A DNA stretch of 61,863 bases from Pseudobutyrivibrio sp. (GTDB lineage Bacteria; Bacillota; Clostridia; Lachnospirales; Lachnospiraceae), in the NCBI GenBank assembly GCA_017557435.1, contig JAFYYR010000010.1:1-61863 (forward strand). Direction: 5' to 3'. Below, piece by piece: positions 1-61,863 of the stretch. The translations under genes and the position numbers were made by a program. Every line of letters begins with the position of its first letter. The first letter of the stretch is position 1. The notes under the pieces are model-generated. The model made no database searches, was not told the DNA's origin, and saw only the letters and a program-made list of their open reading frames with translations.

Positions 1-1704
1 TGTATCGAAATCAACCTGCTCCTCAAAAAGTGGCTCGATTTTTACATTTGAGAAATCGATGCTTGAGTTAGGAGCAAAGAATCCTGACTTGTCATCAGCT
101 GATGTAGCACTCTTCTTTGGTGCATCAAGGCTCTTCATAGTCGGGAAGAGAAGCACATCACGGATAGCCTGGCTATCTGTAAGAAGCATGCAAAGTCTAT
201 CAAGACCATAACCGATACCGCCTGTAGGTGGCATACCGATTTCAAGTGCGTTGAGGAAGTCCTCATCTGTGTGCTCTGCCTCATCGTCACCAGCCTCTGC
301 ATTAGCATCCTGTGCTGCAAAACGCTCACGCTGGTCGATTGGGTCATTAAGCTCTGAGTATGCGTTACACATCTCCCATCCATTGATGAAGAGCTCAAAA
401 CGCTCTACCTTTGTTGGGTCAGATGGCTTCTTCTTTGTAAGAGGAGAAATCTCGATTGGGTGGTCCATAATAAATGTAGGCTGAACCAAATTATCCTCGC
501 AGAACTCCTCGAAGAAGAGGTTAAGAATATCACCCTTCTTGTGACGGTCCTCGAACTCTACGCCCTTTTCACGAGCAAGAGCCTTTGCTGCCTCATCATC
601 AGCAACTGTATCAAAATCAACGCCTGCATATTTCTTAACAGCGTCTGTCATTGTAAGTCTCTCAAATGGCTTACCAAGGTCAATCTCGATCCCGTTGTAA
701 GAAATCTTTGTAGAACCAACAACCTTTTCAGCAAGGCGACGGAACATAGTCTCTGTAAGCTCCATCATACCCTCGTAATCTGTGTATGCCTGGTAAAGCT
801 CCATAAGTGTGAACTCTGGATTATGACGAGTATCAACACCCTCATTTCTAAATACACGGCCGATTTCGTATACACGCTCGAAACCACCTACGATAAGTCT
901 CTTAAGGTAAAGCTCAAGAGAAATACGAAGCTTAACATCCTCATTAAGTGAGTTGTAATGTGTCTCGAATGGACGAGCTGCTGCACCACCTGCGTTAGAA
1001 ACAAGAATAGGTGTCTCAACCTCCATGAAATCACGCTCTGCAAGGAAATTACGAATCTCCTTCATCATAAGTGAACGCTTAACGAAAACATCACGTGAGT
1101 CCTTGTTCATAACAAGGTCAACGTAACGCTGACGGTATCTCATATCTGTATCTGTAAGACCGTGGAACTTCTCAGGAAGAATCTGAAGTGACTTAGAAAG
1201 TAAAGTCATCTCCTCAGCATGAATTGAAACCTCACCTGTCTTTGTTCTGAAAGCCCAACCCTTGATACCATAGATATCACCGATATCAGACTTCTTGAAA
1301 TCTGCATAAGACTCTTCGCCGATTGCATCTCTGGCAACATAAACCTGGATATCACCCTTGCGGTCACGGATATTGCAAAAACTTGCCTTTCCCATAACAC
1401 GCTTAAACATCATACGACCTGCAATGCTAACGTGAATTGGCTGTGCGTCCATAATCTCACGGCGCTCATTGTAATCATCGTTAACTGCCTGCTTAGCAGC
1501 CTCTTCATCCATGCCATCTGTATTAACAGCAGCACGTCCTGCTAAAAGCTTTGCCTCGTGCTCCTCATAAAGTGCACGTGCTTCGTCTGTGTGATGTGTC
1601 TGATCAAACTTTGTAATCTGAAATGGGTCCTTACCTGCTTCCTGAAGTGCAGCAAGCTTATCACGGCGGACCTGTAAAAGCTGATTGATATCCTGCTCTG
1701 CCAT
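1..1704 (-). CDS. lysS: Lysyl-tRNA synthetase, class II (3' end cut by window)
   Basis: Charges tRNA-Lys with lysine using ATP, in the cytoplasm. The reading frame opens at an ATG (1704-1702) behind AGGAGA and stays open to base 1, so the C-terminus lies outside the window. The N-terminal OB-fold anticodon-binding region comes first. Class II motif 2 (FRNEG) and motif 3 (GIGYGLDRL) follow, with the usual LLFP end of the catalytic domain. About 50 further residues continue past that point (PLFEEQVDF). This suggests the longer LysS form with a C-terminal tRNA-binding (EMAP/Trbp111-like) domain found in some Clostridia; that domain itself is not in the window, so this part is inference. A strong sigma-A promoter lies just upstream (1760-1788), so it is probably its own transcription unit. 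Confidence 0.97.
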   Translation of the reverse strand, partial: MAEQDINQLLQVRRDKLAALQEAGKDPFQITKFDQTHHTDEARALYEEHEAKLLAGRAAVNTDGMDEEAAKQAVNDDYNERREIMDAQPIHVSIAGRMMFKRVMGKASFCNIRDRKGDIQVYVARDAIGEESYADFKKSDIGDIYGIKGWAFRTKTGEVSIHAEEMTLLSKSLQILPEKFHGLTDTDMRYRQRYVDLVMNKDSRDVFVKRSLMMKEIRNFLAERDFMEVETPILVSNAGGAAARPFETHYNSLNEDVKLRISLELYLKRLIVGGFERVYEIGRVFRNEGVDTRHNPEFTLMELYQAYTDYEGMMELTETMFRRLAEKVVGSTKISYNGIEIDLGKPFERLTMTDAVKKYAGVDFDTVADDEAAKALAREKGVEFEDRHKKGDILNLFFEEFCEDNLVQPTFIMDHPIEISPLTKKKPSDPTKVERFELFINGWEMCNAYSELNDPIDQRERFAAQDANAEAGDDEAEHTDEDFLNALEIGMPPTGGIGYGLDRLCMLLTDSQAIRDVLLFPTMKSLDAPKKSATSADDKSGFFAPNSSIDFSNVKIEPLFEEQVDFDT

Positions 1705-1759
1705 AATGTCTCCTTATCTATTTCTACATATTATTTTACGTAATCTTAAAAGCCGTTTA

Positions 1760-1788
1760 ATTATAATCTAGTGTATCAATTCAGTCAA
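1760..1788 (-). promoter_or_regulatory. Sigma-A promoter of lysS
   Basis: TTGACT (1783-1788), a 17-base spacer, then TATAAT (1760-1765), read on the minus strand. It is about 55 bases upstream of the lysS start codon and sits in the gap after the MATE gene, so lysS can be transcribed independently. Confidence 0.8.
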
Positions 1789-1799
1789 GGCAGGCTCTT

Positions 1800-3185
1800 T
1801 TATACCATCTTCACCAGCCATACATTGCTCTTTACCATGAAATATCCCATGACATTTTTGATAAGCTCTGTACCCTGAACAAGGAAATATACCCACACTA
1901 TTCCAAGAGATGTGTATCTTGTAAGCACAAATGCAAATGGTGCCATAACCACCCAGGTAAACACTGAGTCAAAAAGGAATGTAACAAGGGTCTTTCCTCC
2001 TGAGCGAAGTGTAAAGTATGAGCAGTGACTAAACGAGCAAAATGGCATCCATACTGCTGCAACTGCTATGAAGCTTGTTGCAAGACTTCTGATATTCGCA
2101 TCTACGTTATAAATCTGTGGGAACAGTCCGCCACATGCAAACATTATGATTGCCATGATGGTACAGCAGAATACGCTGAAGACTATCATCTTGTTGTCTG
2201 CATCCTTGGCCTCTTCCAATTCTCCTGCACCCAGGTGCTGTCCTACAATAATGCTTATGCAAGCGCCAAGCTGGATAAATACTATATTAAATAAGTTTCC
2301 TACTGTATTTGAAATACTAAGTGCAGAAAGTACATCCATTCCTCTCAGAGAATATGACTGAGTAACAGCACTTACACCTGCTGCCCAAAGTACCTCATTA
2401 AGCATAAGTGGTGCACCCTTTATCAATATCTGATTGAAGATAGCCTTTGGAATTCCAAATCCTACGTAGGCACCTTCAAGGTACTTATTAACATCTCGAT
2501 GAGTGTGTGCCCAGATGATAACAATAGCCGTCTCTATGTATCTAGCAATAACAGTTGCAATAGCTGCTCCTGCTACCCCAAGTTTTGGAAATGGTCCAAA
2601 TCCAAAAATCAAGCAATAATCAAGTACTGCATTTGTTGCCACAGCAATCATACCTGCCACCATAGGCACAACAGTCTGTCCTGTCTCTTTTATGCTAGTG
2701 GAGTATGCTTGATTTACTGCAAAAGGAATAAGTCCCACAAGAATTATTCCAAGATACTGAAGTCCAAGCTCCAATGCCTTTTCTGGGGAAGCCCCCTCAC
2801 TTTCTGTCAAGAAAAGTGAAATAAGCTGACTTCCTAAAAGCTTAAAAGCTATTATTCCAAGTATTGTCACAAGTAGTGTTCCGTACAGCTTAAAGCGGAA
2901 TGTATACATGTGCCCCTTGTGGTCGCCCTTACCAAAATATTGAGCGCCAAAGATACTTCCTGCAGATGCTGCCCCAAATACTGCAAGCATAAACACAAAA
3001 TTCAACTGGTTAACTGTAGATACAGCGCAAATAGAATTTGCTCCAAGTCGACCTACCATTATGTTGTCCAAAAAACTTACGAAGTTTGTAATAGCATTTT
3101 GGATAATCATAGGTGTTGCCAAAAAAATATACCGTTTATAAAAGGCTTTACTGCCAATGTATTTTTTCTTAAATTCAGCCAGCAT
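1800..3185 (-). CDS. MATE family multidrug/Na+ antiporter
   Basis: A 461-residue membrane protein of the MATE family, which exports drugs or metabolites in exchange for Na+ or H+. About twelve hydrophobic segments are visible, with the internal two-fold repeat typical of the family and a first helix containing FLDNIMVGRLG. I start it at ATG 3185 because GGAGG lies 7 bases upstream. An ATG 45 bases further upstream would add residues with no Shine-Dalgarno and would overlap the greA terminator. The substrate cannot be inferred. No terminator is evident after its stop, before the lysS promoter. Confidence 0.93.
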   Translation of the reverse strand: MLAEFKKKYIGSKAFYKRYIFLATPMIIQNAITNFVSFLDNIMVGRLGANSICAVSTVNQLNFVFMLAVFGAASAGSIFGAQYFGKGDHKGHMYTFRFKLYGTLLVTILGIIAFKLLGSQLISLFLTESEGASPEKALELGLQYLGIILVGLIPFAVNQAYSTSIKETGQTVVPMVAGMIAVATNAVLDYCLIFGFGPFPKLGVAGAAIATVIARYIETAIVIIWAHTHRDVNKYLEGAYVGFGIPKAIFNQILIKGAPLMLNEVLWAAGVSAVTQSYSLRGMDVLSALSISNTVGNLFNIVFIQLGACISIIVGQHLGAGELEEAKDADNKMIVFSVFCCTIMAIIMFACGGLFPQIYNVDANIRSLATSFIAVAAVWMPFCSFSHCSYFTLRSGGKTLVTFLFDSVFTWVVMAPFAFVLTRYTSLGIVWVYFLVQGTELIKNVMGYFMVKSNVWLVKMV

Positions 3186-3216
3186 TTTGTCCCTCCTTTG
3201 TTGTATGAATTCAAAT

Positions 3217-3249
3217 AAAAAAGGCCACAACCAAACATCGGTTGTGACC
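3217..3249 (-). terminator. Rho-independent terminator after greA
   Basis: On the minus strand a 10-bp stem GGTCACAACC/GGTTGTGGCC (one G-T pair) with a 7-base loop is followed by six T. It lies 17 bases after the greA stop. Confidence 0.9.
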
Positions 3250-3265
3250 CAAAATAAATCAAAAA

Positions 3266-3745
3266 TTATTTTGTCTTCTTAGCTGCAAGAATCTTGTACT
3301 GAAGCTCACCTGCGTCTGTTTCAACTACAACAGTATCGCCCTTCTTGTGTCCAAGAATGGCCTTACCTACAGGAGACTCGTTAGAAATCTTGCCCTTAAG
3401 GCTGTTAGCCTCTGTAGAACCAACGATTCTATACTCTACTTCCTCGTCGAACTCTACATCAAGAAGTGTAACTGTCCAACCAATGTTAATATTTTTAGTC
3501 GCATGCTCGTCTGTAACGACCTCAGCGTTCTTTAAAATCTTCTCGATTTCTTCGATACGAGCTTCGATGTCTCTCTGCTCGTCTTTCGCTGCATCGTACT
3601 CTGCATTCTCTGAAAGGTCGCCCTGCTCTCTGGCTTCCTTAATCTTCTGAGATACTTCTTTTCTTTTATTGACCTTGAGATCCTCAAGCTCGTCCTCTAA
3701 TACTTTAAGTCCTTCGGCTGTAAGTAAATTCTTCTTTGCTTCCAT
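3266..3745 (-). CDS. greA: Transcription elongation factor GreA
   Basis: GreA (159 residues) enters the secondary channel of RNA polymerase and stimulates cleavage of backtracked transcripts. The N-terminal coiled coil carries the acidic tip DLSENAEYDAAKDEQ (about residues 43-57). The C-terminal FKBP-like domain follows, with the SLKGKISNESPVGKAI segment. The length is normal for the family. It is flanked by its own perfect sigma-A promoter and a terminator, so it is monocistronic. A second GreA-type protein is encoded at 46416-46919. Confidence 0.97.
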   Translation of the reverse strand: MEAKKNLLTAEGLKVLEDELEDLKVNKRKEVSQKIKEAREQGDLSENAEYDAAKDEQRDIEARIEEIEKILKNAEVVTDEHATKNINIGWTVTLLDVEFDEEVEYRIVGSTEANSLKGKISNESPVGKAILGHKKGDTVVVETDAGELQYKILAAKKTK

Positions 3746-3823
3746 AATTTTTCCTTTCCAGTTCGGATATATATTTTAAAGATTTCGATACCCGAAACCC
3801 TCTTAATCGTAGTAACTTTTTGA

Positions 3824-3852
3824 ATTATAAGCCACTCATAAATTGATGTCAA
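3824..3852 (-). promoter_or_regulatory. Consensus sigma-A promoter of greA
   Basis: TTGACA (3847-3852), 17 bases, TATAAT (3824-3829) on the minus strand, a perfect match to the housekeeping consensus. The start codon is about 80 bases downstream. Confidence 0.9.
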
Positions 3853-3889
3853 GAATTCCAAAAGTTATTCATAGAATCTTCAAAATCAT

Positions 3890-4867
3890 TTAGCAATAGG
3901 TGCTAAGAAACTCGGTAAAAAGCTGCTCCAATTCCTCATAAGATTCTACGTCATTAATCCTGCCTCTAAGCTTGCTAGCCCCCTTGTAGCCTGCTGTATA
4001 CCAGGCTGCATGCTTTCTCATTTCTCGGATTCCAAGATAGTCGCCCTTGAACTCAATCTGAAGCTTAGCGTGTCGTAGCATGGTCTTTACCATCTCTTCC
4101 ATCGGCGGCTTGCCTATCAATTCTCCTGTCTCAAAATAGTGAAGAATCTGATGAAAAATCCATGGGTTGCCCTGAGCACCGCGACCTATCATAAATCCAT
4201 CGCAGCCTGTCTGCTCCTTCATGGCAATCACATCTTTTGCATCTAAAATATCACCATTACCAATGACTGGAATTTTAACAGCTGATTTTACATCAGCGAT
4301 GATACTCCAGTCTGCCTTGCCAGAATAATACTGCTCTCTAGTACGACCATGGACTGCCACTGCTGCTGCACCTGATTCCTCTGCCACATGTGCCATCTCT
4401 ACTGCGTTAATATGTTCATCGTCAAAACCCTTTCGAATCTTAACCGTCACAGGCTTTGATGAGTTTTTTACCATGCTCTCAATTATCTTGCCAGCGAGTA
4501 CTGGATTTTTCATGAGGGCAGAACCGTCACCATTGTTAACAACCTTTGGCACCGGGCAGCCCATATTGATATCCAAAATATCGTAATTACGATAATCAAT
4601 TTTAGCTGTCATAGCACCCATAATTTCTGGGTCTGAGCCAAAAAGCTGCAGGCTGACAGGTCTTTCTCTTTCGTCAACTGTTAAGAGGCTCTCTGTATTT
4701 TTATTGTTGTAATAGATTCCCTTGGCGCTGACCATTTCCATGCAGCAAAGGGCGGCACCCTGTTCTTTGCATAACAAACGAAATGGCAGGTCTGTTACTC
4801 CTGCCATTGGTGCCAAAATCAAATTATTCTCTAGTTTTACATTTCCAATTTGTAATTGTTCAATCAT
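3890..4867 (-). CDS. dusB: tRNA-dihydrouridine synthase DusB
   Basis: An FMN enzyme that reduces uridine in the tRNA D-loop to dihydrouridine. The 325-residue TIM barrel has LAPMAGVTD at the N-terminus, the catalytic-cysteine motif NMGCP (about residue 100), KIRKGFD and the FMN-phosphate motif GNGDI. The start codon overlaps the coaX stop by one base (TAATG), so the two are translationally coupled. It is the last gene of the argF-birA-5641-coaX-dusB run. Confidence 0.96.
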   Translation of the reverse strand: MIEQLQIGNVKLENNLILAPMAGVTDLPFRLLCKEQGAALCCMEMVSAKGIYYNNKNTESLLTVDERERPVSLQLFGSDPEIMGAMTAKIDYRNYDILDINMGCPVPKVVNNGDGSALMKNPVLAGKIIESMVKNSSKPVTVKIRKGFDDEHINAVEMAHVAEESGAAAVAVHGRTREQYYSGKADWSIIADVKSAVKIPVIGNGDILDAKDVIAMKEQTGCDGFMIGRGAQGNPWIFHQILHYFETGELIGKPPMEEMVKTMLRHAKLQIEFKGDYLGIREMRKHAAWYTAGYKGASKLRGRINDVESYEELEQLFTEFLSTYC

Positions 4868-5637
4868 TATTTCTTTTGCTTATCGTAAATAAATTTCATA
4901 CCAAAAAGTGTAAGGTTTGGATTGTAAATATCGATGCACTGAGTCTCACTGGCAATTAAGTTACCAAGACCACCAGTAGCTACAACCTTAACATTCTCAT
5001 AACCACTCTCTTTGATCATGTTCTTAACAATGTATTCTGTCTGACCAATCTGACCATATACAAGACCGGCTTGCATAGAAGAAATAGTCTCCTTAGCAAG
5101 AATCTTCTCTGGCTTCTTAATCTCAATCTCAGGAAGCTTAGCTGCGTCTTCCCAGAGGGCCTTAGCGCTGATTCTGATACCAGGAGCTGTAACACCTGAA
5201 ACAAATGCGCCATTGGCATCTACTAAATCGTATGTAGTAGCTGTACCAAAATCAAGAACAAGCACCGGTCCGCCATAAAGCTCGTATGCACCTGCCGCAT
5301 CTACGATACGGTCTGCACCGATCTGCTTTGGATTCTCTGTTGCGATTCTGATACCAGTCTTAATACCAGCCTCAACAATAATTGGCTGTGTGTCAAAATA
5401 TTTGATGATAGAGCTGGTAAGTGAGTGCATAACATTTGGCACTACTGAAGCTATGATAACATCATCGATTTCTGCAGCATCCAAATTGTTAGAGCGAAGA
5501 ATCTCTCTAAATGTAATACCAAACTCATCTGATGTACGGTTAATTTTTGTTGTCACACGAAATGAACCTAAAAGCTCTTCACCTTTAAAAACACCAAGTG
5601 TGATATTTGTATTTCCAACGTCTATTGTAAGTAGCAT
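4867..5637 (-). CDS. coaX: Type III pantothenate kinase
   Basis: Phosphorylates pantothenate, the first step of coenzyme A synthesis. The 256-residue ASKHA-fold protein shows the phosphate-binding motif DVGNTN at residue 6, GADRIVDA in the middle and DFGTATTYD. These are diagnostic for the CoaX family, which lacks feedback inhibition by CoA in characterised members. The Shine-Dalgarno GGAGG sits inside the end of the upstream gene, and the stop overlaps the dusB start. Confidence 0.97.
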
Positions 5638-5640
5638 AGT

Positions 5641-5967
5641 CTAAAGACCTCCCTCACCTAAAAATACGACTTTATAGTATGTCTCAAGAGCCTCAAATAA
5701 TTCCATGCGCTCTCTTTGCATTCTCTTAACTTCAAGAGCAGAACCAATCTCATCGTAAAGCAAATCGTCCTCATTGTGGTCAACCTGAATACGAAGAGAA
5801 CCGTCCTCATCAAAAATCATCTGAATAGTACCGCTAACCTCCTCGGTATAGAGCACGCACATAACTTTGAGCTCATCCTTGATCATTGGAGGGAGTCCCT
5901 CAAATTCTGGATTCAAATAAAATTTCTTAGTGTAGCAACTAGAGCCACATAAAACTACTTCGTCCAT
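5641..5967 (-). CDS. Conserved hypothetical protein, probably DUF6145 family
   Basis: A 108-residue acidic cytoplasmic protein of unknown function. Features such as VVLCG near the start, YLNPEFEGLP, ELKVMCVLYTEEVSGT and a C-terminal YYKVVFLGEGGL resemble the Lachnospiraceae family I remember as DUF6145; this is from memory and unverified. There is no signal peptide or membrane segment. It sits between birA and coaX with short gaps, and the coaX ribosome-binding site is inside its 3' end, so it is co-expressed with these cofactor genes. No catalytic motif is evident. Confidence 0.8.
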   Translation of the reverse strand: MDEVVLCGSSCYTKKFYLNPEFEGLPPMIKDELKVMCVLYTEEVSGTIQMIFDEDGSLRIQVDHNEDDLLYDEIGSALEVKRMQRERMELFEALETYYKVVFLGEGGL

Positions 5968-5990
5968 ATATCTCCTTTAATCGAAAAAAG

Positions 5991-6758
5991 CTATACGTAT
6001 CCGTATATTCCTCTTACCGATACTTCTCCGGTTCTGATTATTCTTTCCTCACCGTCTGCATCTACTATCAATTCGCCTCGATTATTAATGCCGATAGCAG
6101 TAGCTTCGTAGGAATCTTCCTGAGCTTCTATTCTAACACGTTGTCCGCAATTAGCAAGATGGCTTTCGTATTCTTCCTTCAATCCACTCATATCCTGAGT
6201 CTGAATAAAGATATTATAATACTTTTTGAAGCTCTCCCATATAGCTTTTGTAAGTTCTCCTCTATGGCCCTGTCTTCCTGTAGGTGCCAACTGCAAATCA
6301 ACGGACGTAGCTTTAAAGGCAATGTCTTCTGGGAACTGCTTGTTGTGTACATTAACACCTATTCCCACAACCACGTACCAGACCTTGCCTTCTTTTAATT
6401 CCATCTCTGTGAGGATACCACAAATCTTTTTTCCGTTAAGGACGATGTCATTAGGCCATTTTATCTGACCTTCAAGTCCATATAATCTACTGAGGGCATC
6501 TCTAACAGCCATAGCCGCTACAACGGTAATTGTAGGAATAGCATCAAGGCTAATCTCCTCTGGTCTAAGTAGCATAGAAGTAGAAATAGAATCATGGGTA
6601 GGTGACTCCCATTTTCTACCAATACGTCCCTTGCCTGCTGTCTGAGTGCCGGCAGAAATAACAAGGCCCCCATCTGCGTTCTGGCGGGCCCTGTCCTTTA
6701 TTCTATCATTTGTTGAATCTACATTATCATAGTATTCATATGTAATTTGATTAAGCAT
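5991..6758 (-). CDS. birA: Biotin--[acetyl-CoA-carboxylase] ligase, no DNA-binding domain
   Basis: Attaches biotin to the carboxylase carrier protein through biotinyl-AMP. The 255-residue protein has DSTN, the biotin/ATP loop [16 protein letters not shown] and GIGVNV in order, then the small C-terminal SH3-like domain. It lacks the N-terminal winged helix of bifunctional BirA, so it should not repress biotin genes directly. I start it at ATG 6758, which overlaps the argF stop by 8 bases with GGGA just upstream. A longer frame runs back to 6818 but only adds residues overlapping argF. Confidence 0.94.
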
Positions 6759-7746
6759 TTCCCAATGTTGCGAACATAATTGCCTTGATTGAGTGCATAC
6801 GATTCTCAGCCTCATCAAAGACTATTGAACGCTCACCTTCAAAAATATCGTCTGTAACTTCCATACAGTCTATGCCAAACTTCTCGTAGATTTCCTGACC
6901 AATAGTAGTCTTTAAATCATGGAAAGCTGGAAGGCAGTGCATAAACTTTGCACCTGGCTTAGCGTATGAGAATGCCTTAGCATTTACCTGATATGGGCTA
7001 AGCTCCTTAATACGCTCTTCCCATACTTCATCAGGCTCGCCCATAGATACCCATACATCTGTGTAGATAACATCAGCATCCTTGCAGCCTTCTGCCACAT
7101 CCTCTGTCAATGTGATAGTAGCACCTGTTTCCTTAGCTATCTTCTCACACTCCTCAACAAGCTTAGCCTCTGGGAAATATTTTTTGTTTGTACAAGCAAC
7201 AAAATCCATTCCCAACTTTGCGCATGTGACCATAAGTGAGTTACCCATATTATAACGGGCATCGCCCATATATACAAACTTTATTCCAGAAAGCTTTCCA
7301 AAATGCTCCTTGATTGTCATCATGTCTGCAATCATCTGTGTAGGATGAGACTCATTTGTAAGACCATTCCATACAGGAACACCTGCATATTTTGCTAACT
7401 CCTCAACCTTTGTCTGCTCAAATCCACGATATTCAATACCATCAAACATACGGCCAAGTACACGAGCTGTATCAGGAATAGACTCTTTCTTGCCAATCTG
7501 GGAGCCAGATGGGTCAAGATATGTTACACATGCGCCCATGTCATATGCAGCTACTTCAAAAGAACAACGGGTACGTGTAGAAGTCTTTTCAAAAATAAGA
7601 GCAATATTCTTGCCTGCCATGTAGTCCTTCTGTGACTTGCCCTGCTTCTTTTCGTCCTTAAGCTTAAGTGACAAATCAATTAAATAATTAATTTCCTCTG
7701 ATGAAAAATCTAACATTTTTAAAAAGTTCTTACCTTTAAAGTTCAT
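6751..7746 (-). CDS. argF: Ornithine carbamoyltransferase
   Basis: Makes citrulline from ornithine and carbamoyl phosphate (arginine synthesis; the catabolic ArcB form cannot be excluded by sequence alone). The 331-residue protein has the carbamoyl-phosphate motif STRTR (about residues 56-60), HPTQ, SMG in the ornithine loop and HCLPAF. No arcA or arcC is nearby and an ARG-box-like sequence lies upstream, which favours the anabolic role. GGAGG precedes the start. It heads the argF-birA-5641-coaX-dusB run. Confidence 0.96.
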
Positions 7747-7765
7747 ATCGCACCTCCGTCTTTTT

Positions 7766-7783
7766 ATGTATAAATATTCATTC
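7766..7783 (-). promoter_or_regulatory. Candidate ArgR operator (ARG box) upstream of argF
   Basis: An 18-bp imperfect palindrome, ATGTATAAATATTCATTC on the plus strand, close to the generic ARG-box pattern TGAATN6TTCA with one mismatch. It lies 20-37 bases upstream of the argF start codon, where a bound ArgR/AhrC would block transcription. This rests on one sequence match only. Confidence 0.45.
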
Positions 7784-7810
7784 GTTTTGATTTATTATGC
7801 ATAATAGCAC

Positions 7811-7840
7811 AAAAAAGCTCTTGGGTAAAGCCCAAGAGCT
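7811..7840 (-). terminator. Terminator after the SH3/cell-wall hydrolase gene
   Basis: On the minus strand AGCTCTTGGG, a 4- to 5-base loop and CCCAAGAGCT are followed by six T. It starts about 25 bases after the hydrolase stop. Confidence 0.92.
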
Positions 7841-7864
7841 AGATTTTTATTCATTAAATTATTT

Positions 7865-9067
7865 TTAATAGAAAACGTGGTTGCCAATTACAAGTCCTTC
7901 TTTTGAACCAGCACGTCTAAAGTGTGTCAATCCACCTGTAGGATCAGAACCTGCCATGGCTTCCTGTGCAGCCTGAATGCATGATGCCTTTGGTCCCTTA
8001 GCAATAACTGCTGACATACGTGAAGTTGCAAACTGTCCTCTCTGGAAAATAACTCCACTGACACTATTAGCATAAGAGCCACTGTAGACTCTGTTCATAA
8101 CTACTGCACCTACTGCAACCTGACCTTCATAAATCTCACTACCTGACTCAATCTGGATGATTGCTGCAAGAAGTGTAATATCATCTGCTGATGCTATAAC
8201 TGTCTGATTGCTAGCTGCCTTAGCTGCTGCCTCTTGCTTAGCCTGCTCAGCTGCTGCTGCAGCTGCTGCCTTTGCTTCCTCGGCTGCTGCTATAGCTGCG
8301 GCCTCCTCTTCAAGAGTGATTGCCTCGCCTGTAGCCATATCTACCTGGACATAATCAGCCTTAACAAAGCCTGTCTTTCCATCATAAGTTACAGATACCC
8401 AGCCATCAATTTCTTCTGCGTCTGTGTTAACTGTAAGATCTGTACCCTGTGGTACTACCGTAAGTATCTTTGCATCCTCAGATGCCTCGCTACGGATACG
8501 AAGTCCTGCAACATCTGTAGTAGCATAAGAATCACACACATCAAGAGCGTGTTCATATGCTTCGATACCTGTAATACAATAATCAGCTGATACGAAACCG
8601 TGAGCATTACCTGACTCAACCTCGTACCATCCATCAAAAACATCAACTAGTGTAGCAACATCACCTGCGCGAAGCTTTCCGATAGCTTCTGAGCTTGAAT
8701 CTGCCTCAGCACGAATGTAAAGATACTCATCTACATCTGCCATGACCTTATCAGCCCACTGGTCGTAAATATCATTCTGGTCTGGCTCTACCTGATCTGT
8801 AGTAGCCGATACAACTGTAACATCTGACGCTGCAACTAGATCTTGTTGTGCGCTCAATTCAATATTAGATACAGCATAAATAGCACCTGCGGTACTTGCT
8901 GGCTCTAAATCAACACTTCTTGTAGCCTTATCTGGCGATTCGACATAAGCCACTGTCGATAACATACAAAGTGCTATCATAAGAGCGCTGCCCTGCATTG
9001 TACGCTTGTTGATGTACTTCTTATTTTCCTTGTACAATACAGCAACTATATCGCTAAATTTACTCAT
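7865..9067 (-). CDS. Secreted SH3-domain cell-wall hydrolase (SleB-like)
   Basis: A 400-residue exported protein. A hydrophobic segment near residues 27-43 follows a basic N-terminus (signal anchor or signal peptide). Two bacterial SH3-like modules lie at roughly 105-160 and 180-240, then an alanine/glutamate-rich helical linker (about 250-290). The C-terminal domain (about 290-400) matches the Hydrolase_2/SleB family: an early Glu in QIESG, AVGAVVMNRV and a final HVFY. It probably cleaves peptidoglycan. Its own consensus promoter and terminator flank it. SleB is best known for spore cortex, but SH3-linked versions occur in vegetative cells; the role here is inference. Confidence 0.9.
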   Translation of the reverse strand: MSKFSDIVAVLYKENKKYINKRTMQGSALMIALCMLSTVAYVESPDKATRSVDLEPASTAGAIYAVSNIELSAQQDLVAASDVTVVSATTDQVEPDQNDIYDQWADKVMADVDEYLYIRAEADSSSEAIGKLRAGDVATLVDVFDGWYEVESGNAHGFVSADYCITGIEAYEHALDVCDSYATTDVAGLRIRSEASEDAKILTVVPQGTDLTVNTDAEEIDGWVSVTYDGKTGFVKADYVQVDMATGEAITLEEEAAAIAAAEEAKAAAAAAAEQAKQEAAAKAASNQTVIASADDITLLAAIIQIESGSEIYEGQVAVGAVVMNRVYSGSYANSVSGVIFQRGQFATSRMSAVIAKGPKASCIQAAQEAMAGSDPTGGLTHFRRAGSKEGLVIGNHVFY

Positions 9068-9136
9068 ATGCCTCCGTTCTTATTCTCCCTTTTTTTACAG
9101 AAAAAAATAAGTTGTTACGATTTTGTTACAAAGGCT

Positions 9137-9165
9137 AATATAACATTCTTACAATTTTTTGTCAA
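9137..9165 (-). promoter_or_regulatory. Sigma-A promoter of the cell-wall hydrolase gene
   Basis: TTGACA (9160-9165), 17 bases, TATATT (9137-9142) on the minus strand. It is about 70 bases upstream of the start codon and immediately after the receiver-domain gene stop. Confidence 0.85.
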
Positions 9166-9174
9166 ATTTAGCGA

Positions 9175-9534
9175 TTATGACATCATGATCTCATCGATAC
9201 AATCCCATAATTCCTGGTACTTTATAGGCTTTTGTATGCAGTATTTAGCTCCCATTAATTTGTACTTTAATAGGTCTGTCTTTTGTCTGCCTGAACAAAC
9301 AATAATATTTGCATCACTATCAGAGGCAAGAATCTTCTCGATAAGCCACTCGCCACCGATTCCTCCCTTCATCATGATATCTGTAATTACGATATCTGGA
9401 AGTTTCTCCTCATAGAGGGCAAAGGCATCATAACAATCTGTTGCCTCAATAACCTCCACGTCTTCTTCCATTGAGAGCAATCTCTCAAGGGTTCTTCTCG
9501 CAAATATCTCGTCGTCAACTATTAGAATCTTCAT
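9175..9534 (-). CDS. Single-domain response regulator (CheY-like receiver)
   Basis: A 119-residue protein consisting only of a receiver domain. The acidic pocket is D7-D8, the phosphoacceptor is D52 in ITDIMM, the switch Ser is S81 and the conserved Lys is K102 in QKPIKY. There is no output domain, so it works by protein-protein contact or phosphotransfer, as CheY or Spo0F do. No histidine kinase is adjacent. GGGAG precedes the start. Its partner is unknown. Confidence 0.93.
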   Translation of the reverse strand: MKILIVDDEIFARRTLERLLSMEEDVEVIEATDCYDAFALYEEKLPDIVITDIMMKGGIGGEWLIEKILASDSDANIIVCSGRQKTDLLKYKLMGAKYCIQKPIKYQELWDCIDEIMMS

Positions 9535-9606
9535 ACAATACTCTCCCTAAATCATCTATAGTTCTTTTTCATTCTATCATGGATTTGCCCTTATTACACC
9601 ATCAAT

Positions 9607-9634
9607 TTGACTTTTCTTATACGATTGTTATTAT
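9607..9634 (+). promoter_or_regulatory. Sigma-A-like promoter of murG
   Basis: TTGACT (9607-9612), 16 bases, TATTAT (9629-9634) on the plus strand, about 42 bases before the murG start codon. Confidence 0.65.
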
Positions 9635-9675
9635 TGTAAATGGTTAAATTAACATTATTATTGGAGATTTTATAT

Positions 9676-10740
9676 ATGAAGAAAATAGTAATGACTGGTG
9701 GTGGAACTGCTGGTCATGTCACACCAAATTTAGCACTTCTTCCATATTTAAAAGAGGCAGGCTTTGAAGTGCACTATATCGGCTCATATACCGGTATTGA
9801 GAAAAAGCTTGTAGAGCATGCAGGAGTTACCTACTATGGCATCTCTTCAGGCAAATTAAGACGTTATCATGATTGGAAGAATTTTACCGACCCATTTAGA
9901 GTTATTAAGGGTTTTTCAGAAGCTAATCAGCTTTTAAAGCATCTTAAGCCAGATGTGGTTTTCTCTAAGGGTGGATTTGTATCTGTTCCTGTAGTTATGG
10001 CTGCTGCACGTCAGCATGTTCCTGCCATAATCCACGAATCAGATATGACACCTGGTCTTGCTAACAAGCTTGCCATTCCTTTCGCATCAAAGGTCTGCTG
10101 CAACTTCCCTGAGACCATGAAATATCTTCCAGATGGCAAGGCTGTACACACAGGCTCTCCTATTAGAAAGGAGCTCTTCTCCGGTTCTAAGGAGGCTGGT
10201 CTTAGCTTCACTGGATTTAATAATGAAAAGCCAGTCATCCTTATTATGGGTGGAAGCATTGGCTCTAAGTTCATTAACAATGCTGTATGGTCATCTCTTG
10301 ATGAGCTACTTAAGGATTTCCAGATTGTTCATTTAGTTGGTAAGGGAAATATCAACAAAGACCTTGAAGGCAAGACTGGTTATCAACAATACGAGTTCAT
10401 TAGTGAACAGCTTAATGATGTTTTCGCAATGACAGACTTGATGATTAGCCGTGCAGGTGCTAACTCAATAAGCGAAATACTTGCTCTTAAGATTCCAAAT
10501 ATTCTTATTCCTCTTTCAGCTGCTGCAAGCCGTGGAGATCAGATTCTAAACGCTGCAAGCTATGAAAAGCAGGGCTTTTCTACTGTACTTCAGGAGGAAG
10601 AATTAACTGGTGAGATTTTAGTTAATTCTGTAAAAGATGTTTTCAATCGTCGTGATGAAATAAAAGAAAAAATGGCATCCAGCCATTTGCTGGACGCCAA
10701 TACAACTATCATGAATTTAATTTCTGAACTCTGTGGTTAA
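9676..10740 (+). CDS. murG: MurG (UDP-GlcNAc:lipid I GlcNAc transferase)
   Basis: Converts lipid I to lipid II on the cytoplasmic face of the membrane, the last cytoplasmic step of peptidoglycan synthesis. The 354-residue GT-B protein has the N-terminal loop TGGGTAGHVTPN, a mid-protein GGFVSVP, IIHESDMTPGLANKL, and the UDP-GlcNAc site around SRAGANSISE and the acceptor loop with AAASRGDQ. I use ATG 9676, with GGAGA upstream; a longer frame from 9640 lacks a ribosome-binding site. It stands apart from any murD/ftsW cluster and is one of two plus-strand genes. It ends one base before the convergent serpin gene. Confidence 0.95.
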   Translation: MKKIVMTGGGTAGHVTPNLALLPYLKEAGFEVHYIGSYTGIEKKLVEHAGVTYYGISSGKLRRYHDWKNFTDPFRVIKGFSEANQLLKHLKPDVVFSKGGFVSVPVVMAAARQHVPAIIHESDMTPGLANKLAIPFASKVCCNFPETMKYLPDGKAVHTGSPIRKELFSGSKEAGLSFTGFNNEKPVILIMGGSIGSKFINNAVWSSLDELLKDFQIVHLVGKGNINKDLEGKTGYQQYEFISEQLNDVFAMTDLMISRAGANSISEILALKIPNILIPLSAAASRGDQILNAASYEKQGFSTVLQEEELTGEILVNSVKDVFNRRDEIKEKMASSHLLDANTTIMNLISELCG

Positions 10741-10752
10741 TCTATTTAACCA
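10734..10752. other. Short inverted repeat across the murG/serpin stop codons
   Basis: TGGTTAA, 5 bases, TTAACCA: a perfect 7-bp stem that includes the murG stop and flanks the serpin stop (10742-10744). It lacks a T-run on either side, so I do not call it a proven terminator. It may slow read-through between the convergent genes. Confidence 0.4.
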
Positions 10753-12067
10753 TCTGTCCATAGAAGAGTACTTCATTTTCTTCGTTTTCAAGCTCTGTGT
10801 AAACGAAGAATTTGAAAGGCTCTGTGGCATAAAATGTCTTTACTTCCTTTTCCTCTGGCATCGCTGCCGCCGCTTCAGTCATCATAACGGCTGTAACTGC
10901 AGCTGCTTCAAGCCCTTCTTCATCTGTTTTAATTCTAGTCTTTTGAAGAATATCACTAATATATACAGGTACAGTAGACATTGTAGAAAAATCTGCAACT
11001 CCACTATCATCAAATGCAAGCTCTACGCCCTGGCTCTTCAAATAGCCAATCAAAACACTGCTATCAAATTCACTTTCCATATCTAGCTTTGGAAGCTTAA
11101 TATCTACATCGCACTCTGTAGCCTCATTTAATGCAGTATCTATATCATCAATATCACCTATTACAAATGCAGCCTTTACGCCGTAATCAAGTGGAAGAAT
11201 GATAAGCTTACCATTTTCACCCTCATAGTAATATGTCTCATCCTGCTTACACATATAATTCTTAGTAACAGTCTCAGAATCGATTGTTGTAAAATCCTCG
11301 TCTACTGTAAGCCCCTCTGAGAAAGAATCCTCCCAGCCTGCTCTTAAATACAGAGCATTTACAAGCGCTAAGTCTACAGAACTCATATCATTAGTAAGAT
11401 TATTAATCAGTCCTTCTGTAGCATCTGAGACCCAACTATTTACTGCATCAGCAAGTTCAGCCCCTGGTAATGTTGTAGCCGGAGCGTCATATTTTTCTTT
11501 GACTAAATCAATGTATTCCTGAGTAAATACAGGATTGCCATCCTCATTGGCCCAGATTGAGTTTACCAGTCTAAATGCTCCGTCAGGCTCACCATAAATG
11601 GAATAATATTCCGACATTTCAGGATCATTTTGGATTTCTTCTATATCCGCTTTTTCAGTATTCAAACTGTCATTGAAATCCACTGTCTCGTTGTAGGCCA
11701 TGCTATACCAAGCATCCATCTCATCAACACTTTGAAATCCCATAGCCTTTAAAAGCTCATCCTGAGTCTGGCCCTTTGCGCCTGCAGCCGCAAGACAAAG
11801 TGCTGCCTTGTAGGATGTAGGAGAAATCATATAATTCTCATTTTCATAGCCATTTTCTCCCAAATAGGCAATCAACTGATCATTAAAATCATTCATGCCA
11901 CCTATTCCTACCACAGTCTCTTCTACTGGCTTGTGCTCCAACTTACCCAAGCCTTGGTTAGTTTGATTTGGCTCCTCTGGCTTAGGATTATCTTTATCTG
12001 TGCAGGCTGTTGCAAGCCCCATTGTCATCACGCCTACTAATAAAAGGCTTACTATTCTCTTTTTCAT
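10742..12067 (-). CDS. Serpin-family protease inhibitor, predicted lipoprotein
   Basis: A 441-residue serpin. The N-terminus is a lipoprotein signal with cysteine at about residue 22 (LATAC), so it is predicted to be anchored outside the membrane. The serpin core follows, starting near NYMISPTSYKAALCLAA. The hinge reads EEGLEAAAVTAV, which fits the inhibitory consensus (small residues at P12-P9), then a reactive loop rich in Met and Ala, and the C-terminal PFKFFVY strand. By spacing, P1 falls near the TEAAAA stretch, suggesting an elastase-like target; the exact P1 is uncertain. It begins 20 bases after the HIT gene and may be the last gene of the dapF operon. Confidence 0.93.
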   Translation of the reverse strand: MKKRIVSLLLVGVMTMGLATACTDKDNPKPEEPNQTNQGLGKLEHKPVEETVVGIGGMNDFNDQLIAYLGENGYENENYMISPTSYKAALCLAAAGAKGQTQDELLKAMGFQSVDEMDAWYSMAYNETVDFNDSLNTEKADIEEIQNDPEMSEYYSIYGEPDGAFRLVNSIWANEDGNPVFTQEYIDLVKEKYDAPATTLPGAELADAVNSWVSDATEGLINNLTNDMSSVDLALVNALYLRAGWEDSFSEGLTVDEDFTTIDSETVTKNYMCKQDETYYYEGENGKLIILPLDYGVKAAFVIGDIDDIDTALNEATECDVDIKLPKLDMESEFDSSVLIGYLKSQGVELAFDDSGVADFSTMSTVPVYISDILQKTRIKTDEEGLEAAAVTAVMMTEAAAAMPEEKEVKTFYATEPFKFFVYTELENEENEVLFYGQMVK

Positions 12068-12087
12068 AATTATCTCCCTTTGAAAAA

Positions 12088-12504
12088 CTACATAGATAGC
12101 TTTTTAACTACCTCTGTTGTCTCCTCATCTGTAAATTTCTGGTGGCTCCAACCACAGATTGTCTTATCAGGATCATCCTCGTATCTTGGAATGACATGAA
12201 TATGTAAATGATGAACAGTCTGGCCAGCTGCCTCACCGTTATTTTGAACGATATTAACTCCAGCGCAACCAAGCTTCTCCATCATATTCTTAGCAATCTT
12301 TTTAGCAAGAGGAAGTGCCTTTTTTAGTACCTCATCATCTGCCTCAATCAAATTTGCAAAGTGATTCTTTGGAAGAATAAGTGCATGTCCCTTTGTAGCT
12401 GGGTCCGCATCTAAAATCACCTTGAAATCATTATCCTCGTAAATGGAATTAGTAGGAATATCTCCATTAGCTAGTTTACAAAAAATACATTTTTCGTCCT
12501 TCAT
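12088..12504 (-). CDS. HIT family nucleotide hydrolase (HinT-like)
   Basis: A 138-residue protein of the histidine-triad superfamily, hydrolysing nucleoside phosphoramidates or similar compounds. An N-terminal CIFCK zinc-type motif and the triad HHLHIHV (about residues 97-103) are present. GGAGG lies upstream. It lies 23 bases after the flavodoxin/SCP2 gene at the distal end of the dapF-murE-dapA run. Physiological substrate unknown. Confidence 0.94.
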   Translation of the reverse strand: MKDEKCIFCKLANGDIPTNSIYEDNDFKVILDADPATKGHALILPKNHFANLIEADDEVLKKALPLAKKIAKNMMEKLGCAGVNIVQNNGEAAGQTVHHLHIHVIPRYEDDPDKTICGWSHQKFTDEETTEVVKKLSM

Positions 12505-12527
12505 TATTTGCCTCCTTAATGTAAATA

Positions 12528-13523
12528 CTAATCAGAAAATGGGAATATCTCATCAAGCATTCTAAGTGTTTTGAAATTGCCCTTTGCAGTCATATCTCCC
12601 ACTGAAAATGCTCTCTGGAATGTCTCTCGGCCGGCCACTATATTGTCCATAATTCCAGCTGTTAGCTTCATATATACATCTATATTTTCTTCTCTTCCAT
12701 AGCGGCACTCAAGCTGCTCACCATTTGCATATACAAACAGTGGTTGTGTCTTGCCATCTATCATAAATAGATATTTTGCTGCAAAATCCTTGTTGCCACG
12801 GAAATGTATTTTGAAATCATTAATATATTCGTTAGAACTGTCCTCCTGCTTTTGACCCATCATGTCTCTGAACATGCTGGTCAAATCAGCGATATCAGCC
12901 TTCTGTGTCTGAACATACTCATCATCAGATACGAATCTAGAAAGCTGCTCTGACTCTTGCGGAGAAAGCTCAAGCTGGGCTGTGCGGGAAATGCTTCTTG
13001 TGACAGCCTGATTGCTGGTAGGAAGTCCCTTAGTGTGCTGAGAAATAGTCCTATACAATGCCTCCACCTTTTTCTCGATGATGTGGGCATACTCAGCATT
13101 TTCTCTGAATTCTTTCAGATCCTCAACATAACCACAGAATCCTGCACATGGCAGACCACCAAGGATTGCCCATGCATTTTCAAGTGTAACCATGGCCTCG
13201 CGCTCACCGTAGGTTGTTGACATAACTACTGGCTGCATATATGTAGTTGCAAGGGAAGTCTTGTCAGCGTATAGCCAGCAAGCATCCAAAAACTGATTCA
13301 TATAGCCGCCGATTCCCAGCCATTCTACAGTGGTTGCAAGAATGATTCCATCTGCGTCCTTTAATGTCTGTGGCAGCATAGAGATTTGATTTTTCTGTTC
13401 GTAAATATTATAGAGAGTGACCTCAACCTGAAGCTCAACAAGAACCTGCTCCATTTTATTGATAACATATAATGTTGGGTCCTCTAAAAGACCTCTACCG
13501 CCGTAGTAAATGTTTACCTTCAT
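12528..13523 (-). CDS. Flavodoxin-like oxidoreductase fused to an SCP2-type domain
   Basis: A 331-residue two-domain protein. Residues 1 to about 165 look like an FMN/NAD(P)H-dependent reductase of flavodoxin fold: a YGGRG-type start, TTVEWLGIGGYMNQFLDACW, then STTYGEREA. A linker of about 50 residues follows. Residues about 225-331 resemble an SCP2 sterol-carrier domain (KTQPLFVYANGEQLECRY, KLTAGIMDNIVAGRETFQRAFSVG in two adjoining segments, then GNFKTL). The SCP2 fold binds lipids or acyl chains in a hydrophobic tunnel, so the fusion may reduce a lipid-like substrate. It lies 2 bases after the rhomboid stop, tightly coupled. Function unknown. Confidence 0.82.
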   Translation of the reverse strand: MKVNIYYGGRGLLEDPTLYVINKMEQVLVELQVEVTLYNIYEQKNQISMLPQTLKDADGIILATTVEWLGIGGYMNQFLDACWLYADKTSLATTYMQPVVMSTTYGEREAMVTLENAWAILGGLPCAGFCGYVEDLKEFRENAEYAHIIEKKVEALYRTISQHTKGLPTSNQAVTRSISRTAQLELSPQESEQLSRFVSDDEYVQTQKADIADLTSMFRDMMGQKQEDSSNEYINDFKIHFRGNKDFAAKYLFMIDGKTQPLFVYANGEQLECRYGREENIDVYMKLTAGIMDNIVAGRETFQRAFSVGDMTAKGNFKTLRMLDEIFPFSD

Positions 13524-13525
13524 TA

Positions 13526-14206
13526 TTAACCCTCTTCGTGCTCGTTATTATCTAAAGTATAAGTTTTTTCACTGTTTAAATCAACGTGGTGATTGTGGAT
13601 AAGTGTTGGGATTCCATAAGTAATCAGTGTAAGAAGTAAGCCTGACACCAGACCTCCCACATGTCCTGCATTGTCTGTTCCTGCCGATGCAAATCCAAAA
13701 TATAGAGTCAATAAAGCCATAAAAATCATGCGCTTTGTACTGATTCCGCTATATTTGCCTCTATTAACTATTATGACAATAATCATTCCTCCGACTATGC
13801 CAAAGATAGCTCCAGAGGCTCCCGCCACGATATCGTTCTTCCCCATTAGACACATGTAGAAAAACGACAAAAAGGAGCCAGCTAAACCTGCTCCTATGTA
13901 AATGCCAATATACCTGGTGATCCCCACTGCTCGCTCAAATATCTGACCAAGCAAGAACAGTAGTAGCATATTATTGGCCAAATGTTCAATTCCAAAGTGC
14001 AAAAAAGTGCATGTAAAAAGGCGATACCACTCCCCATTAGATAAAATGAGGTAAGGATTCATAGCTCCATGTAAAAGCATGAATCCTCCGCTTCTAGTAT
14101 CACCCATAAACTCCAGCACAATAAAGACAATTATATTAATTGCCACCAAAATAAATGTCACTGGACCATTTTTCGGTTTTAAAAAATCTTCGCTATTAGT
14201 TTTCAC
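13526..14206 (-). CDS. Rhomboid family intramembrane serine protease
   Basis: A 226-residue multi-pass protein with six to seven hydrophobic segments. The catalytic Ser is in GASGAIFG (about residue 133) and the catalytic His in NAGHVGGL (about 184). The HFGIEHLANNM segment is the conserved membrane-face motif. Such proteases cut within or next to transmembrane helices; targets are unknown. It starts with GTG one base after the dapA stop, with no clear Shine-Dalgarno, so it probably relies on coupling to dapA. Confidence 0.94.
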   Translation of the reverse strand: MKTNSEDFLKPKNGPVTFILVAINIIVFIVLEFMGDTRSGGFMLLHGAMNPYLILSNGEWYRLFTCTFLHFGIEHLANNMLLLFLLGQIFERAVGITRYIGIYIGAGLAGSFLSFFYMCLMGKNDIVAGASGAIFGIVGGMIIVIIVNRGKYSGISTKRMIFMALLTLYFGFASAGTDNAGHVGGLVSGLLLTLITYGIPTLIHNHHVDLNSEKTYTLDNNEHEEG

Positions 14207-14207
14207 C

Positions 14208-15101
14208 CTATGCTAGCATTTCCTGTGGCATCCTGCTAAGCAGCTTGCTCATTGCCACCTTATGCTCATCCTCCATCTCTGTAAGTGGAAGTCTAAGACT
14301 ACCTACATTAAATCCTAACATATTCATTGTAGATTTAACAGGGATAGGATTTACTTCACAGAAAAGTGCATCTACCAGCTCAAGGTAATCAAGCTGTAGC
14401 TTTCTCGCTCTCTCCTCATGGCCATTTAAATACTCCATAACCATGTCGTGAGTTCCTCTTGGTGCCACATTAGAAAGTACTGAAATCACGCCGATTCCAC
14501 CAAGCGCTAAAATAGGAATAATCTGGTCATCATTTCCTGAATAGATATCTAGACATCCTCGGCAAAGGCTTGCAAGCTTTGTAATCTGGGAAATATTTCC
14601 GCTTGCCTCCTTGATACCTACTATATTTGGATTCTCAAGGCCAAGTCGCATAGCTGTCTCTGGGAGAATGTTGCATCCAGTTCGGCTAGGCACATTGTAC
14701 ATAATAATTGGAAGATCGATTTCATGGGCTACTTTTGTGTAATGCTCGTACAAGCCCTGCTGTGTAGCCTTGTTGTAAAATGGTGTAACAATAAGAAGAC
14801 CATCTACCCCAAGCGCCTGAATCTTCTTGGAAAAATCAATTACAAGGCGAGTGGAATTGCCACCTGAACCTGCAATAACAGGAATCCTGTGATTCACTCT
14901 CTTTACAGTAAAGTCAATAACAGAAAGCTTTTCTTCCTCGCTCATAGTAGCTGGCTCACCTGTGGTACCGCATACAATTATGGCATCAGTATGGCCTTCT
15001 ATTTGTCTGTCTATCAGAGTACCAAGCATGTCATAATTTACGGTTTCGTCTTCGTTAAATGGAGTAATAAGAGCTACTCCGGCACCTTTAAATAATGTCA
15101 T
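14208..15101 (-). CDS. dapA: 4-hydroxy-tetrahydrodipicolinate synthase
   Basis: Condenses pyruvate with aspartate semialdehyde, the first committed step to diaminopimelate and lysine. The 297-residue TIM barrel has the GTTGEPATM phosphate/carboxyl motif, the YNVPSRTG motif with the catalytic Tyr, and the Schiff-base Lys in GIKEASGN. I start it at ATG 15101, with GGAGG 8 bases upstream. This overlaps the end of murE by 14 bases. A longer frame from 15161 lies inside murE and is not favoured. Product flows to the neighbouring dapF and murE. Confidence 0.96.
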   Translation of the reverse strand: MTLFKGAGVALITPFNEDETVNYDMLGTLIDRQIEGHTDAIIVCGTTGEPATMSEEEKLSVIDFTVKRVNHRIPVIAGSGGNSTRLVIDFSKKIQALGVDGLLIVTPFYNKATQQGLYEHYTKVAHEIDLPIIMYNVPSRTGCNILPETAMRLGLENPNIVGIKEASGNISQITKLASLCRGCLDIYSGNDDQIIPILALGGIGVISVLSNVAPRGTHDMVMEYLNGHEERARKLQLDYLELVDALFCEVNPIPVKSTMNMLGFNVGSLRLPLTEMEDEHKVAMSKLLSRMPQEMLA

Positions 15102-16560
15102 GACCGTCCTCCTTAATAATATCTGCGATGAGTTCTCTCTCATCCATGTGGTGCTTAACACCCTTTATTTCCTGGTAGTCCTCGTGGCCCTTGCCCGCAA
15201 GAACTACAATGTCACCTTCCTTAGCATTTGTAAGGCAATAGCGGATAGCTTCCTTACGATCTGGAATAGTAACATACTCGCCATCAGCCTTGTGCACACC
15301 AATTAAAATATCATTGATGATATCCATTGGCTCCTCATTACGTGGATTGTCTGAAGTAACAACTGTAAGGTCAGCAAGCTTTGAAGAAACCTCGCCCATC
15401 TCATATCTACGACTCTTAGCTCTGTTGCCACCGCAACCGAATAGACATACAAGTCTGCCTGGTTCGTAAGCCTTAAGTGTAGTAAGAAGACTCTCAAGTG
15501 CCATAGCATTGTGAGCATAGTCAATCATAACTGTAAATTTCTTAGAAACAGGAACAAGCTCAATACGTCCCTTTACATGAACATCCTTAAGAGCTGCCTT
15601 GATTTTATCCTCAGCCACATTAAACTGCTTGCAGATAGCAACAGCAGTAAGTGAGTTATATACGGAGAATGTACCTGGTACATTTACCTCTACATCCATG
15701 TTTGTAGTTCCAGAAATGTGGTATTTAACGCCTAGAGCTCCATGCTCTTTTAATAGCTCTACATTTTCAGCAACAAGGTCGTTGTCCTTGCCGTAACCAT
15801 ATTTGATTACATCACATGTGTGACCCTTTAAAATGCCCTCAATGTGCTCGCTGTCACCGTTGAAAATACCAGTCTTACACTGTCTAAAGAGAAGGCTCTT
15901 GCAGTGCATATAATCCTCAAAATCCTTGTGCTCATTCTCACCGATATGATCTGGCTCAAGATTTGTAAATACACCTATATCAAATGTGAAGCCTGAAACT
16001 CTGTGCTGCATCAATGCCTGAGAGCTTACCTCCATAACTACAGCATCAAGACCTGCATCCACCATTTCCTTAAATAACTCCTGAACGCGATATGACTCTG
16101 GTGTTGTATTAACAGCTGGAATTCGCTCCTCGCCTACAATCGACTCAATTGTTCCGATAAGACCTGTCTTCATGCCAGCCTTTTCAAGGATAGACTTTAC
16201 CATGTATGTAGTAGTTGTCTTACCCTTTGTACCTGTGATTCCGATTGTCTTAAGCTTTTCTGCTGGATGACCAAAATAGGCTGCAGATGTTATAGCAAGC
16301 GCCTCACGGGAATTAGCTACTTTTATATATGTAATGCCATCAACCTTCTCAACATCCTTTTCGATGATGATAGCCTTGGCACCCTTTGCAATTACATCAG
16401 GAATAAAATCATGGGCATCTCTTACCGCTCCTGAAATACATACAAAAAGCGAACCCTCTTCTACCTTTCTCGAATCATATGTAAGTGTTGTGATTTCACA
16501 GTTAATATCTCCTGCATATAATTCATAATCAAGTTTTTCTATTAATGTGCTTAATTTCAT
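15088..16560 (-). CDS. murE: UDP-MurNAc-tripeptide synthetase (meso-DAP adding)
   Basis: Adds the third amino acid of the peptidoglycan stem. The 490-residue Mur ligase shows the ATP loop GITGTKGKTTTT, the carbamylated-lysine region, HVKGRIE, DYAHN and, near residue 400, the DNPR motif (TSDNPRNEEP) that marks meso-diaminopimelate specificity rather than lysine. This fits the adjoining dapF and dapA. GGAG precedes the start; the end overlaps dapA. Confidence 0.97.
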   Translation of the reverse strand: MKLSTLIEKLDYELYAGDINCEITTLTYDSRKVEEGSLFVCISGAVRDAHDFIPDVIAKGAKAIIIEKDVEKVDGITYIKVANSREALAITSAAYFGHPAEKLKTIGITGTKGKTTTTYMVKSILEKAGMKTGLIGTIESIVGEERIPAVNTTPESYRVQELFKEMVDAGLDAVVMEVSSQALMQHRVSGFTFDIGVFTNLEPDHIGENEHKDFEDYMHCKSLLFRQCKTGIFNGDSEHIEGILKGHTCDVIKYGYGKDNDLVAENVELLKEHGALGVKYHISGTTNMDVEVNVPGTFSVYNSLTAVAICKQFNVAEDKIKAALKDVHVKGRIELVPVSKKFTVMIDYAHNAMALESLLTTLKAYEPGRLVCLFGCGGNRAKSRRYEMGEVSSKLADLTVVTSDNPRNEEPMDIINDILIGVHKADGEYVTIPDRKEAIRYCLTNAKEGDIVVLAGKGHEDYQEIKGVKHHMDERELIADIIKEDGHDII

Positions 16561-16591
16561 TTTATACTCCTATTTCTCCACCCAATAGTTT

Positions 16592-17425
16592 TTATAGATT
16601 AATCTCACCCTGGAATACTTCTGTAGCTGGACCTGTCATAAATACGTGATTAGTCTGACGGTCATATTCGATAGTAAGGTCGCCACCACGAAGGTGAACC
16701 AATACCTTGTCCTCTGTCTTGTTATTTAAAATACATGCCATTACGCAGGCACATGTACCTGTTCCGCATGCCCAAGTCTCTGCAGAGCCTCTCTCCCATA
16801 CTCGCATGTTAGCCTCAGTGCGGCTAATTACCTGAACGAACTCTGTATTTGTTCTCTTAGGAAAACGCTCATGACTTTCAAATAATGGACCATATTTCTC
16901 AAGCTCAAAATTCTCTGTGTCATCTACAAAAACTACTGCATGTGGGTTACCCATTGAAACACATGTCATGTTCCATGTCTTGCCGCCTACCTCAATAGGA
17001 GCATCGATTACTTTATCTCCATCGGCTACTACAGGAATCTCAGCTGGTGTGAGAATTGGCTCTCCCATATCAACTCGAACCTGCTCTACCTTGCCATTTT
17101 CAACAAAAAGTGTAAGGTACTTAACGCCGGCTCCTGACTCTACAGAAATCTCTGTCTTATCTGTAAGCTTATGATCATAAACATACTTAGCTACACAGCG
17201 GATACCATTTCCGCACATCTCTGCCTCTGAGCCATCGGCATTATATATTCTCATTCTAAAATCTGCCTTGTCAGAAGGGCCAATTGTAATAAGTCCATCT
17301 GAACCGATTCCAAAATGTCTATCACTAATTTTGATTGAAACTGCTGCAGGGTCATTTACCTTTTCCTCGAAAAGATTCACATAAACATAATCGTTGCCGC
17401 AGCCATGCATTTTTGTAAATTTCAT
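16592..17425 (-). CDS. dapF: Diaminopimelate epimerase
   Basis: Converts LL- to meso-diaminopimelate, the residue used by MurE next door. The 277-residue protein has MHGCGNDYVY at the N-terminus and both catalytic-cysteine motifs, MCGNGIRC (about residues 70-77) and ACGTGTC (about 215-221). It is the first gene of the dapF-murE-dapA-rhomboid-flavodoxin/SCP2-HIT(-serpin) operon and has a sigma-A promoter at 17472-17500. Confidence 0.97.
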   Translation of the reverse strand: MKFTKMHGCGNDYVYVNLFEEKVNDPAAVSIKISDRHFGIGSDGLITIGPSDKADFRMRIYNADGSEAEMCGNGIRCVAKYVYDHKLTDKTEISVESGAGVKYLTLFVENGKVEQVRVDMGEPILTPAEIPVVADGDKVIDAPIEVGGKTWNMTCVSMGNPHAVVFVDDTENFELEKYGPLFESHERFPKRTNTEFVQVISRTEANMRVWERGSAETWACGTGTCACVMACILNNKTEDKVLVHLRGGDLTIEYDRQTNHVFMTGPATEVFQGEINL

Positions 17426-17471
17426 AAGCTATTTCCTTTCGGTGCTAAACATAGTTATCTAATCTAAAATC

Positions 17472-17500
17472 ATTATACTAGGCACTTTTTGATTTGTTAA
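17472..17500 (-). promoter_or_regulatory. Sigma-A promoter of the dapF operon
   Basis: TTAACA (17495-17500), 17 bases, TATAAT (17472-17477) on the minus strand, about 47 bases upstream of the dapF start. Confidence 0.78.
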
Positions 17501-17521
17501 CCGCTGTTAGTGTTGAAAATA

Positions 17522-17550
17522 TTGCAAATAGTGCTGTCCGGTTTTATACT
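17522..17550 (+). promoter_or_regulatory. Sigma-A-like promoter of the AraC-type regulator
   Basis: TTGCAA (17522-17527), 17 bases, TATACT (17545-17550) on the plus strand, 35 bases before the start. The two divergent promoters are separated by only about 20 bases, so the regulator could influence both. Confidence 0.65.
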
Positions 17551-17584
17551 TTAATTAAATTACATTTATTTGTAGAGGATATTT

Positions 17585-18442
17585 ATGGCTGAATACAATA
17601 AAAAAGGTTATCTATATTCCAATTTCAAAATATTCCATCTCAAGGATTCCAATCTTGGAGAAATCGATTTTCATTATCACGATTTCCACAAGGTTCTTAT
17701 TCACTTGTCCGGAAATGCTTCTTATTCAATTGAAGGACAAAATTTTGACTTGCAGGCGGGAGACATTGTATTTGTAAATGCTGGAGAAGTTCACCGCCCT
17801 ATTTTTCATGATAACTCTGTGTACGAAAGAATAATTATCTATATTTCAAAGGAATTTCTTGCAGAATACACCAGAGAGGATAATGATCTATCCCTCTGTT
17901 TTAAAAATGCCATGGAAAAGAATTCCCATGTGTTAAGACTTCATTCATTTAAGAATTCTAGGGTTGCTGCCTCTATTGGGCAACTTATAAATAATCTTGG
18001 GAAGGACGCCTACGCTAACGAGCTTTTTATGCAGGTGCTCTTTCTTGAATTTATGGTGGAGCTTAATCGTGCCGCCATCAGTGACGAGGTAGAATATATC
18101 TCTACCAATTATTCTGGCACAAAAATCAACTCCATTATTCAGTACATAAATGAAAACCTATCAGAGGATTTATCTGTTGATTCTTTGAGCCAGAAGTTTT
18201 TCCTTTCTCGCTATTATCTCATGCACACCTTTAAATCTGAGACTGGCTATACTGTAGGCAATTACATAACTATGAAGCGACTTTCCCTTGCTCAGTCTTT
18301 TATTGATAGTGGATCATCTATTGTAGAGGCTAGCCAGCAGGCAGGCTTTGGCACATACTCCACATTCTTAAGAGCATACAAAAAGACCTATGGCACCAGC
18401 CCTCGTAAAAAGGCTGAGTCACAGGCCTCACTTTCATTTTAA
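17585..18442 (+). CDS. AraC family transcriptional regulator
   Basis: A 285-residue regulator. Residues about 20-110 form a cupin-like sensor (FHYHDFHKV, LQAGDIVFVNAGEVHRP), which usually binds a sugar or small metabolite. Residues about 180-285 form the double helix-turn-helix AraC DNA-binding domain (NENLSEDLSVDSLSQKFFLS and the signature GFGTYSTFLRAYKKTYGTSP). It is divergent from dapF. The ligand and targets are unknown; regulation of dapF would be unusual and is not claimed. Confidence 0.93.
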   Translation: MAEYNKKGYLYSNFKIFHLKDSNLGEIDFHYHDFHKVLIHLSGNASYSIEGQNFDLQAGDIVFVNAGEVHRPIFHDNSVYERIIIYISKEFLAEYTREDNDLSLCFKNAMEKNSHVLRLHSFKNSRVAASIGQLINNLGKDAYANELFMQVLFLEFMVELNRAAISDEVEYISTNYSGTKINSIIQYINENLSEDLSVDSLSQKFFLSRYYLMHTFKSETGYTVGNYITMKRLSLAQSFIDSGSSIVEASQQAGFGTYSTFLRAYKKTYGTSPRKKAESQASLSF

Positions 18443-18461
18443 TGATACGTATATTCGAATC

Positions 18462-19499
18462 TTATCTGAATACCAATTTCTTAATCAGAGCTGTAATTCG
18501 CTTTACCAGCTCTGCTAAAAGAATGCTAAGCGCTAGAATTATCACAAAGTCTCTTATTATGTTTCCTGAAACGCCATTTATTGTAAAGTAAATGATAGCA
18601 AGCACATGGTGAACAAGTATTACATACCAGCTAATTCCTGATAGGTACTTAATAATATTTGCTACTATAGAACTCTCTGATAAATCAATGTCTCTAAAGG
18701 CGATTACCATAGCTATAGACCATATAAAGCATAATAGCTCTGCCTCACTCTCTGTGCAGGCAATTATCTGTTTTTCTGTAAACAGGCTGTCGGCCAGATA
18801 GATAAATAGTATAGCCGCTGATAAGATGACACTAACAATCTTAACTGATTTAGCCGTCTTATTATCAACTAGCCACTGAGCCAAACACATTCCCACATAG
18901 AAATAGAAAATAATAAACAGTGGATTTATAAATACTGAAATCTCAAAAGGATTGATAAAGTTTGCCAGACCTACATATATTGCAAATAGCCCGTATAACG
19001 TTATATACTTAGCCTTTTTTATCAGTACGGCCAGTAGTGGGAACAGCAAATAGCATATTACTATGCATGACATGAACCACTCACCTATAAGATAGTAATT
19101 TGGACTGAATTTCACAGCAAGTCCATCTATTCCAAGTATCGTATATACGAATTTCCTCTTTGGAATATATTGCCATGGTGCCCATTTGAGAAGTACTACT
19201 CCGATTCCTAGCATTAAAATATATGCCACATAAAATGGAATATATAAGCTCTTGAATCTTCTAATATAGTAGTCCTTTAACTTCAGCTCTCCCTCTCGAT
19301 TATACATAAGGGCAAATCCAGAAATCAGAAACAGAAAAATGCTTGCTGGCCTTGAGAGAATGCTAAACAATGCAAGTGTCGAAAACACTCCATCCCCTGT
19401 CCCACCAAGGGCCACATAGCTATCTGTCACATGATACAAAAATATGAATACAATTCCTAATACTCTAAGTATATCCAGTCCTATGATTCGCTTTTTCAT
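18462..19499 (-). CDS. Acyltransferase 3 family membrane protein
   Basis: A 345-residue protein with about ten hydrophobic segments. The start (LDILRVLGIVFIFLYHV) has the conserved His of the acyltransferase-3 family, and a second motif, RRFKSLYIPFY, follows near residue 85. Members O-acetylate peptidoglycan, polysaccharides or antibiotics. No partner gene is nearby that would reveal the acceptor. It converges on the AraC gene with a 19-base gap. Confidence 0.9.
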   Translation of the reverse strand: MKKRIIGLDILRVLGIVFIFLYHVTDSYVALGGTGDGVFSTLALFSILSRPASIFLFLISGFALMYNREGELKLKDYYIRRFKSLYIPFYVAYILMLGIGVVLLKWAPWQYIPKRKFVYTILGIDGLAVKFSPNYYLIGEWFMSCIVICYLLFPLLAVLIKKAKYITLYGLFAIYVGLANFINPFEISVFINPLFIIFYFYVGMCLAQWLVDNKTAKSVKIVSVILSAAILFIYLADSLFTEKQIIACTESEAELLCFIWSIAMVIAFRDIDLSESSIVANIIKYLSGISWYVILVHHVLAIIYFTINGVSGNIIRDFVIILALSILLAELVKRITALIKKLVFR

Positions 19500-19552
19500 T
19501 ATGCTCCCTTTAATAATTAGGCTTCTTTAGTCTGTGGTTTAATTATGGCTTT

Positions 19553-20137
19553 TTAGATTCTTTGATACATAAAAATACAGTCTTTATCATATGCAGGACG
19601 TATTCTATTATGCATTTTATTTTCTTGTTCTTCACTTAATCTCGAAAAATCAAAGGCACCTTGATAATAAGATAGAAGTTTATCCTTTGGCAGTGCAAAA
19701 ATATAAACTATACGGACACCTATTAATTTTGCAGTTTCTTCTATTATAGCCTTAATTATATTTTCAAATATAACCTTACCTATTCCCTTTGTCTTAGGAT
19801 GTTTTTGTCGATAATGCTTGTTAATTGCAAAATTTGATATCTCAACTCCTGGAATCGAATCAAAAGAGTCTTCATTTTCCGACATGTTATCAAGAGCAAC
19901 AAACCCTGCTCGTAGTGAAAAATAAGCTACAAGTTCATCCGTCGCCTTCACACGTACTAGATATGAACGGTCTAGGTTCGTATCTTCATGTATATAAGAA
20001 TTAAATCTTATAAATTTTTCAACGCCTATACCTTCTTTGTTTACTACTGAAAATTTCTTAATTTCATTAACATCTTCGTCACTTAGATGTGAACAATATA
20101 AATGTTTGGTTTCAATTACTATGTTACGCTTTCCCAT
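19553..20137 (-). CDS. GNAT-like N-acetyltransferase, possible toxin of a gene pair
   Basis: A 194-residue protein. A GNAT-type fold is suggested by the pattern VEISNFAIN followed by the acetyl-CoA pyrophosphate loop KTKGIGKVIF (about residues 117-126) and by a late strand with IFALPKDK and YYQGAFDFSRL, where the tyrosine-containing F/Y-x-x-x-G-F part is typical. The gene overlaps a small upstream gene by 14 bases, as in type II toxin-antitoxin pairs with GNAT toxins that acetylate aminoacyl-tRNA. That role is inference; an ordinary acetyltransferase is equally possible. Confidence 0.75.
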   Translation of the reverse strand: MGKRNIVIETKHLYCSHLSDEDVNEIKKFSVVNKEGIGVEKFIRFNSYIHEDTNLDRSYLVRVKATDELVAYFSLRAGFVALDNMSENEDSFDSIPGVEISNFAINKHYRQKHPKTKGIGKVIFENIIKAIIEETAKLIGVRIVYIFALPKDKLLSYYQGAFDFSRLSEEQENKMHNRIRPAYDKDCIFMYQRI

Positions 20138-20321
20138 TATATTCAGCTGCGAAAATTTTTTCTTCTAATTCCTCAGCTTCTTTTTTACGTTTTTCATAAT
20201 CAGGCTTTGGCGTATTCATAATTGTCATAAGAATGTCTTTGCCAATTTCCTTTGGCAAAGAACCAATATTAGGCTTGTTATAACGAATGACGTTTGTATT
20301 TGCCATTAGAGTACCTCTCAT
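20124..20321 (-). CDS. Small protein paired with the GNAT gene (candidate antitoxin)
   Basis: A 65-residue charged protein (60 residues if started at the internal ATG 20306; both starts have Shine-Dalgarno-like sequences, GGAGG for the longer). The N-terminal half has NIGSLPKEIGKDIL; the C-terminal half is a strongly charged predicted helix (KPDYEKRKKEAEELEEKIFA). I do not recognise a ribbon-helix-helix or other known antitoxin fold. It overlaps the GNAT gene by 14 bases. The pair has its own promoter-like element upstream. Confidence 0.7.
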   Translation of the reverse strand: MRGTLMANTNVIRYNKPNIGSLPKEIGKDILMTIMNTPKPDYEKRKKEAEELEEKIFAAEYNGKA

Positions 20322-20421
20322 CTCCGCTTTCCTCCTTGTTTTTATATACAGAGGAAGCTTGCCACTGACTTACCTCGGATAGTTTTCAAGGATAAGCCTT
20401 TTTTCTCCTTTATTCTTATTA

Positions 20422-20430
20422 ATTATACCA
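20422..20430 (-). promoter_or_regulatory. Extended -10 element upstream of the small/GNAT gene pair
   Basis: TGGTATAAT on the minus strand: a perfect TATAAT with the extended TGN motif. No good -35 is present at the right distance. It is about 100 bases before the 20321 start. Confidence 0.5.
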
Positions 20431-20491
20431 TGGTTTTGGCACCAAAAAAATAGCAGCACACTTCCCTTTACTCTGAAATATAACCTGTTGA

Positions 20492-21340
20492 TTATGCAAT
20501 TTTTGATACTCCACTTTTATCTAGGAAATAGACAGAGTCTGTCAGTTTTTCCTCTATGCTTACCTCTGTTGCATTTACTTGCATTACTAATTGCTTGAGA
20601 TTCTCTGCATTTATACGCTCATCATATGGGATAAGAATAATCTCGTGGATACTGCATGGAATTACATAGCATTCTTTACTTATGCTTTTACCTAACTCCT
20701 GTATTAAGTCTGTGATTAATACAGATGAGCCTTGTATTTTATCATTTGATGTCACTACGTACATGTCAGGCCCATCTTGACCGCATAACTCCTCCTCGTA
20801 ATTTATTCCTGTCATGTCCTCGATTGTCTGGAAAAGTGTTTTCATCTTATAATCTCTATTTGACTTGGCAATCTCATACAATTCACTTTCTTCGATCCCT
20901 GCTTCTTCAAGAATGTCTTTTCTTAAAAGAATTGAGCCGATTTGATTATTGGCTGGATGATACATTATCACCCTGTAAACAATTGCCATATCAAGAAATG
21001 GACGGTACACCACTTCTTCGTCTTCTAGAATTACATTGTCTTTTGAAATCATGCAGGCTCTAAGATGGGATAAAATATAATCTCTAGATATTATTTCTTC
21101 CACATCATAATCAGGTGTTTTTACCTTTGCCGCCGCTTTTATCATCTCCAGTAATTCTTCATAAGAATCACAGTCATCAGCATAAACAGTTGGGCATATG
21201 CTACTATCTCCTTCTTTAGGGATGATTGTTAATGCCTGCTTTTCTATATTGTTCTTTTTTACTCTTCCCTCTTTTACATAAAAACCATCTAGTTCTTCAT
21301 TTATCTTTTCTATTAATTCTTTTGTAAGCTTCATTTTCAC
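20492..21340 (-). CDS. DUF5688-like protein
   Basis: A 282-residue cytoplasmic protein of unknown function. Features such as YRPFLDMAIVYRV, SILLRKDILEEAGI and ELYEIAKSN match my memory of DUF5688, a family expanded in Lachnospiraceae; the match is unverified. The C-terminal third has alternating strands (MYVVTSND, SSVLITD, CYVIPCSIHEIILIP). No catalytic motif, signal peptide or membrane helix is seen. It is preceded by a terminator for the upstream gene, so it is its own unit. Confidence 0.8.
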   Translation of the reverse strand: MKMKLTKELIEKINEELDGFYVKEGRVKKNNIEKQALTIIPKEGDSSICPTVYADDCDSYEELLEMIKAAAKVKTPDYDVEEIISRDYILSHLRACMISKDNVILEDEEVVYRPFLDMAIVYRVIMYHPANNQIGSILLRKDILEEAGIEESELYEIAKSNRDYKMKTLFQTIEDMTGINYEEELCGQDGPDMYVVTSNDKIQGSSVLITDLIQELGKSISKECYVIPCSIHEIILIPYDERINAENLKQLVMQVNATEVSIEEKLTDSVYFLDKSGVSKIA

Positions 21341-21375
21341 TCCTCATAACTCATATAAAATCTCAAAAAAGGGTA

Positions 21376-21407
21376 TTAAAAACCAAGGTCCTTGTTATAA
21401 GGACCTT
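21376..21407 (-). terminator. Terminator after the methyltransferase gene
   Basis: On the minus strand AAGGTCC, a 9-base loop and GGACCTT, then GG and five T. Two smaller hairpins (around 21442-21456 and 21459-21472) lie between it and the methyltransferase stop. Confidence 0.82.
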
Positions 21408-21481
21408 AGATTAAATTGTTCAATTAAATAATTGGGAAAAAGAGGGGAATCCCCTCCTCGGCGAATAGCCGTAAGACAGTA

Positions 21482-22276
21482 TTATTTTCTAAGGATATCT
21501 ACTGTGTGAGCAGATGCTCCTAATAAATCTTCTCTTTCACAAACAGTCATCTGGTAATTGATGAACTGCTCAAACTGCCCCTGAGAAAGTGCATTTACCT
21601 CTCGACGCATATGATTAGCTGGACCATCTGGTGAAATAATCTGCATACGCTGAAGTTCTGCTGCCTTATTAAGTGCTGCAATATCCTCGGTGCGCATAAA
21701 CATATATAAATCATCCTCTGCAGGTCTCACATGAAATGTGTCATCTAACTTACCATCAGCGATATTCTCTAGCACATGGCCTTCTTTGATGCCGTATGTC
21801 AAAAATGCATATTCATTCATAACATAGGCAACCAAGATATATCCACCTGGCTTAGTAACACGCTTAGCTTCTAAAAGTGCCTGAAGCTGCTCTTCACTAG
21901 ATTTAAGATGATACATGGGACCAAACAAAAGTGTTAAATCAAAGCTATTGTCCTCAAAGCGCTTAAGCTTTAGAGCATTGCCCTGATATGCTTTTACACC
22001 AGTGCCCTTAGCCTTTAACATTCCAAGATTATGCTTAACAAGCTCTACCGCTGTAACATCGTAGCCCTCTTGCCATAAAGGAATGCTGTAGCCTCCAGTA
22101 GCTGCACCTATGTCCAATATTTTAATATCAGACTTATCTAATGAATTCTCTGAGGCAAGCATATCTAGATACTTATGAACATACTTCATAGTCACAGTGA
22201 ATTCCATGATACCATGGCGACTATTGAGGCGCTTGTCCTCATTGAATTTATTATAATATTCTTCTAAATTTGTCAT
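21482..22276 (-). CDS. Class I SAM-dependent methyltransferase
   Basis: A 264-residue cytoplasmic enzyme. Motif I is ILDIGAATGGYS (about residues 53-64), followed by the acidic residue after strand 2 (VTAVELV), FDLTLLFGPMYHL (motif IV region) and KPGGYILVAY. It belongs to the UbiE/Methyltransf_11 type. The substrate is unknown. It begins 19 bases after the secA stop and is probably co-transcribed with it. Confidence 0.92.
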   Translation of the reverse strand: MTNLEEYYNKFNEDKRLNSRHGIMEFTVTMKYVHKYLDMLASENSLDKSDIKILDIGAATGGYSIPLWQEGYDVTAVELVKHNLGMLKAKGTGVKAYQGNALKLKRFEDNSFDLTLLFGPMYHLKSSEEQLQALLEAKRVTKPGGYILVAYVMNEYAFLTYGIKEGHVLENIADGKLDDTFHVRPAEDDLYMFMRTEDIAALNKAAELQRMQIISPDGPANHMRREVNALSQGQFEQFINYQMTVCEREDLLGASAHTVDILRK

Positions 22277-22295
22277 ATTATTTTAACACGGGAAG

Positions 22296-24863
22296 TTAGT
22301 GCCTTCCACAACACTGCTTATACTTCAATCCACTTCCACAAGGGCATGGATCGTTAGGGAAGACCTTTTTCTCTGCACGCTTCTTTGGTGCACGAGTTGC
22401 TGATTCGTCCTTGTTAGTTCCTGTAACCTTTGCTACTTCCTCACGCTCTACCTTCTTCTCAATACGGATTCTGTAAAGCATCATAAGTGTATCGTTGATA
22501 ATAGCGGCATTCATAGCATCAAGCATATCGTAGCTGGCTGCCTTGTACTCATCAACTGGGTTTCTATTACCATAAGCCTGAAGACGGATACCCTGACGAA
22601 GCTGTTCCATATCGTCGATTTCTTCCATCCACTTACGGTCGATAACTCTAAGAAGGATAACTCGCTCAACCTCTCTAAACTGCTCTGGCTGATCGAATTC
22701 CTTTTCCTTGTTCTCATACATCTTAAGAGCGATTTCTGTAAGCTTATCCTTAAGCTCCTTCTTGCTCTTAATATTTCCAATTGAAAGCTGTGTCATAACA
22801 GGAACTGGAATAACTGGGCAAAGAAGGTGGTTAAGCTCTGGAAGCTCCCAAAGTTCCTTCTCTACATCATCTGGGATAGTCTTCTCAACGCACTCGTCAA
22901 CCTTGTCACGAATCATGCCAAGAATCTGGTCGTGCATATCCTCTCCCATAAGAACTCTATGACGCTGAGCATAAATAAGCTCTCTCTGCTCGTTCATAAC
23001 CTGATCGTAGTCAAGAAGGTTCTTACGAGCTGAGAAGTTGTTCTCCTCGATCTTCTTCTGTGCCTTCTCGATTGCTCCTGAAAGCATCTTATGCTTAATC
23101 TGCTCACCCTCTGGAATACCAAGAGCGTTGAACATAGTAATAAGTCTCTCTGAACCAAAGAGTCTCATAAGATCATCTTCAAGTGAGATAAAGAATTGTG
23201 ACTCACCTACATCACCCTGACGACCTGAACGTCCACGGAGCTGGTTGTCAATACGACGAGACTCGTGACGCTCTGTACCGATGATCTTAAGACCACCTGC
23301 TGCACGTGCTTCCTCGTCAAGCTTAATATCAGTACCACGACCGGCCATGTTAGTAGCGATTGTAACCGCACCATGCTTACCAGCCTCAGCTACAATCTCA
23401 GCTTCCTTCTCGTGGAACTTAGCATTAAGTACATTATGCTCAATTCCCTCGCGGCGAAGCATCTTAGAAACTAATTCTGAAATATCGATATCAATAGTAC
23501 CTACAAGTACTGGCTGTCCCTTATCATGAGCAGCCTTAACTTCCTCAACAACAGCCTTATACTTTTCAGCCTTTGTCTTGTATACTGCATCGTCATGGTC
23601 GATACGCTGAACAGGTCTATTAGTAGGAACCTCAACAACGTCCATGCCGTAAATATCTCTAAACTCCTGCTCCTCTGTAAGGGCAGTACCTGTCATACCA
23701 GCCTTCTTATCGTACTTGTTAAAGAAGTTCTGGAAAGTGATGCTAGCAAGAGTCATTGACTCTCTCTTAACCTCAACCTTTTCCTTAGCCTCAATAGCCT
23801 GATGTAAACCATCAGAATATCTACGACCTGGCATAATACGACCAGTGAATGAATCAACAATCATAACCTGTCCATCAGAAACTACATAGTCCTGATCCTT
23901 GAACATAAGGTTGTGCGCACGAAGTGCAAGGATGATGTTGTGCTGAATCTCAAGATTCTCAGGGTCTGCTAAGTTCTCAATGTGGAAGAACTGCTCTACC
24001 TTTTTAACACCCTGCTCTGTAAGGTTAACTACCTTATCCTTCTCATCTACGATGAAATCACCAGTCTCATTTCTCTCGACACCCATGATGGCATCCATCT
24101 TAGAGAATTCTGGAAGGTCCTCACCACGCTGTAACTGACGAGCTAAAACATCGCAAAGCTCATAAAGCTTAGTAGATTTGCCAGACTGACCAGAAATAAT
24201 AAGTGGTGTACGAGCCTCATCAATAAGAACTGAGTCAACCTCATCGATGATACAGTAGTGAAGGCCTCTCTGAACAAGATCCTTCTCATATACACACATA
24301 TTGTCACGAAGATAATCAAAGCCAAGCTCGTTATTAGTGATGTATGTAATATCACAATTGTAAGCTGCCTGACGCTCTTCTTTTGTCATGTCATTTAAAA
24401 CAACACCAACAGTAAGACCAAGGAAACGATGAACCTCACCCATCCACTCAGCATCACGCTTAGCAAGGTAATCGTTAACAGTAACGATGTGTACGCCCTT
24501 ACCCTCAAGTGCATTCAAATATGCTGGAAGTGTAGAAACTAAAGTCTTACCCTCACCAGTACGCATCTCAGCGATACGACCCTGATGAAGAATGATACCA
24601 CCGATGAGCTGTACTCTAAAATGCTCCATACCAAGTGCACGCTTACCTGCCTCACGGACTGTAGCGTATGCCTCTGGTAAAATGTCATCAAGAGTCTCTC
24701 CATTAGCAAGGCGCTCCTTAAACTCAGCAGTCTTGCCACGAAGCTCCTCATCAGAAAGCTTTCCCATGTCTTCCTTGTATGATTCTATCTTATCCACGAT
24801 AGGCTTAATTCTCTTAAGCTCTCTCTCGGAATGTGTTCCAAATACCTTGTCAATAAATCCCAT
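22296..24863 (-). CDS. secA: Preprotein translocase ATPase SecA
   Basis: Drives proteins through SecYEG using ATP. The 855-residue protein has the full domain order: N-terminal NBD1 with MRTGEGKT (Walker A) and DEVDS (Walker B), the preprotein cross-linking domain, NBD2 with [10 protein letters not shown] and [11 protein letters not shown], the helical scaffold, and a C-terminal zinc motif [13 protein letters not shown] that binds SecB or lipid. I prefer ATG 24863, 8 bases after AGGAG; an ATG two codons upstream is too close to it. A promoter is at 24913-24941. Confidence 0.98.
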
Positions 24864-24912
24864 TTCCATATCTCCTAACTAATTATGGGTACAAACACCC
24901 GAAACTTAGACT

Positions 24913-24941
24913 ATTGTACCAAATTAGGAGGCTGATAACAA
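24913..24941 (-). promoter_or_regulatory. Sigma-A-like promoter of secA
   Basis: TTGTTA (24936-24941), 17 bases, TACAAT (24913-24918) on the minus strand, about 50 bases upstream of the start and directly after the FHA gene. Confidence 0.65.
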
Positions 24942-24948
24942 CATAGGG

Positions 24949-26091
24949 CTACATAAACACAAAGGATACATCCGCAAATCTGACTACATCCATGGTCTTA
25001 AGTTTTACTTTCTCTTTGTAATTTAAAATGCCACCTTGGATATAGCTTCCGTTTAGAGAATTCATATCCTCAAGAAAATACTCTCCATTCTCACGGTATA
25101 TCTTGGCATGAGATGAGCTTACTGCCTTTGAATTTAATATGGCATCATTAGTTTTTGAACTACCAATTCTAAAAATATCTTTTGTAATGATGTAGTCATC
25201 TTCTGCTCCATCTCTTCCGTCGTAAACCAGTTTCCCTGCTGGCTTACTATCTTTTAACAATACTGTCTTTTCTTCTATTTCTGTATCTGGTTCTATTATG
25301 AAATCTTCAAATTTAAGTGATTTGGATATGGCAGATTCTCCCTTTTTCTCGAATAATCCTCTGACACTGTCCAATACATTCAATGACAAAAGCCTACTGC
25401 CTATAGTTTTTTTCTTCTTTTCTTCATAATAGTCATATAGGCTTTCACTTGATTCCTGAAAATAATCTTCTACTTCTCTTTCTTCTGAGTCCTCATCAAA
25501 ACTATCATCGAATTCTATTTTATTTACAACAATTTCTGGCTGTTCTTCAGAATTACTCTGCAAGTAATCCAACACCTCTTCTAGGGTGTAGTCTTCCTTC
25601 AGACAAATATCATAAACAGCGTATAAATGCTCTGCCTTTTTTCTATCTCCACCCTGCAAATTTGAAATAACATGTTCCATCACGGCTCTAAATTGCTGCT
25701 GAATTGTCCCATTATCTTTGGGATAGTAACATAAAAATAATCTCTCTCCAGAATTTGTTTTCTCGAGGAAAATAGTATCTTTTTCAAGGCAAATATGATT
25801 CTCATCAATCAGGTACTTTTCCAATTCCGATAGTCCAATCTGCAAATTCAAAACTATTTTTTCTATAGCCTCTAATGAGTAATCTCTAGTTTCCAGATAA
25901 TCCTGCAGATTTTCTTTTCGGCTGATATTGTAGTTGTATTGTGTGGTTCCATCGATTTCAATAATTGAATGATTCAATAAAATAGATATGTCATTTGAAT
26001 CTATCATTTTTGATTCATATTCAACAGCTCTAGCTTCATCAATAATTGTCATGAAACTTTCGTTGTGTTTTCGTATATATTTAATTTCCAT
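24949..26091 (-). CDS. FHA-domain protein at the end of the tad pilus operon
   Basis: A 380-residue protein. The N-terminal 180 residues resemble the region called DUF6382 in Lachnospiraceae tad loci (from memory). An acidic low-complexity stretch follows (about 195-225). The C-terminal 90 residues are a forkhead-associated domain with FRIGSSKTNDAIL, SSSHAKIY and LEDMNSLNGSY, which binds phosphothreonine peptides. No transmembrane segment is seen. It follows the TadE-like pilin by 3 bases, so it is likely part of pilus assembly control by phosphorylation; no kinase is visible in the window. Confidence 0.88.
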   Translation of the reverse strand: MEIKYIRKHNESFMTIIDEARAVEYESKMIDSNDISILLNHSIIEIDGTTQYNYNISRKENLQDYLETRDYSLEAIEKIVLNLQIGLSELEKYLIDENHICLEKDTIFLEKTNSGERLFLCYYPKDNGTIQQQFRAVMEHVISNLQGGDRKKAEHLYAVYDICLKEDYTLEEVLDYLQSNSEEQPEIVVNKIEFDDSFDEDSEEREVEDYFQESSESLYDYYEEKKKKTIGSRLLSLNVLDSVRGLFEKKGESAISKSLKFEDFIIEPDTEIEEKTVLLKDSKPAGKLVYDGRDGAEDDYIITKDIFRIGSSKTNDAILNSKAVSSSHAKIYRENGEYFLEDMNSLNGSYIQGGILNYKEKVKLKTMDVVRFADVSFVFM

Positions 26092-26094
26092 AAC

Positions 26095-26301
26095 TCAATC
26101 CCTAATAGCATTAATCACATCCATTGCCGCTTCCCGAAGCCTAAACATTCGCACTGCATCATAACTCTCTCCCGCTTGAGAAACATAATTAACGCTTTCT
26201 TTAAATAATTCATAGGCAAGGACCACAGCAAGTCCAAACAATATTAGGCTTACGCTAATTATTACTGTAGCCTCTACCGTATAACTCCCTTTAAGTTTCA
26301 T
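26095..26301 (-). CDS. Small TadE-like pseudopilin
   Basis: A 68-residue protein with the type IV pilin-like start KLKGSYTVEATVIISVSLIL: Gly before the hydrophobic helix and Glu at position +5 after it. Such minor pilins are cut by the prepilin peptidase and integrate into the Tad pilus. It overlaps the upstream peptidase gene by 4 bases (ATGA). Confidence 0.82.
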   Translation of the reverse strand: MKLKGSYTVEATVIISVSLILFGLAVVLAYELFKESVNYVSQAGESYDAVRMFRLREAAMDVINAIRD

Positions 26302-26735
26302 AAAATCAAACTCCCAAAACTATGGACTGCATACATTAAAAGAAATCCACTCAGTAAAAATGGCACAAAAGGCATTTCATAGCTACTATCTTTTTTTAAT
26401 CTTTTGATTGTAATTAATCCATAGATTAGAGCCAGTAATGAACTTATCCAAATCAGTACTAGAACATCAATAAATCCTAAGTACAGCCCGCTTACCATTA
26501 TGATAAAGCAGTCACCTTTTCCAATTTTTTCATTTGTAAGTATGCTGAAAAGATATAGAACTATTCCAACTAAAAGACCACATATAATACTTTCAAATGA
26601 CTTCACTGGCCAAACAATATTTACAATTATCCCAAGTATTCCAAATACTATTATTTCTAGCATCCGCACCTGCTTTGTTTTTATATCATCGAATGCGGTC
26701 AACCCATAAAAAATAAACAATCCAATTTCTCGCAT
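26298..26735 (-). CDS. A24 family prepilin peptidase (TadV-like), first of two
   Basis: A 145-residue membrane protease that removes the leader of Flp/TadE pilins. The two catalytic aspartates are in FDDIKTK (about residue 16) and GKGD (about 72). About five hydrophobic segments are seen. It lacks the N-methylation domain of full-length PilD, as is usual for TadV. A second A24 peptidase heads the same operon (33559-34038). Confidence 0.9.
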   Translation of the reverse strand: MREIGLFIFYGLTAFDDIKTKQVRMLEIIVFGILGIIVNIVWPVKSFESIICGLLVGIVLYLFSILTNEKIGKGDCFIIMVSGLYLGFIDVLVLIWISSLLALIYGLITIKRLKKDSSYEMPFVPFLLSGFLLMYAVHSFGSLIL

Positions 26736-26751
26736 ACTAACTCCTATTCTA

Positions 26752-27720
26752 TTAATGGCTCTGGCCGCACTTGCTGCATGGCCTCATGCTATCTTTTACA
26801 TCTTCGTATGACACCTTTTTTATATTATGTTTTATCTCTGTACAATTTGGATCATTATGAAAAGCAGTACCATAGTCTGTTAAAAACACAAAACCATTTG
26901 GCTTAACATTTTTACATCGCTTGCACTCATAATAGATTGCTCCACCGCTATTTCGTGCACTACTCAAATCATCAATCGAAACTCTATGGACGCTCGGTCT
27001 CAGGTAGGTACAATTCATACTCGAGTGATATACCTCTCCATGGTCTGTTATATAGACATACATGGAATCTGTAGTATTTTCCGCTTTTGAATAGCCTACC
27101 CACTTTCGATTTCTGGCTCTTTGAGACACATCAAAAGAAAAATCACCTAGGAGCCCAACCGGAAATGTCATGGTGTAGGTCACTTTTAAATCTATATAGT
27201 TTCCCTCTACCTCACTGTCAAAAAAATTTAATCCAAGGGCACCGCCATCCACAAATTCTGTGGGAACTTTATTGGTAGAAATATTTGCCTGGGCATATCC
27301 TATTGCAGCTACTTTCATGCCTTCACTGGTAAGAAAACTACCTAGAGTTGCATCATCTGGATTAATTTCTACATCCTTATCTGATTCTCCATCATTGGAA
27401 ATATTTCCGAGAGTTACTGCCATCATTCTACTTGCCCTATCAATAGAGCGTTGAACTCCGCTCTCTACCTGAAGCAACCTGAACATAAACATCCCAAATA
27501 CCATCAATGTGATAAATAAGGGCATAATTACAGCTGCTTCTATGGTGTAACTAGCTTTTTGAAAGGAGGCATAAAAAGGCATCTCTTTAGAAATTCTTTT
27601 ACATATAGGCGATTTGAATAAATTTGATATGATTTTGAAAATTGAAGTGTAACCAATTGGCGGCTGGCAAACACTTTTATTTGAATTATGGGGAATAGTT
27701 TTTCTGACTTTCAGAGACAC
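26752..27720 (-). CDS. TadE-like pilin with a C-terminal His/Cys repeat domain
   Basis: A 322-residue protein starting at GTG 27720 with GGAGG 9 bases upstream. An unusually long basic N-terminus of about 55 residues precedes the pilin-type helix (KASYTIEAAVIMPLFITLMV). Residues about 80-215 are the extracytoplasmic body. The last 100 residues hold two tandem modules, each reading T-D-x-G, then F/Y-H, N-C and finally C-x2-C, which could bind metal or form disulphides. It lies between the DUF5702-like gene and the first prepilin peptidase in the operon. Confidence 0.82.
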   Translation of the reverse strand: MSLKVRKTIPHNSNKSVCQPPIGYTSIFKIISNLFKSPICKRISKEMPFYASFQKASYTIEAAVIMPLFITLMVFGMFMFRLLQVESGVQRSIDRASRMMAVTLGNISNDGESDKDVEINPDDATLGSFLTSEGMKVAAIGYAQANISTNKVPTEFVDGGALGLNFFDSEVEGNYIDLKVTYTMTFPVGLLGDFSFDVSQRARNRKWVGYSKAENTTDSMYVYITDHGEVYHSSMNCTYLRPSVHRVSIDDLSSARNSGGAIYYECKRCKNVKPNGFVFLTDYGTAFHNDPNCTEIKHNIKKVSYEDVKDSMRPCSKCGQSH

Positions 27721-27745
27721 CTTTTTACACCTCCTTTCTCAATAA

Positions 27746-29233
27746 TTAATAGGACAGATATTTTTTCTTAGATATGAAATATCCTTTTGAATTTTTCGAT
27801 TGGTTAAACAGCGATAAAAACATTTCCTGAGAGGAAAAACTAATAGTTATATCAGCTGCATAAAGCATGTTATCCATTTTTACGTTTTTATAATCTTCTG
27901 TATGACTAAGTGCATTTTCCATAACATCCAGAGCTCTCATGCCAATTGTCGATTCATTTCTAATAGCCAAAAATGCCATAAGATATTCCTTGTATCCAAT
28001 GCCTATATCACTCTCTTTTGCTTTAGTATTTACATCTGCAATGGTTGATAAATGATATACATCAGAGCTCCATTGATCTAGATTCTTCATAATTGGAATT
28101 TTCCCTCCTGCTAGGAGAGTTCTAACATCCATTGTGCTCTCTGCATAAGCCCAGGCTGCAATAATACCGTATTTGACTGCTTGTATTATTGCCTCATTAA
28201 AAGTAAATCCTGCTAGAATATGGGCTATTGCACCTGCTTGATTTTCTAATGCTGGAGTCCTCAATATGGTCATATAATTTGCAGCCTCTCTGATAAGAAG
28301 TATCTGCTCTACCACTGAAGCTAGATTTTGGGCATCTGATTTATTTCCAGCAATCAAATACTCAATCTCATACTGCATGCCATCATGCTTTAAATTGTTT
28401 GTATAACAACTATAGTTGGCTAGTAGATAATCAATAAATAACGCCTTATCCACTATTCCATTGCTCTCTGTTATTTCTAGTGTTCCCACATTTAGATTTC
28501 TATGAGAAGGCAATGCATCTGTATTTATCTCATAATCAGACATGCTCTCTTCCGAAATAACTGTAACCAAAACACCCTTTGAAAATGCTTCGTGAATTGT
28601 ATTAAAGGCATCAAAAGGATCATCTTCCACTCTTCCTGGACTTGGAATATCATCTGGGTCAGTATCAGGGTCGTCATCCTCTGCTGCCCTTCTTTTTGCC
28701 TCTGCATTTGCAGCCCTAGCACCATCTAACTGACTTTTACTAGACTTAGCATTTTCCTCTACCGGCACTTTCTCAATACCATTTATTTCATCAACATTAG
28801 ACTGATATGCATCTATTATCTGTGAGGGAATTCCATATCCAGCTGCTTTTGCTCCAAGAGCAACTACTACTCGCCCGTTACCATCAGTTAACAGACCATA
28901 GTTTGTGGCTTCACAGCTATTAACCATTAACCTGGCATAGTTATTTCCCTCTTCAATATTGGAATTTGTCTCGCAGTAATCTGCTGTTTTATTTTCCAGT
29001 ATTTCAGGTCCTATATTTTCTGTTCCATATCCCAAATCAATAGCAAGTATTTTGTAATTAGTCCATAAATAAGGGTTGTACTCTGAGAATGCGCTTTCCA
29101 CAGCCATGTCAGTATATTCCTGGGCCATGGAATCAATTGATACATATCTGATGCACTCAGACATGGTAAAAAGAAGTGTCATAACAGAAACTAGAATCAA
29201 GGATAAAAATACTGTAAGTGAACCCTTTGCCAC
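27746..29233 (-). CDS. Tad-locus protein, DUF5702-like
   Basis: A 495-residue protein with an N-terminal hydrophobic segment preceded by GSLTVFLSLIL, as in Tad-associated surface proteins of Clostridia (DUF5702, recalled from memory). The remaining 460 residues should be outside the membrane. They include a D/P-rich low-complexity linker (about 185-205). The start is GTG, sharing its G with the stop of the Flp pilin gene (TAGTG). Function is unknown; by position it is a pilus or pseudopilus component. Confidence 0.78.
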   Translation of the reverse strand: MAKGSLTVFLSLILVSVMTLLFTMSECIRYVSIDSMAQEYTDMAVESAFSEYNPYLWTNYKILAIDLGYGTENIGPEILENKTADYCETNSNIEEGNNYARLMVNSCEATNYGLLTDGNGRVVVALGAKAAGYGIPSQIIDAYQSNVDEINGIEKVPVEENAKSSKSQLDGARAANAEAKRRAAEDDDPDTDPDDIPSPGRVEDDPFDAFNTIHEAFSKGVLVTVISEESMSDYEINTDALPSHRNLNVGTLEITESNGIVDKALFIDYLLANYSCYTNNLKHDGMQYEIEYLIAGNKSDAQNLASVVEQILLIREAANYMTILRTPALENQAGAIAHILAGFTFNEAIIQAVKYGIIAAWAYAESTMDVRTLLAGGKIPIMKNLDQWSSDVYHLSTIADVNTKAKESDIGIGYKEYLMAFLAIRNESTIGMRALDVMENALSHTEDYKNVKMDNMLYAADITISFSSQEMFLSLFNQSKNSKGYFISKKKYLSY

Positions 29234-29427
29234 TACACTCTTCCAGCCTGAGAATTGATTTTGTCGAAAATAGAATTAACAAGTGTTATAAGCTGGCTCT
29301 TAAAAATAAGGACTAAACCAATGAGGACCACCAAAATCAAAATCATTTCCACTGTTCCGATTCCATCCTCTTCCTTAATAAAATTCCAAATTCTATTTTT
29401 GATTTTCATTAGATATAACTTATTCAT
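29233..29427 (-). CDS. flp: Flp-type IVb major pilin
   Basis: A 64-residue pilin precursor. A basic leader is followed by EDGIGTVEMILILVVLIGLV: the Gly cleavage site, Glu at +5 and a 20-residue hydrophobic helix, then a short hydrophilic tail. It is the probable major subunit of the Tad pilus, cut by the A24 peptidases in the operon and assembled by the TadA/B/C motor. AGGA precedes the start. Confidence 0.88.
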   Translation of the reverse strand: MNKLYLMKIKNRIWNFIKEEDGIGTVEMILILVVLIGLVLIFKSQLITLVNSIFDKINSQAGRV

Positions 29428-29441
29428 TTCTATTCCTTTCC

Positions 29442-30680
29442 TTAAATATTTATTTGCATAACTGCAGGCACAACTAGTATTACTATTACGATAAAAAGCA
29501 TACCCGCCATTGGTATTAAAAGCTTGGTAGATGCTTCCTCGCCTGCTCTTATTGCCTTTTGCTTTCTAAGTTCAAAAGCTTGCCTCTGCTCTTTTTCCAG
29601 ACAATCAATTAGATCTTTTGAGCCTTTTCTTAAATTCTGACTAAGTAGCATGGATAGTTTTCTAAAATTTTTGCTCTCACATTTCATGCCTAATTCTTCA
29701 ATTGCCTGTATCTCACTAAGTCCATCCGACATTCTTCTATAGGTAAGTACCATCTGTTCAAATCCTGGACGAATTTCAGATTTTCCAGCTCTGACATTAT
29801 TTGTATATTTATGTATGATTCTCTCTAGGGCTTTTCTAAAACTCATTCCAGCGCCCATCAATATAGAAAGCTCACTGACAATCATTGGATAATCCATATC
29901 CATGTCTTCTATAATCTTTTGCTTTTCTTTTTTGGCATCTCGTTTTTTACCTATCGAAACTGCGCCTACACAGATAAAGCCAAGAATGATTAACTGAAGG
30001 CCTCGATAATCCATCTTTCTAGTCCATTTCACATCCATATTTTCAACTTTGGTTGGAAGAATTAAATTATCATCTTGTTTTGTTTTTGTATCCTGGTCTT
30101 TTACTGCTTTATTTATTGCATTGATTTGTCCTTCCAAAGTATCAATACCCTTCTGCACTACCACCACACAAAAACTGTATATTTGCTCTCTATCCTGACA
30201 ATACATAACCGCTGTCAGAGTCACCAGTTGACCCTCATCAGGAATCCTGTCCTTATTCAGCTTTCCATCTTCAGATATGTATCCGTATACATCAAAATTC
30301 CACTCTACTCCCACTAGCCCATTTGCATATGTGTCCCGTAGATTTAAATTATTTGATACTCTATCCGCAGATTTATTGTCACCTAAATACGTCTTATCAA
30401 TTTCCTTTACCGCATTTTCAAAGGCATCTTCTATCTCTTTTTCTGTCAGTCCTTTTGCAGAAACCTCTAAATTCATCTCTTGCTTTTGCTCTAAAAATTC
30501 CACCTCTAGAGTCTCATTCATCTTCTGTCCTCCAGCGTCGTTTCTTGGCAAAATACCTGCAAAATCCTTTTTGGCACTTCTATAGTCCAGGGCTAAAATC
30601 AAAAGGCCAACAATCACAACAACTATCAAAATTAGCTTTGTATTAATGGGTTGTGAATTCTTATTAGACTTTGATATCAA
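29442..30680 (-). CDS. tadC: TadC-like type II secretion F protein with an extra N-terminal domain
   Basis: A 412-residue inner-membrane platform protein. The C-terminal 180 residues are the T2SSF/TadC domain (SELSILMGAGMSFRKALERI, FRKLSMLLSQNLRKGS, then a final hydrophobic helix). Upstream is an N-terminal membrane helix (about 16-34) and a 190-residue domain predicted outside the membrane, absent from ordinary TadC. The start is TTG, 7 bases after GGAGG, and overlaps the tadB end by 17 bases. Confidence 0.87.
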   Translation of the reverse strand: MISKSNKNSQPINTKLILIVVVIVGLLILALDYRSAKKDFAGILPRNDAGGQKMNETLEVEFLEQKQEMNLEVSAKGLTEKEIEDAFENAVKEIDKTYLGDNKSADRVSNNLNLRDTYANGLVGVEWNFDVYGYISEDGKLNKDRIPDEGQLVTLTAVMYCQDREQIYSFCVVVVQKGIDTLEGQINAINKAVKDQDTKTKQDDNLILPTKVENMDVKWTRKMDYRGLQLIILGFICVGAVSIGKKRDAKKEKQKIIEDMDMDYPMIVSELSILMGAGMSFRKALERIIHKYTNNVRAGKSEIRPGFEQMVLTYRRMSDGLSEIQAIEELGMKCESKNFRKLSMLLSQNLRKGSKDLIDCLEKEQRQAFELRKQKAIRAGEEASTKLLIPMAGMLFIVIVILVVPAVMQINI

Positions 30681-31416
30681 TTATTTTTCCTCCCATAACT
30701 ATCAGTGCTCCATATATGAACAAACAAATTGTCATTAGGATAACTCCAAGCAAGTTGCCATATAAGGGTGCGATGAATCCTCTTGAAGTTAAAGAAATGT
30801 ATGCAAGTATTCCCATTGGCATAATACTCATCACCTTAAGTTCTAATCTCTTTTCAGTGGTGATTGTCTGTATTTCTTCTTTCACTGCTAAATTTTCTTC
30901 TATCTTCATTGCAGTATCCCTTATATTTTTTCCATAATCTCCACCGCTTCTTTTAGCAAATGAAATAATCTCAGCAAGGCTTTCTGCTTCCTCAAGTTGG
31001 ATGCTTTCTGCTAATTCCGTAAAAGCTTTTTCCACCTGTATATTCATAGCAATCTTCTGATTCATTACGTGAACCGAATTAATAATCGCTGAATTTTTAG
31101 GATATAAACGTAAAAGCTCTTTTTCTGATTGCTTCAAAGCTTTTTCCAGTGAATAGCCTGTTTGTAACGCTGTAACAATAAGCATCATGTACTCTTTAAA
31201 TTCAACTGATACCCTGGCCTTTTCATCCATTTCATATTTTTCTTGGCAGAGTTTTAGCCAAAATGGGACCACCACTATACCTACTATTAGCCCAAAAATG
31301 GATCTGTAAAAAAGAAAGGCTATAACAACTGTGATAAGAAGGCCCTGGATTATTCCATTGACAGTCCTCTTGCTGATAGCTTGTCTGTGTGAATCAGTTT
31401 TCCTACTTTTTCCCAT
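30664..31416 (-). CDS. tadB: TadB-like type II secretion F protein
   Basis: A 250-residue membrane platform protein that pairs with TadC. N-terminal helices (about 22-55) precede the cytoplasmic T2SSF domain (FKEYMMLIVTALQTGYSLEKA, then EIISFAKRSGGDYGKNI), with two helices at the C-terminus. It overlaps the ATPase gene by 67 bases and tadC by 17, consistent with tight coupling. The overlap with the ATPase is long, so a start further inside is possible. Confidence 0.87.
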   Translation of the reverse strand: MGKSRKTDSHRQAISKRTVNGIIQGLLITVVIAFLFYRSIFGLIVGIVVVPFWLKLCQEKYEMDEKARVSVEFKEYMMLIVTALQTGYSLEKALKQSEKELLRLYPKNSAIINSVHVMNQKIAMNIQVEKAFTELAESIQLEEAESLAEIISFAKRSGGDYGKNIRDTAMKIEENLAVKEEIQTITTEKRLELKVMSIMPMGILAYISLTSRGFIAPLYGNLLGVILMTICLFIYGALIVMGGKIIDIKV

Positions 31417-32594
31417 TCACCAACAATCCTCCCTTCCTTTTCTCCATTCTCTTTAAATCGATATAGTGTATTTAATCTAATCTCATTATTCTGGATACCC
31501 TCTACTTCAGATATCTCAAGAAGCTTTCTGCTCTTATCTCTAAGGCGTCCTAGCTGAACAATAATATCTATCCCCGAGGCTATCTGTTGCCTAATAGCAG
31601 GTAGGGGGATTTCAGCACCCATTAGGACCATTGTCTCTAGTCTGGAAAGCATATCCTTGCATGAATTACTGTGTCCCGTAGAACAGCTTCCATCATGACC
31701 AGTGTTAAATGCCTGCAGCATCTCTAGCGCCTCTGCACCTCTACACTCACCTACGATGATTCTGTCGGGGCGCATTCTAAGTGATGACTTAAGTAAGTCT
31801 CTTATGCTTATCTCGTTTTTTCCTTCCAGATTGGCGTTTCTAGCCTCCAGTCTTACCAGATTTTCTACCTTTTTAAGCTGAAGCTCAGCAGAATCCTCAA
31901 TGGTTATCACTCTCTCATCTGAAGGAATAAATTCTCCTAGTGCATTTAGAAACGAGGTCTTACCACTTCCAGTTCCACCTGAAACAAAAATGTTGTACTT
32001 GGCCTTAACCAGCTTTTCTAAAAAATCTATTTGCTCCTTTGATATAGAACCAAACTCCTGTAGCTTTGCCATAGTCATTTGCTCCTTAGGGAACTTTCTA
32101 ATTGAAATAATGGGATAATCCACCGCTGCTGGCTTTAATACAATATTTACACGTGATCCATCACTTAATCTTGTATCCACTATTGGATTTGATTCATTTA
32201 CTATCTTGTTGCTGTTTGCAACTATATTTTGAATAATGTCATTTAGCTTCTCTTCTGAAGAAAACTTCTCTTTTGAATGAATGACTTTGCCCTTTTTTTC
32301 TATAAAAATATTATCTGGGCCATTTATCATTATTTCTGTTATCTCTTCATCCGTTAATAAATCTTCCAATACATCTAGCTTTCGCAAAGAATTAAAGACA
32401 TGATTTTCAATATGCTGTCTTTCCTTAAGAGAAAGGGGTGTGATTTTGGATTTTTGGATGATTTTTTCTTGTATTATTCGAAGTATCTCTTCATCACTTA
32501 CGTCATAGGACAAATCGATTTCATCCATCGTTTGTCTGCGTATTTCTTCTTCTAAACTATCCACACATTTTAATTTCATTTTTTCCATTAGCAT
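31350..32594 (-). CDS. tadA: TadA/CpaF secretion ATPase
   Basis: A 414-residue hexameric ATPase powering Tad pilus assembly. Walker A is SGGTGSGKTS (about residues 209-218), followed by the Asp box ITIEDSAEL, the LRMRPDRIIVGECRG Walker B region and TGHDGSCSTGHSN His box. The N-terminal domain with EIMINGPDNIFIEKKGK is typical of the CpaF clade. The start is uncertain because several in-frame ATGs occur and none has a strong Shine-Dalgarno; it overlaps the upstream gene. Confidence 0.95.
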   Translation of the reverse strand: MLMEKMKLKCVDSLEEEIRRQTMDEIDLSYDVSDEEILRIIQEKIIQKSKITPLSLKERQHIENHVFNSLRKLDVLEDLLTDEEITEIMINGPDNIFIEKKGKVIHSKEKFSSEEKLNDIIQNIVANSNKIVNESNPIVDTRLSDGSRVNIVLKPAAVDYPIISIRKFPKEQMTMAKLQEFGSISKEQIDFLEKLVKAKYNIFVSGGTGSGKTSFLNALGEFIPSDERVITIEDSAELQLKKVENLVRLEARNANLEGKNEISIRDLLKSSLRMRPDRIIVGECRGAEALEMLQAFNTGHDGSCSTGHSNSCKDMLSRLETMVLMGAEIPLPAIRQQIASGIDIIVQLGRLRDKSRKLLEISEVEGIQNNEIRLNTLYRFKENGEKEGRIVGEWEKVGKLIHTDKLSARGLSME

Positions 32595-33546
32595 TCATCA
32601 TCTTTTTCACAAACACTCCCAAATTTCCCTGTAACAACTCCTCTATGTGATAAGCACCATCAGACAAGTTTCCTGCAGACATCGGAAGAATCACTTCCTC
32701 CATATCTATATTTGTCTCAAGTCTTTCCATATAATCAAAGAATTGTTCCTGGGCCTTTTTGAAATAATCTCCCGGCTTTCCTAATATGTATAGCTTGTTG
32801 AAGCTATCAATAAATTTAGAAAAACCATTAATTGTCCTTCCAAATAAAACTACAATCTGATCATAGTTTTCTTTCAGAAGTACATTGAAAAATTCTCTCC
32901 ATGTATCCTCATCAATTTCACTTATCTCATTTGGATTAGTGAATGGTTCAACATAGTCAAAGCCCATAAAACTCTGTACATATTTAGATAAATCAAAAGC
33001 ATTTGAATTAGTATTAATTTCATAGAGAAGATCCATCAGATTAAAGTTATTAGAGCTTCCTATAAGGGAAGTCATAATAGAAATTTCCTCAAGATCTATG
33101 AATAAAACCTTTCCATAGGTTCTATATGATTGACACAGTGCCATTGCAAATGGCAACTGCAGCTCATGAGTAACAGGTGAGTAAATAGCTGTTACGTTAG
33201 AATTTTCATTAGATTTTTTAATACTAGCTTTTGCATCACGCAAGCCTGGAATACTATTAAGTATCTTTTCTATTGATTGATATTTAAAAATATAGTTTTC
33301 CTGCTCATCCTCTTGATTTTCACATAGGAAATACTTTTCTTTTAAGAGCCCCTTAGATCTAAAGCTCATTATCTCTTTAAACTCTTCAGACATAATTGCG
33401 ATATCATAGTCGCTTTCATCTGAATAAAAACTCTCTGGGGTTGTAAATATATGTACCCCTACTTTCGAGCGCTCCATAAGAAAAGAAGCGAATTTGAGAA
33501 TGTAATCTGTGCACGAATCACACAGAGCTATTTCCAAATTTTTCAT
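32557..33546 (-). CDS. Probable TadZ/CpaE-like pilus localisation protein, degenerate P-loop
   Basis: A 329-residue cytoplasmic protein placed between a prepilin peptidase and TadA, the usual position of TadZ/CpaE. It has an N-terminal receiver-like region (IALCDSCTDYI) and a MinD/ParA-like part (VLFIDLEEISIMTSL, NYDQIVVLFGRT). Where a deviant Walker A should be it reads VTAIYSPVTHELQLPFA, with no lysine, so ATP binding is doubtful. I start it at ATG 33546, 5 bases after GGAGG. The assignment relies on position and weak resemblance. Confidence 0.68.
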   Translation of the reverse strand: MKNLEIALCDSCTDYILKFASFLMERSKVGVHIFTTPESFYSDESDYDIAIMSEEFKEIMSFRSKGLLKEKYFLCENQEDEQENYIFKYQSIEKILNSIPGLRDAKASIKKSNENSNVTAIYSPVTHELQLPFAMALCQSYRTYGKVLFIDLEEISIMTSLIGSSNNFNLMDLLYEINTNSNAFDLSKYVQSFMGFDYVEPFTNPNEISEIDEDTWREFFNVLLKENYDQIVVLFGRTINGFSKFIDSFNKLYILGKPGDYFKKAQEQFFDYMERLETNIDMEEVILPMSAGNLSDGAYHIEELLQGNLGVFVKKMMNANGKNEIKMCG

Positions 33547-33558
33547 CATTACCTCCAT

Positions 33559-34038
33559 CTATCCCTGTTTGTACTGCAGTAAAAAAAACGCAGCCGCAAT
33601 ATAGTAAGAATAGTGAAGTTTTCTTTTTACTATATGCCCATTTTTTATACAAAGCCCTATCGCTATGACACCAGCAAGCATCACCGAGTATATAAATGTA
33701 GTCACTAGATCTGCTGCCCCCACCATCGTAGACATGACAGAAAATAGTTTCACATCACCCGCGCCTAATCCCCTTGCTAAATTCAGCAGCGAAAGCAAAA
33801 GAATCGGCCAAATAGCTTTTCCAATAAAAAAGGCAACTCCCATTAACTGATAGCTACGTGTATTTAGAAGTAATCCTCCTACATAGCCCAGCAATATAAG
33901 CTCATTTGGAATCTTGTAATCCCTGGCGTCAAACAGACAGCCAGTTGTAAGAATGCTCCAAATCAGGAATGTGCTCGTTTTTTTCACCTCCATTTCGGGC
34001 AGAATTATAAATTCCCCCTGGAGAAAATTACAGAGCAT
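33559..34038 (-). CDS. A24 family prepilin peptidase, second of two
   Basis: A 159-residue membrane protease with catalytic Asp motifs FDARDYKIPN (about residues 36-45) and GAGDVKLFS (about 92-100) and four to five hydrophobic segments. It is the first gene of the tad operon. The start is uncertain: ATG 34038 has only GCGAGA upstream, while GGGGG at about 34016 suggests a shorter product. Its sequence differs clearly from the other A24 peptidase in the operon, so the two may serve different pilins. Confidence 0.87.
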   Translation of the reverse strand: MLCNFLQGEFIILPEMEVKKTSTFLIWSILTTGCLFDARDYKIPNELILLGYVGGLLLNTRSYQLMGVAFFIGKAIWPILLLSLLNLARGLGAGDVKLFSVMSTMVGAADLVTTFIYSVMLAGVIAIGLCIKNGHIVKRKLHYSYYIAAAFFLLQYKQG

Positions 34039-34096
34039 TTCTCGCTATATTTATTTTTGTATATTTTTCCAAATCAAAATTTTGTGATTTTTATAT

Positions 34097-34126
34097 AAAG
34101 AAAGACTCCCGAACGAGTCGGGAGTC
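34097..34126 (-). terminator. Terminator after fliS
   Basis: On the minus strand GACTCCCGA, a short loop and TCGGGAGTC, followed by TTTCTTT. It starts about 20 bases after the fliS stop. Confidence 0.9.
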
Positions 34127-34145
34127 ATGAAATATCAATATAACT

Positions 34146-34622
34146 TTATGCCCAAAAGCCTCTACTAGCTTGGTTGCCCATCAAACTTTCGTTTAATGTG
34201 CCTTTTCCATAGGTAATACCTGCTATAACCTTTTGAGTATTGCCCATTAGTGGTTTGGATTTGTCCTGCTCTGCTAGCTGTTCAAACGCATCACCTAATT
34301 CATCCATCACCTTTTTAGCTTCTTTTAAACCATCTGAGTTAGCTTTATAAATGGATTTTGCTACATTTCGCTGTACGTAATCGTAGAGCGCGTACAGATT
34401 TCCGCTTACCTTGTATTCAAAATTTAAATCTTTCTGGAGGTGACTGACAACCTCGGCACACTTTTTTGTAGCCTCAATTGCGCTGTCTACATTCCCAGCC
34501 TTAAAATCGTCAATGGCATCTTTTTCATATTCTTCATAGATATCATAAAGAATAGAAATCAAGCCACATCCATTGCTCGAAGCAATCTTTAAGGTAAAAG
34601 CTGAAATCTTATCTCTGTTCAT
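34146..34622 (-). CDS. fliS: Flagellin chaperone FliS
   Basis: A 158-residue helical protein. Residues about 20-115 match the FliS bundle (LISILYDIYEEYEKDAI, EVVSHLQKDLNFEYKVSGNL, LYDYVQRNV), which binds the C-terminus of flagellin and keeps it unpolymerised before export. It lies directly downstream of the flagellin gene. AGGAG lies upstream of the start. The C-terminal 45 residues are less conserved. Confidence 0.88.
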   Translation of the reverse strand: MNRDKISAFTLKIASSNGCGLISILYDIYEEYEKDAIDDFKAGNVDSAIEATKKCAEVVSHLQKDLNFEYKVSGNLYALYDYVQRNVAKSIYKANSDGLKEAKKVMDELGDAFEQLAEQDKSKPLMGNTQKVIAGITYGKGTLNESLMGNQASRGFWA

Positions 34623-34674
34623 TCACTATCACTCCTAATAAAACTAGCTCTTTGTCGTCGCCCTATCGGGCTCT

Positions 34675-34714
34675 TGACACTAAGAAATCTTCGCAAACTT
34701 GATTTTTAGTGTCA
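34675..34714 (-). other. Intercistronic hairpin between flagellin and fliS
   Basis: TGACACTAA and TTAGTGTCA form a 9-bp stem with further AATC/GATT pairing and an 11-base loop. It starts 3 bases after the flagellin stop. No T-run follows on the minus strand, so it is more likely an mRNA-stability or processing element than a full terminator. A small GCCC/GGGC hairpin follows at about 34660-34671. Confidence 0.65.
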
Positions 34715-34716
34715 TG

Positions 34717-36333
34717 TTACTGAAGAAGCTGTAAAGCTAATTGTGGAAGCTCATTTGCCTGTGCTAGTGCTGATACACCTGCCTGCTCAAGTACATTGAG
34801 CTTAGTGTACTCAACCATTGTTGTAGCCATATCTGCATCTTCAATTCTTGAAATCGCTGAGGTCATATTCTCCTCAGTTGCATCAAGAGATTTTGTTGTA
34901 TGATCAAGACGATTCTCGTATGCACCAAGCTGTGAGCGAACTGATGTCACGTAGCTAAGTGCGTCGCCGAGAGCGTCCATAGCATCCTCTGGTCCTTTTG
35001 CTCTAGTCACATCCACATCGTCTATATACATAAACTGTGTTGTTACTGCTGCAATTCTAACCTTCATCTGCTGGCCCTCATTAGCACCAACCTGAAGTGC
35101 CATTGAACCAATATCAGTAACATTTAATGTGACATTTCCTGTATAACCATCATCTGCATAAAATGACATTTCAAAGCCCTTTGTGTCAGTAATGATTACA
35201 CGTCTACCATCTGTTTTATATGTAGCCTGCTTACCAAATTCTGTGTCGATAAGCTTGCCTGTGTCATCTACATCGCCCTTTTTAAAGAGTGTCATCTTGG
35301 CATCGGTACCTGTTCCTAAGTACTTTGGAATTGTATTTCCACCCTCGTCCTTTGCCAAAACATTCTCGTCAAATCCAAGAGCTTTTGCAAATTCAACGCT
35401 AGAAAAATCAATCTCTAATTCTGCATTATCACCATATTTATATGATGAAATTGAAAGTCCATTTGGATCATCAAAATCAGAAATAACTGCTCCACCCTTT
35501 TCGCAAGCCATTCTAAGCTGTCCATATACCATTTCACCAGATGACCCCTGTGCAAATTCCATTGGGTATCCGTTTATAGCAATTGAACCTGATAATCCAA
35601 GACCATTTTTTGTACCAGTACTTGTTGTAACTGTTGTCGCACCAGAATAATCTCTAGTTACTGTTTCCCAAGTTGTCTGGTCAATAAAATCCTTGTAATT
35701 GAAATCAGTAAGTCCAGGCACATTGACAGTTGTTGTAGTCTCAATTTTCTTAAAAGTATTATCGAAGTTCTCCACAATTGGTCCTGCTGTTGCTGCAGTA
35801 ATTGTTGTCTTCGCCCTAAGTGCTGCCTGTGTAATCTTTAACTGGTAGATACCAGCTGGAACATCGTTTGATGTGGCAATTCTTGTAACATCATTTCCGT
35901 ATGTTCTGCAGTCTAGTGAACCATCTAAAAGTGTAATCGTATTAAATTCTGTTGTCGCTGCGACTCTATCGATTTCATCAAGAAGAGATTCTATTTCTTT
36001 TTGAATAGCCTCTCGTTCAGAATCGGAGTTTGTTCCATTTGCTGCCTGAACAGATAATTCTCTCATTCTCTGAATCATATCTGTTACTTCATTTAAAGCA
36101 CCTTCAGCTGTCTGGAGTACCGAAATACCATCGGAACCATTTGTTGAAGCCTGGCCTAAACCATCTATCTGAGCCTGCATTTTGCCCGCAATAGCAATAC
36201 CAGATGGATCATCTGATGCGTGGTTTATGCTAAAACCAGAGCTTAACTTTTCCATTACATCTGAAAGGGAACTCTCAGTACCAAGAAGTTGATTATTGGT
36301 AATCACCGCTGACATGTTATTGTTAATTCGCAT
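34717..36333 (-). CDS. fliC: Flagellin
   Basis: The 538-residue flagellar filament subunit. The N-terminal D0/D1 part has MRINNNMSAVI, LSSGFSINHASDDPSGIAI and GISVLQTAEGAL; the C-terminal D1/D0 part has YENRLDHTTKSLDATEENM and ends in ALQLLQ. The middle (about 150-430) is a variable surface region. It lacks cysteine except one (LDCRTYG), which is unusual. A sigma-28 promoter and an 85-90-base leader lie upstream; GGAGG precedes the ATG. Confidence 0.97.
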   Translation of the reverse strand: MRINNNMSAVITNNQLLGTESSLSDVMEKLSSGFSINHASDDPSGIAIAGKMQAQIDGLGQASTNGSDGISVLQTAEGALNEVTDMIQRMRELSVQAANGTNSDSEREAIQKEIESLLDEIDRVAATTEFNTITLLDGSLDCRTYGNDVTRIATSNDVPAGIYQLKITQAALRAKTTITAATAGPIVENFDNTFKKIETTTTVNVPGLTDFNYKDFIDQTTWETVTRDYSGATTVTTSTGTKNGLGLSGSIAINGYPMEFAQGSSGEMVYGQLRMACEKGGAVISDFDDPNGLSISSYKYGDNAELEIDFSSVEFAKALGFDENVLAKDEGGNTIPKYLGTGTDAKMTLFKKGDVDDTGKLIDTEFGKQATYKTDGRRVIITDTKGFEMSFYADDGYTGNVTLNVTDIGSMALQVGANEGQQMKVRIAAVTTQFMYIDDVDVTRAKGPEDAMDALGDALSYVTSVRSQLGAYENRLDHTTKSLDATEENMTSAISRIEDADMATTMVEYTKLNVLEQAGVSALAQANELPQLALQLLQ

Positions 36334-36422
36334 ATGCTGCCTCCTAATAGCCGTAAAACAAGTCTAGCATCCGTGCGGTGTTTTTTGAAATTGTATAGGT
36401 CTTCCATGTCCTTACACAAATA

Positions 36423-36448
36423 TTATCGGAGGGATACATTCAAACTTA
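36423..36448 (-). promoter_or_regulatory. Sigma-28 (SigD/FliA) promoter of flagellin
   Basis: On the minus strand TAAG (36445-36448), 14 bases, TCCGATAA (36423-36430), against the consensus TAAA-N14-16-GCCGATAA. The start codon is 90 bases downstream. Confidence 0.82.
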
Positions 36449-36498
36449 ACCAAGCTCAAATATGTTTTCCGATTAAATTTTTTTGTCCATTAAAACTG

Positions 36499-39420
36499 CT
36501 ACATAAGCATCTCACTCATTACTTTTATGTAGCCTCTGGCAATGCCATAAAGGGCTTCAGTCTGGATTTCATTGTCTCTTTTTTCTTCTACTGCAAAGTT
36601 GCCAAGCTGCCAATTATACACATCTGTGACGCTGACACCCTCTACTCTTGTAAATGAAAAACTAAATGAAAATCCCGTCTCCTGCTGCATAGTATTTGCA
36701 ATCATAGGAGCCTGTGTTGCAAACATTTCTCTAGTCTGTGCACTCTCGCATTCTACGTTTGCTTTTACCTCTCCTGCCTCATATCTAAATGTGGTAGAAA
36801 TAGTTCCTGTAGACTGGAGATAAAGAGCCATCTTAATAAGGCCAGATTCACCATTTCCTCTGACAATTCTAAGATTCATATTTCCAGCTTCATCAGCTAC
36901 CATAATTGGAATATGGTATGTCTCGCCACTATTTGCCATTTCTCTGATAGCTTTTGACTGCTGCACAACAAGCTTCATGGAATCCATATCAATAGTGCGT
37001 ACGTCTTCCATTTCAATCATTTTCTTCATGACATTTTCAGCAAGAGTTCCAAGTGCCTCTTCTGCCTCTGCCATCTCCTCAGGTGTATGACAAGCATCAG
37101 AGAATCTCTGGTATGCCAAATCAATCAAATCCTGTATATCCATATCCTGCTGCTTAGCTGCGCGGCCATACAAATCCTTAATCACTGTGTTGCTGTCCTG
37201 CATAAGTGCCTCTACAGCTGAAATCATATTTGCAGAATTTGGAATATTAAACTGCTCTAAAATATTTTCCACATTCGAGCTGCTTGAAATAGCCTGCTTA
37301 AGCTGGCTTGTAATGTATTCATTGTATTGAATCTCTGCCTGCTCTTCAGCCTCAAGCTCAGCCTGCTCCATTGCTGATGCAAACTCATCTGGATTCATAT
37401 CAAGAATCTCATTCTCACCTACCTGATGCATCTTCGCTGGAGTCATTGCCTCCTTAGCATCGCGACATCTATCAGTAAGGAATACTTTTTCAATCTGCTC
37501 TGTAATTGATAAATCCTTTACAACCATCTCATCAAGAGCGCCGAATTTATCATTGATCTCATAATCACGTCCAGTATGCTTGCTAGAGCGAACTGCAGTC
37601 ATAAGATTTCTAAGAGTCACTTCTGTACCCTGACTAATAAGGGCACCTATTGCTGCACCATCAGATTTCTCCACCTGATGAAGTAGTCTATATACGCCTA
37701 CAAATGCATCGCGCTCTGACTCAGAAATCTGAGCATTATGCTGTGCCTTCCAAAGGAATTTTGCAAAACTTTCCTCATCTGATGTGCTTCCGGTCTCTGC
37801 CTTAATATTTTCTGCAGTTTCCTTAAGCTCATTCATAGTCATATCAAGAGGATTACTTCCTCTCTTAATCATCTCAGCTACTACAGCTGGAGTCATACTC
37901 TTAAATGTTCTAGCTACAAGCTCTGTTGAAGCCTTCATAGATGTTACAGACTCAGCTGTGATTTCCATCTCATTATAGGCTAGAACTCTTACAGCCTTCT
38001 GGCTAGATTCAGTCACTTCAATATTAAGGTCAGCTAAAATGTCATCCACATTTCTAAATGCCTTGTTAATATTGTCGCCAAGATCTGCTCTAACCTCTGT
38101 TCCTACAGCCTCGTAAGTCATCTCCATGCGAGAGTACTCAGCTGTAACAGATACGCTGACCTGATGCACATAGGAGAATGTTTCCATTCCTATATTTGAA
38201 AATCTTCCAAAGACAGCTGCTGGGGCAGACTGAATCTCTGCCATATTGTTCATTACTTCTTTGAAAAGATTTACATTATTATTTGTAGCTTCTTTATTCT
38301 CTGCCTTCATAAGAATCTGAAGGAGACTTGTCTCCTGAAGCTTTAACTTATCAAGTAAATCAGAAAGGTCATTTGTGTTTACACTTATACCATTTTTCAT
38401 CATGGTAAATGTGGCCTCTACTGTCATTGTAAGTTGAATCTCTGTAAGCTGTCTTTGTGCAGTAATAGTTGGAAGCTGATTTACATCCATTCCCATTACT
38501 TCTTCAAAAGTCTTCTTAGCCTGATCCATGAGAGAATATCCAGGAATGAGATAGGCATCCTTTGGCTCTTTTCCCTCTGCGATAATGTCGGATATCGCAT
38601 TTACGATATCTTCTTCCTCTGGCTTTTCATACTCGCTCAATTGGGCCATGTACTCAAGATGCTCCTTTGTTACAGGAACATCTTGTTTCATCATGGTCGC
38701 CACCAATTCTTTCATGTCTTTTGGTGACATTTGTCTTTGCGCAGACTCTGATTGTTCACTCTCAATCTGTTCTATAAGTGAATCTAACTTATCTCCTAAT
38801 TGCTCAAGAAGACCTATAATGTCCTCGTCAGTTTCTGCTGCCTCTGGGTTAGCAGGTGCAGAATATGTTGCATTATATACATTAGTAATTGTTGGCTCTA
38901 AATCATTTTTTACAAGATAAGCCTGTGCCTCTACAGGAAGCTTATCACCTAGGCCATTTGTCATCTCAACTGCCTGAGAAATAGAACCAGACATTGCCTC
39001 GATTTCAGCCTTTGAAAGACCTCCCATTTTTGAGATGTCCGCTCCGGCCTTAGCCAAGTTCATCTTTATTTCGTCTACTACAGTTACTAGTGTTTCAGGC
39101 TCCATGTCCATTGGATCATGTCCGTCTTCTCTAGTTTTGGCTGTTGCTTCTTCATCCCAGCCTCTCTCTACATTTTTCACTGCATTAACTGTAGACATGC
39201 CAAGAGCTGATGCCTCGTTCACATCCTTTGCGAACTCCTCATCAGTCATCTTTCCCTTATTATCATAAAATGCATTATCTACACTAAGAGCTCTCAGCTC
39301 TCTATTATTATTATTTGCTTTGTTATCATCCTTGATACCGCTGGTTCCTACGCCCATAAGCTGGTCGCCTGCACCGTCTGTTTTGATGTAATCCGTTACC
39401 TTGAGTCCTTCTATTTGCAT
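36499..39420 (-). CDS. Large flagellar-locus protein with a FliK-like C-terminus (DUF6240-like)
   Basis: A 973-residue acidic, soluble protein without signal peptide, upstream of flagellin. Most of it is predicted helical, with repeated motifs such as MTAESVTSM, LVARTFKSMTPAVVAEMIKRG and KQDVPVTKEHLEYM that look like helical repeats. The last 100 residues (IKMALYLQSTGTISTTFRYEAG in two adjoining parts, then ANVECESAQTREMFATQAPM) resemble the hook-length-control domain of FliK. I recall the family as DUF6240. A hook-length or export role is inferred. GGAGG precedes the start. Confidence 0.78.
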   Translation of the reverse strand: MQIEGLKVTDYIKTDGAGDQLMGVGTSGIKDDNKANNNNRELRALSVDNAFYDNKGKMTDEEFAKDVNEASALGMSTVNAVKNVERGWDEEATAKTREDGHDPMDMEPETLVTVVDEIKMNLAKAGADISKMGGLSKAEIEAMSGSISQAVEMTNGLGDKLPVEAQAYLVKNDLEPTITNVYNATYSAPANPEAAETDEDIIGLLEQLGDKLDSLIEQIESEQSESAQRQMSPKDMKELVATMMKQDVPVTKEHLEYMAQLSEYEKPEEEDIVNAISDIIAEGKEPKDAYLIPGYSLMDQAKKTFEEVMGMDVNQLPTITAQRQLTEIQLTMTVEATFTMMKNGISVNTNDLSDLLDKLKLQETSLLQILMKAENKEATNNNVNLFKEVMNNMAEIQSAPAAVFGRFSNIGMETFSYVHQVSVSVTAEYSRMEMTYEAVGTEVRADLGDNINKAFRNVDDILADLNIEVTESSQKAVRVLAYNEMEITAESVTSMKASTELVARTFKSMTPAVVAEMIKRGSNPLDMTMNELKETAENIKAETGSTSDEESFAKFLWKAQHNAQISESERDAFVGVYRLLHQVEKSDGAAIGALISQGTEVTLRNLMTAVRSSKHTGRDYEINDKFGALDEMVVKDLSITEQIEKVFLTDRCRDAKEAMTPAKMHQVGENEILDMNPDEFASAMEQAELEAEEQAEIQYNEYITSQLKQAISSSSNVENILEQFNIPNSANMISAVEALMQDSNTVIKDLYGRAAKQQDMDIQDLIDLAYQRFSDACHTPEEMAEAEEALGTLAENVMKKMIEMEDVRTIDMDSMKLVVQQSKAIREMANSGETYHIPIMVADEAGNMNLRIVRGNGESGLIKMALYLQSTGTISTTFRYEAGEVKANVECESAQTREMFATQAPMIANTMQQETGFSFSFSFTRVEGVSVTDVYNWQLGNFAVEEKRDNEIQTEALYGIARGYIKVMSEMLM

Positions 39421-39546
39421 ATAGTTCCTCCAGGGTATTATGTGTCATCAGATATTTCCTCTGACAACATATATGTCGGACGATTTTTTAAAATATTTAC
39501 TTGGAGATTTTTATTTACCTTTTATCCTCTAGTCTCTTTCTTGTAC

Positions 39547-39573
39547 AAAAAGGAGACGGCGATAGCCGTCTCC
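39547..39573 (-). terminator. Terminator after the M15 peptidase gene
   Basis: On the minus strand GGAGACGGC, 4-base loop, GCCGTCTCC, then five T. It is about 50 bases after the stop. Between them a 13-base direct repeat CCTAGAACAATTT occurs at 39585-39597 and 39612-39624. Confidence 0.93.
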
Positions 39574-39622
39574 TACAAATCAACCCTAGAACAATTTGGT
39601 TATCCCAACTTCCTAGAACAAT

Positions 39623-40519
39623 TTATTTATACAAACTCTTCACCACAGAGTCTGGTACTTCAAAGTGCTGGTAGTCCTTTGAATTCTTCCAGCTTCCGCC
39701 CCACTCAAAACCGTGAGCTATGAAAAGCTTGTATGCCAAATCCTCTTCGTCAATCTTGTAATCAAAGTCTTTGCTTCGATCCACATAGTCTGCTGCATTG
39801 GCCGGCTCTATGCTAAGCTTGCCATTAACTGTTTTAACGTATGGATTGTAAAGAGTATTGATATCAATTGCTAGGCCGTAACCATGTTTTGATATTTTAG
39901 TTGTATAGCTTATGAATCTAAAATTAAAGCTAGAGGAATTATTATCTGCCATAGATGCCTCATCATCTGCATTGTATTCATCTACCAACTTAATCTTTTC
40001 TATTGGATACTTTGCCTCGTATAGTTCTTCAAATATCTCCAGCAAATCATCTGCAATGTACTTGTTGCAAATAATCTCCCCATCATGACTCTGCCCATCA
40101 AATCCCACATATAAAACATGTAGATATCTCAAATCTGACAAAGGAACTGTACAATTATCCTTGTAGGACTTGCCCTTTATCCTCTCAAATATCTCGCTTT
40201 CTTCTGTAAATTCTACTGCGTAAAAATTAGCCTTATCCTTAACGTCTGCAGTATTCATTATTGTCTCTCCTTCTTTTGCCACTGGAAGTACTTGTGTAGT
40301 CTGGTTCGATGGCTCCACTTCATCTCTTTTGACGGCGTCTTTGTGTTCTCTGAGCTCTTCAGAAATTTCAGCTTTTGCATATACATCAGAACCCTTAAAG
40401 GTGCTCACCCTAAAGCTAATTCCTACAAGAATAGCGATAAGTAATACAACGCCTACGGGCCTACTATATTTCCAATTTAAAATTCTATTTTTTATGTCAT
40501 CAAACTTTTGCATCAACAT
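39623..40519 (-). CDS. M15 family peptidase (D-Ala-D-Ala carboxypeptidase/endopeptidase-like)
   Basis: A 298-residue membrane-anchored protein: one helix at about 22-40, then an extracytoplasmic domain. The C-terminal region has the zinc-ligand pattern SKHGYGLAID (His and Asp) and DYQHFE (third His), and FEWGG, typical of VanY/M15_4 enzymes that cut peptidoglycan stem peptides. A second ATG at 40513 is also possible. It is monocistronic with a strong terminator. Confidence 0.88.
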   Translation of the reverse strand: MLMQKFDDIKNRILNWKYSRPVGVVLLIAILVGISFRVSTFKGSDVYAKAEISEELREHKDAVKRDEVEPSNQTTQVLPVAKEGETIMNTADVKDKANFYAVEFTEESEIFERIKGKSYKDNCTVPLSDLRYLHVLYVGFDGQSHDGEIICNKYIADDLLEIFEELYEAKYPIEKIKLVDEYNADDEASMADNNSSSFNFRFISYTTKISKHGYGLAIDINTLYNPYVKTVNGKLSIEPANAADYVDRSKDFDYKIDEEDLAYKLFIAHGFEWGGSWKNSKDYQHFEVPDSVVKSLYK

Positions 40520-40564
40520 AATTTATTGCCTTTTATTCCGTCCTTAAATTAAAAAATCAGCTTA

Positions 40565-40978
40565 CTACAAAACCATAAATAACGTACCTACCCCAATCAA
40601 TACGCAACCTATTAAAGACTTCACTGTAAATTGCTCATGTAAAAAAATAAATGCCAAAATCAGTGTGATTACTACACTTAACTTATCAATAGGCACTACT
40701 TTTGATGCCTCTCCTGTCTGCAATGCTCTATAGTAGCATAGCCATGACGCACCTGTAGCAAGTCCAGATAGTATCAGAAATATCCAACTCTTGCGACTGA
40801 TGGAACCAAGGCCACTTTGCACATTGGTCATAAAAACGATACCCCAGGCCATAATAACCACAACAACCGTACGTATTGCAGTTGCAAGATTAGAGTTAAC
40901 TCCTTCAATTCCCACTTTTGCAAGTATTGAAGTAAGTGCCGCAAATACTGCAGATAAAAAAGCAAATAATAACCACAT
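40565..40978 (-). CDS. Half-size EamA/DMT-family membrane protein
   Basis: A 137-residue protein with one EamA unit of about five hydrophobic segments (starting LLFAFLSAVFAALTSILAKVG and ending IGVGTLFMVL). Standard transporters of this superfamily have two such units, so this one must dimerise, as SMR-like members do. Substrate unknown. GGAGG precedes the ATG. No terminator of its own is visible. Confidence 0.88.
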   Translation of the reverse strand: MWLLFAFLSAVFAALTSILAKVGIEGVNSNLATAIRTVVVVIMAWGIVFMTNVQSGLGSISRKSWIFLILSGLATGASWLCYYRALQTGEASKVVPIDKLSVVITLILAFIFLHEQFTVKSLIGCVLIGVGTLFMVL

Positions 40979-41080
40979 AAGAACCCTCCTTCTTAAACAA
41001 TAATTATTTACATAACAAAATCTTCAGTTGTATAAACCTGCAATTGCCTTATTAATATCCCAAAAAATCCCTTATTAAGC

Positions 41081-41117
41081 AAAAAAGGAACCTTTATCTC
41101 ATTCAAGTAAAAGTTCC
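41081..41117 (-). terminator. Terminator after recR
   Basis: On the minus strand GGAACTTTTA and TAAAGGTTCC form a 10-bp stem with one G-T pair, followed by six T. It starts about 10 bases after the recR stop. Confidence 0.88.
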
Positions 41118-41127
41118 CTAAGATAGA

Positions 41128-41727
41128 TTATAGTTCTGTTCTGCCATCAAGTGCTCTAAGCAATGTAACCTCGTCTATGTATTCTAGATTGCCTCCAACT
41201 GGAACGCCTGATGCAATTCTGCTGACCTTTATTCCTGTTGGCTTAATAAGCTTGCTGATATATGCAGCTGTAGTCTCACCCTCCAACGATGAATTAGTGG
41301 CAATAATAACTTCCTGCACATCATTCTGCTGCAAGCGAACCATAAGCTCTTTCAGCTTGATATCTCCAGGGCCAATACCTGCCATTGGAGAAATAGCTCC
41401 GTGGAGCACATGATAAACTCCGTCAAACTTGCCTGTCTTTTCGTAGGCTGCCAAATCTCTAGTGTCCTCCACAACCATAATCACGTTCTTATTACGCTTT
41501 GGATTGGAACAAATAGGACAAAGTTCATCATCTGTAAGTGTGAAGCACTCCTTACAGTAACGGACATTTTTGCGAGCCTGAACGATTGCATTAGCAAGGT
41601 CGTTTACCTTTTCCTCATCCATACCTAATATATGGAAAGCCAGCCTCTGGGCTGACTTACTTCCAATGCTAGGCAGGTCACTTAGTTCTGCTATTAAGTT
41701 ACTAATTTCCCTGCTATAGTATTCCAT
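41128..41727 (-). CDS. recR: Recombination protein RecR
   Basis: Works with RecF and RecO to load RecA on gapped DNA. The 199-residue protein has the helix-hairpin-helix PSIGSKSAQRLAFH, a zinc finger of the form C-x2-C and C-x2-C (CKEC to CPIC), and a Toprim domain beginning VVEDTRDLAAYE with the TNSSLEGETT segment. It is the third gene of the dnaX-ybaB-recR operon. Confidence 0.97.
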   Translation of the reverse strand: MEYYSREISNLIAELSDLPSIGSKSAQRLAFHILGMDEEKVNDLANAIVQARKNVRYCKECFTLTDDELCPICSNPKRNKNVIMVVEDTRDLAAYEKTGKFDGVYHVLHGAISPMAGIGPGDIKLKELMVRLQQNDVQEVIIATNSSLEGETTAAYISKLIKPTGIKVSRIASGVPVGGNLEYIDEVTLLRALDGRTEL

Positions 41728-41732
41728 CTAGA

Positions 41733-42071
41733 TTAAAATCCTAAACCACCTGTAAATTTAGACATGCTAGCCTGGCTTACCTCGTCTACCTTGCGAAGTG
41801 CCTCATTGGCTGCTGCCATAACAAGATCCTCAAGCATCTCTACATCATCTGGATCAACTGCTTCTGGGTCGATTTTAATCTTTGTGATTTCTTTCTTACC
41901 AGAAACTGTAACCTCCACAACACCGCCGCCTGCTGTACCTGTCATCTCTGCCTCTTCAAGCTGTGCCTGAGCCTCTTCCATCTGACGCTGCATACGCTGT
42001 GCCTGCTTCATAAGCTGACTCATATTACCTGGCATTCCACCACCTGGAAATCCGCCTCTACCTTTTCCCAT
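41733..42071 (-). CDS. ybaB: YbaB/EbfC nucleoid-associated protein
   Basis: A 112-residue DNA-binding protein of the EbfC family. A glycine-rich N-terminus ([14 protein letters not shown]) precedes the long helix [20 protein letters not shown] and the sheet [20 protein letters not shown]. It is located between dnaX and recR, its standard neighbourhood in Firmicutes. Confidence 0.95.
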
Positions 42072-42114
42072 TTTGTTACCTCCGTAAATCTAAATTCTAA
42101 CAATCTAATAATTG

Positions 42115-43713
42115 CTATTCTTCTTGTTCTATTTCTATGCCTACATTGGCGAAGAAATCTCTAACATCTGTCTTGGTGTTCTGGGAACTAATTCCACTGG
42201 AATTAATCTCCACCTTAACAACAACTTTCTTTTGAATCATGGATTCAATTGCCTGTTCTATCTCATCGATTACCTCAGGTCTATTTACGAAATCACCTGC
42301 GATTCGCTCTGAGCCCTGTGGCTGATCAAATATAAGAAGTAGCTCACCGCCTTCATTAACTGTGACGGTAGACACTTCCTTAAGATACATCTTGATATTT
42401 GGTGGCATCTTGCCAAGTACTGAACTCCAACGAGCTGATACCTGCTTGACCTCCTCAGGAACTGCAGCTGGAAGTGGCTCCTTTTTTACTGGCTCTGCCG
42501 CTACACTGGGTGTAGCTCCTGCATCTCCTGATGGAGCGGCCATCACAACTGGCACACCTGATTCCACCTTTTTTTCTAAGTTGGCCATTCTGTTAAGAAG
42601 TGCCGACATATCCTGCTCCATCTCAGGCTTGCAAAGCTTGATAAGAGCAATCTCTATCAAAACTCTCTTTTGACTTGCGAACTTAATGTCGTTAGAAAGT
42701 ACAGACAGGACTTGAATGTATCTCATTAACACTTCTGTGTCAACCATCTGTGCCTCTTCTTTGAGAAGTGCCAGATTCTCTGAGGACATCTCCAGTGCAT
42801 CCTCCATATCATCTGAGCTCTTAAGCAACATAAGATTACGCAAATACCAAGTGAAGTCATTTACGAATTTATTCAGGTCACGACCCTGATTAATAATATC
42901 CTCCAAAATGCTAATGGCACCTGTTATCTGACCATTAACAATACTTCTGGTCAATCGAGAAAATACCTCTGTATCTATGGCCCCAAGTACCTTCAGCACA
43001 TTGTCATAGGTAAGAGTCTGTCCCATGTAAAATGCGATACACTGCTCCATAAGACTGAGGGCATCACGCATAGAACCATCGCCGGCCTTAGCAATATAGC
43101 GGATAGCCTTGTCCTCTACCTCAATGCCTTCCTGATTCATCAAATCAGTAAGACGAGCTGCAATGGTATCAATTGAAATACGATGGAAATCATATCTCTG
43201 ACAACGGCTTCGTATAGTAATTTGAAGTCTATCAACCTCTGTAGTTGCAAGAATGAAAACTACATAAGAAGGAGGCTCTTCCAAAGTCTTAAGCAGCGCA
43301 TTCTCTGCTGCATCAGTAAGCATATGAGCCTCATCAATAATATATACTTTGTATTTACCTTCTGTTGGCTGGTACTGTACCTCCTCGCGAATGGTTCTAA
43401 TATCATCTACACCATTGTTAGAGGCAGCATCCATCTCAATAACATTCATAGAGGTACCATCAGTAATGGCCTTGCACATAGCACATTCCATACATGGAGA
43501 ACCATCCTCATTAGGATGCTCACAATTGATGGCACGGGCTAGTATCTTAGCTACTGTAGTCTTACCTGTACCTCGTGTACCTGTAAATAGGTATGCATGT
43601 CCTATACGGTCATTTTTTATTTGGTTTTGAAGTGTTTTAACAATGTGGTCCTGACCCTTAACATCATCAAATGTCTGTGGTCTGAACTTTCTATATAATG
43701 CCATATAGGACAT
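42115..43713 (-). CDS. dnaX: DNA polymerase III subunit gamma/tau
   Basis: Clamp-loader ATPase of the replisome, 532 residues. Walker A is GTRGTGKTT (about residues 45-53). A zinc module with four cysteines follows (CEHP through CAMC), then DEAHML and a sensor-1 region ATTEVDRL. The C-terminal part (about 380-532) is the tau-type extension with an A/P-rich linker. It may produce gamma by frameshifting, but I saw no obvious slippery heptamer with certainty. First gene of dnaX-ybaB-recR. Confidence 0.97.
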   Translation of the reverse strand: MSYMALYRKFRPQTFDDVKGQDHIVKTLQNQIKNDRIGHAYLFTGTRGTGKTTVAKILARAINCEHPNEDGSPCMECAMCKAITDGTSMNVIEMDAASNNGVDDIRTIREEVQYQPTEGKYKVYIIDEAHMLTDAAENALLKTLEEPPSYVVFILATTEVDRLQITIRSRCQRYDFHRISIDTIAARLTDLMNQEGIEVEDKAIRYIAKAGDGSMRDALSLMEQCIAFYMGQTLTYDNVLKVLGAIDTEVFSRLTRSIVNGQITGAISILEDIINQGRDLNKFVNDFTWYLRNLMLLKSSDDMEDALEMSSENLALLKEEAQMVDTEVLMRYIQVLSVLSNDIKFASQKRVLIEIALIKLCKPEMEQDMSALLNRMANLEKKVESGVPVVMAAPSGDAGATPSVAAEPVKKEPLPAAVPEEVKQVSARWSSVLGKMPPNIKMYLKEVSTVTVNEGGELLLIFDQPQGSERIAGDFVNRPEVIDEIEQAIESMIQKKVVVKVEINSSGISSQNTKTDVRDFFANVGIEIEQEE

Positions 43714-43743
43714 AACAATTACCTACCCTAAATTATTCTAAAA

Positions 43744-44817
43744 TTAGTCACCGAAGCTAATTCCGATTCTCTTAGCTTCCTGAATCATCTGGCAATCTGG
43801 CTCAACCATCTTAAGCTTGCCAGCTACCTTTTCAAGAGGAACTCTCTTAGTCTTACCATCTACCATGGCAATCATGTTGCCGTAGTCACCATCCATAATA
43901 GCCTGTGCTGCTGCAGAACCAAGTCTAGTACAAAGCACTCTATCATATGGATCTGGGCTACCACCACGCTGCATATGACCAGGAACTGTAACTCTAGCCT
44001 CAATGCCTGTCTCCTTTTGAATTCTATCTGCGATTTCATAAGAAACTGATGGGAACTTTGAGCTCTCCAACTTTTTCTTGTATTCCTTCTTAGAAAGCTT
44101 GGCATCTTCCTTGGAAATAGCACCCTCTGCCACTGCGAGAATGGTAAATCCCTTGCCCTCCTCGGCACGATGATTAATTGCCTTGATTACCTTTTTAATA
44201 TCATAAGGAATCTCTGGAAGGAGAATGATATCTGCACCTGATGCCACACCTGCATAAAGTGTAAGCCAGCCTACCTTGTGTCCCATAACCTCTACAATAA
44301 ATACGCGGCTATGTGATGAAGCTGTTGTATGAATGCAGTCGATTGTGTTACAAGCGATATCGATAGCACTCTGGAAACCAAATGTAAAATCTGTACCGTA
44401 GATATCATTATCGATAGTCTTTGGCAGATGAATAATATTCAGTCCCTCTTCTCTAAGGAGGTTAGCTGTCTTTTGTGTACCATTGCCACCAAGTATAACG
44501 AGGCACTGAAGATTCAGCTTGTAGTAGTTGGACTTCATAGCCTCTACCTTATCGAGACCATTCTCATCTGGCTCTCTCATAAGCTTAAATGGCTGACGGC
44601 TAGAACCAAGAATTGTACCACCTCTTGTGAGAATACCTGAAAAATCCTGATTAGTAAGCAGTCTGTAATCCCCATAGATAAGACCCTTGTAACCATTGAA
44701 GAATCCATAAACCTCAAGATCCTTGACATTTGCTGCCAATCCCTTGACTACGCCACGCATAGCTGCATTAAGAGCCTGACAGTCACCACCACTTGTAAGC
44801 ATTCCGATTCTAAACAT
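43744..44817 (-). CDS. 6-phosphofructokinase with mixed ATP/PPi signature
   Basis: Phosphorylates fructose-6-phosphate. The 357-residue PFK-A fold protein has LTSGGDCQALNAAMRG, the catalytic TIDND with K before it (PKTIDND), MGHKVGWL and HMQRGGSPDPYDR. At the nucleotide site it reads GGNGT: Gly where ATP enzymes have Gly and PPi enzymes Asp, but Asn where the Mg-binding Asp usually is, and Lys (not Gly) before TIDND as in PPi enzymes. The phosphoryl donor therefore cannot be assigned. Downstream dnaX starts 30 bases later. Confidence 0.93.
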   Translation of the reverse strand: MFRIGMLTSGGDCQALNAAMRGVVKGLAANVKDLEVYGFFNGYKGLIYGDYRLLTNQDFSGILTRGGTILGSSRQPFKLMREPDENGLDKVEAMKSNYYKLNLQCLVILGGNGTQKTANLLREEGLNIIHLPKTIDNDIYGTDFTFGFQSAIDIACNTIDCIHTTASSHSRVFIVEVMGHKVGWLTLYAGVASGADIILLPEIPYDIKKVIKAINHRAEEGKGFTILAVAEGAISKEDAKLSKKEYKKKLESSKFPSVSYEIADRIQKETGIEARVTVPGHMQRGGSPDPYDRVLCTRLGSAAAQAIMDGDYGNMIAMVDGKTKRVPLEKVAGKLKMVEPDCQMIQEAKRIGISFGD

Positions 44818-44850
44818 AGTCTCTTCTCCTTCCTCGTTAACCCCTATTAA

Positions 44851-46287
44851 TTATTTACTTCTTTCAATAACTGTTCTGACGTAATTGTATAATCTCTCTG
44901 TAGAAGCGATAGAAAGTCGCTCCTTTGGAGTATGAATATCGTACATCTCTGGACCAATTGAAACTGCATCAAGTCCTGGAAGCTTTGAAGCTAAAAGACC
45001 ACACTCAACACCAGCGTGAATTGTCTCAACGATTGCGTCCTCGCCAGTAACTTCCTTGTAAATAGCAACGATTTCGTCTCTAAATGCAGAAACTCTTAAG
45101 TACTCCCAAGCTGGGTACTGTCCATGAGCTGCTACCTCACAACCAAATGCCTTAGCAACCATAGATACTTTTCTCATAAGAGCTGTCTTGGCGCTATCTA
45201 CCGAGCTACGAAGAGCTGATGCAAATGTAAGATTGTCCTCATTTAACTTAAGAATACCGAGATTGAGGGATGTCTCTACAAGACCCTCAATATCGTGACT
45301 CATGTTCTGGATGCCGTCTGGCATAGATAAAAGAAGCTCAACGATTCTCTTTGTATCTGAAGCGCTAACAGCCTCTACTTTAGTAGATGCCTCGCACTTG
45401 ATATCTATCTTCATCTCTGGATCAGTGATGGCATACTCATTTTTAATAGCTGCCGCCTCTTTCTCCATAGCCTCAACTGCCTCAGCTGTAGTAATAACCT
45501 TTGCTGATGTAGCACGTGGGATTGCGTTATCTTTTGTTCCACCTACAAAATCAACAAGGCAAACATCTGCAACCTCAACTGCTGCAGCTAAAATTCTATT
45601 AGCCATAAGAGAAGCATTTGCTCTTCCCTTATTAATCTCTGCACCAGAGTGACCACCTGTACAGTCCTTAACATCAACAGAAACTAAGTTGCCCTCAACT
45701 GACTGCTTCTTGAATGGGTATTTAATCTCCATTCTGCATCCGCCAGCGCAACCTGCTAAGAAATGTCCCTCCTCCTCTGAGTCAAGGTTAAGAAGCTTGC
45801 GACCCTTAAGCATAGAAACATCAATGCCTGCTGCACCTTCCATACCTACCTCTTCAGAAACTGTGATGATTACCTCAAGGCGTGGATGCTTAAGCTCCTC
45901 GTCCTCTAAAATTGCAAGTGCCATAGCTACTGCAATACCGTCATCACCGCCAAGTGTTGTGCCCTTAGCTGTAACGAATCCATCAACGATCTCTAAATCG
46001 AGACCCTCTGTGAGCATGTCCTTCTTGCAATCAGGCTCCTGCTCAGCAACCATATCCATATGCCCCTGAAGAATAAGTGGAGCAGCATTCTCCATTCCCT
46101 CAGAAGCTTCCTTAATCATAATTACATTGTATAAATCATCCTGATAATACTCTAAATTATGTGCCTTAGCGAAATCTACTAAATATGCGCTAATCTTTTC
46201 CTCGTGGTAACTTGGATGAGGAATGTTACAAATCTCCTCAAAATAATGAAATACTCTTTCTGGCTTACAATTGCTTAAAACTGCCAT
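44851..46287 (-). CDS. pepD: Aminoacyl-histidine dipeptidase PepD (M20C)
   Basis: A 478-residue cytoplasmic metallopeptidase that splits Xaa-His and other dipeptides. Zinc-binding motifs are LQGHMDMV, TLGGDDGIAVA and VSEEVGMEGA; GGHSGAEI marks the lid domain. The length matches M20C dipeptidases. Probably involved in amino acid recycling. Confidence 0.95.
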   Translation of the reverse strand: MAVLSNCKPERVFHYFEEICNIPHPSYHEEKISAYLVDFAKAHNLEYYQDDLYNVIMIKEASEGMENAAPLILQGHMDMVAEQEPDCKKDMLTEGLDLEIVDGFVTAKGTTLGGDDGIAVAMALAILEDEELKHPRLEVIITVSEEVGMEGAAGIDVSMLKGRKLLNLDSEEEGHFLAGCAGGCRMEIKYPFKKQSVEGNLVSVDVKDCTGGHSGAEINKGRANASLMANRILAAAVEVADVCLVDFVGGTKDNAIPRATSAKVITTAEAVEAMEKEAAAIKNEYAITDPEMKIDIKCEASTKVEAVSASDTKRIVELLLSMPDGIQNMSHDIEGLVETSLNLGILKLNEDNLTFASALRSSVDSAKTALMRKVSMVAKAFGCEVAAHGQYPAWEYLRVSAFRDEIVAIYKEVTGEDAIVETIHAGVECGLLASKLPGLDAVSIGPEMYDIHTPKERLSIASTERLYNYVRTVIERSK

Positions 46288-46380
46288 TTAAAATAAATCT
46301 CCTATCTATTAATTATTTGCACCCCTCTAAGATGCAGGTTTAAATTTCCCCATAAAAACCTATCTTTACTATAACATTTT

Positions 46381-46412
46381 AAAGACCTAAATTCTATCGA
46401 ACTTAGGTCTTT
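46381..46412 (-). terminator. Terminator after the second GreA-type gene
   Basis: AAAGACCTAA and TTAGGTCTTT form a 10-bp stem with a 12-base loop; on the minus strand the stem ends in TTT. It starts 3 bases after the stop at 46416. Confidence 0.75.
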
Positions 46413-46415
46413 AAT

Positions 46416-46919
46416 TTAATACCTTTTAATTTGGTCATCCTCATCTGTGGATGAATTATCGATGTTTCTAATCTCTACTTCGTAGGAATAATCGTCATTA
46501 ACTTTTACCATTACCTTGTCGCCTACGTGCTTGCCTCTAATTGCAGCACCCAGTGGCGACTCAATGGAAATAAGTCCCTTCAAGGAATTACCTCTGATAG
46601 ATGTAACAAGCTTGTATGTCTCTTCCACATCATCCTCTGGAATGTAAATGGTAACTGTGTTGTTAATTCCCACCTCATCCTCGGCACTGGAATCATCTAC
46701 AACCTCTGCAAATTTAAGCATCTTCTCCAAATATCTTATGCGGCTGTCATTCATATTTTTAGCACGCTTGGCCTCATGATACTCAAAGTTCTCGGACAAA
46801 TCACCCTGCGCCCTAGTCTCCTTAACCTCTTCTAGAAGTTTTGGTCTGATAACCAGCTTTCTCTCATCTATTTCTGCCTGTATTTTTTCTATATCACCTT
46901 TGGTTAATCTCTCACCCAT
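46416..46919 (-). CDS. GreA/GreB-family elongation factor, second paralogue
   Basis: A 167-residue protein of the Gre family with the coiled-coil tip motif QGDLSENFEYHEAKRAK and the C-terminal FKBP-like motif SLKGLISIESPLGAAIRG. It diverges from the greA at 3266-3745. The start chosen is ATG 46919 with GGAGG upstream; an extension to 46991 is out of the family. It may be a specialised Gre factor; whether it cleaves RNA or inhibits polymerase (as Gfh1 does) is unknown. Both acidic tip residues are present (D and E), which favours activity. Confidence 0.92.
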   Translation of the reverse strand: MGERLTKGDIEKIQAEIDERKLVIRPKLLEEVKETRAQGDLSENFEYHEAKRAKNMNDSRIRYLEKMLKFAEVVDDSSAEDEVGINNTVTIYIPEDDVEETYKLVTSIRGNSLKGLISIESPLGAAIRGKHVGDKVMVKVNDDYSYEVEIRNIDNSSTDEDDQIKRY

Positions 46920-46975
46920 AACTACCTCCAAAATATTTTCAGTATTCATATAGTTTAGCACATAAAATCCATAGT

Positions 46976-47001
46976 AAAAAGCACCCTGCAATTAGGGTGC
47001 T
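46976..47001 (-). terminator. Terminator closing the radical SAM peptide operon
   Basis: On the minus strand AGCACCCT, 6-base loop, AGGGTGCT and then T-rich sequence. It begins about 20 bases after the last permease gene stop. Confidence 0.9.
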
Positions 47002-47019
47002 TTCATGTAAAAGGACTTC

Positions 47020-47682
47020 TTATCCCTGTTTAGTTCTTGGAAAAAATCTTTTTAAACTAATTTCTGACCATAATGGACCTCTTCGTTCAATTAAGAATGA
47101 TAATATAAAAAGCACGCATGATATTATCAATTGCATCATTATTGTCCCTTCGTAATTACTAGGTATGGCAACGAAAATGAAAGGATTAAGTATACTATCA
47201 TTTGTCACATTTATTATCCAATATATCCAAAATAAGGACATAATACATAAACTTCCAGATTTTCTCTTTATTATCCCACATACAAATGTTGTCACACTTG
47301 TAAAATATATAAAAGAATTTATCGTTGTTACAAAATAGATTCCTATTTCAGATTCATAGTCGAAGCCTAAATCAAACAATGCCAAATATATTAGTACATT
47401 AAGAATTATAATTATTAGTTCTATAGCAATAACATTAATGATTCTAATAAGAAAGGTCCGCCATTTATATATATTCGAAACATAATATAACTCTTCCATT
47501 CTGTACTCATACAACTCAAGATTCATAAATATGGAAAAAATAATTGCAAATAATGGCAGATACATTATAGATTCATTTATAAAATCTAAAGTTGTACTTT
47601 TGTACATTGAAATTAAAACTATGACTGAAAGGCATAATCCCATTATTATATATTTACCATTGAACTTTAGCGATTTAATCAA
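47020..47682 (-). CDS. Membrane protein, ABC-2-type permease candidate 2
   Basis: A 220-residue protein with about six hydrophobic segments and a basic C-terminus. No family motif is recognised. It starts with TTG behind AAGGA and overlaps the preceding membrane-protein gene by 4 bases (TTGA). The two membrane proteins follow the ATPase gene 48728-49585, so together they look like an ABC transporter of the kind that gives self-immunity in bacteriocin clusters. AT-rich codon use. Confidence 0.75.
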   Translation of the reverse strand: MIKSLKFNGKYIIMGLCLSVIVLISMYKSTTLDFINESIMYLPLFAIIFSIFMNLELYEYRMEELYYVSNIYKWRTFLIRIINVIAIELIIIILNVLIYLALFDLGFDYESEIGIYFVTTINSFIYFTSVTTFVCGIIKRKSGSLCIMSLFWIYWIINVTNDSILNPFIFVAIPSNYEGTIMMQLIISCVLFILSFLIERRGPLWSEISLKRFFPRTKQG

Positions 47683-48725
47683 AGTGTTTTCCTTCTTCCT
47701 CTTTTACAGTTATATCCCACAGTAAATACTATTATTGCCACCAACAAAACTATTATCCTTTGCGCAAAAGAATACTTGTAAATTGATGTTTGAATATCGT
47801 CCAACCTTTGTATAACTATCAATCTATAAATAATCTTGGGGATGGAGAATGCTTTAGGCGTAATATTTAGGATTACCCATGCAAGATATACAGGAATGGT
47901 TGCTGCAAAGTTTTCTCCAAATAGTCTGTACAAAAAAACCAAAATAGCAACACACATCAATAATGTTGGTATAAATATGGTTAAATATCTTGGATAAGTG
48001 TAACAATAATGTATGTCATACCCAGCATTCTTATATTTCATAAAACTATAAACGTTAAGCACTAAACCAAAGATATAAGTATAAATAACGCAAGGAATGA
48101 TAATAACTAATAGATCATATATATAAAACTTAATTTTTCTAGTATTTGTAATTCTTCTTGCCTCCTCAATTTGAGGATTATGATTATCGTGCACAAAGAA
48201 ATATACATATGGCAAAAGTATAAAAGCCAAAATTGCTTGCGAATACGTAATAAATTTCTTCTGTACATCTATCTGATATCCGTAATTAGAATTTTCTTTC
48301 ATAACAGATGCATTTGCATCATCAACCGTTTTATACTGATATTTGGCATTACTTATTAACGAATCTATCAACAAATAATGGTCTGTTTGCTCGTAATATT
48401 CTTTTACCTCATCTATTCCTTTTACTTCCAACTGCTCTTTTATATCTTCAAGCATTTTTTTAGTGTTAGGCGAAGTTGCAGAATTATTAATTTTCTCTTC
48501 AACATCATTAAGCACTATCTCTTTTATATCATCAGAAGATAAATCCTTATATATATATTCGATATCACCTAAATCTCCTACACTTACCAAGTCTGACTCA
48601 TTTTCAAATGGATAGTACTTAATCTCTTTTAATTGGGAAAGAATGAATAAAGTGTAAAGAACAAAAAACGCTATAATAAATGGTTGTTTGCACCTACAAA
48701 TAATGCTGTTTTTTATATAATCCAT
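47679..48725 (-). CDS. Membrane protein, ABC-2-type permease candidate 1
   Basis: A 348-residue protein: an N-terminal helix (about 15-30), a 120-residue extracytoplasmic charged loop (about 35-160), then five hydrophobic segments. This topology (helix, large outer loop, helix bundle) is that of ABC-2 permeases. It starts 2 bases after the ATPase stop, with AAAGGA upstream. Family recognition is weak and based on topology and context. Confidence 0.75.
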   Translation of the reverse strand: MDYIKNSIICRCKQPFIIAFFVLYTLFILSQLKEIKYYPFENESDLVSVGDLGDIEYIYKDLSSDDIKEIVLNDVEEKINNSATSPNTKKMLEDIKEQLEVKGIDEVKEYYEQTDHYLLIDSLISNAKYQYKTVDDANASVMKENSNYGYQIDVQKKFITYSQAILAFILLPYVYFFVHDNHNPQIEEARRITNTRKIKFYIYDLLVIIIPCVIYTYIFGLVLNVYSFMKYKNAGYDIHYCYTYPRYLTIFIPTLLMCVAILVFLYRLFGENFAATIPVYLAWVILNITPKAFSIPKIIYRLIVIQRLDDIQTSIYKYSFAQRIIVLLVAIIVFTVGYNCKRGRRKTL

Positions 48726-48727
48726 TT

Positions 48728-49585
48728 TTATTTTCCTTTAATCGCCCACATATAGGCATCCTCTAGTCCAATAGCAGTTGCACTATCGTAATTGTCATTG
48801 GTTACAACAGCTCTTACCTTTTGGTCCTCCCTATAAAATGAAATGATTTCATTGTCTTTAGCAAATTCCTGAAATTCAGATAGAGATTTAAATATCACTT
48901 GGTTTAAGCTGCCTTTTGCTTCTTCTATTAGATTGTTTATTTTACCATCGTATTTTTTATTTCCGTGTTCTAAAATAATCACACTGTCACATATATGAGC
49001 TATATCCTCTACAATATGAGTAGAAATAAGTACAATATGGTTTATTGCGTAATCACTTAATAACTGTCTTATACGAATTCTTTCCTCTGGATCAACACCA
49101 GCTGTGGGTTCATCAACTATTAAAACATCTGGATCGCCAATCATTGACTGCGCCAAACCTAATCTCCTCTTCATGCCACCAGACAATGCTCCCACTTTCT
49201 TTTTTCGGTCGTCTGAAAGATTTACAAGTTTAAGCAATCGATCTATTTCATCTTTACGATTTTTCTTTGGAATACCTCGTACAATACACAACTCATTCAT
49301 AACTTCTTGAATAGTATAGTATTTGTACATTCCAAATTCTTGTGGCAAATATCCTATATGTTTTTCAAACTCTCTATCTGAAACTTTCTTTTCGTCAACA
49401 TAATATTTAACCATTCCATTTGAAGGTTTTAATAACCCCACCAAGGTTCTAAATAGAGTTGTTTTTCCTGCTCCATTTCGCCCAAGAATACCATATATTC
49501 CATCTGTAAATGTGGCATTGATTTTATTTAATGCAAGGACTTCCCCGTAGTTTTTAGTTAAATCGATTATTTCTAACTTATGCAT
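48728..49585 (-). CDS. ABC transporter ATP-binding protein
   Basis: A 285-residue ATPase with Walker A GRNGAGKTT, Q-loop LPQEFGMYKYY, signature LSGGMKRRLGLAQ, Walker B VLIVDEPTAGVDPEE and H-loop STHIVED. The clade is that of multidrug/bacitracin-type exporters. ATG 49585 is chosen, with GGGAG upstream. It lies 10 bases after the exporter gene and partners the two membrane proteins downstream. Role: immunity or second export step. Confidence 0.92.
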   Translation of the reverse strand: MHKLEIIDLTKNYGEVLALNKINATFTDGIYGILGRNGAGKTTLFRTLVGLLKPSNGMVKYYVDEKKVSDREFEKHIGYLPQEFGMYKYYTIQEVMNELCIVRGIPKKNRKDEIDRLLKLVNLSDDRKKKVGALSGGMKRRLGLAQSMIGDPDVLIVDEPTAGVDPEERIRIRQLLSDYAINHIVLISTHIVEDIAHICDSVIILEHGNKKYDGKINNLIEEAKGSLNQVIFKSLSEFQEFAKDNEIISFYREDQKVRAVVTNDNYDSATAIGLEDAYMWAIKGK

Positions 49586-49595
49586 TTTAACTCCC

Positions 49596-51260
49596 TTAGA
49601 TTGCTCTTTTATCAACATATTTTATATTGCCATTATTAACTTCAATAATATTATCCAATTTCTTTGCAAGAGCTTTTTTGTGTGTAATCATTAGTATCGT
49701 TTTATCTTTAAAAATAGAATATATTAAATCTACTATTTTGCTTTCTGTTATCTCATCAAGCATTGATGTTGATTCATCCAAAATTATTATATTGGAAGAA
49801 CGTAATACTGCTCTTGCTAGCGCTAATCTTTGTTTTTCTCCACCTGAGATTTTTATACCATTATCACCCATATTCGTTTCTAATCCATTCTCTAGTCTAG
49901 AAAACCAGGTAAATAGACTCACTTTTTTTAGAGTTTCAATTATTTCTTCGTCAGAAATATTATTACGAACATTTAAATTCTCTCTCAAAGTGCCATTAAA
50001 TATATATACTTCCTGTGATATATATGAAATCTGGTTTCGAATATTTTCTATTCCTATTGTTTTTATACTGTGTCCATCTATCAATATGTCACCATCATTT
50101 ACCTCGAGAATTCGATATAAAAGTTTTGCCATAGTTGATTTTCCCGCTCCACTCTTTCCTATGATTGCATAAGATTTATTCGATGGAATGCTGATAGAAC
50201 AATTTGATAGTATTTCTTTTTTCCCATACGCATAATTAACATTCACTAACTCAATGTCTCCATGTAAACTATAATTAGTGTGTACATCAACCATTGTTTT
50301 TTCGCTAATTAATTGTTTTTTTATTTTATTCCACGAAATTTTAGCGTCTATGATATCCGAAGGAAACTTATATATTTGAATTATTGGATTACAAAATCTT
50401 TGTGAAAAAATATTGAATGTAATCAACGCTCCCATACTTAACGTTCCATTTATTACTTGAATACCACCAAATGCTAGTATTGATGCAATCATAACTGTAT
50501 TTAATAGAAAAATAACTATATCGTTCTTCTTGATTTTAAGAGATAAATATCTCCATTTTTTATTATAATTATTTTCACTATTATTAATTCGTTTATACGT
50601 ATATTCCAATAAGTTTGCGCCTATTATCCATATATAATTATATACAATATCTTGCGCCACCTTATTCTTTTCAATTAATTCATCCCTAAATTCCTCGTTA
50701 TGAAATTCTATTTCTTTATTATATTTTGCCTGCGTTCGAATAATTAACACTTGAAACAATATTAGTATCCCCAAAAGCTTATAGTTTAAGCATGATAAAA
50801 AGACTCCTAGTCCCAAAAGTGTTAGGATATTCTTTATAAGATTAAGAAACTGCCCCGTAATTATTACTGGAATTCTTTCTACATCACTATATAGCAGGGT
50901 GTATAATTCACCATTATCTATTTCAGAAAAAAAGGTTCCATTATATTTTTCAAGTCTTTTTATTAGTTTAAGCCGCAAGTCTGTAGCCATATTTCTCTCT
51001 AATAAAATGCTTAATTTACTGTATAGTAGATCGGTACTAACATTAACAATTGCAATGGCTACAAATAAGGAACTATATATTAGCGTTCTTTGTATGTTCT
51101 TACTTTCTATTCCTTCATCGAAAATTTTTAATAACAAAATTGGAGACACTATATTTGTCACTCCAACCATTATATTTGTGACAAAACAACTGATAACTTT
51201 AATTCTATACTTTTTATAATATAATAAAATTTCTTTAAGAAGTCCTAATGTCTCCACCAT
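49596..51260 (-). CDS. ABC exporter, fused permease-ATPase, without peptidase domain
   Basis: A 554-residue half-transporter. Six membrane segments occupy about residues 20-300. The ATPase domain has GKSGAGKSTM, QEVYIFNGTLRENL, signature ISGGEKQRLALARA, IIILDESTSMLDE and THKKALAKK. It lacks the N-terminal C39 peptidase domain that would cleave double-glycine leaders, so leader removal must be done elsewhere, plausibly by the subtilase upstream. It overlaps that gene by 26 bases. Probable exporter of the mature peptide. Confidence 0.92.
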   Translation of the reverse strand: MVETLGLLKEILLYYKKYRIKVISCFVTNIMVGVTNIVSPILLLKIFDEGIESKNIQRTLIYSSLFVAIAIVNVSTDLLYSKLSILLERNMATDLRLKLIKRLEKYNGTFFSEIDNGELYTLLYSDVERIPVIITGQFLNLIKNILTLLGLGVFLSCLNYKLLGILILFQVLIIRTQAKYNKEIEFHNEEFRDELIEKNKVAQDIVYNYIWIIGANLLEYTYKRINNSENNYNKKWRYLSLKIKKNDIVIFLLNTVMIASILAFGGIQVINGTLSMGALITFNIFSQRFCNPIIQIYKFPSDIIDAKISWNKIKKQLISEKTMVDVHTNYSLHGDIELVNVNYAYGKKEILSNCSISIPSNKSYAIIGKSGAGKSTMAKLLYRILEVNDGDILIDGHSIKTIGIENIRNQISYISQEVYIFNGTLRENLNVRNNISDEEIIETLKKVSLFTWFSRLENGLETNMGDNGIKISGGEKQRLALARAVLRSSNIIILDESTSMLDEITESKIVDLIYSIFKDKTILMITHKKALAKKLDNIIEVNNGNIKYVDKRAI

Positions 51261-52182
51261 ATCTTTTTACCAGATTCGCTATATTATTTATTGTTAAAAA
51301 ATCCGAAAAACTAACATCATCCGTTATTCTTATTTTGTATTTTTTTTCAAGTTCACTGACTATATTTAATAAATTTATTGGCTTAATTATCCCTAATTCT
51401 ATTAAGTTGTCATTATTGTTGATATTATTCAATGACAATATGTTTTTTAACTCTCTATAATTTCTATTACCTATTATCTCATTACTTTTTTTATATGAAT
51501 CCCAGCTATTATATTGAAAATCACCCGCATCTTCGTTATTAAATAGTTCCTCACCATTTAATCCCTTGCTTAATTGTCTCATCATTAGTGCTGATGCTAA
51601 TGCAGCAGCCTTACTCGTTCCTCCAAAAAAGTAGAAATTATTATTTCTTTTATCTGTACACTCTGGAATTTTGTTTAAAACTAAATCCTTGGAATGTAAT
51701 TTTCTTTTATCTACCTTCCAAACATTTGAAGGAAAATACCCCCCCTTAATTCCCCAAACATATTTGTTGCTTGCCGGATAACCGCTTTCAGCATGATTGG
51801 GGTAAGAAGATATAATTTTAACATTCTTTTCTACGCATAATTCTTTTATTATTCTTTCAGTTTTATTGCTCGCCTCTCCCATTAATGTCATGCTTATATT
51901 AACTATATTACAATTAATCCGAAGGCAATATTCCAACGCTGCTTCGAGCTGAAATATCGTGCTCATTCCATCGTCTGTAATTTTTATAATCGTGAAAGAA
52001 GCATCTTTGTAATAATTATTGATGATGTTATAACATGCGGTACCATGCCCATAATAATCAATAGCATCTTCATTGCATATAATCTTACCTTGCTTGAAGA
52101 TAAAATTTTTTTTATCTTCAATATTATATTTTATTTGTGGATTTATTCCTGAATCTATAATTACACACTTCATATTTTTCAA
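51235..52182 (-). CDS. Cytoplasmic subtilisin-like (S8) protease with carrier-protein-like tail
   Basis: A 315-residue protease. The triad is D10 (VIIDSGINP), H46 (YGHGTACYN) and S190 (GGTSKAAALAS), with oxyanion Asn at about 129. It has no signal peptide or prodomain, so it should act inside the cell on the modified precursors. Residues about 235-315 resemble an acyl-carrier-protein helical bundle (ELGIIKPINLLNIVSELEKK and a following ITDDVSFSDFLTINN), but the DSL serine for phosphopantetheine is replaced (IKP). The start codon is TTG 52182 or ATG 52173; GGGGC near TTG lies in a hairpin. Confidence 0.88.
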   Translation of the reverse strand: MKNMKCVIIDSGINPQIKYNIEDKKNFIFKQGKIICNEDAIDYYGHGTACYNIINNYYKDASFTIIKITDDGMSTIFQLEAALEYCLRINCNIVNISMTLMGEASNKTERIIKELCVEKNVKIISSYPNHAESGYPASNKYVWGIKGGYFPSNVWKVDKRKLHSKDLVLNKIPECTDKRNNNFYFFGGTSKAAALASALMMRQLSKGLNGEELFNNEDAGDFQYNSWDSYKKSNEIIGNRNYRELKNILSLNNINNNDNLIELGIIKPINLLNIVSELEKKYKIRITDDVSFSDFLTINNIANLVKRYGGDIRTS

Positions 52183-52185
52183 TTA

Positions 52186-52207
52186 GCCCCTAGTTTTAGC
52201 TAGGGGC
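52186..52207 (-). other. Hairpin between precursor genes and the protease gene
   Basis: GCCCCTAG, 6-base loop, CTAGGGGC: a perfect 8-bp GC-rich stem inside AT-rich DNA, 9 bases after the second precursor stop. No T-run follows. The 3' arm holds the GGGGC that would act as Shine-Dalgarno for the protease. It could lower downstream expression and protect precursor mRNA. Confidence 0.75.
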
Positions 52208-52215
52208 CTTCTTAA

Positions 52216-52392
52216 TTACATCCATGTACTAGTTCGTGGTGTATAGGCTGTGCTATAAATTACACAACCGTCATTTCCACTTGTCTTTCCCACCCATACA
52301 TTTTTTTCAACACAATCATCGTTACAACCTTGTGCTATCACATTCGTATTAAGGGCTCTTTCGGAAATCTTATTCATTTTTACATTTTCCAT
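52216..52392 (-). CDS. Predicted RiPP precursor peptide 2 (58 residues)
   Basis: A small peptide directly after precursor 1 and behind AGAGGAG (8-base spacing). It aligns with precursor 1 along its length: a leader with KIS and ALNTNVIAQ, then a core with Cys 23, 27 and 43. The shared motifs are AQ-x-C-x2-DC, VW-x-GKT, GC, T-PRT and a final W. The N-terminal ~20 residues are probably leader, the rest core. It lacks a double-Gly cleavage motif. It is adjacent to two radical SAM enzymes, a protease and an exporter, the context for a modified secreted peptide. No known family is assigned. Confidence 0.88.
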   Translation of the reverse strand: MENVKMNKISERALNTNVIAQGCNDDCVEKNVWVGKTSGNDGCVIYSTAYTPRTSTWM

Positions 52393-52408
52393 AATAGTTG
52401 CTCCTCTC

Positions 52409-52582
52409 TTAGAACCATTTTGTTGTTCTTGGTGTTTGTCCTGTTGCAGTCCAGCATCCACCACTATTACCTTCACTAGCTGTTTTTCCTGCCCAAACAG
52501 TTTCTGTACAATCGTTACCGCATGATTGCGCAACAACTTTTACATTTAGTCCAGTTTTAGAGATTTTGTCAAATTTCTTCAT
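52409..52582 (-). CDS. Predicted RiPP precursor peptide 1 (57 residues)
   Basis: Starts at ATG 52582 with the strongest Shine-Dalgarno in the cluster (AAAGGAGG, 6-base spacing), suggesting high expression. The sequence begins MKKFDKISKT, then LNVKVVAQ, and has Cys 21, 25 and 43 in a core with DCTETVWAGKT, GGCWTATG and TPRTTKWF. Shares with precursor 2: AQ-x-C-x2-DC, VW-x-GKT, GC and TPRT-x2-W. The basic leader (about 1-19) should be recognised by the RRE-like domain of the first radical SAM enzyme. Too short for routine gene callers to score well, but homology to its neighbour supports it. Confidence 0.9.
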   Translation of the reverse strand: MKKFDKISKTGLNVKVVAQSCGNDCTETVWAGKTASEGNSGGCWTATGQTPRTTKWF

Positions 52583-52650
52583 GTTAAGCCTCCTTTCATT
52601 AAATATTTATTCAAAATTTTTTGAATACTAATTGAAATAATACGACCTAT

Positions 52651-53646
52651 TTATTTTTCACTTGTCGCAAGAGAGATTTTTATGTTATGTATTTTGCATA
52701 TATTTATATTTGGTTGATTCCATTTTCCAGTTTGGTATTTGTTTATCAACTTGCATCTTGTTGCTTCGCAATAGTCATATCGAGAACAACCTACGCAGGA
52801 CTCCACCTTGGATCTATCATGTTCATGAATCTTTCTAACTCTATCAATATTAACTCCATTAAAAACATCACCAATGCAATACTCACTTTTTCCATTTACA
52901 ACAATGCACGGATATAATGCCCCATCACTATCTATGACTATTGTTGTTATTCCTCCGTTACAAACAGAATTCTTACATTTGTATTTTGCATCATAAATTA
53001 ATCCAATTTCAGCTTTAATGTTTTCTTTTTCTATATATCTTTTTACCTTTTGTAATTTTTCAAGCAACTCATCCCATTGATCCTTACTCCACAAATCAAA
53101 CTGATCAACCACTGGCGATATTCGACCAAACCCCATATTTATTAGATGAATTATGCTTTTGTCTACGCCTATATAATTTAATGTATTGATGGTCATTCTG
53201 GCATTAATTCTATTCTTATCGTTTGGAAAATAATTATTTATATTTTCTATGACAGTGTCATATGTGCCTTCATTCTTTTTATCAATCCTGTTTAAATCAT
53301 GCAGTTCTTTATTTCCATCTATGCTTATCGCCAGGGAATCTATTTTATCTTTTAAAAATTCAGCTACTTCTCCATTTAGTAATGTTCCATTTGTAGTTAG
53401 CGAATATGTGACTGCGCCATTTTTCTTTCTGGTATTTATCTTATTTATTAAATATTTAATCTTTTCAAACTCTAATAAAGGTTCGCCACCATGAATAACA
53501 ATAGATATCTCACCATCATAATTTGCTACCATTTCTATAAATGCATTAAGAACCTCATACGATATTGATTTGTTTTTTTTATTCTTTTCATAACAATAAT
53601 TGCAATTAAGATTGCACATATTTGTCATAAATACTGTAAAATTCAT
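52651..53646 (-). CDS. Radical SAM/SPASM peptide-modifying enzyme 2
   Basis: A 331-residue enzyme. The [4Fe-4S]-SAM motif C11-x3-C15-x2-C18 (MCNLNCNYCYE) is almost at the N-terminus; HGGEPLL follows. The C-terminal SPASM-type region has about eight cysteines (CKNSVCNGG, LYPCIVV, YCIGDV, SCVGCSRYDYC, ATRC, final C). There is no N-terminal RRE. I start it at ATG 53646, two bases after the stop of the first enzyme; a longer frame from 53691 overlaps that gene. The inferred job is forming a cross-link or epimer in the precursors. Confidence 0.93.
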   Translation of the reverse strand: MNFTVFMTNMCNLNCNYCYEKNKKNKSISYEVLNAFIEMVANYDGEISIVIHGGEPLLEFEKIKYLINKINTRKKNGAVTYSLTTNGTLLNGEVAEFLKDKIDSLAISIDGNKELHDLNRIDKKNEGTYDTVIENINNYFPNDKNRINARMTINTLNYIGVDKSIIHLINMGFGRISPVVDQFDLWSKDQWDELLEKLQKVKRYIEKENIKAEIGLIYDAKYKCKNSVCNGGITTIVIDSDGALYPCIVVNGKSEYCIGDVFNGVNIDRVRKIHEHDRSKVESCVGCSRYDYCEATRCKLINKYQTGKWNQPNINICKIHNIKISLATSEK

Positions 53647-53648
53647 CC

Positions 53649-54866
53649 CTATCCCCAAACTGCCTCCAATAATTGTTTTTGTGAAGTACATCTTTCTTTA
53701 AACTCAGAATCTGTTAAGTTTTCCATTTTTTGTAAACACGACCAACAAAACCACGTTAAGTCACAGTTCTTACAATTCTTATACTTATCTGGGCTAAACT
53801 CCTCTAAGTTCTTAGAAAGAAATGTTTTTTCATTTCCTAGGATTTTTCTTATTTCTATTTCATCTCTAATATTCCCAAGGATGTACTTCTTTTGACAAAA
53901 CATATTACAAGGATATATCTCTCCATTTGCTTCAATAACTAGTTGATTATACCCAGCAGTACAAGTACAACACTTGAACTTAGAGTTACTACTATTCTTG
54001 GGAACCGATTGACTTTGTTTTATAGTGTGTTCTGATAATAGTACAGATTTGTTTTCAGCTGCTCTCCCGTATAACGACATTGCACGTAGCATTGGTCTCG
54101 TGCCTAGTTCTTCATTAAGCGCAAAATATTCATCTGTATACTTTGCATTGTCTTCAGTTAGAACCATTGAAGTAGATATCTTTTTTGCCCCCACTTTTTT
54201 TAGATATTGAATTGAATTGACAACTTTATCGAAAACTCCCTTACCTCTTATCAGTGAGCAAGTTTCTTCATTAACACCATCAATGCTTATATCAAAGCTG
54301 TCATATAAATTATTCAGCCTTTCTACATTTGAAGCATTAATTAATGTTCCATTTGTCATCAAACCAACTCTTCCAGTATAATTTCTTCTTAAATATTCAC
54401 TAATTTCAAAGAAATCTTTCCTTACTAATGGTTCGCCTCCCGTAATCGTTATTGAATCCGGTTTGGCTTTAATAATTTTATCTAGGTTTTCAATAACTTC
54501 ATTTGTTGAAAAATAATCACTAGAACTACCATAATCAGCATTGACCATACAATGTATACATTTCAAATTACATCTATGGGTTATTGAATAACTTATATTA
54601 TCAATTTTGTGTTCTTTGTCTTCTTGATATGCAAAAAAATTTATTTCCTTTAATTTACTTGCAATGGAATCTATGTATTCTGAATCCTCTTCATCATACA
54701 TCATGCCTTTAAGTTGATTTAAATTAAGATTATTCTCATTTGCATAATCAAAAAATTTTGCAGTTTCCTTAGGTAACTTTATCCATTTTCCGCTTAATCT
54801 ATTTAGAAAAATCACCTTTTCATTTCTTTCCAAACGTCTAATCTCATTACTAACATTCAAATTCAT
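53649..54866 (-). CDS. Radical SAM/SPASM peptide-modifying enzyme 1 with RRE-like N-terminus
   Basis: A 405-residue enzyme. Residues 1 to about 85 resemble a PqqD-like precursor-recognition element (IFLNRLSGKWIKLP, then TAKFFDYANE). The radical SAM core has C99-x3-C103-x2-C106 (HRCNLKCIHC) and TGGEPL. The C-terminal SPASM region has CCTCTAG, YPCNMFC and NCDLTWFCWSC. It is the first gene of the peptide operon, after a 300-base gap. It probably binds the leader and installs the first modification (thioether or C-C bond); which one is unknown. Confidence 0.93.
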   Translation of the reverse strand: MNLNVSNEIRRLERNEKVIFLNRLSGKWIKLPKETAKFFDYANENNLNLNQLKGMMYDEEDSEYIDSIASKLKEINFFAYQEDKEHKIDNISYSITHRCNLKCIHCMVNADYGSSSDYFSTNEVIENLDKIIKAKPDSITITGGEPLVRKDFFEISEYLRRNYTGRVGLMTNGTLINASNVERLNNLYDSFDISIDGVNEETCSLIRGKGVFDKVVNSIQYLKKVGAKKISTSMVLTEDNAKYTDEYFALNEELGTRPMLRAMSLYGRAAENKSVLLSEHTIKQSQSVPKNSSNSKFKCCTCTAGYNQLVIEANGEIYPCNMFCQKKYILGNIRDEIEIRKILGNEKTFLSKNLEEFSPDKYKNCKNCDLTWFCWSCLQKMENLTDSEFKERCTSQKQLLEAVWG

Positions 54867-55113
54867 AATTTCTATACCTAACCCTTTAATAATATGTTTC
54901 TATTTTTTATTTACTTTGCTTGTACTATATTTTGACCTTTACATTCGTAATAACTTCTAATTATCGTTTATTTCTGTTTCAATTATAATTAAAGAAAAAC
55001 TCTATTTTTAAAAACCCTTTATATGGACGATATATAGAGTTTTTTTTTAACTTGCTTCTTTTAATAACCGTTTACTTCTTAAATCTTCCTTTTACTCCAA
55101 TCGACTGGCAAAC
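54867..55113 (-). promoter_or_regulatory. AT-rich regulatory region of the peptide operon
   Basis: The 300-base gap before the first radical SAM gene. It holds a long-loop inverted repeat (AAAACTCTAT/ATAGAGTTTT, 54995-55045, flanked by T-runs on both strands) and a TATAAT (54982-54987, minus) without a good -35, as expected for an activated promoter. No clear pair of LytTR direct repeats was found. Confidence 0.5.
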
Positions 55114-55140
55114 AAAAAAAGGAATCCATATCTGGATTCC
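55114..55140 (-). terminator. Terminator after the LytTR regulator gene
   Basis: On the minus strand GGAATCCA, 4-base loop, TGGATTCC and seven T. It lies about 27 bases after the stop. Confidence 0.9.
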
Positions 55141-55166
55141 CTTTCTAAGCTTATATTTGTACAGAA

Positions 55167-55886
55167 TCATATCCTTCTATTCTTTAATATAAACTCCTCT
55201 ATTCTATTATTAAATGTCTTATATTTTAGTCTGCTTATTAGTACCTTCTCATTGTTTTGTAATGATACCTCCGCATGGCTATAAGAATCAACATAATTCA
55301 TGTTAATTAAAAAAGATTTATGTGTTCTACAAAACTTTTTTTTTGAAACTAATGTCTCAACTTTAGCTAAAGTTTCACTGCATTCTATTGGTTCCTTCTT
55401 ATTTGCTAAATGAATAATACAGTTTTTACCATCTCCTTCAATATAGATAATGTTATCTTCTTTTATAAATTGTTTTAAGCCATAACACTTTACTGCAATC
55501 GTAGAATCTTCCTTTATTTTATTAATATAGTCAAGCATTGTGGCAAAAAGTTTTTCTTCTTCTAACGGTTTTACTAAAAATCGAAATGCATCTACCTCAA
55601 AAGATTCAAAAACAACTCTTTCATATCCTGATAAAAATATTATTGTAATATCTTTATTAGATTCCCTAATTTTTCTAGCTATCTCTATACCGTTTTCGCC
55701 CTTATTTTCAAATTGGTAATCTAAAAAAAGCAAATCAAAATCATTACATTCTTCCAGAAAACTCTCGCCACTCTCAAATTGTTTTACTTTAAAATCAAAA
55801 TCTCTCTGCACCGAAAACTTTACCAACATTTTTTCTGTTTCAGCTCTTACAAATTCTGAATCATCACATATTGCAATCTTTGTCAC
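55167..55886 (-). CDS. LytTR-family response regulator (AgrA-like)
   Basis: A 239-residue regulator: receiver domain with CDD near residue 8, phosphoacceptor Asp at about 56 (LLFLDYQF), Lys in VKPLEEEK, and a C-terminal LytTR DNA-binding domain (about 140-239; EDNIIYIEGDGKN, CRTHKSFLINMNYV). Start taken as GTG 55886 with AAGGGG 8 bases upstream. It follows the kinase by 12 bases and is predicted to activate the radical SAM peptide operon and possibly itself. That regulation is inferred from location. Confidence 0.92.
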   Translation of the reverse strand: MTKIAICDDSEFVRAETEKMLVKFSVQRDFDFKVKQFESGESFLEECNDFDLLFLDYQFENKGENGIEIARKIRESNKDITIIFLSGYERVVFESFEVDAFRFLVKPLEEEKLFATMLDYINKIKEDSTIAVKCYGLKQFIKEDNIIYIEGDGKNCIIHLANKKEPIECSETLAKVETLVSKKKFCRTHKSFLINMNYVDSYSHAEVSLQNNEKVLISRLKYKTFNNRIEEFILKNRRI

Positions 55887-55898
55887 GTACAACACCCC

Positions 55899-57200
55899 TT
55901 ACATTAATTTAACTAAAATCACTGACTTAAAAATCCCATCTTCATAACTAAGTGTCATATTTCCGTCATATTTTTGTACTGTTCGAAATATATTTTGAAG
56001 ACCATATCCATGTATTTTATTGTCTAGTTTTGTCGTTCTAATCTGATTATTGATAATCGTTACATCTGTACTTGGATTTTCAACATTTATAACCCATAGT
56101 TTTTTTTGCAAAACTGATTTTATGTTAATTGCTTTTTTTCCAGGTAGTTTCGCGCACGCTTCAATTGCATTGTCAAGCAAATTTGACAACATAACCACCA
56201 TGTCTATATCTTTTACCTTTTCCGCTGGAATATAACCTTCAAATTTTATGCTAGTATTTTGTGTCGCCGCCTTTGTATCTTTTGCACTTAATATTGCATC
56301 GGCCATGATATTACCAGTATCATATTTAGGCTTTAATTCCGCACATGTTTCTTGTAATTCTTCTATGTAAGATAATACTTTTTTGTTTTCCCCTTCTTTT
56401 ATCATTACATGCAAAGCAAGAAGCAGGTTTTTTATGTCATGCCTAAATTTCTTAGATTGATTATCTTTTTCTATTAACTGATTATAATAATCAGTTGTCT
56501 GATTCATTTGCTTTTCAAGTAAAGCATTTATACCTTCCAAAGAGTTCTTTTTTTCTGTAACAATAATCATTCTTATTATCACTAGTACTATAGATATTAC
56601 TGTTATTATTAATGTTGTTTGAAAGGCCCTTGAGTTTTCAGTTGACTTAATCACGTTTGCTTCAATAACTGATAAAGTAAATAAAACCAATATGAATAGA
56701 AGATAATCTAGTGCTTTCATATCTGCAATCCAAATTGAAATCAATTTATTCCACTTTAATATCGCAAGTGTTATCAATGCTAAAAACAATAAAATTTCAC
56801 CAATAATCTCGTTTGTATGTGTGTAATTTACTGTCAGATCAAATACCTTTTTTATTAGCAATAGAACATTGTATCCTACAAATGACACTAGCTCTACAAA
56901 AAAAGCTATTAACATATAATTTCGTAAATTTATTTTATAGTAAGAACTTATTAATAATCCCGATTTTAGGAAAATAAATACCGTAAATACGAATTTAATT
57001 TGGATTTGTTTATAGCCGGCTAATACAACATATGTATATCCTATTATTATCGCAAGAAATATAATCCATTTAGTAAAAATCTCTATTCTCCGACTTTCCT
57101 TCACTGGTAAATCAAGAAAAAATTTTACGATAATATAAACATTTATTATCTCTAAAAAACACCAGAATAACAGAATTAATGCATTTATAATTTGAGACAT
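55899..57200 (-). CDS. AgrC-like sensor histidine kinase (GHKL)
   Basis: A 433-residue kinase. The N-terminal 200 residues have six to seven hydrophobic segments, as in peptide-pheromone sensors of the AgrC/ComD type. A coiled linker precedes the H-box FRHDIKNLLLALH, N-box NLLDNAIEAC and G-box HGYGLQNIF. I start it at ATG 57200, directly behind a run of eight G, which serves as ribosome-binding site; an in-frame ATG at 57215 lies before the run. Pairs with the LytTR regulator. The signal is unknown; no AgrB/AgrD is present. Confidence 0.92.
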   Translation of the reverse strand: MSQIINALILLFWCFLEIINVYIIVKFFLDLPVKESRRIEIFTKWIIFLAIIIGYTYVVLAGYKQIQIKFVFTVFIFLKSGLLISSYYKINLRNYMLIAFFVELVSFVGYNVLLLIKKVFDLTVNYTHTNEIIGEILLFLALITLAILKWNKLISIWIADMKALDYLLFILVLFTLSVIEANVIKSTENSRAFQTTLIITVISIVLVIIRMIIVTEKKNSLEGINALLEKQMNQTTDYYNQLIEKDNQSKKFRHDIKNLLLALHVMIKEGENKKVLSYIEELQETCAELKPKYDTGNIMADAILSAKDTKAATQNTSIKFEGYIPAEKVKDIDMVVMLSNLLDNAIEACAKLPGKKAINIKSVLQKKLWVINVENPSTDVTIINNQIRTTKLDNKIHGYGLQNIFRTVQKYDGNMTLSYEDGIFKSVILVKLM

Positions 57201-57273
57201 TCCCCCCCCTTTCATACATTTATTACCGGGTTTTATTTAATTTATTTTATTATAAATAAACATATTTTTAAAC

Positions 57274-57310
57274 AAAAAAAGTAGCATTGATTAACTAAAA
57301 TCATGCTACT
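57274..57310 (-). terminator. Terminator overlapping the stop of the 57301 gene
   Basis: On the minus strand AGTAGCAT and ATGCTACT pair (with GATT/AATC below), followed by seven T. The 5' arm contains the end of the coding sequence. Confidence 0.87.
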
Positions 57311-57702
57311 TCTACAGTTCCTTTCACATAAATGTCTGCAATAATATAATCATCGTCTACATTTATATGCTTCACCTTACAATATTTTATTTTTGATAGT
57401 TTTTTATTTTGAGCTATTATCACTTCTACTTCTGCTAGTTTCTCTCTAAAACTAATTAATGAATCCTCTAGCCTAATTCTAATTGCTGGCCATATAGAAA
57501 TCTCTTGGGCTATATCAGCCTCCTCTACTTTGTAGAATAATATACAATTATTATCATCTATCTCTACTAATAAATCTCCATCACAGATAGCTGTAATTTT
57601 CTTAATTGTATCTATCAATTTCTCTTGTAAACATATTTCAAATTTAGTATATCTAAATACTAATTCCTCGTGTTCTAATAGCTTTATTTGGTATTCCTCC
57701 AT
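57301..57702 (-). CDS. Hypothetical protein, 133 residues
   Basis: A soluble, acidic protein with no motif I recognise. It is mixed alpha/beta in appearance (LLVEIDDNNCILFYKVEE, then KIKYCKVKHINVDDDYIIAD). No signal peptide or membrane helix. Its ATG (57702) has no good Shine-Dalgarno, but a 7-codon mini-ORF with an excellent one ends 9 bases upstream, so translation may be coupled. It lies between dacA and the kinase, and its terminator isolates it from the kinase. Confidence 0.72.
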   Translation of the reverse strand: MEEYQIKLLEHEELVFRYTKFEICLQEKLIDTIKKITAICDGDLLVEIDDNNCILFYKVEEADIAQEISIWPAIRIRLEDSLISFREKLAEVEVIIAQNKKLSKIKYCKVKHINVDDDYIIADIYVKGTVEVA

Positions 57703-57711
57703 TCATTTTTA

Positions 57712-57735
57712 TTATAAATCCCACCAATCTGGCAT
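57712..57735 (-). CDS. Mini-ORF encoding MPDWWDL
   Basis: ATG 57735 behind GGAGG with 8-base spacing, seven codons, stop. The peptide is MPDWWDL. It could be a leader for translational coupling to the downstream gene, or chance. The frame has a stop eight codons before GGAGG, so it is not the end of a longer gene with an ATG. Low certainty. Confidence 0.3.
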   Translation of the reverse strand: MPDWWDL

Positions 57736-57879
57736 GTCCTTCTCCTCCCTCCATTTATTAATTATGTATTAAACAATATACTAAATTGCCTTTTTAAATT
57801 CTTCTTTGGAGTAAAAAGCTATATTTTGGGAGTAAATAGCAAATATTCAATCCCTTAATAGTCTATTTTTCTTTTCATT

Positions 57880-58818
57880 TTACCAATAATTATTAAATCC
57901 GTGCTCTATCAGTCTATTGCTCTCATAGTATCTCATGGAAATAACATTGCCATCTATCATGGTTCTGTTTCTAGCTCCTAGCACTACAGAAATTACTTTC
58001 TTACCATCTCTTTCGGCAACACTGACAAGGCACTGCCCTGCTCTATTGGCTGTTCCTGTCTTGCCGCCTGTTACTGCTGGATTGTAATAAATATTTCCAG
58101 GTATCATGAGGGCATCTGTATTAACTAGTATTCTTGGTGCAACACATAAATTAGTAGCTGGAATCACAGCCGACTGTAAACCAAAATACTTATTAAAAAG
58201 TGGATGCTTGATAGCCTCTGCAGTAATCAAATACAAGCTTGTTGCATTGGTATACATTTTTTTATCTGGATATCCAGATGGATTAGTGAAATTGGTATTT
58301 ACACATCCAAGCTGCGCAGCTCTAGCATTCATCATGGCTGCGAAATTTGGTACCGAACCGCCCAATAATTCAGCAAGCACATTACATGCCTGACAATCGG
58401 AGCTTACCATCATGGCTGATAAAAGCTGATCTACATTAAGCGCCTCTCCTGCCATAAGTCTTGGCTCCACATGACTAGCATCTGATGGAAGGCTCGCTAA
58501 TGCTGTACTGCTCACAAGCACTGGAGAGTCTAATGCAATATCTCCTCTTTCGATAGCTTCCACTGTCAGAAGCGCCGTCATGATTTTTACAGTACTTGCA
58601 GGCTCCAATATAGCATCTGCATTCTGCGAATAAATGACTCTTCCAGTGGTATTATTTGCAACAAGACATCCAGCTGCATCAAATGCTATAGCTGGCTGCT
58701 GTGCTGCATATTCCTCAGCATCTACAACGACATAATTGTACCAGGCTGCTGAAAGCATTGCTCCAATTATAGCTAATGTATATAATTTTTTCTTAATGTT
58801 CTTAAATAATAATTTCAT
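57880..58818 (-). CDS. dacA: Secreted D-alanyl-D-alanine carboxypeptidase (DacA family)
   Basis: A 312-residue penicillin-binding protein of the S11 family that trims peptidoglycan stem peptides. A signal segment (about residues 12-35) is followed by the catalytic SxxK (PASTVK) and by KTG (GGKTGTANRAG). At the SxN position the sequence reads SDC, so the usual Asn is missing; activity may be altered. The C-terminal domain of DacA is absent (the protein stops soon after KTG). ATG 58818 overlaps the DJ-1 gene end by 17 bases. Confidence 0.92.
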   Translation of the reverse strand: MKLLFKNIKKKLYTLAIIGAMLSAAWYNYVVVDAEEYAAQQPAIAFDAAGCLVANNTTGRVIYSQNADAILEPASTVKIMTALLTVEAIERGDIALDSPVLVSSTALASLPSDASHVEPRLMAGEALNVDQLLSAMMVSSDCQACNVLAELLGGSVPNFAAMMNARAAQLGCVNTNFTNPSGYPDKKMYTNATSLYLITAEAIKHPLFNKYFGLQSAVIPATNLCVAPRILVNTDALMIPGNIYYNPAVTGGKTGTANRAGQCLVSVAERDGKKVISVVLGARNRTMIDGNVISMRYYESNRLIEHGFNNYW

Positions 58819-59404
58819 CAAATCCCATTCCTTCTTTTACTACATTTACTTGCTCTTCTCCAATGATCTTTTTCATCATCTCAAAAGCAACTGTCGGTGC
58901 AGTCTGCGGACAATATGAAGTGATAACATTATCGTCTACTACGACTGGCTCATCAGGTATTACATTTACCCCAAAACCTGCTAATTCCTTTTGTCTATAG
59001 GCATCTGCAAGATGATATGTAGTAGCTTTTCTTCCGGCTAACACTCCACTTTTTCCTATAGGAAGAGCTGCCACACAAATACTTGCTATTACCTTTTTGC
59101 TATTATCGAATTTACGAATTAACTCTAGAAATCTCTCGTCGTAAGCCTCACTAAAGAAACCATATAAATGGTCTCCTCCCGGAATGGCAAGTGCATCATA
59201 GTCCTCTACATTTACCTCTGAGATTATTTTATCTACTTTGATTTCTGTTCCCCAAAATGCACTTTTTACATCTTTAGTAAATCCGCATGTATCGATTTCT
59301 ACATCAAAGCCGTATTCACTTTTTGCCCAACCGGCCACGTCGTAGAATGGAGCAAACTCCATCATCTCAAATCCAGTACAACAAAATATCAGTATTCGTT
59401 TCAT
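58802..59404 (-). CDS. DJ-1/PfpI family protein
   Basis: A 200-residue cytoplasmic protein of the class I glutamine amidotransferase-like fold. The nucleophile cysteine is in IASICVAALPIG (about residue 110), with the upstream Glu in FEMMEFA and the IPGGDHL loop. DJ-1 relatives act as glyoxalases, chaperones or deglycases; the role here is unknown. It overlaps dacA by 17 bases and follows a 34-residue membrane peptide gene. Confidence 0.92.
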   Translation of the reverse strand: MKRILIFCCTGFEMMEFAPFYDVAGWAKSEYGFDVEIDTCGFTKDVKSAFWGTEIKVDKIISEVNVEDYDALAIPGGDHLYGFFSEAYDERFLELIRKFDNSKKVIASICVAALPIGKSGVLAGRKATTYHLADAYRQKELAGFGVNVIPDEPVVVDDNVITSYCPQTAPTVAFEMMKKIIGEEQVNVVKEGMGFDEIII

Positions 59405-59431
59405 AAGTGCCTATTCTCCTCGCGTAGATGA

Positions 59432-59536
59432 CTACTTCTTTTTTGTTATGTGTAAACCTCCAAATACAGCCACACCTATACAAATCCATATTACAATGTC
59501 TGTGTGCCCTTGTCCCGCTGCTAAAATAGTTAACAT
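59432..59536 (-). CDS. Small membrane protein, 34 residues
   Basis: ATG 59536 lies behind GGGGG with a short spacing and the frame ends at TAG 59432. The peptide has a short polar start (AAGQGHTD), one hydrophobic helix (IVIWICIGVAVFGGL) and a basic tail (HITKKK), a typical single-span architecture oriented with the C-terminus inside. It lies 27 bases upstream of the DJ-1 gene and probably shares its transcript. Function unknown; too short for routine annotation. Confidence 0.6.
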   Translation of the reverse strand: MLTILAAGQGHTDIVIWICIGVAVFGGLHITKKK

Positions 59537-59635
59537 AACATCCCCCTTTACCTCAAACTACCTTTTATAACTGTACCATATTAATTCATCTATTTATACA
59601 GCTTGTAACTATTATCAGTGGAATTTAACTATTAC

Positions 59636-60178
59636 TCACTCCATCTCAACCTTCAAAAGCTTCCTCTTGCACTTCACGCTGTACTTCAAAGTATATGATG
59701 CCTCGCCCTTATCCATTGCTTGATTGATTTCTTCAATCTCTTTTGTGATATCCTCAATGTCTCTATACCAACCTAAGAATCTATTTAGAGGGCCAAATAT
59801 TGAGGTTGATTTTTCTGAGGCAAAAAGTGCATACTTTGGACTATTCTTTGAGCCCTTGAATTCTTGGCTACGAGCAACAAATGATGTATCCACTATTACG
59901 CCTTCATTAGGGGATGTAATTCTAATGCTTTTGCTAGGGGTCTGTAATCTTTCGCCTTCAAAGCCCGTCTCATCACTCTCTTTCTTATCAAGTAACAAAT
60001 AGTCTAGTGAGACATTAAGCTTTTCACCCAGAATAATTAGCTTTTCTACTTCTGGATAACCATCGCCTAATTCCCATCTAGAGACAGCTTGCCTACTTAC
60101 CCCCAGCATCTCTGCCAATTCTTCCTGAGACATTTGATTTCTTTTTCTTGTTTCTTTTAGATTTTCCGCAAAACTCAT
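59636..60178 (-). CDS. XRE-family transcriptional regulator
   Basis: A 180-residue protein. Residues about 5-60 form a helix-turn-helix (MSQEELAEMLGVSRQAVSRWELG). The rest shows a beta-rich region with NEGVIVDTSFVA and KYALFASEKS, probably a sensor or oligomerisation part. GGAGG precedes the start. Direct repeats upstream (60252-60281) may be its operator. It precedes the small membrane peptide, DJ-1 and dacA genes on the same strand. Confidence 0.9.
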   Translation of the reverse strand: MSFAENLKETRKRNQMSQEELAEMLGVSRQAVSRWELGDGYPEVEKLIILGEKLNVSLDYLLLDKKESDETGFEGERLQTPSKSIRITSPNEGVIVDTSFVARSQEFKGSKNSPKYALFASEKSTSIFGPLNRFLGWYRDIEDITKEIEEINQAMDKGEASYTLKYSVKCKRKLLKVEME

Positions 60179-60251
60179 GTTATTATCCTCCTTTCAATCT
60201 TTTATATTTAGAAGTTTATCTTTCTTGCCTTTATTTTCTACCAATTTACTT

Positions 60252-60281
60252 TTGCATTTACGCAACTTCAGCTTGCATTTA
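60252..60281. promoter_or_regulatory. Direct repeat TTGCATTTA, candidate operator
   Basis: TTGCATTTA occurs at 60252-60260 and 60273-60281, exactly 21 bases apart (two helical turns), about 75 bases upstream of the XRE gene. A fitting site for autoregulation, by position only. Confidence 0.4.
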
Positions 60282-60291
60282 TTATAATAAT

Positions 60292-60320
60292 AAAAAAATG
60301 GCACCGCAAATACGGTGCCA
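60292..60320 (-). terminator. Terminator of the atp operon
   Basis: On the minus strand TGGCACCG, 6-base loop, CGGTGCCA and seven T. It is about 15 bases after the last small gene. Confidence 0.93.
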
Positions 60321-60335
60321 CATAAAATGTACATT

Positions 60336-60569
60336 TTATTCTTCGGGATTCTTAGACTTACCTAGACCATGTCGTTGCTGGTAGACCATAGCCAACATGT
60401 CCTGTTGATACTTATCGTCATCGCTCAACACTTTAAGCTTGTCCTTTACTTCAGTTTTTCGTGCACGACAAACTTCCAGCTCTTTTAGCAACTGAGCCTC
60501 TTCATCCTCATAGGTTTTCAATTGTCTTTTAAGATCTTCTATGTCTCGCCTTGTATCAGCATCTAACAT
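60336..60569 (-). CDS. Small coiled-coil protein after atpC
   Basis: A 77-residue charged protein almost entirely predicted as coiled coil (heptads in IEDLKRQLKTYEDEE and ELEVCRARKTEVKD), no membrane segment. GGAGG lies 8 bases before the ATG. It follows atpC by 21 bases inside the terminated atp transcript, so it is co-expressed with the ATP synthase. I recognise no family; a link to ATP synthase is inferred from location only. Confidence 0.8.
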   Translation of the reverse strand: MLDADTRRDIEDLKRQLKTYEDEEAQLLKELEVCRARKTEVKDKLKVLSDDDKYQQDMLAMVYQQRHGLGKSKNPEE

Positions 60570-60590
60570 GGCGCGTTCCTCCCATTTGCA

Positions 60591-60995
60591 TTATTTAGCA
60601 AGAATATCCTGTCTAATTAATGCTTTCTTTAAAGCTATTTCAGCTCTTAGCAAATCTATATTTTCGGCCTTACTTGCTAATCGCTCTCTAGCTCTCTCTT
60701 CCGCGCTGCGGGCACGGCTTAAATCAATTTCATCAGGCCACTCGGCAATCTCTGCCAATATTGTCACCTTGTCAGGCAAAACCTCTGCAAGTCCTGCATG
60801 AACAGCAGCTCTCTTTTCTGATTCTGCCTCATGGATTGTGCAAATGCCCGGCGCAATAACAGTAGTCAAAGGAATGTGCTTTGGAAGCACACCGATTTGT
60901 CCTTCGACTGTATTAAATTCAACCATAGTAGCCTCACCCTCATAAAAGGTACGCTCTGGCGTAATGATTGATACTTTAAAGGTGTTATCTGCCAT
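60591..60995 (-). CDS. atpC: F-type ATP synthase epsilon subunit
   Basis: A 134-residue subunit of the F1 rotor stalk. N-terminal beta sandwich (FKVSIITPERTFYEGEA, EGQIGVLPKHIPL) and C-terminal helical hairpin (SRARSAEERARERLASK, DLLRAEIALKKALIR) are both present, so it can both couple and inhibit. It follows atpD by 10 bases. Confidence 0.96.
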   Translation of the reverse strand: MADNTFKVSIITPERTFYEGEATMVEFNTVEGQIGVLPKHIPLTTVIAPGICTIHEAESEKRAAVHAGLAEVLPDKVTILAEIAEWPDEIDLSRARSAEERARERLASKAENIDLLRAEIALKKALIRQDILAK

Positions 60996-61005
60996 TTGCC
61001 ACCTC

Positions 61006-61863
<858 letters not shown>

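Follow-up and report, generated by a model that had tools for sequence, protein, structure and literature searches.

Gene content and elements of the operon

The window, i.e. the whole stretch of 61,863 nucleotides that was analysed, carries a core gene set at positions 47020-54866. All genes are on the minus strand, and neighbouring genes overlap or have 2-68 bases between them. The host is described as a gut-type bacterium. The operon and its surroundings contain the following:

55899-57215, minus strand: GHKL (AgrC-like) sensor kinase (PF14501, 84.5 bits)
55167-55895, minus strand: LytTR response regulator, upstream, a probable regulator (PF04397, PF00072)
55117-55144: terminator-like hairpin after the LytTR regulator gene
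54989-55050, no strand assigned: 17-nt inverted repeat upstream of rSAM1 (arms 94% complementary; z -4.3 as RNA)
53649-54866, minus strand: rSAM1, radical SAM/SPASM enzyme (PF04055, PF13186)
52651-53691, minus strand: rSAM2, radical SAM/SPASM enzyme (NF047865, 200.7 bits, cut-off 340)
52409-52582, minus strand: precursor peptide A, 57 residues (CGNDC, a third Cys 18 residues later, C-terminal WF)
52216-52392, minus strand: precursor peptide B, 58 residues (CNDDC, a third Cys, C-terminal WM)
52186-52207, minus strand: hairpin between precursor B and the subtilase (-17.1 kcal/mol, z -3.6; no U-tract on the minus strand)
51235-52182, minus strand: S8 protease (subtilase; Asp10, His46, Ser190) with a C-terminal acyl-carrier-like domain (NF049966, PF00550)
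49596-51260, minus strand: ABC exporter with membrane and ATPase domains (PF00664, PF00005)
48728-49618, minus strand: ABC ATPase, probably for self-protection (PF00005)
47679-48725, minus strand: membrane protein 1, probable ABC permease half (homologues adjoin the ABC ATPase in loci L031, L030 and L043)
47020-47682, minus strand: membrane protein 2, probable ABC permease half (homologues in L031 and L030)
about 46977-46998, minus strand: operon-closing terminator, hairpin and U-tract (-16.5 kcal/mol, z -5.4)

A first-pass annotation had listed two adjacent radical SAM/SPASM genes, two small homologous Cys peptide genes, an S8 protease with a carrier-like tail and without signal peptide, a fused ABC exporter without C39 domain, and an ABC ATPase with two membrane proteins, tightly spaced on one strand and closed by a terminator. 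All of these parts were recovered, although the terminator is absent from the list of a consensus terminator scanner. That description did not mention the hairpin behind precursor B, the LytTR regulator or the GHKL kinase. A precursor-trailing hairpin like that of the window was found in 15 of the 36 relatives examined (simple shuffles, p 0.02 or less), and it may favour expression of the precursors over that of the downstream genes. The 17-nt inverted repeat is a candidate operator or terminator.

Precursor peptides and the family of loci

Searches with rSAM1 and rSAM2 returned 50 further loci, mostly from Clostridia and Paenibacillus, three of them on clostridial plasmids. Not counted are L075, whose rSAM1 is split, and L190, which lies on the contig of L056; L025-L028 duplicate L044, L063, L058 and L052. 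rSAM1, rSAM2, subtilase and precursor occur together in 40 of the 50 loci, and the other ten lack one or more core parts within the sequence examined. This recurrence supports the earlier proposal of a single biosynthetic unit. The small ORFs, too, are conserved alongside the enzymes across genera; their lack of conservation had been named as a finding that would speak against such a unit.

The loci were drawn from several samples. In the family sample, rSAM2 hits were obtained in 18 of 397 genomes at 1e-30, of which six were kept; the other twelve were judged SCIFF-like by length and identity, without use of a family model. Of 65 viral contigs, L097 and L098 were kept and were the only two scored with family models, the remainder being set aside on E-values of 2e-13 or worse. 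The class sample yielded five of 391 genomes and the phylum sample three of 398 (two of them weak or broken), with the window's own genome counted in both. A nucleotide search of the whole operon against plasmids gave no match. In PHROGs, only generic radical SAM, anaerobic-RNR and protease matches were obtained, and none for the precursors.

Peptides A and B are homologous, and a ribosome-site-like sequence precedes both genes. Each contains AQ-x-C-x2-DC and VW-x-GKT, which had both been proposed as motifs that a family of loci might share. The first holds in the form CxxDC, together with a common leader (KIxKIxDKxExxxVxxQ) and the gene set. VW-x-GKT was rejected as a family signature, since it is confined to four of 56 precursors (the two of the window and two of L031).

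This set of 56 peptides from 43 loci, window included, was hand-picked from 63 motif matches. Short ORFs of L033, L040, L042, L051, L059, L061, L062, L063, L070 and L075 were left out as unrelated-looking, as were five of the ten L098 peptides, while the CxxNC/CxxSC peptides of L031 and those of L049 were added. CxxDC is present in 53 of the 56 (1.1 expected from shuffled cores), a number that is inflated because the precursors were partly chosen by that motif; in the other three, Asp is replaced by Asn or Ser. The clean test of its conservation is restricted to six held-out loci, in each of which the precursor model found one match, every one with CxxDC (weakest E 0.26). Two minus-strand hits of this model belong to true precursors, those of the oppositely oriented loci L024 and L027, and a few weak plus-strand hits are noise. 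In the short ORFs of 44 loci, CxxDC matches number 57 on the rSAM1 strand versus 6 on the other strand.

A further Cys is common to the precursors, located 11-20 residues after CxxDC (39-41 in four cases) or 8-15 residues before it. Duplicated rSAM1 genes are found in five of the eight loci with the further Cys in front and in none of the 35 others, as counted in the sequence examined around each locus; related loci are not independent in this comparison. CxxDC plus the further Cys is the apparent signature of the family.

At E 0.1, the window precursors match no NCBIfam or Pfam family. When 44 precursors were scanned at E 1, only stray single matches were obtained, to six families in all. The CLI_3235 precursor family, which we take to be contained in the library scanned, is not among these six. 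The precursors are labelled "hypothetical protein" in three annotated records. No paper seen in the literature survey pairs CXXDC or CX2DC with a radical SAM enzyme, and titles and abstract openings on related systems reveal none recognisable as the CxxDC family; a 2022 atlas of radical SAM RiPPs could include it.

Enzymes, associated genes and related systems

Pfam detects the radical SAM domain in both rSAM1 and rSAM2. The SPASM domain scores 37.5 in rSAM1, above the gathering score, and 20.0 in rSAM2, just under the 21.5 required. The Cys residues for the SAM cluster and the auxiliary clusters are invariant in rSAM1 (42 sequences), as are the cluster Cys residues of rSAM2 (38 sequences). 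In the AF2 model of rSAM1 (pLDDT 87.6), the N-terminus consists of strands 9-14, 17-22 and 28-32 followed by helices 33-44, 49-54 and 59-74. This predicted beta3-alpha3 topology fits a leader-binding domain of the RRE/PqqD-like type. A profile comparison with the N-termini of SCIFF maturases gave an E-value of 0.0044 at a probability of 3% (controls 0.29-0.72), and Pfam reports no PqqD in rSAM1 at E 0.1. rSAM2 is without an N-terminal domain, as its cluster motif begins at residue 26 and leaves no room; its true start may be Met16 at 53646. The distances within the two enzyme sets are correlated (r 0.87, n 36; none of 2000 permutations as high), and the two are fused in L058. Judged by this, the two genes evolve together.

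All 38 rSAM2 sequences match the PapB, SCIFF and QhpD models at 1e-20. PapB (NF047865) is the best NCBIfam score of the window protein, which stays below the 340 bits required at least for this equivalog, as does the best PapB score among the 38 (E 3.2e-69, about 234 bits by conversion). The nearest solved sequence is CteB (5wgg). In a tree, the family branches apart from the SCIFF maturases, and the single PapB-like protein used groups with the latter. Among the best 25 families listed per protein, the window enzymes are below every curated NCBIfam cut-off. The earlier statement that no RiPP class could be named still stands.

The subtilase scores 20.6 for Peptidase_S8, just under the threshold of 21.8, and its catalytic Asp, His and Ser are conserved in an alignment of 36. 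The catalytic Asp is already residue 10, too close to the N-terminus to accommodate a signal or pro-peptide. All 36 subtilases match the QhpE model (NF049966), with 70.2 bits in the window (cut-off 165), where the 219 model positions cover the protease part only. The tail scores 25.8 for PP-binding (threshold 20.8), and its AF2 helices (239-248, 268-282, 292-295, 298-307) have a layout like that of an acyl carrier. Although the window tail passes PF00550, it has Pro268 in place of the pantetheine-bearing Ser. In an alignment position placed by eye, Ser occurs in four of 36 subtilases, none flanked as in DSL. The carrier-like domain is less sure in the relatives, because the Pfam score is passed in the window alone (1/36). 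Pfam finds no C39 peptidase domain in the ABC exporter. Homologues of the protection-type ABC ATPase (>120 bits) were found at 13 places in 49 loci searched, a minority.

The closest known systems are CLI_3235/CcpM (e.g. SacP23 from Paenibacillus polymyxa) and Qhp maturation. The first-pass annotation had considered the combination of parts to be without match. This holds with respect to named families, but the parts list has precedents in both systems (PMC10731318, PMC7876137). CLI_3235/CcpM has been described with a radical SAM maturase, a subtilase, an acyl-carrier-related protein, an ABC exporter and a short Cys-rich precursor. At one CcpM locus (L201), the small carrier-like protein matches the subtilase-family model with 25 bits. 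However, the CcpM loci L200-L202 have one maturase of about 470-490 residues instead of a pair, the carrier-like protein is separate rather than fused to the subtilase, a TIGR04066 protein is present that is not in the match lists for the window, and the Cys peptide of L200 is without CxxDC. For the window, the TIGR04068 maturase score is 138.6 bits (at least 500 required) and the TIGR04069 score of the fused carrier-like part is 19 (70 required); three of 36 relatives match TIGR04069 at E 0.01. Qhp combines a radical SAM thioether enzyme, a cytoplasmic subtilisin-like leader protease and subsequent ABC export, as reported, but acts with one radical SAM enzyme on an enzyme subunit; its maturase model QhpD gives 116.2 bits (cut-off 453). 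Freyrasin (PapA/PapB, a ranthipeptide) is related through PapB, which is reported to accept C-X2-D in vitro, but has a substrate with six Cys-X3-Asp/Glu units and one radical SAM enzyme. For SCIFF/thermocellin (TIGR03974), the window reaches 107.2 of 425 bits. Thuricin CD resembles the family as far as its description goes: TrnC and TrnD are reported to form a single complex that processes two precursors, but as a sactibiotic it has alpha-carbon bonds. The streptococcal WGK/bicyclostreptin RaS-RiPPs are described as quorum-controlled radical SAM peptides, the bicyclostreptin set having two radical SAM enzymes and an RRE protein; they differ in Rgg/Shp control and motifs.

Proposed pathway and alternatives

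The gene set, the conserved precursors, the joint evolution of the radical SAM genes and the conserved catalytic residues can be read from the sequences themselves. As in RiPPs of the radical SAM type, genes for modifying enzymes adjoin that of a short, conserved precursor that has both a leader and a core. We consider it probable that the operon encodes a RiPP pathway of an uncatalogued family, with a leader-binding rSAM1 paired with rSAM2, thioether crosslinks, a subtilase, export and protection. The family is new in being uncatalogued; its parts list has precedents elsewhere.

The leader would be bound by the N-terminal domain of rSAM1, which would form a working pair with the domain-less rSAM2, much as two radical SAM enzymes are reported to work as one complex for thuricin CD (PMC12093266). 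In each peptide, the pair would cross-link the two C-x-x-D-C cysteines and the further Cys. For rSAM2, the most probable bond is a ranthipeptide-type thioether from Cys sulfur to the beta-carbon of Asp (or Asn), and the second link would be made by rSAM1. PapB is reported to accept Cys-Xn-Asp with n of 0-6 (PMC9413430), and a Cys-Asn beta link has been reported (PMC11002830); Cys-x-x-Asp in the precursors is compatible with a non-alpha thioether. The leader may then be removed by the cytoplasmic subtilase, perhaps docked via its carrier-like tail, and the mature peptide would be shipped by the peptidase-less exporter. QhpD, QhpE and QhpF are described as a precedent for thioether formation, leader cleavage and then ABC export (PMC7876137). 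The second ABC system would protect the producer. An agr-like two-component system may control expression here and in a minority of the relatives. Most probably, the product is a thioether (ranthipeptide-type) bacteriocin made with two enzymes, a signal being less likely; SacP23, which has a comparable set of parts, is reported to inhibit several Gram-positive bacteria (PMC10731318).

It is conceivable, though doubtful, that the family is a distinct RiPP class, with a maturase split into two proteins that have one leader-binding domain between them, a fused multi-ring thioether knot centred on the Asp that lies between two Cys residues, and a subtilase that docks the finished peptide via a carrier fold; the two positions of the further Cys would then stand for two ring topologies. 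The loci define a testable family of uncharacterised, putatively cross-linked peptides in Bacillota, which extends to plasmids. They raise the questions why one leader-binding domain would serve both radical SAM enzymes, and which role a protease has for a carrier fold mostly without cofactor serine.

A tentative alternative, about as doubtful as the distinct class, is that one enzyme makes a C-C or C-O bond (cyclophane, Trp-Lys or similar) on the conserved aromatic residue close to CxxDC or at the C-terminus, and the other a thioether. Trp or Tyr occurs within nine residues after CxxDC in 41 of 50 peptides, an aromatic residue is among the last two in 47 of 56 (14.7 in shuffled cores), and the WgkB model, whose family name denotes a Trp-Lys linker, is matched at 1e-20 by 39 of the 42 rSAM1 sequences. 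These aromatics are, however, not strictly placed, and WgkB in the window is far under its cut-off (93.8 versus 650), no stronger than the matches to heme-synthesis and mycofactocin enzymes.

Somewhat less probable is a sactipeptide, in which both enzymes would link Cys to alpha-carbons, leaving the CxxDC Asp no role beyond helping recognition or folding. It would agree with the StsB sactipeptide and mycofactocin maturase models, matched at 1e-20 by 41 and 42 of the 42 rSAM1 (StsB in the window 116.1 versus 625, AlbA 65.7 versus 850), and with thuricin CD as a sactipeptide with two radical SAM enzymes. Yet rSAM2 scores best for PapB, the 25 families listed for the 38 rSAM2 do not include AlbA, and alpha-carbon acceptors need no given side chain, whereas Asp is nearly constant in the precursors (53 of 56).

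We think it about equally unlikely that the peptide is a quorum-sensing signal read by the adjacent kinase instead of a bacteriocin. The GHKL kinase and the LytTR regulator adjoin the operon, and no AgrB was recognised among the window ORFs listed around it. Most loci, however, have no such regulator and kinase in the sequence examined around them. Both were counted anywhere in that stretch and compared with 94 control loci; the enrichment is indicative at most, as the controls are of mixed taxonomy and queries came from two of the nine positive loci. Two P. sordellii plasmids encode the same kind of kinase together with an AgrB and a cyclic-lactone peptide that belong to it, so the RiPP looks like an output there.

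That the genes are merely unrelated neighbours, in a cluster that is decayed or due to chance, is highly improbable. The operon is a low-GC island and 18 of 18 other genomes of the genus are without an rSAM1 match at 1e-35, but the same gene set and precursors recur in distant genera, with conserved active sites and co-evolving enzymes.

Operon and precursor peptides

The operon arrangement proposed in the first-pass annotation is borne out by the gene layout and the domain assignments in the window, and the terminator that it placed at the operon end is present. Genes overlap in the pairs rSAM1/rSAM2 (the two radical SAM/SPASM genes), subtilase/exporter and exporter/ATPase, and the two membrane genes overlap each other. 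Precursors A and B have lengths of 57 and 58 aa, respectively; precursor B starts at the ATG at 52392, not with the longer TTG frame of the ORF list. RNA folding places a strong hairpin, devoid of a U-tract, between the precursors and the subtilase. A similar hairpin is found 3' of a precursor in 15 of the 36 relatives examined.

The precursor set consists of 56 peptides from 43 loci, the window included (median length 57 aa). They contain three to five Cys residues, the first at residue 17-28. The motif C-x-x-D-C (CxxDC) occurs in 53 peptides, with CxxNC or CxxSC in the other three; shuffled cores gave a mean of 1.1 and a maximum of 6. Most of the 56 precursors were chosen with the motif in view, so that the clean test of the motif is provided by six new loci. 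In these, the precursor model had one match each at E<=1 (best 9e-16, weakest 0.26), and all six matches carry CxxDC and are encoded on the rSAM1 strand. The 44 aligned precursors all have Cys21 and Cys25, and nearly all have Asp24 and Ile7; their leader consensus is KIxKIxDKxExxxVxxQ. Further Cys residues follow the motif in 39 of the 56 peptides, precede it in 11 and do both in 6. Two rSAM1 copies are encoded in five of the eight loci with a preceding Cys, versus none of the 35 others.

A scan of the 44 precursors against named families returned only stray matches (at most three members each, best E 0.01), in agreement with the earlier statement that no obvious known RiPP family applies. No characterised homologue of the precursor was found in the literature searched. 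Three of the six precursors from the new loci are plasmid-encoded, and these are annotated as "hypothetical protein".

A more distant set (L029, the second locus of genome G345, 6344-13106) comprises three radical SAM genes, a subtilase-like gene and an exporter. It also encodes two small peptides with the motifs CMVDC and CMYDC, which suggests that the motif reaches past the family as defined here. On an IMG/VR contig (L098, 1-14300), ten short precursor-like genes with CxxDC (for example, CDPDDCLHDC) are located around a single radical SAM pair.

Modifying enzymes, protease and exporter

Every aligned sequence of both enzymes (rSAM1, n=42; rSAM2, n=38) retains the SPASM cysteines as well as the CX3CX2C cluster, and the cluster motif of rSAM2 begins at residue 26. 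In a confident structure model, the N-terminus of rSAM1 forms a beta3-alpha3 unit. The first Foldseek matches of the rSAM1 model are CteB, SkfB, TigE and SuiB, and a weak profile link connects its N-terminus to those of SCIFF maturases. The two genes lie next to each other in 33 of the 36 pairs (the window and the fused case being treated as adjoining) and are separate in loci L039, L048 and L098. In locus L058 (9872-12133), rSAM1 and rSAM2 are fused into a single protein of 753 aa. The distance matrices of the two enzymes correlate at 0.87. In the tree, a 98/98 branch separates 39 rSAM2 proteins of the family, together with one of the two distant enzymes of L029, from SCIFF-like maturases, a single PapB-like protein and the second L029 enzyme.

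In the subtilase alignment, His, Asn at 129 and Ser are kept in all 36 sequences, and Asp is kept in at least 90%. At E 0.01 the QhpE model is matched by every one of the 36, and 27 of them match mycosin too; among solved structures, intracellular serine proteases are closest in sequence. The subtilase tail is modelled as carrier-like helices and passes the Pfam match only in the window (1 of 36). The cofactor site, placed by eye, corresponds to Pro268 in the window and is Ser in four of the 36 (L031, L036, L043 and L048), with a DSL-like setting around this Ser in none of the four. Locus L067 (12665-15319) encodes a subtilase-ABC exporter fusion of 884 aa, for which Pfam gave the ABC part only and the protease part was assigned with a model built here. 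This fusion suggests that cleavage may be coupled to export.

Precedents and predicted product

In quinohemoprotein amine dehydrogenase maturation, QhpD makes thioethers between Cys and Asp/Glu, the leader is removed in the cytoplasm by QhpE, and QhpF then exports the product (PMC7876137). Proteins of the present operon match the models of both QhpD and QhpE, under the cut-off, and the operon has an ABC exporter. PapB takes Cys-Xn-Asp with n of 0-6 (PMC9413430), and the two radical SAM enzymes of thuricin CD, TrnC and TrnD, are mutually required (PMC12093266). SacP23 is antibacterial, and its gene set consists of a maturase, a subtilase, a carrier-related protein and an exporter (PMC10731318). 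The small carrier-like protein of a CcpM-type comparison locus (L201) matches the subtilase model of the family with 25 bits. Because of these precedents and the L201 match, we favour, by analogy, a paired-enzyme thioether bacteriocin as the product. The paired radical SAM enzymes would generate a thioether-linked peptide, the subtilase would cut the leader and the ABC exporter would release the product, in a Qhp-like order. Within this mechanism, certainty is lowest for the type of bond. A radical SAM RiPP with a subtilase and a carrier-related part is already known; the paired radical SAM enzymes, the fused carrier-like tail and the CxxDC precursors together set the present operon apart as a variant.

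Distribution, genomic setting and regulation

When 397 genomes of the taxonomic family were searched with rSAM2, six loci, the window counted, were kept as true, and an unannotated Cys peptide adjoins rSAM2 in all five others. The rSAM1 alignment search resulted in 67 loci in named genomes, among which L030-L070 score at least 240 with the rSAM1 model built here. The matched loci are from Lachnospiraceae, Clostridium, Tissierella, Tepidibacter, Acetivibrio, Paenibacillus and others. The first-pass annotation had proposed a search for loci that share both precursor motifs and the gene order. Among 50 loci besides the window, rSAM2 is present in 44, the subtilase in 42 and a precursor in 42, and 40 combine all four core parts (rSAM1, rSAM2, subtilase and precursor); the small ORFs are conserved along with the enzymes. 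Three of the ten incomplete loci are on contigs shorter than 4.1 kb. The spread of the family is thin: 5 of 391 genomes in the class sample and 3 of 398 in the phylum sample are positive, each including the genome of the window itself. Matches at 1e-30 occur in 3 of 72,556 plasmid records. Plasmid-borne family members are L187 (C. difficile plasmid p_TW11) and L186 and L188 (P. sordellii plasmids).

GC across 46-58 kb is 0.28-0.33, compared with 0.35-0.44 in the preceding 2-kb blocks and 0.39 afterwards. None of 18 other same-genus genomes has an rSAM1 match at 1e-35, and the cluster is absent from stretches of 11.5-12 kb around greA in five of these. From its low GC and its absence in the same-genus genomes, the cluster looks like an acquired island, and the LytTR regulator and the GHKL kinase are probably part of it. 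The greA neighbours vary among the five genomes (L176-L180), resembling an insertion hot spot. A DUF5975 protein (57301-57702) adjoins the kinase.

In the stretches of DNA available for the 50 family loci (the window not counted), relatives of both the regulator and the kinase are present in 9, and AgrB in 5; in 94 mixed control loci, the corresponding counts are 2 and 0. On the two P. sordellii plasmids, the regulator, the kinase, AgrB and a cyclic-lactone peptide are encoded upstream of the radical SAM genes.
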